Positions 1-64,000 of a stretch of 64,000 bases of DNA are shown one piece after another; position 1 is the stretch's first letter; every line of letters starts with the position of its first letter. Both the position numbers and the translations under genes were made by a program. The DNA comes from Gigantopelta aegis (Eukaryota > Mollusca > Gastropoda > Neomphalida > Peltospiridae): contig NW_024533092.1 of the NCBI RefSeq assembly GCF_016097555.1, forward strand, positions 34,275 through 98,274, in the 5' to 3' direction. The notes below the pieces were generated by a model that saw nothing but the letters and a program-made list of their open reading frames with translations, did no database searches and was not told the DNA's origin.

Positions 1-1
1 C

Positions 2-193
2 TTATCATTTCCATTTCGTGGTGATATTCTTGTTCAAATTGTCAACTGGAGAGAGAACAAGAGTCATGCTGAACGACTTGTGGAATTTAATGAAAAGACT
101 GACAGAGAATATGGGGCTCGTGTAACAGGACTGGTTGGTTTTGGTCAGGGATACAGTATCGAGGATGTGGATTTCCAAACTTTTATCACATAA
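2..193 (+). CDS. MATH (TRAF-type) domain, C-terminal end of a gene cut by the window start
   Basis: The reading frame is open from base 2 to a TAA at 191-193 and encodes the last part of a MATH domain (FPFRGDILVQIVN, RLVEFNEK, YGARVTGL). It is nearly identical to the end of the second MATH domain of the complete gene ending at 11142, so this is the tail of an upstream tandem paralogue. MATH domains bind short peptides of receptors and adaptors; the partner here is unknown. The copy lacks a few residues relative to the 11142 copy around the loop before YGARVTG. The rest of the gene lies outside the window. Confidence 0.85.
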   Translation, partial: LSFPFRGDILVQIVNWRENKSHAERLVEFNEKTDREYGARVTGLVGFGQGYSIEDVDFQTFIT

Positions 194-805
194 GTTTTTA
201 AAGTTTGATGAATCACGTAATACTCAGTATGTTAGTGATGATGATACTCTACATGTTAGAATAATGAAAGTAACACTTACTACTTGAGTAAAAGACAATT
301 TACATAATGATCAACATATAATGTCTAATACAATAACCAACTTTTTCCGTTTATATATTATATTGTTTAGTTATTTAGCTTGAATTTTCTTTTGTTTATT
401 AGTGTTACAATTATAATTGTTTTATTAAGACAGACATGTTCCTTTAATCAAGTGCAATATAAGATATAACTCCACTTTATACACCATGTCATCAGATCAC
501 AAGACTGGGAGTCATTAGTGCCTATATCAAAATCATATTGATATTCATAGTTCATACAAAGCAGTCATTCTACTGCATTACATTTTATTGTGTATATTGC
601 ATTGAAACACTAGTGTTGTTAACCTTCTATACATATACTAACTAGTAATATAACTAGTGATTATTATCTGTAATGTGTATGGTCTATTAAGACAAAACCA
701 TTGATATATAGTTAGCAGTTCTTGATGTTGTATTTCAACATGAGAATTACTACAGAGACAACAATGATAGGAGAGAGAGAGAGAGAGACAATTATATAAC
801 AAGTG
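194..805. other. 3' flank of the MATH gene; no gene seen
   Basis: AT-rich sequence that repeats, with small differences, after the MATH remnant at 806-913 (about 914-1640) and after the complete gene (11143-11770). It is therefore the conserved 3' flank of the tandem MATH copies. It contains a short GA microsatellite at about 770-789. No convincing reading frame was seen. Confidence 0.6.
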
Positions 806-913
806 ATAATAAAAGACTGACAGAGAGTATGGGGCTCGTGTAACAGGGACTAGTTGGGTTTTTGTCAGGGGTACAGTATCGAGGATGTGGATTTCGAACT
901 TTTTATCACATAA
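806..913 (+). pseudogene. MATH-domain 3' remnant
   Basis: About 108 bases match the last codons of the MATH genes ending at 193 and 11142: the AAAGACTGACAGAG motif, then GGGGCTCGTGTAACAGG, then the TAA at 911-913. Base insertions relative to the other copies break the frame. Nothing of the upstream MATH domain is present and the piece is preceded directly by the GA tract of the flank. It reads as a leftover of unequal crossing-over between tandem MATH genes, not an expressed gene. Confidence 0.75.
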
Positions 914-2394
914 GTTTTTAAAGTTTGATAAATCACAAAAATACACAGTATGTTAGTGATGATGATACTCTACATGTTAGAATAATGAAAATAACACTTA
1001 CTATTTGAGTAAAAGAGAATTTCACATAACAGTCAGCATAAAATAATGTCTATTACAATAACTAACTTTTTTCCTATTATATATTATATTGTTTTGTTAT
1101 AGTTTTTCTTATGCTTATTAGTATTATAACAATTTTATTGAGACAGACATGTGACAGCCCATACTGCCCTGATTGAAGCTACTTGTGATACAATAGCAAT
1201 TGATGACCATTCTAGATGAATGACCTGTAGCCAGTCTCTGCCCATGAGGCAGGGGGTTCCATCAATCAAGTATGACTTGAGCTATAACTCTACTTCCTAT
1301 ATCACATCATCAGATCACAAGACTAAGATCAATCAGTGCCTTTATCAAGATTATATTGATATTCATAGTTCATACAAAGCAGTCATTCTACTGTAATACA
1401 TTTTATTGTGAATATTGCTTTAAAACACTATAGTCTTCTATACATATAATAACTAGTAATATAACTAGTGATTATTATCTGTAATGTGTATGGTCTATTA
1501 AGACAAAACCATTGATATATAGTTAACAGTTCTTGATGTTGTATTTCAACATGAGGATTACTACAGAGACAACAAGAGAGAGAGAGACAATTATATAACA
1601 ACTGATCATGTGACATACTTTGAGTACTAGATTAGTAGAGCGCCAACAAGGTACATAATATTATAGCAGTAAATGATAATAACATTATCCTCACATAATA
1701 GCACACAACTAATGTTCAATGAGATTATCAATAGTCATTGATCTCAGGTAATTATTTTATGTGATATTTATGATTTATTGTGTGTACTATATTATATATA
1801 ATGTTCATTGTGTGGTTTACACATTATCTCTTTGGATTTAAGAAAGGAAATAAAATAAGGAGTAAAAATGAAGTTTAGGGTGATCATGTTTCGCCATTTC
1901 TCCTTCCCAAAGGACAGAATTACTATAAAGAGATTACCAGGCCTTGCAATAAAATTACAGAGTTGCTAAAAGTAATATGCAATACATTACTTTGAAATGT
2001 ATATTTAAAAACATATTCAAGAGCACTCATTCATTCATAATAGTTGAGATCTACTGAGTATCTTGTTTAGCTTTCTTCTCTTCCAATCGTTTCTGTTGTA
2101 TCAGATATTGATGATGTTTAAATGTCTGCCTGTAAGGATTAAGACCAATCATGACTTGTGAATATCATATTGTTGTTGTATCGCTGAAATACTCCTACAT
2201 GACTCAAAACCAGTTTTAAACAGTTCAAATATACCATACAACTTATGTTCTCTATGACAGACTGACTAGTTTTTTCCCAGTAAATAGATTTAAGATTTAT
2301 AAAAATTAAAGAAAAGATGTTGTGTTGCCCAAATTCCCAGTAAATTTATAAAAAAATATAAAAAATCAAAAAAAAAAACCCTTGTGTGTTGCCC

Positions 2395-2830
2395 AAACGA
2401 TTCCTACTCGCTCACCCACTCAGGCTTCCACTTAGGCTCCAGGATTCCCTGCTATTGCTAGCTGGGACCGCCACCTGGCTTGGTAACCCTCGTCTTCGCG
2501 AGGTAATCCTGGCTGGAGCATCGCCCTAACTTAAAACCAGCCGTACGGGATTCCAGCTCTTAGGGAATGTCGCATTCAGGAACCGGGAACTACAAATACA
2601 CCAGCCTCTTCTCGTTTAAAGGGAGACTACCAGCCCTATCCTAGTCGGCCTTTCGGATACTCCGTAGAGTATGCTGGTAACCATCTCAGAGGTCTGATGC
2701 ATTGCAGAACGCTGGCCCACAACACACTGGCACTTATGACTGTTTCAGTTTCTTTATATATGTACGTCAGATTTTGTCTTCATGTTCTTGTGGGGCGCGT
2801 TGGTGTAGCGCTATGAATCTCATTAACGAT
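2395..2830. other. GC-rich duplicated block, possible SINE or ncRNA (copy 1)
   Basis: This block is strikingly richer in G+C than its surroundings and has no sustained reading frame. It contains short hairpin-like pieces (CCTCGTCTTCGCGAGG, and GGATACTCCGTAGAGTATGC). Near its right end the stretch GGCGCGTTGGTGTAGCGC resembles a tRNA 5' half with an A box, which would fit a tRNA-derived SINE or a structured RNA. No B box was convincingly found. A second copy lies at 12540-12965 because the block sits inside the segmental duplication. Confidence 0.35.
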
Positions 2831-3693
2831 ACTTGTGACTATGGTCATAAACGTTAATAAACTAAAGAGGTTGTTTAAATAAATAACCATTTCAATAAAT
2901 TACAACACTACTACTAATTATAATTATAATTTTTTATTATTATTTAATTTTATAGACACCACAAAAAAGAAACAATCTCATTAATTGTAAGTTAAATTCT
3001 TTTAAAACTTTGAAATCCAACAAAATCATTATCTGAGAAATTTCTAAGTTTATCAATGAGATTACTTAATGTACTATAAACATAACTATAATTGTATAAA
3101 CCCTGAGGTATAATTGTTTATATATTGAATTATATATAACACATTTTTATGTTATAATAAGACAAAACAATAATACTGTTATTGATGTTGCATTTCAACA
3201 TGAGGAATACTACAGAGACAACAATGATAGGAGAGAGAGAGAGACAATTATATAACAAGTGATCATGTGACATACTTGATTACTTCATTAATATTAACAT
3301 TAGAGCACTAACAAGGTACATAAGCAGTAAATGACAATAACATTATCCTCAGGTACACAACTAATGTTCAATGACATCATCAATATTGTCAATGATCACA
3401 GGTAATTATTAATGTGATATTTATGATTTCTTGTGTGTACTATATACAATGTTCATTGTTTGGTTTATCCTTTGACTTGAGAGAAGAAATAAAATGAAAA
3501 TAAGCAGTAAAAATGAAGTTTAGGGTAATCATGTCTCTGCCATTTCTCCTTCCAAAGGACAGAATTACTATGAGAGAATACCAGGCCTTGCAATAAAACT
3601 AGATTTGCTAAAAGTACTATGCAATACATTACTCTGAAATGTATATTTAAAACATATTCAAGAGCATTCATTCATAACAGTTGAGGTCTACTA

Positions 3694-4256
3694 TTAAAAT
3701 TGAGTGTCCTGTTTAGCTTTCTTCTCTTTCAATCGTTTCTGTTGTATCAGATATTGATGACGTTTAAATGTCTGCCAGTAAGGATTAAGACGAATCATGA
3801 CTTGTGAATTCTTTAGAGGGTTCTTCTTAATAGGAGCACGTCGAGATCGTCTGGGACTAGAGAGAAGAGAGTGAGTAAGCAAGTACAGTTATAAGAAATA
3901 TTTACCCTTTACGTCTGAGCTGTTTCTGGACTTCTTCAGAGTTAATAATACGAGCTAAATCACTGTTTGTCATTGTGTGACGAGGTAACCTGTATAGGAG
4001 GAACAAAAAAGACAAAATATTATTAATTATTAATATATAAAACAAAAAATTATGAACTAAACAATGGGTCCAGCATAACAATACTTACTTGTAATTTTTC
4101 TTGCATTTTGATAGCTTGTTAAATGTTCCATAAATTCGATCTAATTTCTCAAAGGCACTCTTTGTCCAAATACAAAATCGTCCCATGTGACCTCCAGGAG
4201 CAAGTCGTAACAAATTCACTTTATTCACATTTAGCAGCTCCACTCCAAGAAGATTA
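3694..4256 (-). pseudogene. RPL4 3'-terminal fragment (duplicated exons)
   Basis: The minus strand holds the last three coding pieces of 60S ribosomal protein L4: part of the exon ending [13 protein letters not shown] (4089-4256), an 84-nt exon (3906-3989, [19 protein letters not shown]) and the terminal exon (3694-3856, [19 protein letters not shown], ending DTQF and TAA). All splice sites look intact and these exons are in frame. The 5' two thirds of the gene are missing because the duplication breakpoint falls inside the exon at 4256. The terminal exon here is intact where the matching exon of the otherwise full gene at 13862 is frameshifted. Confidence 0.85.
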
Positions 4257-4723
4257 TTAGAAACATTGAATTACTGTCATTATTGATACATCATATGTGA
4301 TATAGGTTAAAACACAGAAGTATACCTATGAAAAGCCTATGTCGCTAGTGTTGCTAGGTACTGTTTTGGTCAATAATGATGTTGTATGGAGTGACTCTCC
4401 TCTGTTGTATCCATGTATAGACTGTTGTAGTCCATGTATCATCTTGTTGAACTCCACATAACTACTGAGCTATATAGATCACTTTATATATATATATATA
4501 TATACTGTGTAGTAGGAGAATGACTGACCTTAGAACAACGTAGGAAACTGACTTCACTCTCAATGTGTCTTTACTGCAAACGAGCTCTATCCTAATTATT
4601 TTGGCTTACTGAGCATGCGCAAATTGATAGCTTTCAGGACCTCGCCCCTTATACACCCTTTCATTTCAGTTGACACATTCCTGGCCTCACATTCTACGTC
4701 ATAGAGACTCCAAACGCTCCTAA
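4257..4723. promoter_or_regulatory. Upstream region of the Death/MATH gene, with a GC-palindromic promoter motif
   Basis: This region lies between the RPL4 fragment and the first ATG of the Death/MATH gene. It holds a (TA)n run at about 4484-4502, the motif ACTGAGCATGCGC at 4608-4620 and a GC box-like CCTCGCCCC at about 4640. The same 13-mer, on the opposite strand, sits in the RPL4/COMMD6 divergent promoter at 15424-15436. It resembles an NRF1-type GCGCATGC core. Promoter function is inferred from position. Confidence 0.5.
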
Positions 4724-7700
4724 ATGGCTTTCAACACTGAAACTGAGGCTATCACAAGCTACAGACGAACTGTTAATGATGTTTTCGTCTCACAGTATCA
4801 TAGAATCCGCTCTGTACTGAAGGGAAGCATGGAGGATTTTGCTAGCAGAGCACATTCAAAGCGGCTTACATCCTCACCAAATATGAAATTTGCTAGTATA
4901 TTTAAACAGTTCAGAACTGGTTTTGAGTGGTGCAGGAGTATTTCAGAGATACAACAACGATATGAACGTTTTATTGATATTCTTCTAGACATTGGTGGAC
5001 CAGTGGGAGATGCTGGGAAAGAAATTGAAGAAAAGCTATCAAGTTTAACTGGTAAATGTTTGTGATACAATAATGTACGTAATATTATAACTAATGTTAG
5101 TTCCTTGTCATTCTCTACAAGAAGGAGCGTCTTCCTTTGAACCACCCTAATCAAGAGAATACTTCTGATGATCAATGGCAACCTTATGACAGTATGTAAC
5201 TTATTATGATTTATATAATATATGTGTGTTTTGTAGCATTACTAAATGATAATAAATGTTCCTTTCCTATAATAAGTGACCAGTACACATTAGCTGGCTT
5301 ACCAAATGTTAAAGCTTATGATATCAATGAATATATAATATTATAAGAGTACAGTTGACCAGAACAGAGTGTTCCCATTTCTATATATTATACAACTATG
5401 ACATGACATGACATTCACAAATATGCATGTGTGTGAGATAAATATGGTATTATTGACATGTATAACTGTAATATATGATATTTGTGAACTGTTGTACGCA
5501 TGGCAGAATGTAATAGTATATGCTAATGTATCATAGCAAGAGAATAATGTATTAATAATAAACATCACTGACTGTATATATTCTATATTTAAATGAGTAA
5601 GCTTAGAAGTTAAAATATTATCTGTTAATAACTAGTTATGAAGAAAATAACTTTATGAATATTTGACATTAACCAAACAGATCATGTTGACAAAATAGAG
5701 TCTTTTGTAAAATGTGAATTATTGATCTTTGTTATTTTGATTTTGTCTTAACTTTTGAATAATAAAAGTTAACTGAAAGATTTTATTAACATGAGAATAT
5801 TGATAAGTCATACAATATGGTATAGTTTAAACACAGAAGTATACTAATATATATGACTTGTCATGTAGTGTACTATATTAGTAAACATTTCTCTAAAGTA
5901 ATCTGTTACTAGTGTTAATAAAATCATTCATATGACTCAGTTTGGGGTAATACTGAGAACTTAGTATTCATGAGATGTTACATTCCTGTGTATGGAGATA
6001 AAGTATATTTATATGCTTTGTTTTGTACAGCAATGTTGTTTTAATAGCTATACTTATATTCATTAAAATAAACAAACATCAATGACACTATCCAATTGTT
6101 AAAGTCAATATGATTTTTGCCATTTTTGGGTTGTTATTATTGACAAGTTATTGAAATTATTGTAGTGAGAAATTGCTGTATAATACTGATTCCCACAAAA
6201 ACAATACATAATGACATGATATTTGGTTATATATGAGGTCAGGAGCATGTTAAAAATGGGAGAACAAGAACTTGAGATCTCTACTATAGGTGAAGCTTGC
6301 CATTGACTATGTTAATGTGTTCATATACTCTAGACTACAGATTGTGAAATACAAGTCACAAACAATAGAATACATAATAATTTATGAACACATTGTTAAC
6401 ATAGTCAATGCCAGCAAGATTTAACTCTATTAAGTGATTGTAGATATGTAATAAACAGAATGTAGTCAATCCCTTCTCTATATAATGTATCAATATACCA
6501 GTACATTAGCTATATACCTTGTAATGAGTTAGAAAATGGACCAATGATTGTGATCACACATGTATGAGGGCAGAGTCACTGTGTATGCATATAATTATAG
6601 ATTGTATAGACAAGGTTATGTAATTTATACAATCTATAATACAACTCTTCAAGCCCCACCTGACATAAACAGCTTTTTGCAATGACTGTTGGAGGAGATG
6701 TAGCATGTTTTGATGGTATTTTAAATAAAAGACCAACTTTGGCTGAATTATGGGAAAATGTCAGAGTTGATGCTAATAAGTGGTACAAGTTTGGTGCACC
6801 TCTTGACCTAGGCACTAATAAGTTAGATAATATCAAGCAACAATACAATGAGAGTGATATTTAATTTTAAAGATATTCCAATTGTGGTTTTTGCATGGAC
6901 TTGTGTTTATCCCTAACTTGTTTCTTTTCTTTTTGTCATTGTCATGCTTACATCTTTCATTTTTTTAAAAATGTTTTATTACTTGTTTTATTATATTATC
7001 ATTCCATATAGCTCACTCAAAGGAGAAAATAGAACAAGAAAGTGAAAAAAAGAAAAGAGTAGTTCAAACCCCTTTAAACTACGAATGTGATGACGACAAA
7101 CTTCAACAATCACAATTAGTCGAGCTAACTGGATGTATAAACGTGATCTGAAATTGGCTATTGAGTCAATCATTCACAACAAATGCATTGATTTAAACAA
7201 GCTTTTCGATGAGCATAAAGTTTCGGTTATGAACACAAGTGAGAGGTTTCTCAAAAATGAACAAGTTGATCTCGAAACTCAATTGACAAATGTACATGAC
7301 CAACATCATCTAAACATTCACATTAAGTTACGTATGCAGAAAAATTGTACTCCAAATCTTGTACAACGTAAACTTATAGAACATTTAGCTTTTTTTAGAG
7401 CTTTGTACAACAATATTGATCCAGGCTCAGATAGTGTCAAAATTGAATTGGAAGCTAATTATCTCATAGCTTTTGTTCAAGGCAAGCCACAGTTTCTGCA
7501 CCTTGTCGGTATTTTTCATCTAGTAATTAATGATGTAACCATTTTGAAAGAAAAAGAGAACATTAACTTTAGCTTTGATTCTGCCTTACTTGAAGCAGCT
7601 AAAGTTGGTCATATTGAAGCAACTCAAGTTTTACTTGAGTTTGGAGCTAACATTGATGTTGCTCTTAATGAAGCAAAAAAAGCTGAGAACAGCAGTGCAG

Positions 7701-10700
7701 TTGAATTTCTTTCTAAATGGGGAAATCCACCAACTCCAAACACCTGTATTGGTAAGGTTTTACATAGCCATTGTGATTATAATTTATAATTTATACATAA
7801 TACATTTAGATATCAGTCAATTAGATGAGATACTGCAAATACTGAAAAAAAGTAATTTCTCTCCACAAAGCTGGTTTTCTCTTGGACTTAATCTCGGTCT
7901 TTCGAAACCAAGATTAAATTATATTGAAGCAGAGCACAATAAAAATGCATCTCAATGTCTACAAGAGTGCTTATCTCAATGGTTGAGTAAAGCTGACAAA
8001 GTGATTGAGAAAGGAGAACCAACATGGGACTCATTAGCTAGTGCTCTGAGGAATATTGGAGAAGTTGCTGCTGCTGAAAGCATTGAAATAAGTAAGAAGT
8101 TTATAATTTATAATATATTTTAACTTTTCTTTGTATTAAACAGAAATAGAACTTTCCCATCAAGCCTGTCAAATATTATTAAAACATTATGAAAAGCTTA
8201 GACAGCTTGTTCTTCCTGTGGAGATATTATATACAGAGGAAGTCATATCTAAGGAGATATTTCATGAAATAAATAGATCAGGAGGTGTACTAGTCAATGA
8301 TCAATTTAATGCACTATGTTCTATAGTGTCTGAGGACACTGAACAATTAAAACTATTTGCTAGTGTCTTACTTCAATCAAAAGAAACAACACCTGTAGCT
8401 GAGTTTATGCTCCATGAATTAAGTAAGTAATAAGTGAACTTCATAGATCAAAATATGTTATATTTTATAGAATTATTTACTATACTACATCAATCTCAAA
8501 TATCAGATATGTCTTCTATAAATGACCAAAAGACAGGAAAAGGTTTGTATTTACAACCTTTTAAAATTTTATTATGTTTAATAATACAGAAACTACTTTT
8601 GATCAAATGCGAAAATCTTTTGGTATTCTTTTTAACACTATTGCTTGTCTCATTGAAGATAAAGTCCCTTCACTTAAGACCTCAAAACTTATCTTCACAT
8701 GTATTATAATGAACTGAGGCTTCAATTGGAATATGCTGAATCCTTTGAAGGAATCATGCTTATCATTAAAGACAAATGCACCATTATTGATATCGACTGC
8801 CTACAAACTGTTGTAAATCACTTTAATATTGAAGAAGCCAAAGATCATATAACAGATTATCAACAAGCAATTGAAGAATTCTGTGAAGAGACTAAACTTA
8901 ATGTTTGTTATAATGAGTGTTTCAATTCAACTAATTCTTCTCTTCTCAAATGTGAGACAATTGAGTTTGTTCTAGAGTGGAATGGAGATGAACACTCACT
9001 TAATGACATCAAAGTTTTGTTACAAAGGCCTTTCAAGAGATGGCTAATAGAATTCAAGTTCGATACATCAAAGAAGGCATTATTGTAACCTGCTATGCTC
9101 CACAACATATAATGAATATTCTACTGATGGAAACAGCGAAGATTCTTGACCAATTGAGGGGGAATGGATTAATGAAATTAACTATTGGCCATCATATTGT
9201 TTATGATGTCTATGCTAGAGATAAGGTAAGAAATGAGTAGTACTAGATAATATGTGTGTATGTTGATATATAGGAGGTGAGAGAGCTTGAGAAGGAAAAT
9301 GCTCTACTCAAAGAAAAGTTGAACTCCAGTAAACAAGAAGAGGGAAAAGATGTAAATAATGTTTAAAGGTAAGTTGAATGTATCTTTGAATATAAGTAAT
9401 AATATCACATTTAAAATAATAGTTACTAGTGATGAAGAATTAGAACCTGTTAAATATAAGAGAAAGGAAGAGGAAAAGAATACACTAAAAGAAGTGGAAG
9501 GTAAAATAAAGGAGTACAGAAATAATATATATAATTTATATGATGATTAGTATAATTCCATATGTATAATGTAATATTTCCTCTCTTCTATGTACTATAG
9601 TATCTAGTAGTATGGACAGACATGATCTGGTTGAGTCTTTGTCAGGTAAATACAGTGTGAATTATAATACAATCATATATTAACTGTGTACAGAGAAGCT
9701 AAAACTATTGGAGAGAATGAATAAGGCAAAGACCTTAGAGATTGAGAAGTTATCCAGACAGAATAAAGAAGGTAATCTATAATACTGTTAGTGGTACATA
9801 CCATATATGGTTATGTTCTATAGCTACTGATAAAGTATTAGTAGAGAAACAAGAAGAGATTGTGATACTTCAAGAAAAGATAACAAGACTAAATTTACAA
9901 CTAATAGAGAAAAAAGGTGAGCTATAATATTTTTATATTACACTATGTACAAAACATGTATTTATTTGTAACTACTGAACATACCATATATATGGTATGT
10001 TCAGTAGTTCTAAAACAAACACGATAAGATAAATAAGTTAATGAATAAATCACTATTGATATAAATAGAGGACAAACTTAAGATGAAGCAATTAAAAATC
10101 AGACAAATGAAACAAAAAATTGAGTATTTGCTTTAACTGGTAGCTCTAATAATACATTTCTTTGTTACAGGTTCACGAGTACCATTACTGTATGATGGTT
10201 GGAAAGCAGAGTTACAGAGTCCACCAGTTCAAACTGTTATGTCTAATTTTAACTATTACAAGAATAGTGATGAAGAGTGGTATAGTCCTAGTTTTTCTCT
10301 CTCATAGTAATGGCTATCAAATGTGTGTTCGTATAGCAGCTAATGGTGAAGATGAGGGACAAGGAACACATCTGAGTCTCTATATCCATCTAATGGCAGG
10401 TAAAAATGATGACAAGTTGTCATGGCCATTTCGAGGAGAAGTAAACATTCAACTCATTAATCATAGGGATGATCATGATCACTATGAACAGAATATAGTG
10501 TTTGATGATTCCTCTAATGTACAAGCTTGTAGTCGAGTTATTAATGGTATTCCAGTCAAAGCTGGTCTAGCAAATAGAGTAGGTGAAGGTAAAGCTCTCT
10601 TTATTGGTCAAGACAAACTTCAGACCAGTACATCTGACTTTGTATGTGACAGTATTAAAATATGTATTAAACAAGTAATCGTTCATTCATCACCACCTAC

Positions 10701-11142
10701 AGTACCTTCAACATTGACTGATCCCTTGCCTATTATTCATGACTTTGTAATTGAGAACTTTTCAAAGCGTAAACAATCTAATGAAGAATGCATCAGTGAA
10801 TCATTTTATTCTGATGAGAATGGTTATGAAATGTCTCTTTTAGTTTATCCCAATGGCAGAGATAAATGGAAAAACAAATATGTCTCCATGTTTGTTCATC
10901 TCATGAAAGGTGAAAATGACAACAAACTAACCTTTCCATTTCGTGGTGATATTCTTGTTCAAATTGTAAACCTGAGGGAGAACAAGAGTCATATTGAACG
11001 ACTTGTGGAATTTAATGAAAAGACTGACCCAAGAGAAGTATATGGGGCTCGTGTAACAGGACTGGCTGCATTGTTGTCAGGGAGACAGTATCGAGGATAT
11101 GGATTTCCAAGTTTTTTTATCTCACAAGTTTTTGGAGTTTGA
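4724..11142 (+). CDS. Multi-exon Death / ankyrin / CARD-like / coiled-coil / double-MATH signalling protein
   Basis: Not a family I can name; probably a cytoplasmic adaptor or sensor. Exons by splice signals: 4724-5051 (MAFNTETEA start, helical N-terminus); 5122-5191; 6673 to about 6855 (Death-like, WENVRVDANKWYKFG); 7012-7751 (unknown, ending in an ankyrin-like LLEAAKVGHIEATQVLLEFG); 7810-8091 (clear Death domain, SWFSLGLNLGLSKPRLNYIE); 8144-8422 and 8471-8542 (CARD-like helices); 8590 to about 9225 (conserved module with SLLKCETIEFVLEW and GLMKLTIGHHIVYD); five or so small coiled-coil exons, 9274-10130; and 10171-11142 (two MATH domains with PFRGEVNIQL and PFRGDILVQIV). No RING or TRAF zinc finger is visible. 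Frame breaks near 5150, 7130, 8700, 9045 and 10300 are probably base errors. The 1.5-kb intron after 5191 leaves open that the first two exons are a separate gene. Confidence 0.75.
5192..6672. other. Long intron or intergenic gap; no gene seen
   Basis: AT-rich sequence without a supported reading frame. The only structure noticed is an imperfect inverted repeat at about 6299-6412, described separately. It separates the N-terminal exons from the first Death-like exon of the surrounding gene model. Confidence 0.5.
6299..6412. repeat. Inverted repeat, about 30-nt arms
   Basis: The arm CATTGACTATGTTAATGTG and onward (6301-6329) is the reverse complement of the arm at about 6384-6411, apart from a 3-base gap. 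The spacer is about 55 bases. The structure could be a small MITE or a transcript hairpin within the long intron. No flanking target duplication was evident. Confidence 0.6.
9970..10009. repeat. Perfect 40-bp palindrome in an intron
   Basis: The first 20 bases, AACTACTGAACATACCATAT, are the exact reverse complement of the next 20, with no spacer. The element lies in an intron between coiled-coil exons of the Death/MATH gene. It can extrude as a cruciform or fold in RNA as a 20-bp hairpin. Confidence 0.97.
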
Positions 11143-14100
11143 TAAATCACGTAATACACAGTATGTTAGTGATGATGATACTCTACATGTTAGGATAATG
11201 AAAATAACACTTACTACTTGAGTAAAAGACAATTCATATAACAGTCAACATATAATAACATCTAATACAGTAACTAACTTTTTCCTTTTATATATTCTAT
11301 TGTTTAGTTATTTGGTTGAAGTTTTTCTTATGCTTATTAGTATTATATAATTGTTTTATTGAGATATAAATGTTTTATCAGTCAAACATGACCTGTGCTA
11401 TAACTCTACTTCATATACCACATCATCAGATCACAAGACTGAGACCATGAGTGCCTATGTCAAGATCACTTTGATATTCATAGTTCGTACAAAGCAGTCA
11501 TTCCACTGTAATGATACTGGTCATATTGAAACATTTTATTGTAAATATTGCATTGAAGCACTAGTGTTGTTAACCTTCTATACATATAATAACTAGTAAT
11601 ATAACTAGTGATTATTACCTGTAATGTGTATGGTCTATTAAGACAAAAAACCATTGATATATAGTTAACAGTTCTTGATGTTGTATTTCAACATGAGAAT
11701 TACTACAGAGACAACAATGATAGGAGAGAGAGAGAGACAATTATATAACAACTGATCATGTGACACACTTTGAGTACTAGATTAGTAGAGCGCCAACAAG
11801 GTACATAAAGTTATATCAGTAAATGACAATAACATCATCCTCACATATAGCACACAACTAATGTTCAATGAGATTATCAATATTCATTGATCTCAGGTAA
11901 TTATTCTATGTGATATTTATGATTTATTGTGTGTACTATATTATATATAATGTTCATTGTGTGGTTTATACATTATCCCTTTGGATTAAGAAAGGAAATA
12001 AAATAAGGAGTAAAAGTGAAGTTTAGGGTGATCATGTCTCCGCCATTTCTCCTTCCCAAAGGACAGAATTACTATAAAGAGAATACCAGGCCTTGCAATA
12101 AATTACAGAGTTGCTAAAGTATATGCAATACATTACTTTGAAATGTATATTTAAAAACATATTCAAGAGTATTCATTCATAACAGTTGAGATCTACTGAG
12201 TACCTTGTTTAGCTTTCTTCTCTTCCAATCATTTCTGTTGTATCAGATATTGATGATGTTTAAATGTCTGCCTGTAAGGATTAAGACCAATCATGACTTG
12301 TGAATATCATATCGTTGTTGTATCACTGAAATACTCCTCCTACATGACTCAAAACCAGTTTTAAACAGTTCAAATATACCATACAACTTATATGTTCTCT
12401 ATGACAGACTGACTAGTTTTTACCAGTAAGTTAAATAGATTTAAGATTTATAAAAATTAAAGAAAAGATGTTGTGTTGCCCAAATTCCCAGTAAATTTAT
12501 AAAAAATATTAAAAAATCAAAAAAAAAAAAACCCTTGTGTGTTGCCCAAACGATTCCTACTCGCTCACCCACTCAGGCTTCCACTTAGGCTCCAGGATTC
12601 CCTGCTATTGCTAGCTGGGACCGCCACCTGGCTTGGTAACCCTCGTCTTCGCGAGGTAATCCTGGCTGGAGCGTCGCCCTAACTTAAAACCAGCCGTACG
12701 GGATTCCAGCTCTTAGGGAATGTCGCATTCAGGAACCGGGAACCACAAATACACCAGCCTCATCTCGTTTAAAGGGAGACTACCAGCCCTATCCTAGTCG
12801 GCCTTTCGGATACTCCGTAGAGTATGCTGGTAACCATCTCAGAGGTCTGACGCATTGCAGAACGCTGGCCCACAACACACTGGCACTCATGACTGTTTCA
12901 GTTTCTTATATATGTACGTCAGATTTTGTCTTCATGTTCTTGTGGGGCGCGTTGGTGTAGCGCTATGAATCTCATTAATGATACTTGTGACTATGGTCAT
13001 AAACGTTAATAAACTAAAGAGGTTGTTTAAATAACTAACCATTTCAACAAATTACAACACTACTACTAATTATTATTAACATTATTATTATTTAATTTTA
13101 TAGACACCACAAAAAGAAACAATCTCATTAATTGTAAGTTAAATTCTTTTAAAACTTTGAAATCCAACTAAACCATTATCTGAGAAATTTCTAAGTTTAT
13201 CAATGAGATTACTTAATGTACTATGAACATAATTATAATTGTATAAACACTAAGGTATAATTGTTTATATATTGAATTATATCATAAAATATAACGTGTT
13301 TTATGTTACAATAAGACAAAACAATTAATACTGTTATTGATGTTGTATTTCAACATGAGGAATACTACAGAGACAACATGATAGGAGAGAGAGACAATTA
13401 TATAACAAGTGATCATGTGACATACTTGAATACTTCATTAATACTATCATTAGAGCACTAACAAGGTACATAAAAGCAGTAAATGGCAATAACATCATCC
13501 TCAGTAATAATAGCAAACAACTAATGTTCAATGACATCATCAATATTGTCAATGATCACAGCTAATTATTAATGTGATATTTATGATTTATTGTGTGTAC
13601 TATACTATATACAATGTTTATTGTTTGGTTTATCCTTTGACTTGAGAGAAGAAATTAAATGAAAATAAGCAGTAAAAATGAAGTTTAGGGTAATCATGTC
13701 TCTGCCATTTCTCCTTCCCAAAGGACAGAATTACTATGAAGAGAATACCAGGCCTTGCAATAAAACTAGATTTGCTAAAAGTACTATGCAATACATTACT
13801 CTGAAATGTATATTTAAAAACATATTCAAGAGCATTCATTCATAATAGTTGAGGTCTACTATTAAGATTGAGTGTCCTGTTTAGCTTTCTTCTCTTTCAA
13901 TCGTTTCTGTTGTATCAGATATTGATGACGTTTAAATGTCTGCCAGTAAGATTAAGACGAATCATGACTTGTGAATTCTTTAGAGGGTTCTTCTTAATAG
14001 GGGCACGACGAGATCGTCTGGGACTACAGAGAAGAGAGTGAGTAAACAAGTATAGTTATAAGAAATATTTACCCTTTACGTTTGAGCTGTTTCTGGACTT

Positions 14101-14450
14101 CTTCAGAGTTAATAATACGAGCTAAATCACTATTTGTCATTGTGTGACGAGGTAACCTGTGTAGGAAGAACAAAAAAGACAAATTATTAATTATTATTAA
14201 TATATAATAATAATAATACTATTATTAATAAATAAAACAAAAAATTATGAACTAAACAATGGGTCCAGCATAACAATACTTACTTGTAGTTTTTCTTGCA
14301 TTTTGATAGCTTGTTAAATGTTCCATAAATTCGATCTAATTTCTCAAAGGCACTCTTTGTCCAAATACAAAATCGACCCATGTGACCTCCAGGAGCAAGT
14401 CGTAACAAATTCAATTTATTCACATTTAACAGCTCCACTCCAGGAAGATT
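11020..14450. repeat. Segmental duplication, copy 2
   Basis: This is the partner of 812-4256. It begins in the 3' end of the second MATH domain of the Death/MATH gene and runs through its 3' flank, the GC-rich block at 12540-12965 and the last exons of RPL4. Unlike copy 1, the RPL4 similarity continues into the full gene, so this side holds the original arrangement. The non-coding stretch 11143-13861 contains no gene I can support apart from the GC-rich block. Confidence 0.85.
12540..12965. other. GC-rich duplicated block (copy 2)
   Basis: Near-identical to 2395-2830, with the same order of short hairpins and the tRNA-like GGCGCGTTGGTGTAGCGC near the right end. The few substitutions between copies are scattered. 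Confidence 0.35.
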
Positions 14451-15330
14451 ACGAAAAGCCTTCTTAATTCCACCATCTTTACTGTATATAACCAATGGTC
14501 CTTTCTTTTGAAGGTAACGACGATTCCTCATCTTACCCTTCCCAGGACGAATCCTCCTAGTCTGTTTGCTACGATCGACATCTTCATATGCTTTCAATGT
14601 CTTCAATAACTTAACAGCTTCCTTAGTTTTGTTCATGTTTTGTATAGAGTCAGTCACTACCAGTGGTATCTCTCCCACTTTACGAATACGATGACCTCGT
14701 GCTGTCACTAATGCTGGGAGTGCTGTAGCTGCTAGAGCAGAGCACATGGCGTAACGTCTTTGGTTAAGGTTGACTTTACGATGCCAACGTCGCCAGGTTT
14801 TTGTGGGTGCAAACATACGACCTTTACGACACATCTAAAACTAAAGTTAAAGACTACAACAATACATTAATAACTTAGCATTCTATGAAAAACATACATA
14901 AACAGTTATCTAACCAGTTTATCTAAGTATGGATACATTTCCAAAAGCTGCTTGACCAGAACGATGAGTACCTCCTCCTCTCACACGAGGGATACGAGCC
15001 ACAGCACGTCCAGTACCCCAAGACTCAGCACTTGTCTGATGCCCCGCCTTCCTAGATACTGCATAAGGTTGACGTTTGTTCTTAGACATATTGGTATGTA
15101 CATATTGTAAAATGTCCTGGCGTATGGGGGCCTTGAAAACAGCAGGCATTCCCACCTGAGCACAGGATTTACCCTCCTCATCAAATACTGTAACTAAAGG
15201 TCTAGCAGACTAAAGAAAAACAAAAGTAATTTATTTAAATATATTTATAATAATATCCTTACATTAATAAAACAATATTGCTAATATTTTTATAATACAA
15301 TATAATGTTTATTATTGTACGGTACCATAT
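13862..15330 (-). CDS. RPL4: 60S ribosomal protein L4
   Basis: Large-subunit ribosomal protein uL4, a structural component of the ribosome around the exit tunnel. Exons on the minus strand: a probable start ATG at 15328-15326 followed by a GTACCG donor; 14937-15209 ([18 protein letters not shown], then [29 protein letters not shown]); 14284-14834 ([31 protein letters not shown]); 14073-14156 ([19 protein letters not shown]); and the last exon 13862-14023. The protein is strongly conserved along its whole length. In the last exon one G is missing at about 13950 relative to the duplicated fragment at 3782-3783. This shifts the frame and gives an early stop, so the conserved KNPLKN tail is followed by wrong residues. 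This is probably a sequencing error, since the ribosome needs this protein. The start exon is the least certain part. It shares a promoter with COMMD6. Confidence 0.95.
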
Positions 15331-15503
15331 TTCTACTCTATAAATTCCCTTCTATCCACCGATTGAAGAAGGTTCCTAAAAGTATATACCACTACCTCAA
15401 ATAACACGAGGGAGACTACAATCGCGCATGCTCAGTAAGTAAACCTGCAGCAGAATAAAGGGGTGTGGCTATTATTATACAAATTTAATTCTAATAGGTC
15501 GTA
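15331..15503. promoter_or_regulatory. Divergent promoter of RPL4 and COMMD6
   Basis: About 170 bases separate the proposed start codons of the two oppositely oriented genes. It contains GCGCATGCTCAGT at 15424-15436, the reverse complement of the motif upstream of the Death/MATH gene, and a GC/GT box (GGGGTGTGGCT) at about 15459. There is no convincing TATA box. Function is inferred from position and motif recurrence. Confidence 0.65.
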
Positions 15504-16480
15504 ATGGGTATTCTTTCTAACGCTCCTCAAGGCTTTCCAGAAGCTGTCTCCATGTTGAATGCCTTACCTCAAGGGACTACTAGCAGAGATGGTAAGAATA
15601 TTGTACTATATCTTAATTAGTGCATTTTGTCCCCTGTTTAGGCACAGGATGTCATTGCATTTCTTCAGTATCAAGTGGCTTCATGAATATTAATGATTAT
15701 GAATTGGTATGCCACAACTGACCAATCAAAACAACTGACGCACAAGCAGATCACATGACATTGTAAAGTCTTGTTGCTAGACTCCCTTGACATAGGAATG
15801 GGAGTCTGGGAATGAGACAAATATTGTACACACCCACTATTATATGAGTACATATTTTCTAGTCTGTCACTAGATTAGCTTCCAGTAATCCTATAAAGAT
15901 CAAAGCTCAAACTTGTGTCAACGCACTAACCATATCTTCAGTACACACCCCTTTTACCATAACAACCTCATAAATTATTCATGATACACAGATCTGCAGC
16001 TGCTGAAAATCTTACAGTTGATACATTAGTAACTGAATTAAAGAGTTCATTATTATTTCAAGAGAGTTCTATAGCAGTATTGAGAGAAGTATGGAAAAAT
16101 GAAGGACCATCTTTAATATCACTCCCAAAACAGACATTATCAGTAGGAGAGGTAACCTAGCAACCAAAATACATATCAAACCTTATGAATAATTCTTAGT
16201 TACTCTCTATGGATTGGAAGTGGGCATGGCTAGGAGTTCTAGTGGATGTCGTTCACTTAACACACCACATGTTACATTACAATTACAAGTAACAGAATCA
16301 CGTGGTATAGTCCAATATCATAACATTGAAATGAGTCTACCAGAATTCCATGTGAGGACCTTCTTATCCTTTCATGTATTCATCCATTTTAATGTCCATT
16401 CAACTGTTTGTCCATTCTCCTTACTATAGAATTTTGCTAGTCAGTTAAAAGAAATGTCTAATGCTTTAGAGACAGCTTAA
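15504..16480 (+). CDS. COMMD6: COMM domain-containing protein 6
   Basis: A COMM-domain protein; in animals these assemble into the Commander complex for endosomal recycling and also act on NF-kB and cullin ligases. Exons: 15504-15591 (MGILSNAPQGFPEAVSML); 16000-16151 (AENLTVDTLVTELKSSLLFQ); 16200-16351; 16430-16480 (NFASQLKEMSNALETA, stop). The COMM domain is recognised by SMDWK, then VGMARSSSGCRSL and IEMSLPEFHNF, which match COMMD6 better than other COMMDs. One base is missing at about 16217-16219 between DWK and VGMA, most likely an A from a run. The length of about 122 codons fits a COMMD6 with an N-terminal helical extension. The junction of exons 1 and 2 is in phase, but an extra small exon at about 15640-15709 cannot be excluded. 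Confidence 0.88.
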
Positions 16481-16607
16481 CAATGGACTACATACAATAA
16501 TATAATGATTGTGATATAGTGTGTATGTGTGTATAATGCTTGTTATTAATAGTTAATAAAAACATTTTACAAAACACAATATAAATATTAATATTATTAT
16601 TTGCTAA

Positions 16608-17919
16608 CTAAATTCCTTCTTCATTTTCTAAGTCACCTAAATCTTGAAATAAAGACTCATCGACTTCAACATTATCTTCTAATGTAAAATTCCTCATCAA
16701 CTAAAGAGCAAGAAATATAATTAATTAATTGACTTAATTTAAGGGGCATAGAGTATAATTCACAAATATTTTACCTTCAGTGAGAAATCTTGCATCAGAG
16801 AGAGCTAATGAAGCATCTCGTTCAAACATTTGTTTCCCTATAATAATAAACAATATAGTTATAACCACACCCACTAACCTCAATCTAATTACAGTGTGTG
16901 GGCAGTCCATACATACCAGTTAATTTTACAGCAGTAGTTGTGGTTGTTCTCATCTCTCTTTCTCTTCCATAAACTGTTTCTTCCATGCCATAAAGGTTTC
17001 CATGGTAACAATTGTCCCTTTATATTTCTCTTCTTCCTTTCTCTTTGCCTCTTCTTCTTTCTCTCTCAATTCTCTCTCAGCTCTTGTTCAAAATCCTTCT
17101 AACACCTCTAATAACTTATCTTGCACTGATGATGTTAATGTATAAATCATAGGAATACCAAGATGTCCTCAGCCTACCAAGAACAAAGAGATAACAACAT
17201 GTTAATATACTTGTATATATATATAATAATATATAATAAATGAAGTCATTGTTTTCAAGTAAGTTTAAAGTTCAGACTTCAACTCATCAAGTGATGACCT
17301 ATTTCACTTCTAGTTCTAGAAATGAGGATGTCCCTTTATTTATTATTATAATTATTATACCATACATGTATACAGTACCTGTTCTTTGTTAATAGTTGTT
17401 GTATGCGGGTGGGGTCTATATTTGATGAGTGTGATGAGAGAGTAATTATAGGGACAATATCAGGATATGATCAGGTAATTCAAACTGAATGACACAATGA
17501 GCTAATGGACAGATAGATATAAAAATAGATGGATATAGCAACTACAAATAGATCAATAGTTAAAAATGGACAGCTGTTGGATAAGCATAATAGATATTAT
17601 ATTTATGTATAATTGCATGTAATAATACATGTAAGTTTAAAAACCTTTATTTCCATTCAGTTCGGAACTAACAGTTATTTCAAAGCTCCATGAGATGAGG
17701 AGAATTCTACAAAGAAACATTTCTATAAATACTCTAATTAAACAAACATGAAAATAATTTTAAAATAAAGTACGAACAACTACTTCACCTTTAAATTCCT
17801 CCTCAGTATAAATTGATCGAAACAGCTTCTATCTCTCCATCTTGTTCTTCTTTATAATCTACAAAGAGAAAGAGAATTGTACATAATTTGTATTACACAC
17901 TAAGTATGTATGTACCCAT
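16608..17919 (-). CDS. RWDD1: RWD domain-containing protein 1 (DRG-family regulatory protein 2)
   Basis: RWDD1 (DFRP2) binds and stabilises the translation-associated GTPase DRG2. The start is ATG at 17919-17917, followed by G and a GTACAT donor, joining the exon at about 17862 to give MDYKEEQDGEIEA, matching the family N-terminus. Next come SIYTEEEFK, FEITVSSELNG (about 17690), YPDIVPIITLSSHSS (about 17440), GIPMIYTLTSSVQDKLLEVL (about 17150), a charged coiled coil, GTIVTMETFMAWKKQF (about 17000), GKQMFERDASLALSDARFL (about 16820) and the acidic tail NVEVDESLFQDLGDLENEEG (stop at 16610-16608). Frame breaks occur near 17825, 17100 and 16965. The family order is complete, so I read them as base errors. 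It is head-to-head with WTAP. Confidence 0.9.
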
Positions 17920-18006
17920 GCTGTCGGCCACGCCTACTAATTATTTCGAGATTTCAATATTTGTTTTAACTCCTTTAATAAGAAATCATTACGCCCATTT
18001 AATGGC
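17920..18006. promoter_or_regulatory. 87-bp divergent promoter between RWDD1 and WTAP
   Basis: Only 87 bases lie between the two proposed start codons, so transcription and 5' UTRs must overlap or be extremely short. It contains a CCACGCC GC-box-like element near its left end. This is an unusually tight bidirectional promoter. Confidence 0.6.
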
Positions 18007-21000
18007 ATGGCGGAGAAGTTAGAGAAAGGTGAGGAACGATAGCTGTAAAATCAATAGTATAAACTCAAAATGAACGCACAGTATGTACCCAAACTATACA
18101 ATATAAATATATTGTAATTTAACTATATAATGCAGTGTTTGGGTAGTGGGCATTATTTGGAAATACCCACCTTGATATAGATGATGTGATCTAGTGTTGT
18201 TTTGTTCTTTTCTTGTTACTAGGTACCAAACGAGCCTTTCTCCGAGTGATCATGTCAAGACAAGAAAGAGGGTAGATTGAAATAACACAAGATACTTTGA
18301 CAATAAAAAAACAAACACTATTTTACAACAACCTAAACTAAACTAACACTATTAACTGTTAACTTTTTCTCATTACATATTCATTATTTTTTTCCACATA
18401 TCGTACCAAATTTTTATCCGTATAAGTAGCAATGTTGTCATGGCAACAACTATGAATATATAATGAGAAACAGTTTCATTAAGTTTTATTAATTAAATTA
18501 ATTAATTACAGGTGAAATTAAGTCCAGCTGATATTAAAGATATGAAACGTGACAAAATAATAGCAAGGTATTAATTATACTAGTTATATTAATAGTTATT
18601 AATAGTTATTAATAGTTGGAAACAACAAGATGTTTATATTGATAGTCTCTTAACGCAACTTGAGAGTTCATCGGCTGAAGATGTAGCAAGGTATGAATGG
18701 ATGGATGGATGGATCAATGGATGCATAGTAGGGGTAAATGGATGCATGCTGAGATAAATGGATCTATGGAATATGTTGTTGATTTATGTTATGAATGTAA
18801 TGGATACATTGTTTAATGGATGAGGAGTATGTGAATACATAGTGTTTTAATGGATATATAATTTGATTAATGGATATATGAGTTGATTAATGGATATATG
18901 AGTTGATTAATGGATATATGACTTGATTAATGGATATATGACTTGATTAATGGATATATGACTTGATTAATGGATGTATAAGTTGATTAATGGATATATG
19001 AGTTGATTAATGGATATGTAAGTGATAATGGATGTATAAGTTGATTAATGGATATATAATTTGATTAATGGATATATGAGTTGATTAATGGATATATGAG
19101 TTGATAATGGATATGTAAGTTGATTAATGGATGTATAAGTTGATTAATGGATGTATAAGTTGATTAATGGATGAATATAAGTTGATTTTAGATGTATCAG
19201 TCACATAGAGAGAATTTTAGAACTAAAGTGGATCTAAACACACACACACCCTCTCTCACACCCACCCACACACACACACACACACCCACACACACACACA
19301 CACACACCATACACACATACTCATGTACAGGTTAAGAGAGTCAGAATCAAAGCTCCAATCACAGGTTCAAGAAACTACAAGACGAGAGAATGTACTAAAT
19401 ATGAGACTAGCTACTAAACAAGAAGAAATGAGAAAAACCTATTAGTCAGTAACCATAGCAACTACACTATACTATGAATTATCAAGCTATAATTAACTCT
19501 CCAATATTTATTTTATTACAGTATCATGTTAAAATGGAATGTTATTCTAATGGTTAACTGGTTAAAATTGTATGTAGTTATATTGTACCTAATAGTGTAT
19601 TATATATCACTACATTAGTATGTATATGGACCTTGTAATCTTACTATATAGATGTCTTAAGTACAGTGGTTTGAATGATATACTGTAGTATTATTGGTAT
19701 GGGATTAGAACAAGTGTCCTGAATATAGAGTGTTCTTAATGAGATTTTCACTATATTTTATGCTATTATTGTTTGCTGTATATCTATTGTAGGCTCAATT
19801 CAAGATTTAAAAGAGTCCCAGAACTCAGAGAGTAGTAATCTTCATAATATGTTAGTTGATCGAAAAAAAAAGCTGTTAACTTAGTTTTCAACAAATGTCG
19901 ACTGGGACTTAAAGAGTCACGAGATAAATTAGAGCAAGCTCAAAACGACTTGAGTGCATGGAAATTTACACCTGACAGGTGAGAGCTAGGACAATAGTTT
20001 GATAGTTGAGTCATCTTGTTTACTGTTAATTTATATGGCTTTATTGGTCTATTATGATCTGTTGCTATTGTTTTGTAAATATATACTATCTGTAATAGTG
20101 GCAGGTTAAAAACAGGGACCGTATTTGGGTAGATACAGTTATAATACTGTTTAAATATAATATATTGGTTATTTATGACATAATATTATGAATATTAATA
20201 TAAGTGGAGGGTTTTTTTTCTAGTGTTACTGGGAAGAAAATTAATGTCAAAATGTCGTAGCTTGCTCCAGGAAAATCAAGACTCGCGGCAAGCAGATATC
20301 ACAAGGTTATGGGTAGCCCAGCTGGAAGCCGAGGCATCGTTACATAAGAAACATTGCAAGAAATTAAAGGAAACATACGAGGTAAGACATGATTGTATTT
20401 GGTTCATAATAGTACTTAGTTCTTCTTAATTCCAATTATTATTAACATTGTATTACCTCATTTTGTTGGCTTTTGTTGGACGTTTGTTGTTGGCCTAATA
20501 TCATATGTACCACAATGGATATTGGTCCCCTGTTTTATTAATATTTTTATATCCATTGACTGATACGGAACATTTCCTAAAAATATGATAAGACATAATT
20601 ATAATGATATATAAATTCTAGGAGTTCCCTTGTTTATGATGTATACTATTTCATAATTGCTATATAATAGATTATACCTATTAGATATTTGTAATATCAA
20701 ATAAAATTAAATTATAAGACCATCTTATATAAACAAACACTATGTATGTAGTACAGTGACTTTTGATTGTCTTTTTGGTTCCTACAATGTAATAATAATA
20801 TATCATTATACAAGTTATAATATGGCATAAAAAAAATTGATCTTAAGTTCAAAAATTTAACATCAATTTTGTTCATTAATAAAGGGCTTACCCACATTAT
20901 AACTCTATTTTTATAATACTTGTAGAGCTCACAGAGTGTGTGATTGCAACAAGATGAGAAGGAGAAGCTCTAATGGCCACCATTATTAGTTTACAACAGC

Positions 21001-21160
21001 AATTAAAAACAAGCTAAAGATGTTCTGATAGATAAAGTGAAGGGGGCGTGGCTATCAATGAAAGGACGTCAAACAAGATTAATGGTCCTGTTTGGGTTCT
21101 GCCCATATCATATGGGCGGAGTTAAGTTAGAATCACCTCGGAGTCAGGGTAGGTTTAAAT
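18007..21160 (+). CDS. WTAP: WTAP, regulatory subunit of the m6A RNA methyltransferase complex
   Basis: WTAP (Fl(2)d) holds METTL3/METTL14 in nuclear speckles and acts in mRNA m6A methylation and splicing. Start: ATG at 18007 (MAEKLEK) with a GTGAGG donor at 18029. Recognisable exons: 18512-18567 (VKLSPADIKDMKRDKIIA), 18616-18690 (WKQQDVYIDSLLTQLESS), 19331 to about 19440 (LRESESKL, RRENVLNMRLATKQEEM), about 19793-19979 (DKLEQAQNDLSAWKFTPD), about 20224-20381 (LMSKCRSLLQENQDSRQAD, RLWVAQLEAEASLHKKH) and about 20928-21160 (ELTECVI, ATIISLQQQLK). This is the WTAP coiled coil in order. Frame breaks at about 19868, 20235 and 20950-20975 sit in or beside A runs. A possible small exon at 18223 does not join in phase. 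The C-terminal end is uncertain; the low-complexity tail of vertebrate WTAP is not evident. Confidence 0.9.
18690..19192. repeat. Minisatellite in a WTAP intron, about 20-bp unit
   Basis: Around twenty head-to-tail copies of a unit close to TTGATTAATGGATATATGAG, with the variant ending GATGTATAAG. The copies at 18850-19190 are the most regular. It fills most of the intron between the exons ending at 18690 and starting at 19331. Confidence 0.9.
19237..19315. repeat. (CA)n microsatellite
   Basis: CA dinucleotide run with CCCA interruptions, directly upstream of the WTAP exon at 19331. Confidence 0.95.
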
Positions 21161-21164
21161 ATAG

Positions 21165-24100
21165 TCATTTTTGTTATTTGTGATTCATGCTTTTTTGAGA
21201 TTATCTGTAACACGCCATGTATGGGTGGTCTCTTCCATTGTCTTTTTGTATTACACATGTAATAGTTATTGTTATTGTAAATTAATTGTCTTATCTTTTA
21301 TCTCTTCTCTATCTCTTTACCGAACTTGTTATTTGCAAATAATTAAATGCATCAGTTTTCCAACCATTTAAAAAATTTCAGTAACTAATGTTATTAAAAT
21401 TTTATCCTAATTAAAATATTTGCGTTGTAAAACAAGTCTTTTAGATAGAACAATGAGTTAATTATATCTACATTAATATAATTAAGATAATGAAGGATGC
21501 TGTCATAGTTACTGTTATATACTGACAGAATACTATGACATCCTCTTAAAATGTATGAAATTCGTAATACACACATTTATATAAATAATTATTTATAATA
21601 TAATTAATACGAAATATAATTAATATTTTCCACATATATCTAATAAAACTGTCTTATATAATGTAAACAATATTACAATATAAGATATGTTGACAGCTGC
21701 TCTATATATTTCACGCTATTGTTATACAAGCCTTGTAACTGATCCTTTAATACATACAATGTACATTATATGTAATTCACTACCAATATATTTCCTATAC
21801 TTAATGTACATGTCATTAATACATATATATAGGTTTATAGTAATTCATACCAATATATTTCTATACTTAATGTACATGTCATTAATACATTATATATAGG
21901 TTATATGTAATTCATTAAACAATACATTTGTATACTTTAATGTACATGTTATTAACATATGTAATTTACATAAAAACATAAACCACATGTACACATGTAC
22001 CTGTTACATAATAAAAAGTAGTCCCAATAGAAGCCTTAATAATGAACTGTTGTCAATCATTTACCATCATAGTCTAGCCTTGTCTAAAAGATTCAACTGT
22101 ATGATCAAATCGTTTAAATCATTGGTGTCACAGACTTTACATTTCTTAGAAATGTCTGAATATTTACTTAGTATGAGAGTTGTCTTAATATGAGTCACTA
22201 CCCTATATGTGGACAGCTGGCTTATGATTAACCTCAATTCAACTAGTAAACATCAATTTACTAATATAGTTTATATTATATGTAGCTAATGAGTTATTGT
22301 CTCACAATACTTGGTAATGGACAATATGTAATCGTGGGGTATCTTGAATTTGGTAATGTTCTTGTGATACCAGATAAACTGCTGCTCTCTTAGAAACTTC
22401 CAATAACATTTTGACAATTTGCTATTAAGACTTTAGAGGACTTACTGAATTTTAGGCATGTTAGTGTTAGAATAGTAATTCAGTATTATTTATATCTCAT
22501 ATAGTACATTATCATGTCTATCAATAGACATTATGTAATTTTGGGAGATATTGGGGCCCTAGCATGGGGACTATTAGAACAATTCCTAATAATCATCAAA
22601 TAAAGAGATGTGTACTATTTATAGCTGGATATGAGAATTGTCTAAACATTCAACAATTGATGATATCGGGAGTGGTGATGGTATAATAAATGTGTAATGT
22701 CACTTTGAACATCTTGGTCTTTTAAAAACAGTACATCATAAAATATAATTGTTCAAAAATAAATGAATAAATTGTAAAAATATAAAAGGACACGATACAA
22801 TACATAATATGACTAAATATGGTCTAAATAATTTCACTTGATAAGAACGATATTGACCAATAGGTACCATTACTGGGAATCATTACGTTGCAAATAACAC
22901 TTACATTAGTTTCTTGTGATGATCAGTAAACAGGTCACGCACACACAATAAAAATAAAATTATGACCAATACAAACTGACACAGTAACTAGTTGGAATAA
23001 AATTACAAGAATGAATTTAATATACTTGACAATACAAACCTCTCAACTTTAACCCAGACATGTACTATAATATCTAACTATGTACTATTGTCCTTCTAAT
23101 TGAATTATCTCCAGACAAACCCAGACACTTCACAATTATCTCACTATTTATTGGACTTTCATTTGTCAAACACATTGAGATAACACCGACAACCACTATG
23201 ACCTGTGTTCAAGTACCTCAAGCAACATTACAATATAATTGTGGTATTCTTTGGTTGTGGTTTGTTAATTCTTAATCATCCTATGCCCAATGCTTGGAAA
23301 CTGCATGTATACATAATACTATATAGTATTATGTGAATGGGAATTATTAGCCATTCAAAGAATTATGTCTTAAATTTGTCACTTATAATAGTATTGGATA
23401 TTTTAAATAGTATGAATTCTATTGTGGATGTGGTAAATAGATAAGTTTGCTATGGTAACTAATGACATTTATTAGTCTAGAGCTTCTTGATGTAGATATT
23501 CAAAGTTGCCCATGATAGTATTGATGTTCATTATAGTCTAGAGATAGCTATCTTAGGTGACTGTGTTAAGTACTGATTTAGAACTACTAATGGTAGACAT
23601 CTAAAAACACCATGTAAAGTATTCATGTTATTATCTAGACTTGCATTATATTATGATAGTGATTTCATAGATGTCACTATTAGATGTTATATAATGTTGA
23701 TGTATTCTATCTCATTAAACATCAAATGTATTGATCATTTAAATGTACTCAACATGACCTAACAACAACGTGGTGATAATTATACATATGAAAAGACACT
23801 ATACATTGTTTGTAAAAATAACATAGGTGTCTTACTCTATAGAAGGTAATCCAAGGAAGGTCAGGGGAAGGTATACCCTTCTAAGAAATCACTTTCCATC
23901 ACAATAGCTAGATGAGGAGTAACTTTTAAATTCACTTCTTAGTAAGTGTAAGTTAGATTCAATGGTAACCTATACATCTTTGATCTCTAGGTTATAGTAC
24001 AATCAATTATTACTTTCCTCTAGAGCTATATATACCATAGATTCTTATAGATTAAATAGTTGTTGCCATGGTAAACATACTTACAGGGACAGTTATGTTT

Positions 24101-26740
24101 ACTTCAACCACATGTACAAACATTCAATTTGTCTGATGTCATAGTTTCTGAATTTGTATTGTTTGTAATATTTATAATAAAATTGGATTTTCTGGTATTG
24201 TCTACTATCCACATAAGCTAATTAACTTCCTAGTACCACACTAACCTGTGACTTTACGGTCAAGGTCAGGTCCATATAGTACTACTCGATTGTTCTAGGG
24301 AACAACTACATTTCATTAGACATACCTACCTACCAGTTTTAGGTAATAGAGGTTATAGTTAACCACAACAAGTCGATATCATCTCCCATATACTATCTAA
24401 TTTGTTCACAATAGAATATCTTTATTAGTGAAACATGTAAGTGGGTAGACAGTCTGTAGCCATATATATCATACTTTTTACTTTATAAACTCACTAACTA
24501 AGTATAGTCTATTATACTATAACCTAATTATGTGGACAGTTCACATGCATTTCCAAGAATTCACTGTTATGTGTTACAATGACCATATTCATTGTATCTA
24601 CAACAGTACAAAATTTTAAATAACAGGCTTTGTTTGTTTACGATATTATTATATATTATTATTTGATTGTTTTTCTCATTAATAAATGACTTGTCTGATT
24701 CCAAGAAATCTTGTCTAATATCAGCAAATAAGGGTAATGAATAAATTACACTTCCTCTTTGATATTATTCATAACTAAGCTGACACATGCTTTATTATCA
24801 GCAAACCTTATTTCCAAATAGAGGTTCTCTTCATGACATCCGTTGTTGTGATGTTAATGCTTTCTTGTAATGGTGCATTAATACACATATCACAAGAAAA
24901 AGTACAGTTTTGATGACATCCTAAGATTCACTTTAATTGAATAGATATTTTAACACCATATAACTTCACTAGAATTGAGAACATAACCACATTATTAAGA
25001 CTAAGTACTTTCTAAAATATATGAAGGCAGATCATTTCATTAGAAATGACATTTGAAATAGGACACTATAGATGATAAGGAAAGATAAAAGATTAAGTAA
25101 TACCCATATAAATATGAAAATACTATGAATGTAATTGAGAATATACTAGAACAATCAATATTGGGTGAGAATACATGACAGTTATCATGACATATTTTAA
25201 AGGTGACATAATGATAGTGAATAGTGACATATAGTAAATTTAATTGTTGGTATTAGTACGGTTAAGTTAAAAATCATGTTTTTATATTATTATGATTGAA
25301 ATATATACTGTTAACAATCATACATTTAGTAAGAAACTAGTTAGTTCCCAATAGTTGTCATTTTGAGAAAACTTTTCTGATAAGATTAGATACAATATGA
25401 CAATCACTTCTCATACAATCAACTGCAAATAGTCCAGAAAATCATGATTCATTCAGGCTTGAATGTTGTAACAAGCTATGCAATGTAATATGATCAGAAT
25501 ACTAAGAAACTGTTCAATCATCTGTTACAAACATGTTCCACATTGTTGTTATCTTGTAGAGAAAAGTTCCATTTAATGATAATGCTAGTACCAGGATATA
25601 TGTGTGAATCGTTAATGACATATACATACCAATATCATCACCGTGAATGTGGTCATCTGATACAACAACAGCAAGTCATTTTGTCAATTGAACTGTACCA
25701 GGAATATGTACATAGCAACATATGTTGTCCATAAGTAGTTATCTTGTATGAACAGTTTTATACTCAGTTTATATCTGTAAGTAGAGATCAGTTGAGATAA
25801 CTTGTTTAGTATCTATAATTTATCTTTAAAATTAATCATTCTATATGATATATTATTAAGTATGTAATAAAATTTTTAATATTTCAGTAAAGGTCAGTTT
25901 AAGTAGACTGTGGTCTTTTCGTTAAAATTATATAATTGTTTAATTTTACAATTACTTTCATACCATTTTATCACAATGTGTATTTAACCTCTTCATATAA
26001 CCAAGTGTGTGTGCCAATCATAACATTGTTTCTAAGAATTATCTATGGTATACTGTTCGTTGGTATAGGCCCATTATTAATAAAAAATATGCTTGCGATT
26101 ATTTGATAAAGATCTTATCCATTCCATTCAGTTTAAAGTTTGTGTGTACTTTAGGGGCTATCTGTCTTTACTAATGTTACTTTAGTACATTTGAGAACTC
26201 TGTTAAAGGAATTAATCTCCTTCTTTTTAATAGATTAAAAAGAATAATACTTACTGAGTCAACTTTCTAGGTGTAATGTGTCATAGACAAAGGAAATCAT
26301 CATTGATATTAAGTAGTAGTCTGTAAAGTATACATTTCAAAGTCAAGGTAAGATATCGGTCCTCTAGCTAGACTTAATTATTTAATTATTATTATATTTA
26401 GATATTATGTATGTGTTTTAAAATTTGGTCATTTTAAACGAGTACATCAAATGATGTTAATTCATCAAAAAATCATGTTGAAATTGAATATTGCTTTAAT
26501 TTAACGCTAACAATACATCATTCGTTGTTCCAAGTAGATTACTACAGCAATATGATGGGAGTCAAAGGGGATGAGATTTATTTCTTAACATATTGCAGTG
26601 TTTAGTGCTTTCCCATAGCAACATTGTTGGCATTTAACAGTGAAATAGTACTGCTGTCATTACAAGAGCAAATTCAACTGAAGCCAGCGTGGTTTCCTCT
26701 CAACAAATTATAGTAACATATTCATTGCTTCCTAGTCAAT
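21165..26740. other. Gene-poor AT-rich region
   Basis: About 5.5 kb with no reading frame that shows a protein family or splice-consistent exons. Short repeats of the type AATGTACATGTCATTAATACAT recur at about 21800-21960. Stretches of non-conserved AT-rich sequence dominate; 21171-22193 gives only low-complexity hydrophobic frames. Confidence 0.6.
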
Positions 26741-26764
26741 TAATATCTTCAATGGAATTCACTA

Positions 26765-27895
26765 ATGTGGTGCGGATTAGCGTGCCAGCACGAGATGGTT
26801 ATAAATAAAAGAGCACTCAGTGCATTAGCAGTTACTATTTGCGACAGAGAAAGACAGGTTTTTAAAAAGTGTCTTAAAAATGCCTTCAGACGTCATTTTG
26901 CTTTTCGTGTCCTCGTCGGTGAAGTGCCTTACCGGATTAACACACGAAGAGTCGTGGCTATGTTGAAAGCAAAACCTGTGGACGGCCTTTGCCAGTACCA
27001 CAAGAAGTACTGGGGAGTATGTAAACGGCGAGAAAGAGGTCCAAAAGTTTCCAGTGACTCCTTACCAATTGTTGCTAAGATTGGGCAGACATGCGAGACA
27101 TCTGCGTTCTTTATTTACGTCGATGGTACTTTTACAAAACACTCTGGAGAAAGGGAAAACAAGGTAGGACAAAAAAAATGATAAATAATAACAATATTAA
27201 TGTGATTATTAAAAATCTTTTTTGATGTTTTAAAATATATTATGTTGTTTTAAAGACAAAATTATTGCCACTTTTTATTTCTGTTATAGATTGATACGGG
27301 GTTTTCAAGATAGAGGTGGAACGAAAGAATTTCCTCTTTGCTCTACCCAGATTTGCTCGTAACGAGGTCAGTACAATAGATTAACAATGTGATCAATCTG
27401 ATAAGAACGTGAAATTAAAGTAATACACCCTCCTTGTTCAAAACCTTGACACATATTAAAAGGAGAACTTGATATACTATCAAGTATTTATACATTATAT
27501 AAAGTAAAGACACTGAGTATACAACAGGTGTCCTTAATAAGATGCTTCAAAGACTGAATTATAATTAAGCAAATAGCATCTTTTTCTCCCTTGACATTAA
27601 TTAAAAAACATTTGCTGAGGTTTCAATAGTGATCTTTTCAATATATTTTAGCACATATTTCCTCTATACTAGTACTCACAGTATACATTAACATCCACTC
27701 TATCTAACTCTAATTAACTTTTCTCTCTTTTAACTTTTAGACAGACAGACTTGAACCTTCAAGGAAGAAGAAGTTGGCTGTATTACTTTTGTCAGAAAAA
27801 GTGGAAAATTTGTCAAAGAGGAATACCGGCCCATTAGGATACATCAGTTCTGTCAAGCTAACAAGAAAGATGCTGTTAGGTAACTAGTGGCTCCT
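26765..27895 (+). CDS. Unrecognised gene, at least two exon-like segments
   Basis: The frame 26765-27160 is clearly richer in G+C than its flanks and encodes a basic, Cys-containing sequence: RALSALAVTICDRERQVF, RRHFAFRVLVGEVPYRINTR, LCQYHKKYWGVCKRRERG, CETSAFFIYVDGTFTKHSGE. It ends near a GTAGGA donor-like site at 27163. A downstream open stretch at 27741-27891 (DRLEPSRKKKLAVLLLSEKV, then NTGPLGYISSVKL) sits between an AG acceptor (TTTTAG) and a GTAACT donor-like site. Possible weaker coding lies at about 27290-27370 and 27915-28090. I do not recognise the family; the Cys/His spacing in the first exon could hold a metal site. The start codon is uncertain (GTG or ATG near 26795). Confidence 0.5.
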
Positions 27896-28129
27896 ATACA
27901 ATGTCAACAACGAAGAAAGGACGATATTTAAATAGAACGTCGTCCATATGATGTGAAATTGAAGAAATTGTGGGCAAATTGATGAAGAACGTGGACGTGT
28001 TATGTCCATTATCGTATGGGACATACACTAGAGGAAAATGGGAATACAATTTTAAAATCTATTGACTGGACGAAACAAACCGAGTTCTAGAAACATCAAG
28101 CATAGGCATGAAAGTTCTGAAGCAGCTGA

Positions 28130-31100
28130 GGGTAAGCCCCTCTAGTTTATGTTCTGATACTCAATCTCTCATTCTTTAACGACAAAACGTAGACATCATT
28201 AACAACAGCCTATAGAAGCGAAGATAATCTTCTACTGAATGCAAGTTGACACACCCATATACAGTCATAATTTGTCGCCAGTACTCATACAAGAGTCACC
28301 AACCAAATAGAGGCTCTATAAATCACAGGCAGTTGGTCTGTATGTTAGATCCACCATTATATTCACATGTATTACCTGGCTCACTTAAGACTTTTGTAAC
28401 AATTATTTTTCCATCTTTGATATTGTTCTTGTCCTTTTCTTACTCTCAGTGTTGTAAAAGACTAAAGTTTAAGTTTCTTCTCTATCATTGTGTTATCTTT
28501 TTTGAAATATTAAAAGTTATTTTATTAAAGAAGTTTTCTCTGTTATCCTTTCATATTTCCCTACATATAGTCTCAACAACACACTACTTTGTGTTACAAA
28601 GATTATATTGATAGCAATAATAATATTTAACAAAATATATTAAAAACTCACTATAATATATTTGAAGTGAAACACAGTCATTTAAAATAGAAAATTACCT
28701 AGAAGATATTGAAAGTATGTGCTGTTAAATATTATCTGGATAGGTTACAAATACTGATTCATATGTGGTATTGATCATTCAAGATATTGTAAGGAGAGTC
28801 ATGTAACTCTACACGATATTTCTGTTGTACAAAAGCCATATAATTGTGATACAAAAACAACAATCTATGGCAACTAGGTAAACACATTGACATACCATAT
28901 TACCAAGTGAAATAGGTTAGGTGGGATAAGACTGAGGGCAATCAGATTGTATTCACAAGGAACTAATTAGATATGTGCTCCTCATGAACCAATATTGAGT
29001 TGAGCGGGGGGATTTTACCTCCCTTGTTCTTACTCTACTAACATATCACTAATGGTCATCTTGAACAGTTATTATATTAGTCTAGCCATTTCTTATCAAT
29101 TATGATAACTTCAAGTATATTACTTACTCTATTGTATACCTTTTTTTATTAATATTATATTATTAAAAATTATATTTGTTTGGATACATAACAACTCATA
29201 TAATTCTAAGAAGTTATATACATTTGAGGGTTCTGAAACCTATATAGTATAACCTTGAATTGTTATTCAGTTGCTATGGAAAGAATGTACCACAGTACTA
29301 ATGTTCTGGGAAAGGATATCCTATAAATAGATATACTGATATTCATAGTATGACCATATATGGATTGTTATACTTAGCGGTATGGGGAATAATCCATGTG
29401 TTCTCACTTTACAGATAAACAGCCCTGATTTGTATTTAGATTACATCTACTAAGAAAGACTCCATCCATTTGTTATCAATCAAGTCAAAATCAACATGTC
29501 TAGATAGACATACCACTTACTAATAAACCCACTAATGACAATACTTAAAATACATATGTATAAATGATATATATATATATCCCCAAATTACATTGATATT
29601 GCTGGCCCTTGACACAAACACACTTAACAACTATACTACTCCTATTCTGACTATACTTGTAGTTTGTAATATAAACATATAAACAACAACAAATACACTC
29701 TATATATATAACTGTATTGAAAGGCATGACAGTGAAAAGTTACTATTGCTAGCCTTGTACTACTAGGTAGCTAGAAATTTGGGAAAATTATTTATAATAC
29801 TATAGCTCCTTTAAATACACTTTCAATATTTGTACTTGTATCTTGACAGAAAGAAACAACTCAATTTAAGGAAAATTGACTAGATATTTGTCAACAATTG
29901 TAAGGGTAATTTTTATAGTAAACAACATGAGGAAAACTAATTAATACAACAGAAAATATATAAAATAAATACTCTAATATTATAACCAGAGACAATGATG
30001 ATAAGGATTTATCATATTTTTATTACCACTCCCAGCATACTATACATTGCTGGGTATTTATGCTTCATTCCTAATTAACTTATAGTCTCTGTTAAAAAAG
30101 ATATCTTAAACTGAAGTTGTATTTCTAGAAGTCAAAATTGTAAAGAATAACATCTTATGTAAGCAAATTATAAAAGTTCAAATGCTCAAACATTACTGGG
30201 TGTGTAAACCTACTTTTTTTTTAGTAAATCTTGTATTTTCGCGGAATAGCTGATAAGACAAACAAGCCAACTAGACTTTGCACTAGAATAATGGCCGTTT
30301 CTCGGTAAAACGCGATGTATTTACAGTGTATTTGTGATGTGCGTTGTATTGTGTATTAACAGCATGTTTCAGAACTGCATTGCGGCTCTTCCAAGAACGA
30401 GAGCGAATACGTTAATTAGCATTCCGTTCTTCACCACGCGTACCTAGTAAGGGTAGTATTACTATAATATTATCATACTAATTTTACTGTCTCTAAAAAA
30501 ATCAATGACGTAATAGTAGTGTTATTTATATCATCAAAAGTTTTTTATTGCCTATTGTCCTTGATGGAGAAAGTTAGAGGGAGAGGTAGATGTGGACGTA
30601 CTTAAATATTTCATGAGTTTCTGTTTAGGATCAGTTTAAGGTTTAAGGTCAAAGGTTTATTAATCACAATACACTAGGGTACACAGCTTATGTACAGCAT
30701 TGTTACTATAAATAGTACATAGTAATGTTACTATATTTAGTAGTAACTTTGCATAATCACTAGGTGTAAAACAATGTATGCAAGATAATGAATTTCATCT
30801 ATAGTATATTTATCTTTTATTTTATTATTTTTTAAAAATGAAATAGTAGGATTGAATCGTAATTATAGACTCTATTACATCACACATATACTAAAATATG
30901 TATTAGCCCAAAAAATTGAAAATGACAACTCAAAATTTTGTTTGAATAAACTGAAGATAGTATTGATTGAACTTTAATAACTACTACTTAATAACTAAGT
31001 AACAAAAGAGCAGTGAGTATGTTCCTATCATTAGAGTATTAATTAATAAAAAGTGGGTGATCCTAGCATCTAATTTTAAACTAAAAGGGGAAATTCAAAA

Positions 31101-31190
31101 AATAAATATAATTACAGAACGACTAAATTAACATAGTCATTCACACCCTTGTTACTGTAGGTGTGGTCAAAATAAAACCACACCATTTAA
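28130..31190. other. Intergenic region; no gene seen
   Basis: AT-rich, with no family-like frame; the frame at 28246-28611 is low-complexity and unsupported. The only compositional exception is the CpG-containing patch at 30230-30450. Confidence 0.55.
30230..30450. promoter_or_regulatory. Isolated CpG-containing patch, possible promoter
   Basis: Within a strongly AT-rich kilobase, this segment holds many CG dinucleotides (TTTCGCGGAA, AAACGCGATG, AGCGAATACG, CACGCGTACC). No gene start was identified on either strand. It could be a promoter, a lone exon or a regulatory element. Confidence 0.3.
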
Positions 31191-31194
31191 TTGA

Positions 31195-31886
31195 TCATTT
31201 CTTCTTAGTGGTAGGCGTGGTCTTGGCAAGCTGTTCCCGTTCACTATGTGCACGTTGAGCCTGTAAAGCTGATTCTTGATATTAAATCTTTAATCTCGCC
31301 TTCCTATAAAATGAGTAGTAGTTATTAATAGTTATTATTAGTAATGAATATACAACACTTCTTGTGGGAAAGGATTATAATGATATTCATAGCAAATAAA
31401 TAAGTTACTATTTTTCTCCAGAGACCAAGTATTGTAATTTTATTCATAAGTTAATAATTATTTGCCAGAAAGTAATTACTAAATAATATTCATTGTTTGT
31501 CAATAAAAAGCAAGCTTTCAAAGAATATGAATAAATAACCACACCCACTTACAACAACAATTAACTAACCACACCCACTTACAACAATAATTAACTAACC
31601 ACACCCACTTACCAAGACACGTTTTTATCATCAAGAGCTGCTTTTGTTCTGAAATGTGACGACGTAAGCGCTCAAATTCTTCATGAAGTTTCTGTTCAGC
31701 TAGTTTAGTTTGCTTCTTTTTTCTTAACCTAACAAATGTCATATATAGTGTCATAGATATATGTTGCTATGGTAACTACTGATGAGATAACTTTTGGACA
31801 AACATTTGTCTCATATGTTCTTCCTTAGCTTGCATCTCACCAAAATGCTCCTTACGTTTAGCTTCATAAACCTCTGATAAACTGAG

Positions 31887-31939
<53 letters not shown>

Positions 31940-32738
31940 AGAGAAGAGAGAGACAGACAGAAGACAGACACCCACAACAGACAGAGTAAAAAATTAGTAT
32001 CAGTTTTTATTTACCCCCCCCAGTATTATCTTCAAATCCCATTTCCTAGTCTCTTCTTACGATACAGTTCATAATGTTGATAGTGAGTTTTTCGCGAAGG
32101 TTCTTCCATATTAACTCTAAAATATGTATCCATTGCAATTGATCCATCCATCCATCCATACAATCCATTAATCCATCAATCAATCCATCCATCCATTACA
32201 TACCGCAGCAACATTTCACGTAGTTAGTAAAGTCACAGTGTGCTTCCTTCTCAACTATACATATATACATGACATAGTTCATTTTACATTGACCACGTAC
32301 CTTCTACGTACCCCAGGGATACTTCCTAGCTCGTACCTTCTTACACCCACTTCAACCTCCTCTCGGCTACCAACAACAGCAAATGGGAGCTGCCCCTGTG
32401 ATAAGGTAATAAAATTAACTCATTAACAAAACTTATAATAGTCTATATTTTTACATTCATTTTTGATTAAGTTCTGCAACAGTTTCATCTGAAGTAGGAA
32501 ATTGATAAATCTGTATATCATGGTGATGATTTCATCCAGAATCTAGTCCCATGATAATCACATGACAGTCACATAATACTAGGTAATTGATAACTACTCT
32601 CTGTTTAAAATCTTCCAGTTCAGAGCGAGCAAACAGTGTCAGCTTTACCGATGATAGGAATTATATTGACTTTATGATCTAGCTCCTCATACATACCAAA
32701 TCAAGGGATTTTAAACTAAATGAGAGAGAGAGACAGAC

Positions 32739-32769
<31 letters not shown>

Positions 32770-34519
32770 TAGAAAGAGATAGACAGAGAGAGAGAGAGAC
32801 AGAGAGAGATAGAGAGAGATAGACAGACAGACAGAGAGAGACACAGAGAGAGATAGACAGAGAGAGAGAGACAGAGAGAGAGACAGAGAGAGATAGACAG
32901 AGAGAGATAGACAGAGAGAGGGACAGAGACAGAGAGACAGACAGAGACAGAGACAGAGAGTAGCTCCTTTAATTCATCATCCATCCGTTCTTACGAGTGT
33001 CCAGTAGGAGATAGGAAGTACAGGCAAGCATGTATACGTGTGTCATGAAATGTAACAAGGTCCACGTTTAATTTTTAACTCCTCTGAAGGAAGCTCTCAA
33101 ACTGTTGATTAATATAGTCCACTATCGACTTGTTACTATAGATAGAGATAACCTGTTTATAGAACTGGTTTGACTGGTTTTACAAACCTGTTTTCTTATT
33201 GATTTGGTCACCAAACCCTTCAGTACTGGACAATAGTCAATCTCAGTCGAACATTACCTCTTTCAAATCTAAATAGAATTTAGATGATGAATGGGACTAA
33301 TAGATGAACAGTCATCTTTACACATATGTGTTATGACTAAGTTTCACTTCAGGGAGTCTATGTGAAGAAGGAGCATCAGGGAAGTCTTCCTTGAACAGCG
33401 AGTCCATTAAAGTGGACTTACCAATACCTGTCTCACCTTAAAAAGCCAATAACAACATTACATTATATGATTATAAAGAGAAATATTAAATTAGAAATGT
33501 AATTAACAATTGATACATCTATTAATATATTACCAATAAAATTTATTATATGTCATCAAATATATAAGTTTATGACCTTTTATAAAAGCAATTATATTGA
33601 ATGCATACTATGGAATTCTATACAATCCATCTAACCTTAACATATCATGTGTGGTAATAATAAACTCATACCAGAGGTAACTATAATCTGTTAGATATCA
33701 TATACTGTTAATATATTCCCATAGGGATATAATACATGTTACATTAGACTATATTGGTCACTGTTTAATAAAACAATACAATTGATGTGAATTACTATAC
33801 TCACAAATACTATTAAACATCTGGTGAGTGTTACTGTATTATGAGTAAAGGGAGGTTTAATGGATATATAGGGGTGTAAAATGGATGCATAAGAGTATTA
33901 AAATGAATGAATAAAATGGACACTATTAGTGATCTGTAATATTCATCCATTTTATATTGACATGTGTCAATTTCATTTATCCATTCTACATAGTGATATA
34001 CTTCATTATATTAATACTATAAATGGACACATTATGGATAACTTAATAGATGCATAACAATTAAAAAAAACATTATGGATATATATGAATCCATTATATG
34101 ATTACCAACACAGGTGAGGAAAATTAAACATCATTAATTATTGTTTGTGTAATGATTATGACTTACCAATACAAAGGATTTAAAATCAAACCCCTTCGTT
34201 ACTGCTTTGTTAACAAGTTGATCTGGTAAGCTATCAAACCCGACATGTCCCAGTAAGATCAAGTTTACGTCCAGTAGTACCCTAAATAAAACATTAATTA
34301 TATTAATATATTTTATTAAAATTAATAAAATACAATTATAATGACAGCGTGGTACTAGACACAAAGTGTGTTTGCAAGAAATTAACATGTAACATTTGAA
34401 AAAACATTATAATAAAAATTAGTGTATTATAAAACTTCCTTCATAGAGTGTATTAATTAGCTTGTTTCTATCAAAGAATACATACCAAAAACTCTATGAA
34501 CATCTGTATACGACGACAT
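31195..34519 (-). CDS. Septin (SEPT6/8/11-like group)
   Basis: A GTP-binding filament protein of the cytoskeleton and cytokinesis machinery. Start ATG at 34519-34517 ([11 protein letters not shown]), then [17 protein letters not shown] (about 34230), the P-loop [15 protein letters not shown] (about 33430), VRLRLTIV and GFGDQINK (about 33210), [11 protein letters not shown] (about 33110), [18 protein letters not shown] (about 33030), [15 protein letters not shown] with the AKAD-type G4 motif (about 32680), [16 protein letters not shown] (about 32490), LPFAVVGS and RARKYPWG (about 32350), AHCDF (about 32240), [10 protein letters not shown] (about 32070), [20 protein letters not shown] (about 31850), and a C-terminal coiled coil ending TTPTTKKK. 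The P-loop, G4 and septin-unique element are all present. Single-base breaks at about 34250, 32225, 32055 and 31643 fall mostly in runs. One large intron is nearly all GA repeat. Confidence 0.94.
31539..31611. repeat. 30-bp repeat, 2.5 copies, in a septin intron
   Basis: AACCACACCCACTTACAACA plus ten bases, twice in tandem and then half a third copy, just downstream of the septin coiled-coil exon. It contains the CCACACCCAC motif that recurs in other introns of this window. Confidence 0.9.
31888..31972. repeat. GA microsatellite in a septin intron
   Basis: Almost pure (GA)n on the plus strand, therefore (TC)n in the septin transcript, ending next to the 3' splice site of the exon that begins LSEVYEAKR. 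Confidence 0.95.
32718..32960. repeat. GA/GACAGA satellite filling a septin intron
   Basis: About 240 bases of GAGAGACAGA variants with GATA steps. In the transcript it is a polypyrimidine tract that runs up to the acceptor CATTTAG before the SLKSLDL exon. Confidence 0.95.
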
Positions 34520-34850
34520 GATGAGAAAAGCTGAAGCGAGAAGTTGTCGAAGAGTTGAGAACTTCTTTCTCTCACTAGCCCTCAAAATGGCACCCGTGGA
34601 ATGCCGTAATTAGGACTTAATAACTAGCCACGACTTCTAATTGAAACGTATATATTATTAATGAATTATTCAGCCAAATTATTAATAGCAAAAAATTATG
34701 TCTATAAACAATGCATTAAATAAAGCTACACGTTTTAAATTACATGCATTCTTTGAAAATGTCGCACATAGACTATTGTTATGATACATGTATTATATAT
34801 GTAATACAAGAAAAAAACTAGAGTGTCTGCAAAACAGGTTTAAAACTGGT
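34520..34850. promoter_or_regulatory. Septin upstream region / AP1G 3' flank
   Basis: A 331-base gap between the AP-1 gamma stop and the septin ATG, both on the minus strand, so it must hold the gamma-adaptin poly(A) site and the septin promoter. There is a slightly GC-richer patch at about 34530-34620. No firm motif was called. Confidence 0.4.
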
Positions 34851-34972
34851 TTATTTCGACGGGAAATTGGTGACCTCTCCTTGTTCAAGCACTGGAGCAC
34901 CACTTACTGAATAACTGATACGATATCTCATTCTTAATGGTTGCTATGAGAGAGAGAGAGGAGAGAGACAGA

Positions 34973-35005
<33 letters not shown>

Positions 35006-38000
35006 GACAGAGAGAGGCAGAGAGAGAGAGAGAAGAGACAGAGACAGAGCGACGAGACGAGAGGACAGAGAGAGACAGAGACAGAAAGAAAGAGAGAGAG
35101 ACAGAGACCGAAAGAGACAGAGAGAAAGCGAGAGACAGAGAGAGAGAGACAGAGAGAGAGAGGGAGGAGGGAGAGACAGAGACACAGAGAGAGGTATAAA
35201 CATGCCCACACACCCACAAACAGATGTACCTTTTGAGGATTAGCAATTGCAATAACTTGTTTCACAATACCCACCATTCCCAGGAGGGATAAACACTACC
35301 ACTAGGTGGTTGCATTTGTAACTGAAATGTCTATAGAACAAACACAAGTATCTACTACACATAAATTATCTCTAGTACCTTAGGGACAGCAGCTTGAAAT
35401 ACAACAATCAGTAAACGGCAATACAGAGGAGTTAGTAGCAGTAAGAGTTATATTAATAGTTGTCATAGTTAATGTGTCTCGTTCAAAAGCAAAGATAATA
35501 TTTTAATCCATTTTTCTCATATGCAGTGATCTCAGGAATATCTGTACAATATATCGTCATTATCGTTCATTGTAATCATATCATTATGCTACCTTGTTTG
35601 AGGGGAGTGGCTTGTTCAAAAGGTGGGTAGAGCTGTAGACTGGTCTAATGGGCCAGATAGTAGGTCCATTAGTCCTCCGAGGTTACCCTCACTAGAGGGT
35701 GGAGCTAAAGGAACAGGAACAAAAGTATGGGAATGGACTTTTAACAAAGATATAAAAACGTAAAAATGTTTGAATAAGGTTCTTAGATATAGGAACGAAT
35801 TATAAAAGTATAAAATGACAAAAACAGAATGACTATCAAGGAATGGGAAACAATACCTTAAAGTTTTAAGAATATGGAATGGAACGTTTAGACTGAATAG
35901 TTTTCGGTTATTAGGAATGGAATTTTGAAACTACATGCCACAGGTTATTGGGAATGGAATTTGAGGTGTGGTTTTCTAGGAATGAACCTTAGAACTTACC
36001 AGTAGTTGCAGTTGGTGGAGAATTCAAATCTAATAAAATAACAAAGATCCACTTCCAGAAACAGGGGGTGGGGCTTGAGGCGTGCCATAACACCTCAAGG
36101 AGATCTAGGAGAGCAGGCCTCTGAGATGGTTTAGTCTAAATGAAAATGGACAAATAGAAAACAAAAATAGATGAATAAATGGTCGCAACCTCGACAATAG
36201 TGAGCGGCTTTGTCTCCTTCTCCCGAGGAGCTGTGCATTTTCAACCACACCCCTCCATTGTCTTGTTTCCCCATAGCAGGCATTCTCTCAAATATAAACA
36301 CCTCTAAAAATAGATAAAACAAAAGTTGTACTAAAAATAGTAACACAAATTTTATTACCTCATATTGTCGTGTTTACTAAATATAGTAACATATTCCAAT
36401 AGCTCTTTTGTAAATTCCATATCAAGAGTGTTTGAAATAGCAACTAATAATTGTTTTAATACGAGCTAATGTAGATGAAAATCTATATGGATGAAATAGG
36501 AATATCAAATAGATGTCTAATGAAGCAAATAATAGATATATAGAAACCTAAATGGATGAATGGAAGGTTGAATGGATGCATGATGAATAATGTAATGGAT
36601 GAACACATATGTAAATGGACATATAGAAGAGAAATGGATCAATAGCTAGAAATGAGAGATCATGAATATAATTAAAATAAGTGTTCGCTATTGTCTCAAT
36701 TAATTGAGTTACTAAGTTACCTGATAGACAGTTTCATTATAGCATTAAGTGCATAATCTCTAGTGATTTGCGTCGACTGAGGACTTGTAGGATTTTCAGT
36801 ATCACATCTAACACTTCGTCTTCACTCACTAAACAAACAAAAAGTCACAAATATCACCTTCATTTATCACATATTCACATTTACAGGCTCATCTTTCCTC
36901 ATTATTTCCAGAGAGAAGTAAGTCACCATACTCACCAATTGACCACCCCCCACTTGACAGAGAGGTTGCTATAGAAACAAAGTACTCTCATCTGTCCATT
37001 CATATATTGTATTTATCAATCATTATTCCAACTATCCATCCATTACCTGACTAATATCATCCCTTAAAGCTACAAAGAGCTTATGGACGCTATATGTATG
37101 GAGGTGTCAGCATCAGATATCATTGCTATAATACCAGAGACCAAAAATCCTCTCGGCCACATGATAACCCCTAGATAATAATAATACATACCATATATTA
37201 TAGTTGTTATCTACCTTTATTAACATAGAGAGTTATAGTATTAATATGCCATCTGGGATCTGGAGAATATCTATGAGTTAAAAAGAGTTAAAATTTTATT
37301 GACACTCTAGTACAGAATAAAACATTAACACACACAATAACAAAAATAACATGTATATTTTCTACATTTTATAAACAATGACATTAACAAAAGTAAATAC
37401 AAAGTAGTAAATTGACTATAATAATAGGAACATCCATCATATAATAGACCTACTGTCAGCTACATCACTATTGGGTATATTGGTACAGATATGAGATTTG
37501 AATTCTGGATCAGATACATCCAAAAATGCCATGATCTCTTTCATAATTGTTCTAATATTAATCTCATTTATTAAAAGCAAAAGGAAAAGCCTTAAGGCTC
37601 GTCGTTGGATGGAAATATCGTCTCTTTAAGACAGTCTAATATTGTCGGGCCGATGTAGTTGTACAGCATTGTGATCAATATGGACGTCTTGAGGAGGGGA
37701 GTATTTAAGAGCACACATATTCTGTATGTGGACAGACTAGTATAGATTAATGGATTAATGAGGAATTAATGGACCGATTGAATAAATTAATTTAATAAGA
37801 TTATTACCGAAATATTGAACGATCACGTTGATAAGGAACGGCAAGAATGTTAATCTGCTAATTACTCGCAGTCCACCTCCTTGACATAATCTCCATATTG
37901 TAAGAACAGTCTCGTATAAAACAGCATGACCTACAACCACTTTCTGTATTACCCCTTTCTTGGATTAGGTGAATTGAATGATATGAAGGATAGAAGAGAA

Positions 38001-38110
38001 AGATAGAAGTGAACAGAGAAGAGAGAGAGTACAGAGAAGAGAGACAACAGCGAGAAGAGGAGAGAGACAGAGGATGTGGAGAGACAGAGACGAGAGAGAG
38101 AGAGCAAGAG

Positions 38111-38150
<40 letters not shown>

Positions 38151-40061
38151 CATACCTGTTGCTAAAATGTCGTTCATGGTTCACATTGAGGCCCTTGTCT
38201 CCTTTTCAGATAGTATTCGTACAAACGGACGTAGGATACGAACCTAAAGAGTTGGGAGTGGTGAAAAAGACTCAAGATGGGTGTGGTCACTTACTTGAAG
38301 GAAGGGATCACTCTTCCATGTACGTCATGTTCAAGGAGTATAGTCCGGACATAACCAGATTTTTCAAGATACGTATGAGATGGGGAAAAAAAATGAAAAC
38401 TAGCAAAAAAGTACATTGATAACTCATGAATATATTAAAGAATGGATGCATAGAAAAACAATGGATAGATATAGGTGAATTTTGAAAATGAATTTTAAAT
38501 TTGTTTTCATTCAAAATTTTGAATGCTAACAAACAAAAAATTGAAAAATTGATATACATGTACATACAAGTATGTAATGACCTACCCTTCTAAAGTGAGA
38601 GAGGGAGTCAGGATTAACAGTACACATTGCTGTTACTAGACCACTGTGTGAGTAAGACCCCATGATTTTCTCGTTAAGAAGTGAACGAGTTGATGGCACA
38701 AATACTTCCATAAGATCTGGGACTTTGTAGGACTAAACGCATAGCACAGAGAGCAGCCTAATGGATACTATATAGGATAAATGATGGATGGATAGAATAA
38801 ATAGACACATAAAAAAGTAGAATGGATCTACTTTGAAAAAAAATGGATACTTACCTTTCTAACAACATAAGGATTTGAAGATTTAAGTAATTTCTCAACT
38901 TCACCAGATAAATCTCTACTCATTTCCTTCAGAACAAAATACTATAAGAGAGAGAGAGACAGAGACAGAGAGAAAAGAGAGAGGAGAGAGAGAGAGAGGA
39001 CAGACAGAGAAGAGAGAGAGACAGAGAGAGAGGGAAGAGAAGAAGAGAGAGACAGAGAGAAAAAGAGAGAGAGAGAGACAGAGAAGAAAAGAGACAGAGA
39101 CAGAGACAGAGAGAGAGACAGAAGAGAGAGAGAGAGAAGAGACAGGAGAGACAGAGGAGAGAGAGAGACAGAGACAGAAAGAGAGAGAGAGAGAGAGACA
39201 GAGAGAAAGAGACAGAGAGAAAAGAGAGAGAGAGAGAGAGAGACAGAGACAGAGAGAGAGAGAGAGAGAGAGGACAAATAATAAGTTTACACCTTTAAGG
39301 AGTGTACTAACCTTCCCAGAGCACAGAGAGCTAATCCAATGACATATTGCACTGATGATTCATATCACTTTATGAAAGTAAAAACAAAACAATTAAAACT
39401 AATAAACAATAATAATATGTACAAACATAGTCTAAATACACACACCTTACATGTCCATACTGTACGGTGTACTGTACTGACTTTTTCATGAATTAGTTAT
39501 CAACCAGATGTACGTCCTGTCTTTCATCCAGTAACATCATGGCTCCCAAATTCCAACGCGTTTATCAGCAAACTTTGTACTAGCTATTAACTTAAGACAC
39601 TTCCACTACATAATATAAAATGACTTTCATACTCTGTTCTTATATTTTTCATATTTCCATTCCAATAACTTAAAAAAACCTAATACCATTTTTAAAATCA
39701 TAGTCCTACATTCTCATATTTCCATTCCTATATTCCACAAGTCCATTCCTTCATAACCTCATTCCAATACCATCACATTCCCATTCTAGTCCCTTGATCC
39801 CATACTGACAAAATACATGCACATATAAAATACATTAATAGTAGTATATCTACATGTATACCTGTCCAAAGTGGGCGGGGTATCCCATCATATGTATATA
39901 GAGTAACTTGGCAACATTCCGAGCTCTTGCATCGTTGTCTTCCTCTTGAATGAGGTACGAATGAGAGCACATTCTTTGTTGATAAGATCTCTCTCATCTT
40001 GTGCCGTATGACATGCTCTGATGGCACGAATGAGGTCCCTTAGTCTATACTGTGAGGGCAT
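34851..40061 (-). CDS. AP1G1: AP-1 complex gamma-adaptin
   Basis: Large subunit of the AP-1 clathrin adaptor, for sorting at the trans-Golgi and endosomes. Start ATG at 40061-40059 ([20 protein letters not shown], then [32 protein letters not shown]; donor at 39861). Following exons read [17 protein letters not shown] and [11 protein letters not shown] (about 39560), [20 protein letters not shown] (about 38900), RSLLNEK (about 38680), [11 protein letters not shown] (about 38340), [10 protein letters not shown] (about 37900), then hinge and the ear domain with [12 protein letters not shown] (about 35250) and [20 protein letters not shown], stop at 34853-34851. Order and ends match the full adaptin trunk-hinge-ear layout. 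A run of A is short at about 39955 (SF-EEDN). The gamma-1 versus gamma-2 distinction is not meaningful outside vertebrates. Several introns are GA satellites. Confidence 0.94.
34949..35195. repeat. GA/GACAGA satellite in an AP1G intron
   Basis: About 245 bases of GA repeats on the plus strand, pyrimidine in the transcript. It ends at the acceptor CTCATAG of the penultimate coding segment (KNEISYQ frame region). Confidence 0.95.
37990..38150. repeat. GA-rich satellite in an AP1G intron
   Basis: Irregular then pure GA repeat between the exons coding NDILA and [10 protein letters not shown], pyrimidine in the transcript. Confidence 0.9.
38945..39272. repeat. GA/GACAGA satellite in an AP1G intron
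   Basis: About 330 bases of GA repeat, ending at the acceptor CTTATAG directly before the exon that reads into EMSRDLSGE. Pyrimidine in the transcript. Confidence 0.95.
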
Positions 40062-40669
40062 CTGGAAAATGGATGGATACGATAATGTATGGATGTATAG
40101 GTAGAAAATAAATGAATAGTAGAGTTAATGGATGTATACTTTAGTGAATGGATGTATGATTGTAAATGAATAGATTAATAAAAAATTACAAAAATTAACA
40201 ATCTTAATGAGCTATAATAGATGAATAGATTTATCAATAGATGCATAAATAAAACAATACAAAACATCTTAAAATACCTTGTTTTAAAAAAAACAGACAA
40301 AAGGCGCAAGTGAGAAAATGATCTTCAAAGCGTGACAGTCAATTACATATTATTATGACAATGCTAGCAGTGTTACTGATAGGGAAGTAGCTCTGCTTAC
40401 GACGCCATTTTTACTAATGCAAAAAAAAGCAGATCACCCCACCCAGTCAGGTAGGTGTGGTCAAATTAAGAAAAGGCGTGTTTTTTGACAAAAAAAACAG
40501 CCTATTTAAATTGAGCATGCTTTAAAGGAGTCTGGAAAAAGAGTATTAAATTCTTTCAAAATCTTGTTTCCTGAGGTCACTTCAGTTTACAGTCAGTATA
40601 TTTAACTAGTAAACATATTTGAGGTGGTGAATAATATTTCTAAATTGTTTTCCTCAGTCTTTTGACAAG
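40062..40669. promoter_or_regulatory. Divergent promoter region of AP1G1 and RBM26/27
   Basis: About 600 bases between the oppositely oriented start codons. It includes TGAGCATGC at 40512-40520, the core of the motif also found at 4608 and 15424, and a run of ATGGATGTAT minisatellite-like sequence at 40065-40150 close to AP1G1. Confidence 0.5.
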
Positions 40670-43600
40670 ATGCATATAAGGGATATTGAAAACTTAAAGT
40701 TTGGCTTTTAAAGAAGTTGCAACCTTGTAAGTTAATAGATAAGTTTTAGTGATGTCTGTTGATTACAAGCTGGTCCTCAAACTCATACATTGAGACATAC
40801 CAATGTTTGGGAATGAGACTACTATATGAGTTGTATGTATATTACTCTTAGTTGTATGAACAAAAAATATTGTCCTATTTTTAAATTATTTATTTTTATT
40901 TCCAATTAATTGACATTTGTTTATACATCCATTTCTCAGTTCAAATGCATCCATTACTCTGCTTGTGTGTCCATTTATCACTATGCTTCCATTATTTGTT
41001 CCTAGATGTGATGCTGATCCAGCTGCTCTTTCAAAATATATCGTTGCCTGTTAGGAAGGAAAAACCTCGTTCAGCATTGAAAGAACTTTGTGTAAATCAA
41101 TTAGAAGTATTTCTATCAAAAGGTATGCTAATCATGTGATCAGTCACATGACTAGATTCATAAATCACATGACAGTCAGACATCATATGATTTCTTTATT
41201 TTAGAAACACCATCTTTTGTTGATAAATTATTTCGAAGTTTAGACAGTGAGTCTTATTTGACAGGTGCTGATGATCACGAGACCACTCCCCCTTTGAATG
41301 CTTCTAGTAGTAATAGTAGTGGTGATAGTGGGCGGAGTGGTGGGGGTGTGTGGTCAATAGTGAGTCACCCTTATTAGGTTCGGATCGAGTAGTTATTGAT
41401 CATCGACGTCAGTCTGAAGATATAAGACACAGAGAGGTAATGGATTAATAGATGAACAAATGGATGTAGGGTAGATCAATTAATAACTGAAATGGATGTA
41501 TGGTAGATCAAGCAATAACTGAAATGGATGTATGATCAAGTAATACTGCAATGGATCTATGGTAGATCAGACGCAATAACTGAAATGGATCTATGGTAGA
41601 TCAAGCAATAACTGAAATGGATCTATGTTAGATCAAGCAATAATGGATCTATGGTAGATCAAGCAATAACTGAAATGGATCTAGGGTAGATCAAGTAATG
41701 AAATGGATCTATGGTAGATCGACAAGCAATACTGAATGGATCTATGTAGATCAAGCAATAAATGCTAAATAGAATGTCGATAGTTCGATGATATGAGAAA
41801 TGGATCAATAACAATGACACTAACTTTATATTCTATTTAGGTTGATGACGATGATCGTGACTTTCGTCGAGCTCATTATCGTCAGACTCCTCCCCCTCAT
41901 TTACTTACCCTCGTCCTGGAGGAGTAGGAGGGACCAATACTGCAATAGAAAGAAACAAAAAGAAAATTGAAATAGAGCCACCACGACGTTCAATTAGACA
42001 AAGACTAGGATACAGAGAAGAAGAAAGAAGGTAAAAAAAAGACAAAATACATTACATTAGTTATTATATAATTACGGAAGCTGCAGACGGACATTCTAAT
42101 TCCTATTTCTTGTTTCTTCCGCGAACATTGGCGCATTTAAAAAATACCAATTACCGGGGGGTCGGACCAGTTAGTGAATTCAAAATTTCTTATTCCTATT
42201 TCCATTTTGGCATGTGTGGCATTCTAGTGTTACTTAATAAAATGCGGAGCGTGAGTACCATGAGCTGGTCTCTTAGAATCCGAGCGCCAGTGAGATGTTT
42301 TCCAGTTAGGTTGGGTCCCCTGACTTTGGTTGTATATTGTAGGTCTATTATTTAGGGAAGCCGAGGACGGACATTAAAACTCCGTATAATCCCATTTCAT
42401 TGAAATTGGAATAGCAATTGGAATGTCCGTCTGAGGCTTCTATATATTATACATATAGCTCCTAATAGTATATAGCTCTTAATTGTATATAGCTCTAATA
42501 GTATTAGTATTGTATATAGCTCCTAATAGTATATAGCTCCTAATGTATATAGCTCCTAATAGTATATAGCTCCTAACTTGTATATAGCTCCTAATAGTAA
42601 TAGCTCCTAATTGTATAAGACATTCACTTACATTGAATATAAGTGCAGCTGTAGTTTTACATATAGTACATGTTTGGTGATAGTTAATATAATCACAACA
42701 GACTTACTAGATTATAATACTTCCTAATGAAATTTGTCATTATTGTAATATTAAATATTTACATGTACATGTAATACCATGACATCATTATGACATCATT
42801 AGGCGTAGGAGACCTAGGAGTCGTAGTCGAAGTCGTAGTAGTACACCTGATAGGAACAGTAGTCCATCGCCAAGTACCACACCCACTGAGAATTGGATAA
42901 TGACAGAGGGACATCGTAAACGTGTGCATAGTGAATCAATGGGTGGAGTCAGTAACGATTTAAAACCTGTTGCTAAGAGACAGAGATGTAAAGATTATGA
43001 TGGTAAATAAAGCACAAATTAAGAGCATAACCCCTTTTAATTATCTGTTTCTTTAATAGAAAAGGGGATGTGTCTATTAGGAGAACAATGTCCTTATGAC
43101 CACGGCAATGACCCTCTTGTAATTACAGGGATTCCCTCATACCCTCCTCCTCCATTTCCATTAACAATGCCACCTCCACCCCCGCCTAATTTACCGCCAT
43201 TTCCTCAGGGATCATCTGGTTTATTACTACCTTCATTAGTGCCTCCATCAGGAGGAGCATCCCCTTCAAGTAAGCCACACCCACAATTAGAGATTTGTTC
43301 CCTTTTGTCATAACATGTATTACATATTGACATTACTTTAATTTTTATTTAGGAACAGATGGTTATAATCCTGAAGACCCGTCCCTTAAGCTGGCACTAA
43401 CCCTCCCCACTACCTCCCCCTCCACCACCACTTCCCTATTACCACCACAAATGCCATTAGACCTGCTTTTCCACCCCCCCTACCAGGTAAATTTATTATA
43501 TCAAACCACACCCACTAAACATTAATTACATGTATTTTTACATGTAGGTTTACCAGGTATGCCACCATTACCTCCTCCTCTTCACTCTAATATACCCAAC

Positions 43601-43902
43601 CCTGCGCTACCTAGTGCATTTACACCTGTAAATGCTAAAGCTCCACCCATTGCCCCACCCATTCCAAGGTAGTAATTAATAATATTTAATTTATTTAAAT
43701 ATTGTACATTTTATATAGACCACCTGTTAATAATTTTGGAGGAATGGGCGGAGTCAGGCACCCTCTCGTCCTAGTGATACTATTGTATTGAGGAAGGTCC
43801 CACGTGATTTAAATACTATTACAAAATTAAGTGGATATTTTGAACGATTTGGGACTATTGTGAATTTACAGTTCTCTCCTCTTCTCTCTCTCTCTCTCCT
43901 CT

Positions 43903-43939
<37 letters not shown>

Positions 43940-46778
43940 ATAATAATCCATTCTATTTTTTCAGGTACGCTATGAGAATTGTCCAGAATCAGCTACTGTC
44001 CAGTTCTCTTCACCAGCTGAGGCTAAAGCTGCTCATGACTGTACTGAAGCTGTTTTTAAATAACAGATTTATTCGAGTTTATTACCTCAAAAACCCTGGT
44101 CCACTATCTAATACTAGTAATACTAGTAATACTAGTAATACTGTAATACTGGTAATACTGGACATAATAGAACAGACCCTCGAAATAATGTAAGGAAAAT
44201 ATAACATTATGTTCTTAATAATAAAAGTACAGAGTACAGAGATATCCTCATATAGAAGTTATATAATATACTAAATTTAGTACTAGACAGACCAAGTGTC
44301 CTGAAGATAGATGGCGTCCTTTATTAAGACATTCCTCTATGCATTTAATATGTATTCTTTCTCTCTACAGATTACTCCATTCAATGTTAGTCGTCCTCCA
44401 TTATCAACTCAATACAATGCCATACCCACTGTAAGTCTGTTCTAATTAATTTCTAATTAATTCTTTCAATTTCCAGACACAATCAACTACATATGTCACT
44501 CCATCACAAGCCCTCCCACTTTCATCAACTATGACATCACATGTTCAATCCACTTACAACCAACCACGCAAGTCACAAAAACCAGTCAAACCTGCTGCCA
44601 ATCTTAAGAGACTAGAACTACAAAGAAAACGCAATCATTACTGGAATCACAAAATACAACAACAAAGGTAATTAAACTTATTATATATTCATAGTTAATG
44701 ACCACACCCTTCATTAAATTTTTTAATATGTATAGCTGTTATTAATGAACTAGAGAAAAGTGGGAAGTCGTTATCTTCAGAAGAAAGAGATAAAGTAATG
44801 GAGGTCAGTATGTACCTGTACATGTGTAGTGTTGCTATGGTAACAGCTAATATATATTGCAGTAGAATCTCTGCAAGTAATCTTTACATTAAATACTAAT
44901 CAACTTCTTAAAGAGTAAACTCCTTAATTAAGAATTAAAAGAAAGTTTCAATTATTACATGTAAATTATTTATCATCATGTCTCTATATTATATCATTTT
45001 GTGTCATTTTTGTACAGACTCTAAAAAGTTTATCTTCAAATATTTTAAAGTTAAAGGATACACTTTCCTCAGCTACTAAAACAGCTTCTATTAAACCAGC
45101 TCCTCCCAGAGGAAAAGACACACCTCCTTTCCCTCACCAACCACACCCCTGTATCATTACAGGCAAAAGGCCGACCAACTACGAAATGAGGTACATTGAT
45201 AACATTTGTACATGTCTATTTATAGTACAATGACTGTCTACATATCTATTTATAGTGCAATGACTAATGCTACATGTCTATTTATAGCACAATGACTAAT
45301 ATTACATATCTATTTATAGCACATGACTAATACAATTGTCTATTTATAGCACAATGACTAATATTACATATATATTTATAGCATAATGACTAATACTACA
45401 TGTAAACTTTTTAGGCTCATAAACTTGGTATTCTACCCCCTACGTCTACAACAGTTGCTCCCATTGGTTCAGTTAATGCTCCGCCCACTTCAGGTAGAGA
45501 CCCTCCCAGTGATGTTAAGAAGAAGTAGATAAACAAAACTCGTCAACTGTTAGTAATTAATGTGGAAGACAAAGATGCTTTAGTGAAGTATTTTGAGGTA
45601 ATTAATTGTTGTTGCTATGGTAACATTATTACATAAATACATGTACATGATTATCTATTGTTGCTATGGTAACATTTTAATACTTGATTACATGGAATAC
45701 ATCTACACGATTATCTATTGTTGCTATGGTAAATTAATAATAGGATTACATGGAATACATGTACATGTATTTCTGTCTCTTTCATAGTCTTTGGTGGACT
45801 CAATCAAATTGAGAGAGATCCAGAAAATTCTAAAAATTATATTTTCACTTTCAAAAACAGAACAATAGCTGAAAAGGTAAAAATCTACCTATCAATCCAT
45901 TCTATTATCCATTTAGTAATGTTATTAGTTCTACAATGTATCCATTTAGTAATACTATGTATCCATTAGTCCTATTATGTATCCATTTAGTAATGTTATT
46001 AGTTCTACAATGTATCCATTTAGTAATACTATGTATCCATTAGCGCTATTATGTATCCATTTAGTAATGTTGCTTTCTTATTGCAATTCTCATACATATA
46101 TCCATTAACTCTTTCTTATAGGTCCATTATAGGCAGTCAAAGGTTCTTTTATTTCAAGGCAAGCCGCTAATAATGAAATGGTACATCCCAATTCATTAAC
46201 TACAATGCCCACGCCACCCCCACCCACTCACCACACACCAATTACACCTACAATGACCACACCTACTGTATCTACCACTACTCCTGCATCTGTTCTTGAA
46301 GTACATACAGCAGATCATGTGACTGATCATGTGATCACCATTGAAGAGACCTCACAAGAAAGACTGTACCTGATTGTGTGACAACAATAAAGTCTCCCCC
46401 TTCATCTCTAACATTATTGAATGAGGTAAACGAATAATGGATTAATGAAAGAATGAATGGATGGATAGGCTGACATAAATGGACACATAAGGTTACATGT
46501 AAAGACATTGTAATCTATTGTACATAAAGTAGGTGCATATAAAACCACACCCACTCATAAACATGCACATGTACATATGATGGATGGTTCGAATCAAGGT
46601 AGGTTTTTATATGTGTGTTGCCATAACAACAGCTACAAGACCTTCAAGAATTAGAAGCAGAGCTTCAAGTTAATACCCTCTTGAGGTACTCACTCCTAAC
46701 CAGTCTAAACCGAGGGTAGTTCACCTCCTGGACGATGATGACGATGAGGAGTTTGATGAAAGATCATGGCGACATTAA
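40670..46778 (+). CDS. RBM26/RBM27-type RNA-binding protein (PWI-like, CCCH zinc finger, RRM)
   Basis: A nuclear RNA-binding protein; vertebrate RBM26/27 act in nuclear RNA surveillance with the exosome adaptors. Start ATG at 40670 (MHIRDIENLK), with one T apparently missing at about 40700. Then DADPAALSKYIV (41006-41121), TPSFVDKLFRSLDSESYL (about 41204), an RS-rich stretch (RRRPRSRSRSRS-like, about 42803), the CCCH finger C-(MCLLGEQCPYDHGNDPLV) at 42985-43125, a proline-rich region (43130-43670), a split RRM (LNTITKLSGYFERFGTIVN, about 43815, and LNNRFIRVYY, about 44060), a coiled coil (KTLSSDEER type, about 44750-45065), LGILPP (about 45425) and the acidic tail with LDDDDDEEFDERSWRH and TAA at 46776-46778. 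The end matches the family closely. The PWI-like N-terminus and the finger are the best evidence. Many introns hold minisatellites and a MITE. Confidence 0.92.
41440..41775. repeat. Minisatellite, about 33-bp unit, in an RBM26/27 intron
   Basis: About ten imperfect copies of a unit reading GAAATGGATCTATGGTAGAT then CAAGCAATAACT. Confidence 0.9.
42077..42440. mobile_element. MITE-like element with 20-bp terminal inverted repeats
   Basis: Left end GAAGCTGCAGACGGACATTC (42077-42096) and right end GAATGTCCGTCTGAGGCTTC (42421-42440) are inverted repeats with two or three mismatches, and the similarity extends about 15 bases further inward. The 364-bp element has no transposase. An internal GAAGCCGAGGACGGACATT at about 42358 is a further copy of the end, suggesting a nested or composite element. 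The flanks are TA-rich, so the target duplication cannot be fixed. It sits in an RBM26/27 intron. Confidence 0.75.
42450..42625. repeat. Minisatellite, about 19-bp unit (ATAGCTCCTAATAGTATAT)
   Basis: About nine tandem copies immediately right of the MITE-like element, with length variants. Confidence 0.9.
43870..43938. repeat. (CT)n tract at an RBM26/27 3' splice site
   Basis: CT repeat on the plus strand, the sense strand here, followed by TTTTTTCAG and the next RRM exon. Confidence 0.95.
45225..45412. repeat. Minisatellite, about 33-bp unit (TCTATTTATAGCACAATGAC core)
   Basis: Five to six tandem copies in an RBM26/27 intron, ending just before the LGILPP exon. Confidence 0.85.
45607..45780. 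repeat. Minisatellite of about 50-60 bp carrying GTTGCTATGGTAAC
   Basis: Three copies of a unit that starts with the 14-mer GTTGCTATGGTAAC (45611-45624, 45660-45673, and 45720-45733 with the last base changed) and continues with ACATGTACATGATTATCTAT-like sequence. Confidence 0.85.
45890..46075. repeat. Tandem repeat of TGTATCCATTTAGTAAT units
   Basis: Alternating short units ATGTATCCATTTAGTAATGT and ATGTATCCATTA in an RBM26/27 intron, arranged in a higher-order duplication. Confidence 0.8.
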
Positions 46779-47640
46779 CCATACCTACTTTGATGACCTA
46801 TAATGCCATCATTACTATTAACTGATAACTGAATACACTATTTTACATTACCTTATATTACCATGGCAACATCTGTTGCTATGACAATGTAGAATTATTT
46901 AATCATTGCTATTACCTTGCTAAACTTTGATTTTGGAATATTATTAACACTTTATTTAATTTTAACCTTTACAATGGTTATCAGTAAAAAAACTTAAGAC
47001 CATGGTTTAAAAAAAAGAATTTAAGGGAAAAAGACATATTTTAAAAAAAAAAAAAAAAACAATGAAGAAAAAAAGATTAAAAAAATGAAAAAGAGAGACC
47101 ATGGCACTAAAAATGCTCCGTTTATTTTTTTCTTTTATTTTTATTTTTTAAAATTGACAGAAGATGATCTCAACTTGGAATCATTGTCATATTACATCTG
47201 TTAATATAGACATCATTCATCTGTCCATCCATCCATCCATCAATTCTCTTATCATTACTATCTTTTCATATATCCATGTATTTGTTAATAATGTATTATA
47301 TTATCAATTCTAGGTAATAAATTCAATAAACCAGTCATAAATGAATTAATAAATTCACAATTTTCTGAATATGCTAAAATGTTCCATTAGGTTAGAATCA
47401 TTAGCAACAGATACAGTACCATTATTAACCCTATGACACATAGTGATGTCATCATACAGTACAATTTACATCATACATCAAGAAGCACTATGACTGTACT
47501 ATATGATACAGTTGACTTTATTCTGTAAAATCAAGAAAGATCAATGAGAATATTTCAACTAATTACTATAGTGTGTTTCTTATATTAATGACTGATGAAT
47601 ATAAATATTATGATGACAGTAAAGATGCAGTTTCAAAACT
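46779..47640. other. Intergenic region with A/T homopolymers
   Basis: No gene was seen. It contains an A-rich stretch at about 47000-47100 (a run of A near 47042), then T-rich sequence and a TCCATCCATCCATCCATCA run at 47224. Confidence 0.6.
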
Positions 47641-47735
47641 CCATCTTTAATAAATTTTACTGCCACGACCAATAATTAAGTTAATTTTCACAAAGGCGCC
47701 AAATTTGTGTGGAAGAAAATTTGATTGGCTAATGT
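47641..47735. promoter_or_regulatory. Probable promoter upstream of the tandem cassette array
   Basis: Contains GGCGCCAAA at 47695-47703 (E2F-like) and GATTGG at 47723-47728 (inverted CCAAT box) in an otherwise AT-rich flank. It lies 350 bases before the first cassette unit. The functional call is inference. Confidence 0.4.
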
Positions 47736-48085
47736 TTGTTATTCCACTCACATGATGTATTTGTTATTCTCTATTGGACACATTGTCTCTCATGGAGTCA
47801 CAATGTCTCTCATGGAGTCACATTGTCTGTCTTATCACACCATACAATAAGCACAAGGTTCTCTCAGTATTTAAAGCTGAATGCAAAGTGTGAAATCCTT
47901 TCATTCTGTTCTAGTGTACTCTCTCTCTCTTCTCTGCTTGAAAAGGACTTAGGCCCTCTCTCTCCTCTCTCTCTCTGGACTGGCCAGATCCTTCAGCCTG
48001 TTCCATTGTAGTTTCTCCTCTACTCAGAAAGGATTTGGCCCTCTCTCACTCTCTTTCTGTGGACTGGCTCTCTGGAACTGGCTCT
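47736..48085. other. Leader of the cassette array
   Basis: Pyrimidine-rich sequence with an internal direct duplication of about 90 bases (GGCCCTCTCTC followed later by GGACTGGC, twice at about 47950-48070). The frame from 47736 is open to about 48008 but rich in repeats, and I do not claim it codes. Confidence 0.4.
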
Positions 48086-49705
48086 GGCTGACTATTGCTG
48101 TGAGTCATGGTTGTCTTCTGCAACGATACTTGATAAGAAGGATGCGGAGTATTTCAGAACTAGCTGCCTTCTGTGACTAATTAATACTGGGAAGGAGACC
48201 TTGCAGTGGAGATTGAATATTCTACTAATAAAAATGCTGCCGATATTAATAGTGCTCATCTGTAAAAGGAGAGGTCTGCTACCAAACTGAAGAGCAGCTT
48301 GCTTTTAGTAGAGAACCTGAAATATTTTGCTACAAAACTACACCTGGTAGGTTGAGTATTAATTAATTAAAAACACATACATGTAATATTTAGGAATGGA
48401 GACTATAGTTGTTTAATACTTCTTTTTACAAGATATTTATTTCAATTTCAGAATTCTCACAACCCAATGATGACAATGGATTGCTCTCTCTATAATGTAT
48501 ACTGATCCTTTCTATGATGATTGTATACATACTATGGAACAGCTGGGAAGAAAAGACACTGAAGAAAAGAAAGTGTCCTCTACTATCAATATCCATTGAA
48601 GAGATGTTGTGAACAGACGTCTAACTCTTTGTCAGAAATCAATTTCTTCAATCTACTACTGTTATATGAAGATGGATCATCTGCTGTGAGAATCATTTGT
48701 GAGGTGTCATTGTGGACCAAAGGACTGCTGGTATTTAAATGTAGACTATAACTAATATAGACTAGACTGAACATCTTACTAAACTATTAATAGTAATGTA
48801 GTATGGGGGACAGAGTAAGCTAGTAGTAGACAATATAGGGTACTTATTATTAATCAGGTAGTGTTTAGCTGTATAGCAAATAGTAACTAGTAATAATTCT
48901 TACTGTAATAAATTATAAATCTAGAATTTTTTAGAAAGTACTGGTAATTTTTTTGTTTTGTAATCTATTTTTTTCTGTAATCTAGTATTATTTATAAACT
49001 AGTATAAGTATAGAATAGGTAGTCATCTTCAGCAAGAATCTACCATTATTGTCTACCATTGTTCTGGGACTCTACTATGAAGATTGAAAGAAATTGATTT
49101 CTCAATGTAGTTAGATGTACTGTTCACAATATCATTCAATGTTCTTTCTCTACTGTTAAAAATAGTCTACAATTATTATCATGTAAGTTTACAGTCTATT
49201 ATAATAATATGTTAGATATTAATTTATTTTATTTTTTATAGCATAGGAATATTTTCTACCATGTGGATGATGTGTCTCTGCTGTCACGATGTATTTCTAA
49301 AGAGATCTTTGTGGACAAAAGGACTACTGTTCTATTGATGCTGACAACCACACAAGAACTTGATCATTCCATGGTAAAGAAATGTGAGTAATGTAATAAT
49401 GGATGGGCTAGTGGGTTAAGATAACTGGTAAGATAGATTACTACATTTCTATTAATAGATAGTCTTTAGATGGAGGTATTAATAGGTAATCTAGACTGGT
49501 TGAATATCTGTCTTGCTAATTCTATACACTGGACAAGTTGATGGCGAGTAGAGTGTCAATAGAGTTAGATGCTTTACCCTTTTACCAATTCCCTTGGAAA
49601 AACACAGACTTTTGATGTGATAACCTCTTGTAGGAAGAGAAGCTTCCATGTAATGGAGAAGACAAATGTGAGTTTGAACTAACTGGTACAATAAGCATTA
49701 ATTAG
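48086..49705 (+). repeat. Cassette unit 1 (about 1.6 kb)
   Basis: Begins at TGACTATTGCTGTGA and has the same order of elements as units 2-5: a GCAG acceptor and first exon-like block, GTAGGTTGAG donor, second block starting AATTCTCACAACCC, a third at about 49241 and a short GAAGAGAAGCTTCCATGTAA block at 49634. Extra sequence after the first line of the unit and several indels break the frames, so this unit may be degenerate. Confidence 0.85.
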
Positions 49706-51237
49706 AACCTACTCTGGCTGACTATTGCTGTGACATTGCAGTGGAGATTCTACTAATGGTGCTGATATAATAGTAATGATATCTAATGGAGAAGTCTGCT
49801 ACCAAACTGAAGACCAGCTTGCTTTTGATGCTGTAAAGTTTTGCTACAAAAACTACCTGGTAGGTTGAGCATTAATTAAAAACACATACATGTAATATTT
49901 AAGAATGGAGACTATAGTTCTTTAATACTTTTTTTACAGATATTTATTTCAATTTTCAGAATTCACAACCCATGCAATGCTGACAATGGATTGCTCTCTA
50001 TAATGTATACTGATCCTTTCTATGATGATTGTATACATACTATGGAACAGCTGGGAAGAAAAGATATTCAGTTCCATTGTTAAAGTCTACCAAAGATCGA
50101 AAGAAAAGAAAGTGTCCTCTACTATCAATAGTCATTAAAAAGAGATATTGTGAACAGACGTCTAACTCTTTGTCAGAAATCAATTTCTTCAATCTACTAC
50201 TGTTATATGAAGATGGATCATCTGCTGTGAGAATCATTTGTGAGGTGTCATTGTGGACCAAAGGACTGCTGGTATTTAGATGTAGGCTATAACTATTGAA
50301 CATTTTACTAAACTATTAATAGTAAAGTAGTATGGGGGGATAAGCTAGTAGTAGACAATATAGGCTACTTATTAATTAGGTAGTGTTTAGGTGTATAGCA
50401 ATAGTAACTAGTAATAATTCTTACTGTAATAAATTATAAATGTAGAATTTTTTAGAAAGTACTGGTAAACTTTTGTTTTGTGTAATCTATTTTTTCTGTA
50501 ATCTAGTAATTTTAGTTATAAACTAGTATAAGTATAGAATAGGTATAGATTCATCTTCAGCAAGAATCTACCATTGTTGTCTACCATTGTGTTCTGGGAC
50601 TCTACTATGAAGATTGAAAGAAATTGATTTCTCAATGTAGTTAGATGTACTGTTCACAATATCATTCAATGTTCTGTCTCTACTGTCAAAAATAGTCTAC
50701 AATTATTATCATGTAAGTTTACCGTCTATTATAATGCTCTATGTTAGAAATTATTTTTTTTTTTATAGCATGGGACTATTTTCTACCATGTGGATAGATG
50801 TGTTGTTAGAGACATGGTACATGTCCTCTGCTGTTATGATGTGTTTCTAAAGAGAATCTTTGTGGACAAAAGGACTATGTTCTATTGATGCTGACAACCA
50901 CACAAGTACATGATCATTCCATGGTAAAGAAATGTGAGTAATAATGGATGGGCTAGTGGGTTAAGATAACTGGTAAGATAAGATTACTACATTTCTTTTT
51001 AATAGGTAGTGTTTAGGTGGAGACATTAATAGGTAATCTAGACTGGTTGAATATCTGTCATGCTAATTCTGTACACTGGACACTGATACAAGTTGATGAT
51101 GAGTAGACTGTCACTGGAGTTAGATGCTTTACTATTTTGATGTGATAACCTCTTGTAGGAAGAGAAGCTTCCATGTAATGGAGAAGACAAATGTGAGTTT
51201 GAACTAACTGGTACAATAAGCATTAATTAGAACCTGC
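49706..51237 (+). repeat. Cassette unit 2 (about 1.53 kb), the most readable copy
   Basis: Same structure as units 3 and 4. It contains the best-preserved coding frames of the array, annotated separately at 49742-50292. Confidence 0.9.
49742..50292 (+). CDS. Unrecognised two-exon (or more) protein encoded by cassette unit 2
   Basis: Exon-like block 49742-49859, after GCAG and before GTAGGT, reads GDSTNGADIIVMISNGEV, then CYQTEDQLAFDAVKFCYKNY. Block 49960-50292, after TTTTCAG, reads DNGLLSIMYTDPFYDDCIHT then, across a one-base shift at about 50062 in an A run, RYSVPLLKSTKDRKKRKCPL, RYCEQTSNSLSEINFFNLLL, YEDGSSAVRIICEVSLW, ending VFRCRL and TAA. The join between the two blocks is not in phase as read. 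A further exon-like block lies at about 50770-50935 (HGTIFYHVDRCVVRDMVHVL). I do not recognise the family. Coding is supported by preservation of these frames between units 2 and 4 and by consistent splice signals. Confidence 0.5.
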
Positions 51238-52743
51238 TTTTGGCTGACTATTGCTGTGACATTGCAGTGGAGATTCTACTAATAAAAATGCTGCTGATAT
51301 AATAGTAATGATATCCAATGGAGAAGTCTGCTACCAAACTGAAGAGCTGCTTGCTTTTGATGAAGAACCTGTAACTACCGGTAGTTAAGCATTAATTAAA
51401 AACACATACATGTAATATTTAAGAATGGAGACTATAGTTGTTTAATACTTCTTTTTACAAGATATTTATTTCAATTTCAGAATTCTCAACCCAATGATGA
51501 CAATGGATTGCTCTCTCTATAATGTATACTGATCCTTTCTATGATGATTGTATACATACTATGGAACAGCTGGGAAGAAAAGACACTGTGAAAGAAAAGT
51601 GTCCTCTACTATCAATATCCATTGAAGAGATATTGTGAACAGACGTCTAACTCTTTGTCAGAAATCAATTTCTTCAATCTACTACTGTTATATGAAGATG
51701 GATCATCTGCTGTGAGAATCATTTGTGAGGTGTCATTGTGGACCAAAGGACTGCTGGTATTTAAATGTAGACTATAAACTAATATAGACTAGACTAAACA
51801 TCTTACTAAAACTATTAACAGTAAAGTAGTATGGGGGGATAGAGCTAGTAGTAGACAATATAGGCTACTTATTAATTAGGTAGTGTTTAGGTGTATAGCA
51901 AATAGTAACTAGTAATAATTCTTACTGTAATAAATCAGATCGATCTAGAATTTTTTATAAAGTACTATTAAATTTTTTGTTTGTAATCTTATTTTTTTCT
52001 GTAATCCGGAAAGTAAATTTTTTGTTTTTCTAATCTATTTTTTTCTGTAATCTAGTATTTTTATAAGTATAGAATAGGTATAGAGTCATCTTAAGCAAGA
52101 ATCTACCATTGTTGTCTACCATTGTTCTGGGACTCTACTATGAAGATTGAAAGAAATTGATTTCTCAATGTAGTTAGATGTACTGTTCACAATATCATTC
52201 AATGTTCTGTCTCTACTGTTAAAAATAGTCTACAATTATTATCATGTAAGTTTACCCGTCTATTATAATATGTTAGAAATTAATTTCTTTTATTATAGCA
52301 TGGGACTATTTCTACCATGTGGATAGATGTATTGCTAGAGATATGGTACATGTCCTCTGCTGTATGAGACATTTATGATGTATTTCTAGAGAGATCTTCG
52401 TGGACAAAAGGACTACTGTTCTATTGATGTGACAACCATACAAGTACATGATCATTCCATGTTAAAGAAATGTGAGTAATGTAATAATGGATGGGCTAGT
52501 GGGTTAAGGTAACTGGTAAGATAGATTACTACATTTCTTTTTAATAGGTAGTGTTTAGATGAAGACATTAATAGGTAATCTAGACTGTCTTGCTAATTCT
52601 GTATACTGGACACTTGATACAAGTTGATGACGAGTAGACTGTCACTGGAGTTAGATGTGATAACCTCTTATAGGAAGAGAAGCTTCCAGAGAAGACAATG
52701 TGAGTTTGAACTAACTGGTACAATAAGCATTAATTAGAACCTA
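51238..52743 (+). repeat. Cassette unit 3 (about 1.5 kb)
   Basis: Same element order as unit 2. Relative to it, the first block loses the segment before the donor (ends GAACCTGTAACTACCGG) and the middle block lacks about 28 bases at 51590, so it is probably non-functional. Confidence 0.85.
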
Positions 52744-54299
52744 CTCTGGCTGACTATTGCTGTGACATTGCAGTGGAGATTCTACTAATGGTGCTGATAT
52801 AATAGTAATGATATCTAATGGAGAAGTCTGCTACCAAACTGAAGACCAGCTTGCTTTTGATGCTGTAAAGTTTTGCTACAAAACTACCTGGTAGGTTGAG
52901 CATTAATTAAAAACACATACATGTAATATTTAAGAATGGAGACTATAGTTCTTTATTACTTTTTTTACAGATATTTATTTCAATTTTCAGAATTCACAAC
53001 CCATGCAATGCTGACAATGGATTGCTCTCTATAATGTATACTGATCCTTTCTATGATGATTGTATACATACTATGGAACAGCTGGGAAGAAAAGATATTC
53101 AGTTCCATTGTTAAAGTCTACCAAAGATCGAAAGAAAAGAAAGTGTCCTCTACTATCAATAGTCATTAAAAAGAGATATTGTGAACAGACGTCTAACTCT
53201 TTGTCAGAAATCAATTTCTTCAATCTACTACTGTTATATGAAGAGGATCATCTGCTGTGAGAGTCATTTGTGAGGTGTCATTGTGGACCAAAGGACTGCT
53301 GGTATTTAGATGTAGGCTATAACTAATATAGACTAGACTGAACATTTTACTAAACTATTAATAGTAAAGTAGTATGGGGGGATAGAGTAATCTAGTAGTA
53401 GACAATATAGGGTACTTATTAATTAGGTAGTGTTTAGGTGTATAGCAAATAGTAACTAGTAATAATTCTTACTCTAATAAATTATAAATCTAGAATTTTT
53501 TAGAAAGTACTGGTAAACTTTTTGTTTTGTAATCTATTTTTTCTGTAATCTAGTATTATTTATAAACTAGTATAAGTATAGAATAGGTAGTCATCTTCAG
53601 CAAGAATCTACCATTATTGTCTACCATTGTTCTGGGACTCTACTATGAAGATTGAAAGAAATTGATTTCTCAATGTAGTTAGATGTACTGTTCACAATAT
53701 CATTCAATGTTCTTTCTCTACTGTTAAAAATAGTCTACAATTATTATCATGTAAGTTTACAATCTACTATAATGCTATGTTAAAAATTAATCTCTTTTAT
53801 TTTTTTATAGAATAGGAATATTTTCTACCATGTGTATAGATGTGTTGTTAGAGATATGGTACATGTCCTCTGCTGTTAAGAGACATTTATGAATTTCTAA
53901 AGTGATCTTTGTGGACAAAAGGACTACTGTTCTATTGATGCTGACAACCACAAGAGTACATGATCGCTCCATGGTAAAGAAATGTGAGTAATGTAATATG
54001 GATGGGCTAGTGAGAGCTGGAGATTACTACATTTCTATTTAATAGATAAGTCTTTAGATGGAGGCATTAATAGGTAATCTAGACTGGTTGAATATCTGTC
54101 TTACTAATTCTATACACTGGACAACTTGATGGCAAGTAGACTGTCACTGGAGTTAGATTTAGATGCTTTACCAATTTCCTTTGAAGACAAGCAGACATTT
54201 GATGTGATAACCTCTTGTAGGAAGAGAAGCTTCCATGTAATGGAGAAGACAAATGTGAGTTTGAACTAACTGGTACAATAAGCATTAATTAGAACCTGC
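52744..54299 (+). repeat. Cassette unit 4 (about 1.55 kb)
   Basis: Closest to unit 2: the frame at 53060-53260 repeats the RYSVPLLKSTKDRKKRKC segment exactly. One base is missing at about 53244 (GAAGAGGATC against GAAGATGGATC), which truncates the last frame. Confidence 0.9.
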
Positions 54300-54606
54300 T
54301 TTGGCTGACTATTGCTGTGACATTGCAGTGGAGATTCTACTAATAAAAATGCTGCTGATATAATAGTAATGATATCTAATGGAGAAGTCTGCTACCAAAC
54401 TGAAGACCAGCTTGCTTTTGATGCTGTAAAGTTTTGCTACAAAAACTACCTGGTAGGTTGAACATTAATTAAAAACACATACATGTAATATTTAAGAATG
54501 GAGACTATAGTTCTTTAATACTTTTTTTTACAAGATATTTATTTCAATTTCAGAATTCTCATGACAATGGATTGCTCTCTCTATAATGTATACTGATCCT
54601 TTCTCA
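54300..54606 (+). repeat. Cassette unit 5, left part, interrupted
   Basis: Matches the start of the other units through the first block and into the second (TACTGATCCTTTCT), where it stops abruptly at the inverted minisatellite. The right part resumes, degenerate, at about 55990. Confidence 0.85.
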
Positions 54607-55100
54607 ACCATAACTACTGTATGAAATTGAGAAATCTACCAAGAATATTAGACAAGACAGCCATCGTGCAACTCAACCATAACTACTGTATGAAATTGAG
54701 AAGTCTACCAAGAATATTAGACAAGACAGCCATCGTGCAACTCAATCATAACTACTGTATGAAGTCTACCAAGAATATTAGACAAGACAGCCATCGTGCA
54801 ACTCAATCATAACTACTGTATGAAGTCTACCAAGAATATTAGACAAGACAACCATCATGCAACTCAACCATAACTACTGTATGAAATTGAGAAGTCTACC
54901 AAGAATATTAGACAAGACAACCATCGTACAACTCAACCATAGCTACTGTATGAAATTGAGGAGTCTAACAAGAATATTAGACAAGACAACCATCGTACAA
55001 CTCAACCATAGCTACTGTATGAAATTGAGGAGTCTACCAAAAATATTAGACAAGACAACCATCGTGCAACTCAACCATAACTACTGTATGAAATTGAGAA
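54607..55100 (+). repeat. 69-bp minisatellite, left (forward) arm
   Basis: Seven or so copies of a 69-base unit, ACTGTATGAAATTGAGAAGT through ATCGTGCAACTCAACCATAA. Two copies are 8 bases short. The unit is 23 codons with no stop in one frame, so an open frame (MKLRSLPRILDKTAIVQLNH repeated) arises by periodicity. I do not regard it as a gene. Confidence 0.95.
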
Positions 55101-55230
55101 GTCTACTATGTGAAAGTCTACCATAAAATTGAAAGTACAAAAAAGGATCTTCTGTTCACATATCTATTCAAATGGTCAGAAGATCCTTTTTTGTACTTTC
55201 AATTTTATGGTAGACTTTCACATAGTAGAC
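55101..55230. repeat. Perfect hairpin: two 54-nt arms, 22-nt loop
   Basis: Bases 55101-55154 are the exact reverse complement of 55177-55230, with the loop at 55155-55176. The arms continue outward as the inverted 69-bp minisatellite with slight mismatch, so the whole 54607-55980 interval can fold back on itself. Confidence 0.97.
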
Positions 55231-55980
55231 TCCTCAATTTCATACAGTAGTTATAGTTGAGTTGCACGATGGCTGTCTTGTCTAATATTCCTACAGTAGT
55301 TATGGTTGAGTTGCACGATGGCTGTCTTGTCTAATATTCTTGGTAGACTTCTCAATTTCATACAGTAGTTATGGTTGAGTTGCACGATGGCTGTCTTGTC
55401 TAATATTCTTGGTAGACTTCTCAATTTCATACAGTAGTTATGGTTGAGTTGCACGATGGCTGTCTTGTCTAATATTCTTGGTAGACTTCTCAATTTCATA
55501 CAGTAGTTATGGTTGAGTTGCACGATGGCTGTCTTGTCTAATATTCTTGGTAGACTTCTCAATTTCATACAGTAGCTCAATTTCATACAGTAGCTATGGT
55601 TGAGTTGTACGATGGTTGTCTTGTCTAATATTCTTGGTAGACTTCTCAATTTCATACAGTAGTTATGATTGAGTTGTACGATGGTTGTCTTGTCTAATAT
55701 TCCTGGTAGACTTCTCAATTTCATACAGTAGTTGTCTTGTCTAGTATTCTTGGTAGATTTCTCAATTTCATACAGTAGTTATAGTTGAGTTGCACGATGG
55801 TTGTCTTGTCTAATATTCTTGGTAGATTTCTCAATTTCATACGGTAGTATGATATGAGTTGCACGATGGTTGTCTTGTCTAATATTCCTGGTAGATTTCT
55901 CAATTTCGTACAGTAGTTATAGTTTGGTATACTTCTCAATTTCATACAGTAATTATGTTGCATGATGGTTTGTCTTGTCT
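55231..55980 (-). repeat. 69-bp minisatellite, right (inverted) arm
   Basis: About ten copies of the same unit in reverse orientation, becoming irregular after 55730. The minus strand therefore carries the same open 23-residue periodic frame (55251-55724). Confidence 0.95.
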
Positions 55981-55989
55981 AGTATTCCT

Positions 55990-56330
55990 GGTATCTTTGC
56001 AGACAAAGGACTACTATGTCACTGATGTCCTGCTGTCACAGGATCTATAGTAAGCACACAAGTACATGATGCCTCTGTGGAAAAATGATAAATGTGAGTG
56101 CTAATGTAGTCATGAATGTACTATTGAGCTAGCTGGTATGAGGGGATCTGGTCATGTTTTCTTTTTGTTTAGGTAGAGAGTATTATAGCATCTAAACTGG
56201 TTAATGATCCTTGCTGATTTTGTACTGGACACTGATACAAGTTGATGGTATGAGGACTGTCACTGGAGTTGGACGTTTTACCTGTTATTATGTGAGTGCT
56301 AATGTAAGGTATTGGTAGTTTGAGCATTAA
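55990..56330 (+). pseudogene. Degenerate right end of cassette unit 5
   Basis: The sequence resumes the order of the other units: GACAAAGGACTACT, CACAAGTACATGAT, a GTGAGT donor-like site, then TTGTTTAGGTAGAG, ACTGGACACTGATACAAGTTG and ACTGTCACTGGAGTTGGA. Divergence is much higher than among units 1-4. It suggests an older copy, or faster decay after the insertion of the inverted array. Confidence 0.7.
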
Positions 56331-57502
56331 TTAGACATTATATAATATACATTTTATTTTTTAAGCTGTATTTTTTTCAATTTACAAAAGTCTCAGCCCA
56401 ATCATCTAGTTTGCTCTGATTCCTTATGTTGTATTATGTACTATCTTCTCTTACTTAGGAGTAAGGAACTTACTTGCTCTCTCTGGTTGGTGATATCTGT
56501 GATGATCAACATACATTCTCGTGCTCTTATTGTTGTGAAAAGATTCCTCTTTCTTCTCTTTCAAGAAACCTTCTAATTATAATGGCCACCTGTTATGTGA
56601 CTGATTGTTATTTGTTGCTATCTAGTAGGATTATTTTTATATTTTTAAAATTGACAAAAGATTTCAACTTTATTTACCTTTTCAAGTAACAAAAATATTT
56701 CAACTCATTCAACTTCAAATCAACAAAAGATTTCAACTTGATTCAATATAATATGATCATCGTCATATTACATCTCTTCATGTATACATCCATTCATCTC
56801 CATCCCATCCACTATGACAGTCAATACAATAATGACTTAACATTATTACAGTCTAAATAATGATACTAGCATTATTACAGTCTAAGTAATGACTCGATAC
56901 TACAATACATTATTGCATCTTTTCAATACTTGGAAGTTGTAGGTGGCCTGATATAATATGTGATACAAACAAAAGACGACATTGACCTACAACATAATCA
57001 TTTAACAATTTCTTTAGTCTAAAATGACTTGTTAATATAACATTAGATACACAAATGTTCCTTAGCATGCTCTTTCATCTTCCGTTCCTAAATAACATTT
57101 TTAAACATTAAATGAAGTCTAACCAAATACACCAACTCTATACATGCATACTCATAAACTAGCTGACACACCTCCTTATTAAGATGTAGGATGAAGCCAA
57201 TCAAAACAAATAATGAGATAGCTGAGTGACATCATTGGACACTCATTGATGTACTTAACATTTTGTCTGAGGAGAATGAGCTATCTTGTGTGATCCTGTC
57301 TCTCCAAAGACTTATCATTAATGGTCACAAATATGACAGGGGACTATGGGAGACAACAAGTGTGCAATTAAATCTTTTCTAGAGAAGTATATCAGAGCAA
57401 ATGCTGTTTTTATATTGTTAATAAAAAGAGAAGATGTATATACTGAAAGTGAAAATAAATTGAGTGAGAAGACAAGTAAACTACCAGAACACAAGTCTGT
57501 CT
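56331..57502. other. Intergenic region; no gene seen
   Basis: AT-rich flank between the cassette array and the LRR gene. Frames at 56474-56689 and 57346-57579 are short and unsupported. Confidence 0.5.
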
Positions 57503-60500
57503 TTAATAACTTGATAATTGTCCAAACTTCTTACAATGCTCTTTATGTTGTCTTGATAAGTGTAGTTTCTGCAATGTAGTATTTTCAGTAAGTGATGTGC
57601 ATATTATTGTGATATCATCATCGTTCAGTGAAGTATCATCAAGACATAGTCTTGTCAATGATGTATTTGTGCATATAAGTTCAGCTATTGTACTGGTACT
57701 AACTGAAGTAACCTGATGATTACATCCTATGTTCAACTCAGTCAGTGTTTGGTTTTTACTGAGTCCATCGCAGATATATTGGACATTATTATCAGTGATA
57801 TTACAGAAAGACACTTCTAATATTTTTAATGTTTTATTATTGCATAGCATCTTAGATAAGTGAGTAATATCTTCATCTGTGACAATAACCTTATGTAATA
57901 CTAATTCTTCAAGTGTTGTATTAGTAAAGAGAACATCGCTAACTTGTTTGATACCACCTCTAAATGGACATGTATTCAGTTCTAGTTGCTTCATTGTTTT
58001 ATTAGTTGTTAGTATCTCTGACAATCTTGATACACACATACTGTCCAATGAAGTTTTCTCTATATCAAGTCTCCACACTGTACACATATTAAGATTTTTA
58101 ATTATTACTGCAGCATTTCAGGAGATGATGAAAACAAACGAATTCTCCATTCTTTTCCTGTTTGTTGTTCTTTCATTAAACTATTCATTACATCTTCACA
58201 TTGTTCAATAGTTGGTGAATCAGTATAACAATGTTATCTTCATATTTCCACTCAACAATCCCAGTGTCTCCTGTTATAAAACAATGTTAGTATAGAGTAT
58301 AATACATACATAGTAATATATAGTGTAAAAATAAATGCTACACTTATAATGTCAGTGCCTTAAGTTACAAAATGGAGAAGAGTGTACATGAACCATATGC
58401 CAATATTACCTACACACAGCACTAAAACATGCGCTATGTGCTAGTAATTAATACCTTTATGATCATCATCTTTACTTAGATGTGTCTTTCCTCTTCACTT
58501 TGTATAATATCTGAAGTACTTGTCGATGTATTCAGTTTATCAGTTGCTATCTCATCAAGTTTTTTGACTTAACTCTGGATTGACAGACTTCATCCAAGCA
58601 CTTACTGCTGCTATTCTAGATTGTAGATCTATAATAATATAGCATTAACTGAAGTAACTATAAAATATTATTTCTTACTCTTCATGTTTCCATTAACTGA
58701 CTAATCTTGTCTTCTCTTGCTTTTAATTGCAAAGTCAATGATGTTATTTTCTCCTGGAGTATCTCAATCTCTTCTTGTTTCTCTACTAATACTTTATCAG
58801 TAGCTATATAGAACATAACCATATATGGTATGTACTACTAACAGTACTATAACTCACTTTCTTTTTGCCTGGTTAACTTTTCTATTTCTAATGTCTTTGC
58901 CTTACTCATTTGGACTCAATTTTTAATTTTTTCTCTTAGGTCCGAGTCTGATATCAACTGACTGGACACTGAATAATCTACATAAATATTATCAAAATTA
59001 AGAGTAAAATGGATTTTAGTAAAGAGTAAAATATTTTAGTAAGGAATAAAATATTTAGTATACTAACTAAAAATAAACCTAATTGACTACATTAATAAAA
59101 CTAAAACTAAAGGTTTGCTGCACAAAACCCAAAACTATAAACCCAAAATTTAATTTAATTTTTATAAATTTAATTGTTGACCTTATTGTTTATTGCTTTT
59201 ACCACAAACCTAATAATAATCAACTTCTACTTATAAGAAATTCTATTTATAGCTGCCACTATATCTGTAACTATATATAGCTACTATTTACTACATGATT
59301 ACCTGTATTAATTTTAGTGACTTTAATTTTTCTATCTCTTTCAATTTTTCTTGTAGAATAGCTAAGACAGTTGTCATTTATTTAAACTTGAATATAACTC
59401 ACTTTTGTCATCCTCTGATTGCTCTCTTAGTGAAGCATTTCTTTTTTCAAGATCTTTCACTTTATCTGTGAGACACCTGACCTCCTACATATCAACACAA
59501 CAAATTACCATATTATACTTGTCTTACAAATACTTATCTTTTGTATATACATCCCAAATGGTACAATGACCTATAGTCATTCTAATTAACCCCTTAATTG
59601 AGTGGACAGTCTTACGAGCTTTGACAACAAGCAATCGTACAGATTGAGTGGGAAGGTACAGGCCACAACAATGGAGTTGCCTTCTTTGATGACTTTCACT
59701 GTTACCATTTCTCCAGTCTTTCGAAGGCAGCTGACATAATATTTTGTGATATCGCTTAACATGGACTCATCTGGATCCAATTAAGGGACAAAAAGTGGCA
59801 GTTTCGTCTTTAAGAGGAGAAAACAGTTGTTGTTGCTGAAAGATTTCTTGTAACAGAGACGAACAGAAATAGATTGACAAAATGATCTATATCTTTCTTG
59901 TAAGACTCAATATCGAATTAGCTTCTTTATATTGAATCGTGTCACCACTGCTTCAAGATAGTTGATATCAATTAGTGTACACTTGTCACGAACAATGTCC
60001 AACACATCACGAATACTTTTAGAGTGAGCTAAAGATGGTTTGAGCAAAGAGTCACAATCTTCAAGAAACGTTTTCATATCTTCCAGTGGAGGTGGGTTCT
60101 CTTCAATTTTATTTCTGATCCTGTTAAAGGTAATTCCAATTTTGTTTCTAACAGCAGTAAATTTTGGACTCATACTTCGAGGAATTAAAATTTTTCTTTG
60201 GCTCTACAATAAAAATTTCTAGTAACAGTAAACTCAAACAATGTTCATACCTTGTTGTGAGCTGCTAACAACATCAGATGGACAGTTCCTGAAATAAAAG
60301 CAAGCATCATATTACCACTTTATATTGAAACATACTGTCATTGACATCAGGACCAATGGCTTGAACTTTATCTTTCTTAACAGCTATTGCTGTAAGGATA
60401 TATTCATAGTTTGTAGAATGTCATTCATAGTTCATATACTAACCATAGTCATTAAAAATAGCATCACCAAGTGGTACATTTTCAGTGAATCTCTTAAACA

Positions 60501-62470
60501 CTAGCAATACCTCCAGGCGGTGATGATTGGCATGAACAGCAGACGTATAGCTTTTAACAAGACTGTCCTCTGAGTGGCAGTTGTCCACTGTCCTCTATAT
60601 AAGCTAGGGTTGTATCAGATATTACCCTCCACTTCACATAGATGTTGTGCCACTTTGATAGGATGAAGAAGATATTGAGATAAAGTTCCATAATAATTAC
60701 AGAATATCACTAGCAATATCTTTCCAGAACTCATCTGATCATCTCTTACTACTTCTAGTAAAAAGTTCCTCTTTGTTGTTAGGAAAATTTTGAGCTGGAA
60801 CAGCAAAAAAATATTAAAATACATGAAAATTTTATCACTTACCACATTCACTAAGAAGTTGATGTGCTATTGAACTCATCTCCTCAAATTTGGACAGAGT
60901 TTTAGCTAAAACTTGGAGCTTCCGATGATCTGAAGACACTGCTGTAGATATAGCAGTCAAGAGAGTTGTCTTTTTATCATTCAATGAGGTCTCCAATGTC
61001 TCTACTTCATCCAGGGTTATTTCACTAATATATCTCTCACTATATAATAACTGAGATATTTGAACAGGATAGATCAAAGCCTGTGATAGTGTAGTATAAT
61101 AGTGTTTGTAGAATGCCACTGGCTTTGTTAGGAATCTCTTGTGCTATATTAGTAGACAAAATTTAGTTGATTTTCATAATACATGAATGCTCACTCATTA
61201 TATATCTAATACTCACTGGTGGTACTGGACATACAGCTCTTTCAATGTTATCTCATATTGCTCAGCAAGTGTTATCTCTCCGATAATGCTTTCTTAAACA
61301 CTTTAAACAATTCATTCCTTGAAGCTTGAGAGTTAGTATTTAACCATAACTGGAACATCTTTGTAGTTTTAAATAGGACATCTTTGCTCAGTTCCTCAAT
61401 AGTGTCTAGTTCCTTGATATTCTAACTTTTAACTGTACTCCAACCAAATACCACTTAGTACCAACTCTAATATGTTCACATAACTCATCAAGAGGTGGTG
61501 TCTCACTTAATGTCTCTCAAATGACATAGGTCTGATAGCCTTCTATTAGATCTAAAGACAAATGATGTCTGGAGTTAACTTACATAAGACAATTGATTAG
61601 TTTACAGCTAGTTTAGGGCAAGGCTAAAATTCCTGCATACCTTATAATTACATGTAAGTGAAGTCTGACATTTAATTATGTTATTTATCAGAACCACAGC
61701 TATTTTTATAGGATTCATTATCATCACAATTTCAAGGTAAGACATTCTGTGGAAGTTTCACAATAATAATTGAATGTGAGAAGTAATCATTGACAAATTA
61801 TGGACACAATTATTATAAATAAACTAAAAAATTTCAACATAGTTATTATCTAGTACTTCAGTACTCCAAGTTAGTGACTTTAGGACAGTTGTCAAGATAT
61901 ATGCACATCAAGTTCTACAAATATTCTGACATACTAACAGATAACATTTGACAGACGTGAGATATATCATTAGCAGCAGCAGGAAGTCTACTTTATTATT
62001 ATAATAATGTTTAGAATTTAGGCCTAGGGATGGGGATCAGTTTGATACACAATAGAATATGGACTTATTCCTGTATCTATAGCCATTGCCTACTTTTATA
62101 CTGCTAAATTCCATCACCCATGGCCTATAATATGTGATATTCACTCACTGCAGTGACATAATGTTCTGTCAATGTTGTCTCATATTGCAAAGTTAAACTC
62201 TTGTCCAACAAACTTCCATCTTCAATGTTTCCACAATTTCTCTTCTGGTAGCATGAGGATAGTATCCAACCATAATCATTACATTTTTGACACTTTATAA
62301 GTGACAGTCCTGGGTAACTCTCAATTTCAGTTACTTTCTAACATCCAATTCAAGTTTGATACAAGTCCATCATATACAGTTAGTACTAATAGGAACATAT
62401 TATATAACTCATTACTCAAGGGACATAATATTCCACTAACACACTATTGTTAAATGTATACCTGAAAACA
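57503..62470 (-). CDS. Multi-exon Death / CARD / coiled-coil / leucine-rich-repeat signalling protein
   Basis: A paralogue of the gene at 4724-11142. Reading the minus strand from the right: a degenerate Death-like piece (about 62460-62160); a Death domain (about 61500-61240, LCEHIRVGTKWYLVG, then MFQLWLNTNSQASRNELF); a CARD-like domain (61119-60841, ISQLLYSERYISEITLDEVE); a second CARD-like domain (about 60760-60440, YYGTLSQYLLHPIKVAQHL); the conserved module (60173-59586, IRDVLDIVRDKCTLIDINYL, then VKVIKEGNSIVVACTFPLNL); coiled-coil exons (59500-58700, including ATDKVLVEKQEEIEILQEKI); and five or six ribonuclease-inhibitor-type LRRs (about 58270-57503, NKTLKILEVSFCNIT, NTSLTRLCLDDTSLND, NTTLQKLHLS). 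Unlike NLRs, no NACHT P-loop was found. Several one-base breaks interrupt the frame. The start codon was not identified, and 57503 is the LRR stop. Confidence 0.7.
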
Positions 62471-63112
62471 ATTATAATTAAAAACTTATAAAATAACCTT
62501 CATTGATAGAATTACATGTACATTGTTATTTACTTACCTGATATATGTCCTTTTTAATCCTAAACTCCACAATTCCACATATTAGCAGATCAATAACAAA
62601 ATGTAAATAACCTTTATGGCATCTTTGATGACTAATATGGAACAACCTACTTATACATACAACTAGCTCGTCAAAAGAATTGATGAGCTGTATATCCAAC
62701 ATGTTTAAAATTAGATAGATTCATACTTAAGGTGATGAAGTACAAATATCAAAATCCAGTTAAGGACTTAGTAATAGTCCTTATTCGTTTCCATGGTTAC
62801 AAAAAATATGAACATAATATCCATCAAAAAAACATTCTACATTATACACCATAGACAAACAAGAGAGAGAGTTTTAAAGGAGATAGAAGGAGAGTTTTTG
62901 TTAGGTAAAATGATATTTTTGGATATGGGATATGGTGATTACCACTGTTGTAATGAAAATCATTTCTCAGAAGAGAGTTTTGAAATAAACAGTAGTTTCA
63001 CTATGAGCTGGGTAATTGTCGCCAGGACTACTAAATAAGCTGGAAATACTTTTTCTTTGATCACCTAGTGATTCTTGTAGTGGAGTGGAGTACGTTTTTG
63101 GAGAACTAGTCT
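62471..63112. other. Upstream flank of the LRR gene; no supported gene
   Basis: The plus-strand frame 62793-63038 is open but has no recognisable motif or splice context. This interval probably holds the LRR gene 5' end and promoter. Confidence 0.4.
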
Positions 63113-63760
63113 TCACAGCCAGGGTATATGGAGTGTCATGTAGACAGGGGTAGAACCAAGATGGTGAGGATGTTCTGCTGTCATTTTAGAGTCATTGTCA
63201 TACATTGATCTAGTGGGGAAGGTATGCCTAGAGTGGGTGTCAAAGTTGGGCTCATGACAAAGAGACTCCTTTACAATGATACTTAAAGATGACCTTGGCT
63301 CATCTAGACAGTTTTTTTTGTAATTTTTTTTCCTGTGATGTGTTATCTCATCCTCTTCTAACTCAGTATTTGAAAAGTTCAATTCCTATCAGGTAAATGT
63401 GATACTGAGAGTGAAACGTTGACTCTTAGGTGATAATGAGACATTTGAGGATTCTTTAGCCTTTGTTGAAGTATTTGACAACTCCTTGCCTTTGGAGCCA
63501 ACTTTTTATGTCCTGGCTTGGTACCTGGGCTTTTGATCCAATTTTTTCTGACTATAATCCTTAAGTATCCCTTCAAATTGTCTTTTAATGAGCTTGCAAG
63601 TAGAACAAGTTTTATTGCAATCATGTTCATGCAGGAGATACAGGATAATTGGAAACAGAAAGGGCTCTGCCCCAGGTCGACTGACTTTAGGAATGTCATT
63701 AGGATAGCTGGAGTGGAGGTTATAGTGAGACAGTGAGTAGGAGGGTAGTATCATCTGAAT
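63113..63760 (-). CDS. Unrecognised coding-like region, frame broken
   Basis: Overlapping minus-strand frames join into one stretch if one or two base shifts are allowed at about 63505 and 63380: FLFPIILYLLHEHDCNKTC, LIKRQFEGILKDYSQKKLDQ, then LAPKARSCQILQQRLKNPQM, and finally ELEEDEITHHRKKNYKKNC. The composition is protein-like (hydrophobic segment, then basic). I do not recognise a family; a gene, a pseudogene or a transposon remnant are all possible. It runs into a minisatellite on the right. Confidence 0.3.
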
Positions 63761-64000
63761 AACCATATCGTGGAAGCATTGACTATGATTGCGATTGCCA
63801 TCGTGGCAGTGGGCCATGGGCAGTGCGATTCTGAATAACCAATCGTGGAAGCATGGACTATGGTTTGCCATGGGCAGTGGGATTGCGATTGGAATAACCA
63901 TATCGTGGAAGCATTGGACTATGGTTGCCATGGGCAGTGGGATTGCGATCTGAATAACAATCTGTGGATAGCATTGGACTAGTTTGCCATGGGCAGTGGG
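63755..64000. repeat. About 60-bp minisatellite, cut by the window end
   Basis: Four imperfect copies of a unit: TGAATAACCATATCGTGGAA, GCATTGGACTATGGTTGCCA, TGGGCAGTGGGATTGCGAT. The first copy carries an extra GCCATCGTGGCAGT. Periodicity keeps a minus-strand frame partly open (FHDMVIP-type repeats). Confidence 0.9.

Follow-up and report, generated by a model that had tools for sequence, protein, structure and literature searches.

The 64,000-nucleotide stretch of DNA analyzed here (the window) lies on contig NW_024533092.1 of the Gigantopelta aegis assembly GCF_016097555.1, a contig that is probably sponge DNA inside another animal's assembly. Its minus strand carries a gene, hereafter the target, whose parts run from the N to the C terminus in the order Death domain, two CARD-like domains, two-part module, coiled coil, and LRRs of the ribonuclease inhibitor type (Table 1). 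The reading frame of this gene is broken at several places, and a donor-like GTAAGT stands at the end of the first CARD-like domain. Pfam searches returned no match for the larger piece of the second CARD-like domain or for the linker piece at 58479-58568, weak coiled-coil families alone for the second coiled-coil segment, and nothing over the cut-off for the helical half of the module (RecG_N, E 0.0023, 19 of 23.1 bits). Between 61520 and 62470, no domain was found in the single open reading frame (ORF) scanned (62125-62337).

Table 1. Features of the target gene and of its sister gene, in window coordinates.
Feature	Position	Strand	Evidence
Death domain	61216-61516	-	Three ORF pieces, frame broken; PF00531 E 1.4e-4 with frame breaks read as X, 22.4 bits, 0.2 bits below the cut-off of 22.6
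CARD-like domain 1	60838-61143	-	57% identity to CARD-like domain 1 of locus L015
CARD-like domain 2	60442-60866	-	Two ORF pieces, 58% and 38% to CARD-like domain 2 of L015, E 5.8e-6
Whole module, initially unrecognized	59527-60203	-	Helical half and probable TRADD-N half
Helical first half of module	59910-60203	-	Motif KCTxIxIxxLExxV common to the family (alignment A6)
Probable TRADD-N domain, second half of module	59527-59780	-	Two ORF pieces; profile comparison
Coiled-coil segment 1	59377-59484	-	Heptad contrast equalled by 15 of 5000 shuffles
Coiled-coil segment 2	58685-58834	-	Heptad contrast equalled by 69 of 5000 shuffles
Linker exon, coiled coil to LRR	58479-58644	-	Frame-broken ORF pieces; assigned by position
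Ribonuclease-inhibitor-type LRR domain	57506-58271	-	LRR_6 E 2.2e-6
Sister gene (Death domain, a single CARD-like domain, TRADD-N-containing module, MATH domains)	7797-11139	+	Pfam and family comparison

The sister gene couples a similar front end to a different C terminus. Its Death domain matches PF00531 above the cut-off (E 1.5e-6), its CARD-like domain is 54% identical to the CARD query of the family, its module (pieces 8720-9037 and 9019-9237) is 49-52% identical to that of the family, and two stretches match TRAF/MATH (E 7.5e-42). A preliminary description of this DNA had proposed that the minus-strand gene repeats the front of the Death/MATH gene, and the Death domain, CARD-like domain, and module bear this out, with one CARD-like domain in the sister and two in the target.

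The same arrangement recurs at many loci. A module was found 1.1-4.3 kb 5' and on the same strand for 36 of 41 LRR-exon copies (a count that includes the target and, on contig C707, a single partial match), and this module-then-LRR layout is far beyond chance. In all 15 fetched loci, module and LRR keep their order on a common strand and a CARD-like domain is present, and a coiled-coil exon lies between module and LRR in each of the 16 intervals examined, in agreement with the coiled coil first described for the target. Search-supported Death domains are present in nine of the 15 fetched loci (26.8 bits at L014, above the cut-off), with an unrecognized helical segment instead in five more; the target's Death subtype, 5' of the CARDs, is also found in L013, L016, L019, L021, and L023. 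In a PDB profile search, the Death profile matches FADD (E 0.004). The CARD identity is weak, as PF00619 matched two of the 18 aligned pieces, with E 0.11 at best, and the RAIDD CARD ranked second in the PDB comparison (E 0.78), behind an unrelated enzyme (E 0.38). The module itself yielded at least 150 matches among 497 candidates, and all matches listed fall on contig C30 or on contigs numbered 607 and above. Because module candidates outnumber LRR-exon candidates (497 vs 167), the module is not tied to LRRs of the target type.

Gene structure at these loci is known from DNA alone, and the gap between module and LRR reaches 4.3 kb in paralogues, which would fit an LRR exon that came from a neighboring gene, two genes having been joined in error. 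We hold this to be exceedingly improbable: against a fusion artefact, order and strand are kept in those 36 of 41 matches, coiled-coil exons occupy every interval, and the LRR exon begins at a common splice-acceptor context, ending AG, in 13 of 13 placed loci. The LRRs thus form part of the same gene, as had been proposed. A reading with considerably more weight, though still short of even, is that the target is a pseudogene, dead and without a function of its own, in an otherwise live family. The several frame breaks are in its favor, as is the RPL4 gene on the same contig, which is open over 184 and 96 codons. However, L010 alone among the 15 fetched loci is free of a frame break inside a domain, the other 14 having one or more domains interrupted, and stops interrupt 21 of 28 NACHT matches on small contigs vs none of five on chromosome-sized contigs. 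Breaks so widespread are the pattern expected from error-prone assembly of small contigs. The target's LRR exon, moreover, is open across 204 codons.

The preliminary description had placed an unrelated module in the position of NACHT. That part is revised here, as the module most likely combines a helical segment with a TRADD-N domain. Judged by eye, its second half follows a strand-helix-strand-strand-helix-strand order. Comparison of the family profile with the TRADD-N domain of NCOA6 gave P 0.006, a score that none of 300 shuffles and none of 120 real segments equalled, and the match is in register with Ser, Pro, and Gly positions; the hhalign probability for the same comparison is 2.6%. 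A two-sequence NCOA6 profile gave P 0.011 but was not trusted alone, because an unrelated control pair reached P 0.031. One serine, S120, is at least 90% conserved in alignment A6 and is present in the target.

The predicted domain order closely fits a sponge class that is already in print. Kaur et al. 2021 (PMC8195603) give 357 TRADD-N proteins of the NCOA6 clade in Amphimedon, a very large lineage-specific expansion, and describe a class with one to three Death-like domains, TRADD-N (an RRM-like fold), and a variable C terminus that includes LRR or MATH. This class and the target share N-terminal Death-like domains, a junction to a variable head (LRR in the target, MATH in the sister), and lineage expansion. 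The printed Amphimedon LRR type is set apart by an SH3 domain before the LRRs, where the target has a coiled coil, though an exact counterpart of the target may exist in print. Pfam found no SH3 domain in the ten interval pieces scanned between TRADD-N and LRR, and the conserved open frames of this interval are coiled-coil- and linker-like. TRADD resembles the target in having Death and TRADD-N (probable in the target) with a conserved serine, but its Death domain is C-terminal (PMC8195603), whereas that of the target is N-terminal. The sequence support for a link between TRADD and the target comes via the NCOA6 profile match only. TRADD is not known to carry LRRs or a coiled coil. TRAF proteins have MATH heads, as does the sister gene, and a coiled coil before the head, as does the family, but the target's head consists of LRRs and not MATH. 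TRAFs also carry RING and zinc fingers, which were absent from the target pieces scanned with Pfam.

With its Death domain and C-terminal LRRs, the target has NLR-like ends. Animal NLRs, such as those of Dysidea avara (PMC12909245), likewise have an N-terminal death-fold, C-terminal LRRs, and a sponge expansion; unlike them, the target has no detected NACHT or P-loop, and the NACHT genes that do occur elsewhere within the contig set lie at separate loci. Pfam detected no NACHT in six target pieces, and a NACHT search of the contig set, with 110 of 129 candidates scored, listed none on the window's contig at E 0.001. The Walker A motif [GA]x4GK[ST] was found in none of 16 gene spans (the target and 15 fetched paralogues) in the sense frames. 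These searches support the preliminary description, which had seen no NACHT in the gene. Since none of 30 NACHT loci holds the domains queried from the target's family, the NACHT genes in this contig set appear to form a family of their own.

The identity of the module and the lack of NACHT each admit another reading. The second half of the module could be a separate, lineage-restricted alpha/beta domain, which would make the protein a Death/CARD-LRR sensor whose central relay is new. Several searches are consistent with this: a direct Pfam search brought up TRADD-N for 1 of 22 members, at chance level (E 0.12, amid other chance-level families), a PF13820 search of the genome gave two matches, neither from the target's family, and PDB comparison of the module gave no match in one profile search and a ligase (E 0.69) in another. 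Pattern searches for viral and prokaryotic relatives of the module gave 26 matches on viral contigs and 32 on genome contigs, and no relative was confirmed at the sensitivity used. Furthermore, the 'uS' motif of TRADD-N, as described by Kaur et al. (PMC8195603), places a tiny residue before the serine in the beta2-beta3 turn, and the residue before the conserved serine of the family is not tiny: Asn predominates, with Asp, Lys, Gln, or Tyr in some copies. We nevertheless find a separate domain rather unlikely, given that the NCOA6 match beats all shuffles and real segments and that the domain context is the one printed for Amphimedon TRADD-N proteins in PMC8195603. Alternatively, an ancestral Death/CARD-NACHT-LRR receptor may have shed NACHT and acquired the module. 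A related same-strand upstream helical segment, shared by 5 of 25 small-contig NACHT loci and 6 of 15 family loci (best match 57%, E 1.5e-10), points in this direction. Such an NLR origin is very unlikely, however: no domain queried from the family (Death, CARD, module, coiled coil, or LRR) turned up at any of 30 NACHT loci, searched with about 1.5 kb to either side, no contig is common to the 27 that carry the LRR exon and the 17 small ones that carry NACHT (110 of 129 NACHT candidates scored), and the module has more candidates than the LRR exon. The upstream segment of the VTWETVIDAIK type had also been considered as a Death domain; this assignment was dropped, with no Pfam or PDB support, and it is described as a helical segment only.

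Selection on the LRR exon bears on its role. Across the family, dN/dS is 1.53 at the solvent-exposed strand positions of the concave face vs 0.80 elsewhere, the top of 28 phases; values are also high for LRR columns 1-40, at 1.66, and when the phase is shifted (1.30 at +2, 1.24 at -3, and 1.22 at -4). By this measure, the LRR surface looks like a ligand-binding face. LRR distances and module distances show no correlation, and LRR exons seem to have been exchanged between subfamilies. The concave-face contrast and the apparent exon exchange are new here. The concave-face contrast suits the sensor in the 'NLR-like sensor' of the preliminary description. An NLR whose NACHT was swapped is not supported, because Death-like plus TRADD-N plus LRR/MATH is a sponge architecture printed in PMC8195603. 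We infer that the target is a diversifying intracellular receptor.

With moderate confidence, we assign the gene to a large lineage-specific intracellular Death-CARD-TRADD-N family in which the head is interchangeable; that of the target is an LRR domain carried by a coiled-coil stalk. In this family, the LRR head would bind a foreign or self ligand, and the stalk would multimerize the protein. Oligomerization via the coiled coil is plausible, and the sister's MATH heads behind the same front parallel the MATH domains of TRAFs behind a coiled coil. The TRADD-N domain may then relay the change, a role that Kaur et al. propose for TRADD-N generally (PMC8195603), and the clustered Death and CARD domains could seed assemblies of the FADD or RAIDD type, with cell death or inflammation as the output. 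Such steps would allow oligomerization without the need for an ATP-driven NACHT. A further-reaching version, which we consider unlikely, is a sponge germline repertoire of NACHT-less receptors in which LRR exons are swapped like cassettes and concave faces are under positive selection, an anticipatory (possibly allorecognition) set that would act by coiled-coil clustering and death-fold polymerization with no ATPase switch. In Kaur et al. 2021 (PMC8195603), a case for recognition is made from architecture and TRADD-N domain entropy; diversification of the concave face with a period of 28, together with uncorrelated LRR and module distances, would provide a testable sign of a recognition-receptor role for these TRADD-N proteins. 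If this is true, an early animal lineage has a big family of LRR-bearing intracellular receptors that works alongside NLRs and without a NACHT motor.

The assembly searched comprised 1.15 Gb in 5216 contigs, the window being positions 34275-98274 of contig C929. On its minus strand, all the domains that a preliminary description had assigned to the target gene were present in the order claimed: a Death domain, two CARD-like domains, a two-part module, a coiled coil and ribonuclease-inhibitor-type leucine-rich repeats (LRRs). The LRR exon has an open frame of 204 codons and matches Pfam LRR_6 (2.2e-6), and the Death domain, with frame breaks read as X, scores 22.4 bits against a Pfam cut-off of 22.6. 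Its relatives in the paralogous locus L014 and in the Death/MATH gene of the same window lie above that cut-off, and a PDB search with a small Death-domain profile found FADD (E 0.004). The best Pfam E value for the CARD-like domains was 0.11, in two of 18 aligned pieces. Above window position 61520, no match was obtained in the one ORF scanned.

Features of the window and of the surrounding contig
Feature	Coordinates	Strand	Remarks
Target gene	window 57503-62470	-
Module of the target	window 60203-59527	-
Segment like the C-terminal half of a Death domain, by eye	window 62125-62337	-	At least 0.6 kb upstream of the target Death domain; no Pfam match at E 0.01; perhaps relic of a second Death exon
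Death/MATH gene	window 7797-11139	+	Same front end as the target, MATH instead of LRR
Open frame directly upstream of Death/MATH gene	window 7094-7786	+	Weak ankyrin repeat (E 0.0055, below cut-off); may be part of that gene
RPL4	window 14283-15209	-
Repeated segment of ~2.6 kb	window 1698-4267 and 11847-14462		Copies ~10.15 kb apart; 93-97% identity over matched blocks
RPL4 piece in first copy of that repeat	C929:38362-38535		93%
1.5-kb unit in about four tandem copies	window 48564-54444		Blocks of 300 and 187 nt 100% identical
Tandem array of 69-bp units	window 54534-55993	both orientations	Inverted arms 88-99% complementary; translation open over up to 175 codons
Further module copies, outside the window	C929:13585-14100 and 32020-32481	+

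A search of the same genome with the LRR-exon DNA, in which 40 of 167 candidates were scored, gave 41 matches; without the self match, their identity was 77-81%. From these matches, 15 loci with flanks were taken for domain placement. Module and LRR lay on the same strand and in the same order in all 15, and CARD-like domains could likewise be placed in all 15, in L017 only by a later query. Nine carry a Death domain related to a Pfam-supported one, of one subtype in L009, L011, L012 and L014 and of the target's subtype in L013, L016, L019, L021 and L023. A conserved helical segment of the VTWETVIDAIK type stands alone at the Death position in L010, L015, L018, L020 and L022 and accompanies the Death domain in L023; the L017 sequence stops too early for this position. 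The coiled-coil exon was matched in 16 of 16 intervals, target included, and the LRR exon started at a common acceptor in all 13 placed loci. For 36 of the 41 LRR matches, counting the target as well as a partial match on C707, the module lay on the same strand at a distance of 1.1-4.3 kb upstream, which supports the proposal that the LRRs belong to the same gene as the Death/CARD front; the other five had no upstream module among the 150 module matches listed. The Death-to-LRR arrangement is a real gene layout. Given the two module copies outside the window, C929 carries at least four such genes.

A genome search for NACHT, which scored 110 of 129 candidates, listed 33 matches; small contigs carried 28 of these and chromosome-sized ones five. 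None of those listed was on C929, in agreement with the earlier view that the target has no NACHT, and the Walker A-type motif [GA]x4GK[ST], the P-loop check suggested there, occurred in none of 16 gene spans. The 27 contigs with LRR exons and the 17 small contigs with NACHT did not overlap, and none of 30 NACHT loci had the queried family domains within about 1.5 kb on each side (E 0.01). NACHT genes and the Death-module-LRR family lie on separate loci and coexist in the same contig set. Further queries placed the VTWETVIDAIK-type helical segment upstream, on the same strand, in five of 25 small-contig NACHT loci (L025, L041, L045, L047 and L053). Neither Pfam nor the PDB recognises this segment, and its identification as a Death domain was dropped for want of their support.

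The first half of the module is helical with a common KCT-I-I-LE motif, and the second half reads, by eye, strand-helix-strand-strand-helix-strand. We consider it quite probable that this second half is TRADD-N, which Kaur et al. 2021 (PMC8195603) describe as RRM-like, as carrying a conserved Ser and as relaying between the domains that flank it. A 19-sequence family profile scored 15.1 (P 0.006) against a reference TRADD-N, that of NCOA6 on contig C6 (found with PF13820, E 7.7e-27), whereas 300 shuffles reached at most 12.3 and 120 other real segments at most 10.4. The profile alignment put the conserved Ser, a Pro after strand 3 and a Gly before strand 4 in register. A separate, lineage-restricted alpha/beta domain is a less likely identity, at roughly one chance in four. 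Several results count against TRADD-N. In alignment A6 (22 rows, to which 13 of eighteen further places contributed, stop-bearing pieces or poor copies omitted), Pfam TRADD-N reached E 0.12 in one of the 22 members. The PDB search with the module gave no match, the hhalign probability of the family profile against NCOA6 TRADD-N was 2.6%, and the family was not among the matches of the PF13820 genome search. TRADD-N and the best explanation given below are each rated slightly lower, and the separate alpha/beta domain slightly higher, because the residue before the conserved Ser is mostly Asn in the family, compared with a tiny one in the description by Kaur et al. (PMC8195603), and because the helical segment is no longer called Death.

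The module matches listed (150 of 497 candidates, some being two pieces of one gene) all fell on C30 (255 kb) or on contigs numbered 607 or higher, and none of them on chromosome-sized contigs. The window RPL4 is only 45-76% identical to RPL4 exons on C2. NACHT loci have a GC content of 0.31-0.36 on small contigs and 0.36-0.47 on chromosome-sized ones, with stops inside 21 of 28 and none of five matches, respectively. From RPL4 identity, module distribution, and GC and stops in NACHT loci, C929 probably derives from an organism other than that of the chromosome-sized contigs, assembled with the main species. That source is probably, but not provenly, a sponge, because the architecture matches that of Amphimedon. 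In Kaur et al. (PMC8195603), 357 TRADD-N proteins of this sponge are described, with one to three Death-like domains, TRADD-N and then ankyrins, SH3 plus LRRs, MATH or others, a description that both target and MATH sister match. Sponge NLRs are defined by NACHT plus LRR (Koutsouveli et al. 2026, PMC12909245; Pita et al. 2018, PMC6208332).

Across 16 sequences (15 loci and target; 13 for CARD), with stop codons and match ends removed, dN/dS was 0.97 for LRR, 0.52 for CARD and 0.36 for the module. The most variable LRR columns recur roughly every 28 residues and occupy every other position of the LxLxx strand; dN/dS was 1.53 at the 28 concave positions versus 0.80 in the rest of columns 41-250. 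The true phase gave the highest value of 28 phase shifts, followed by +2 (1.30), -3 (1.24) and -4 (1.22); columns 1-40 were also high (1.66). Sequence errors raise dN but should not fall in step with the repeat phase. The listings and abstracts searched did not mention selection acting on the LRRs of TRADD-N family members, although such a report may exist. When the one-CARD group was compared with the two-CARD group, nucleotide distances were 0.205 for LRR (0.172 within one-CARD, 0.252 within two-CARD), 0.523 for CARD (0.141 and 0.448) and 0.500 for the module (0.380 and 0.377). Module and LRR distances did not correlate (Spearman 0.02, 120 pairs); CARD distances did, with LRR (0.53) and module (0.32; 78 pairs each). 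Exchange of LRR exons between subfamilies is indicated but not proven, because choosing loci by LRR similarity biases toward low LRR distances.

Heptads in the second coil segment were marked in the target (contrast reached by 69 of 5000 shuffles), in L015 (14 of 3000) and in L023 (one of 3000), and were borderline in L011 (278 of 5000); those of the paralogues' first conserved coil exon were not significant (570 and 1012 of 3000). With the layout, copy number, lack of a NACHT match and LRR surface evolution as observed, the best explanation, which we hold somewhat better than even, is a Death-CARD-TRADD-N receptor family with an LRR head on a coiled-coil stalk. In such a receptor, the LRR head would bind ligand, the coiled coil would cluster the protein, TRADD-N, a likely part of the mechanism, would act as relay, and Death/CARD assembly would give the signal.
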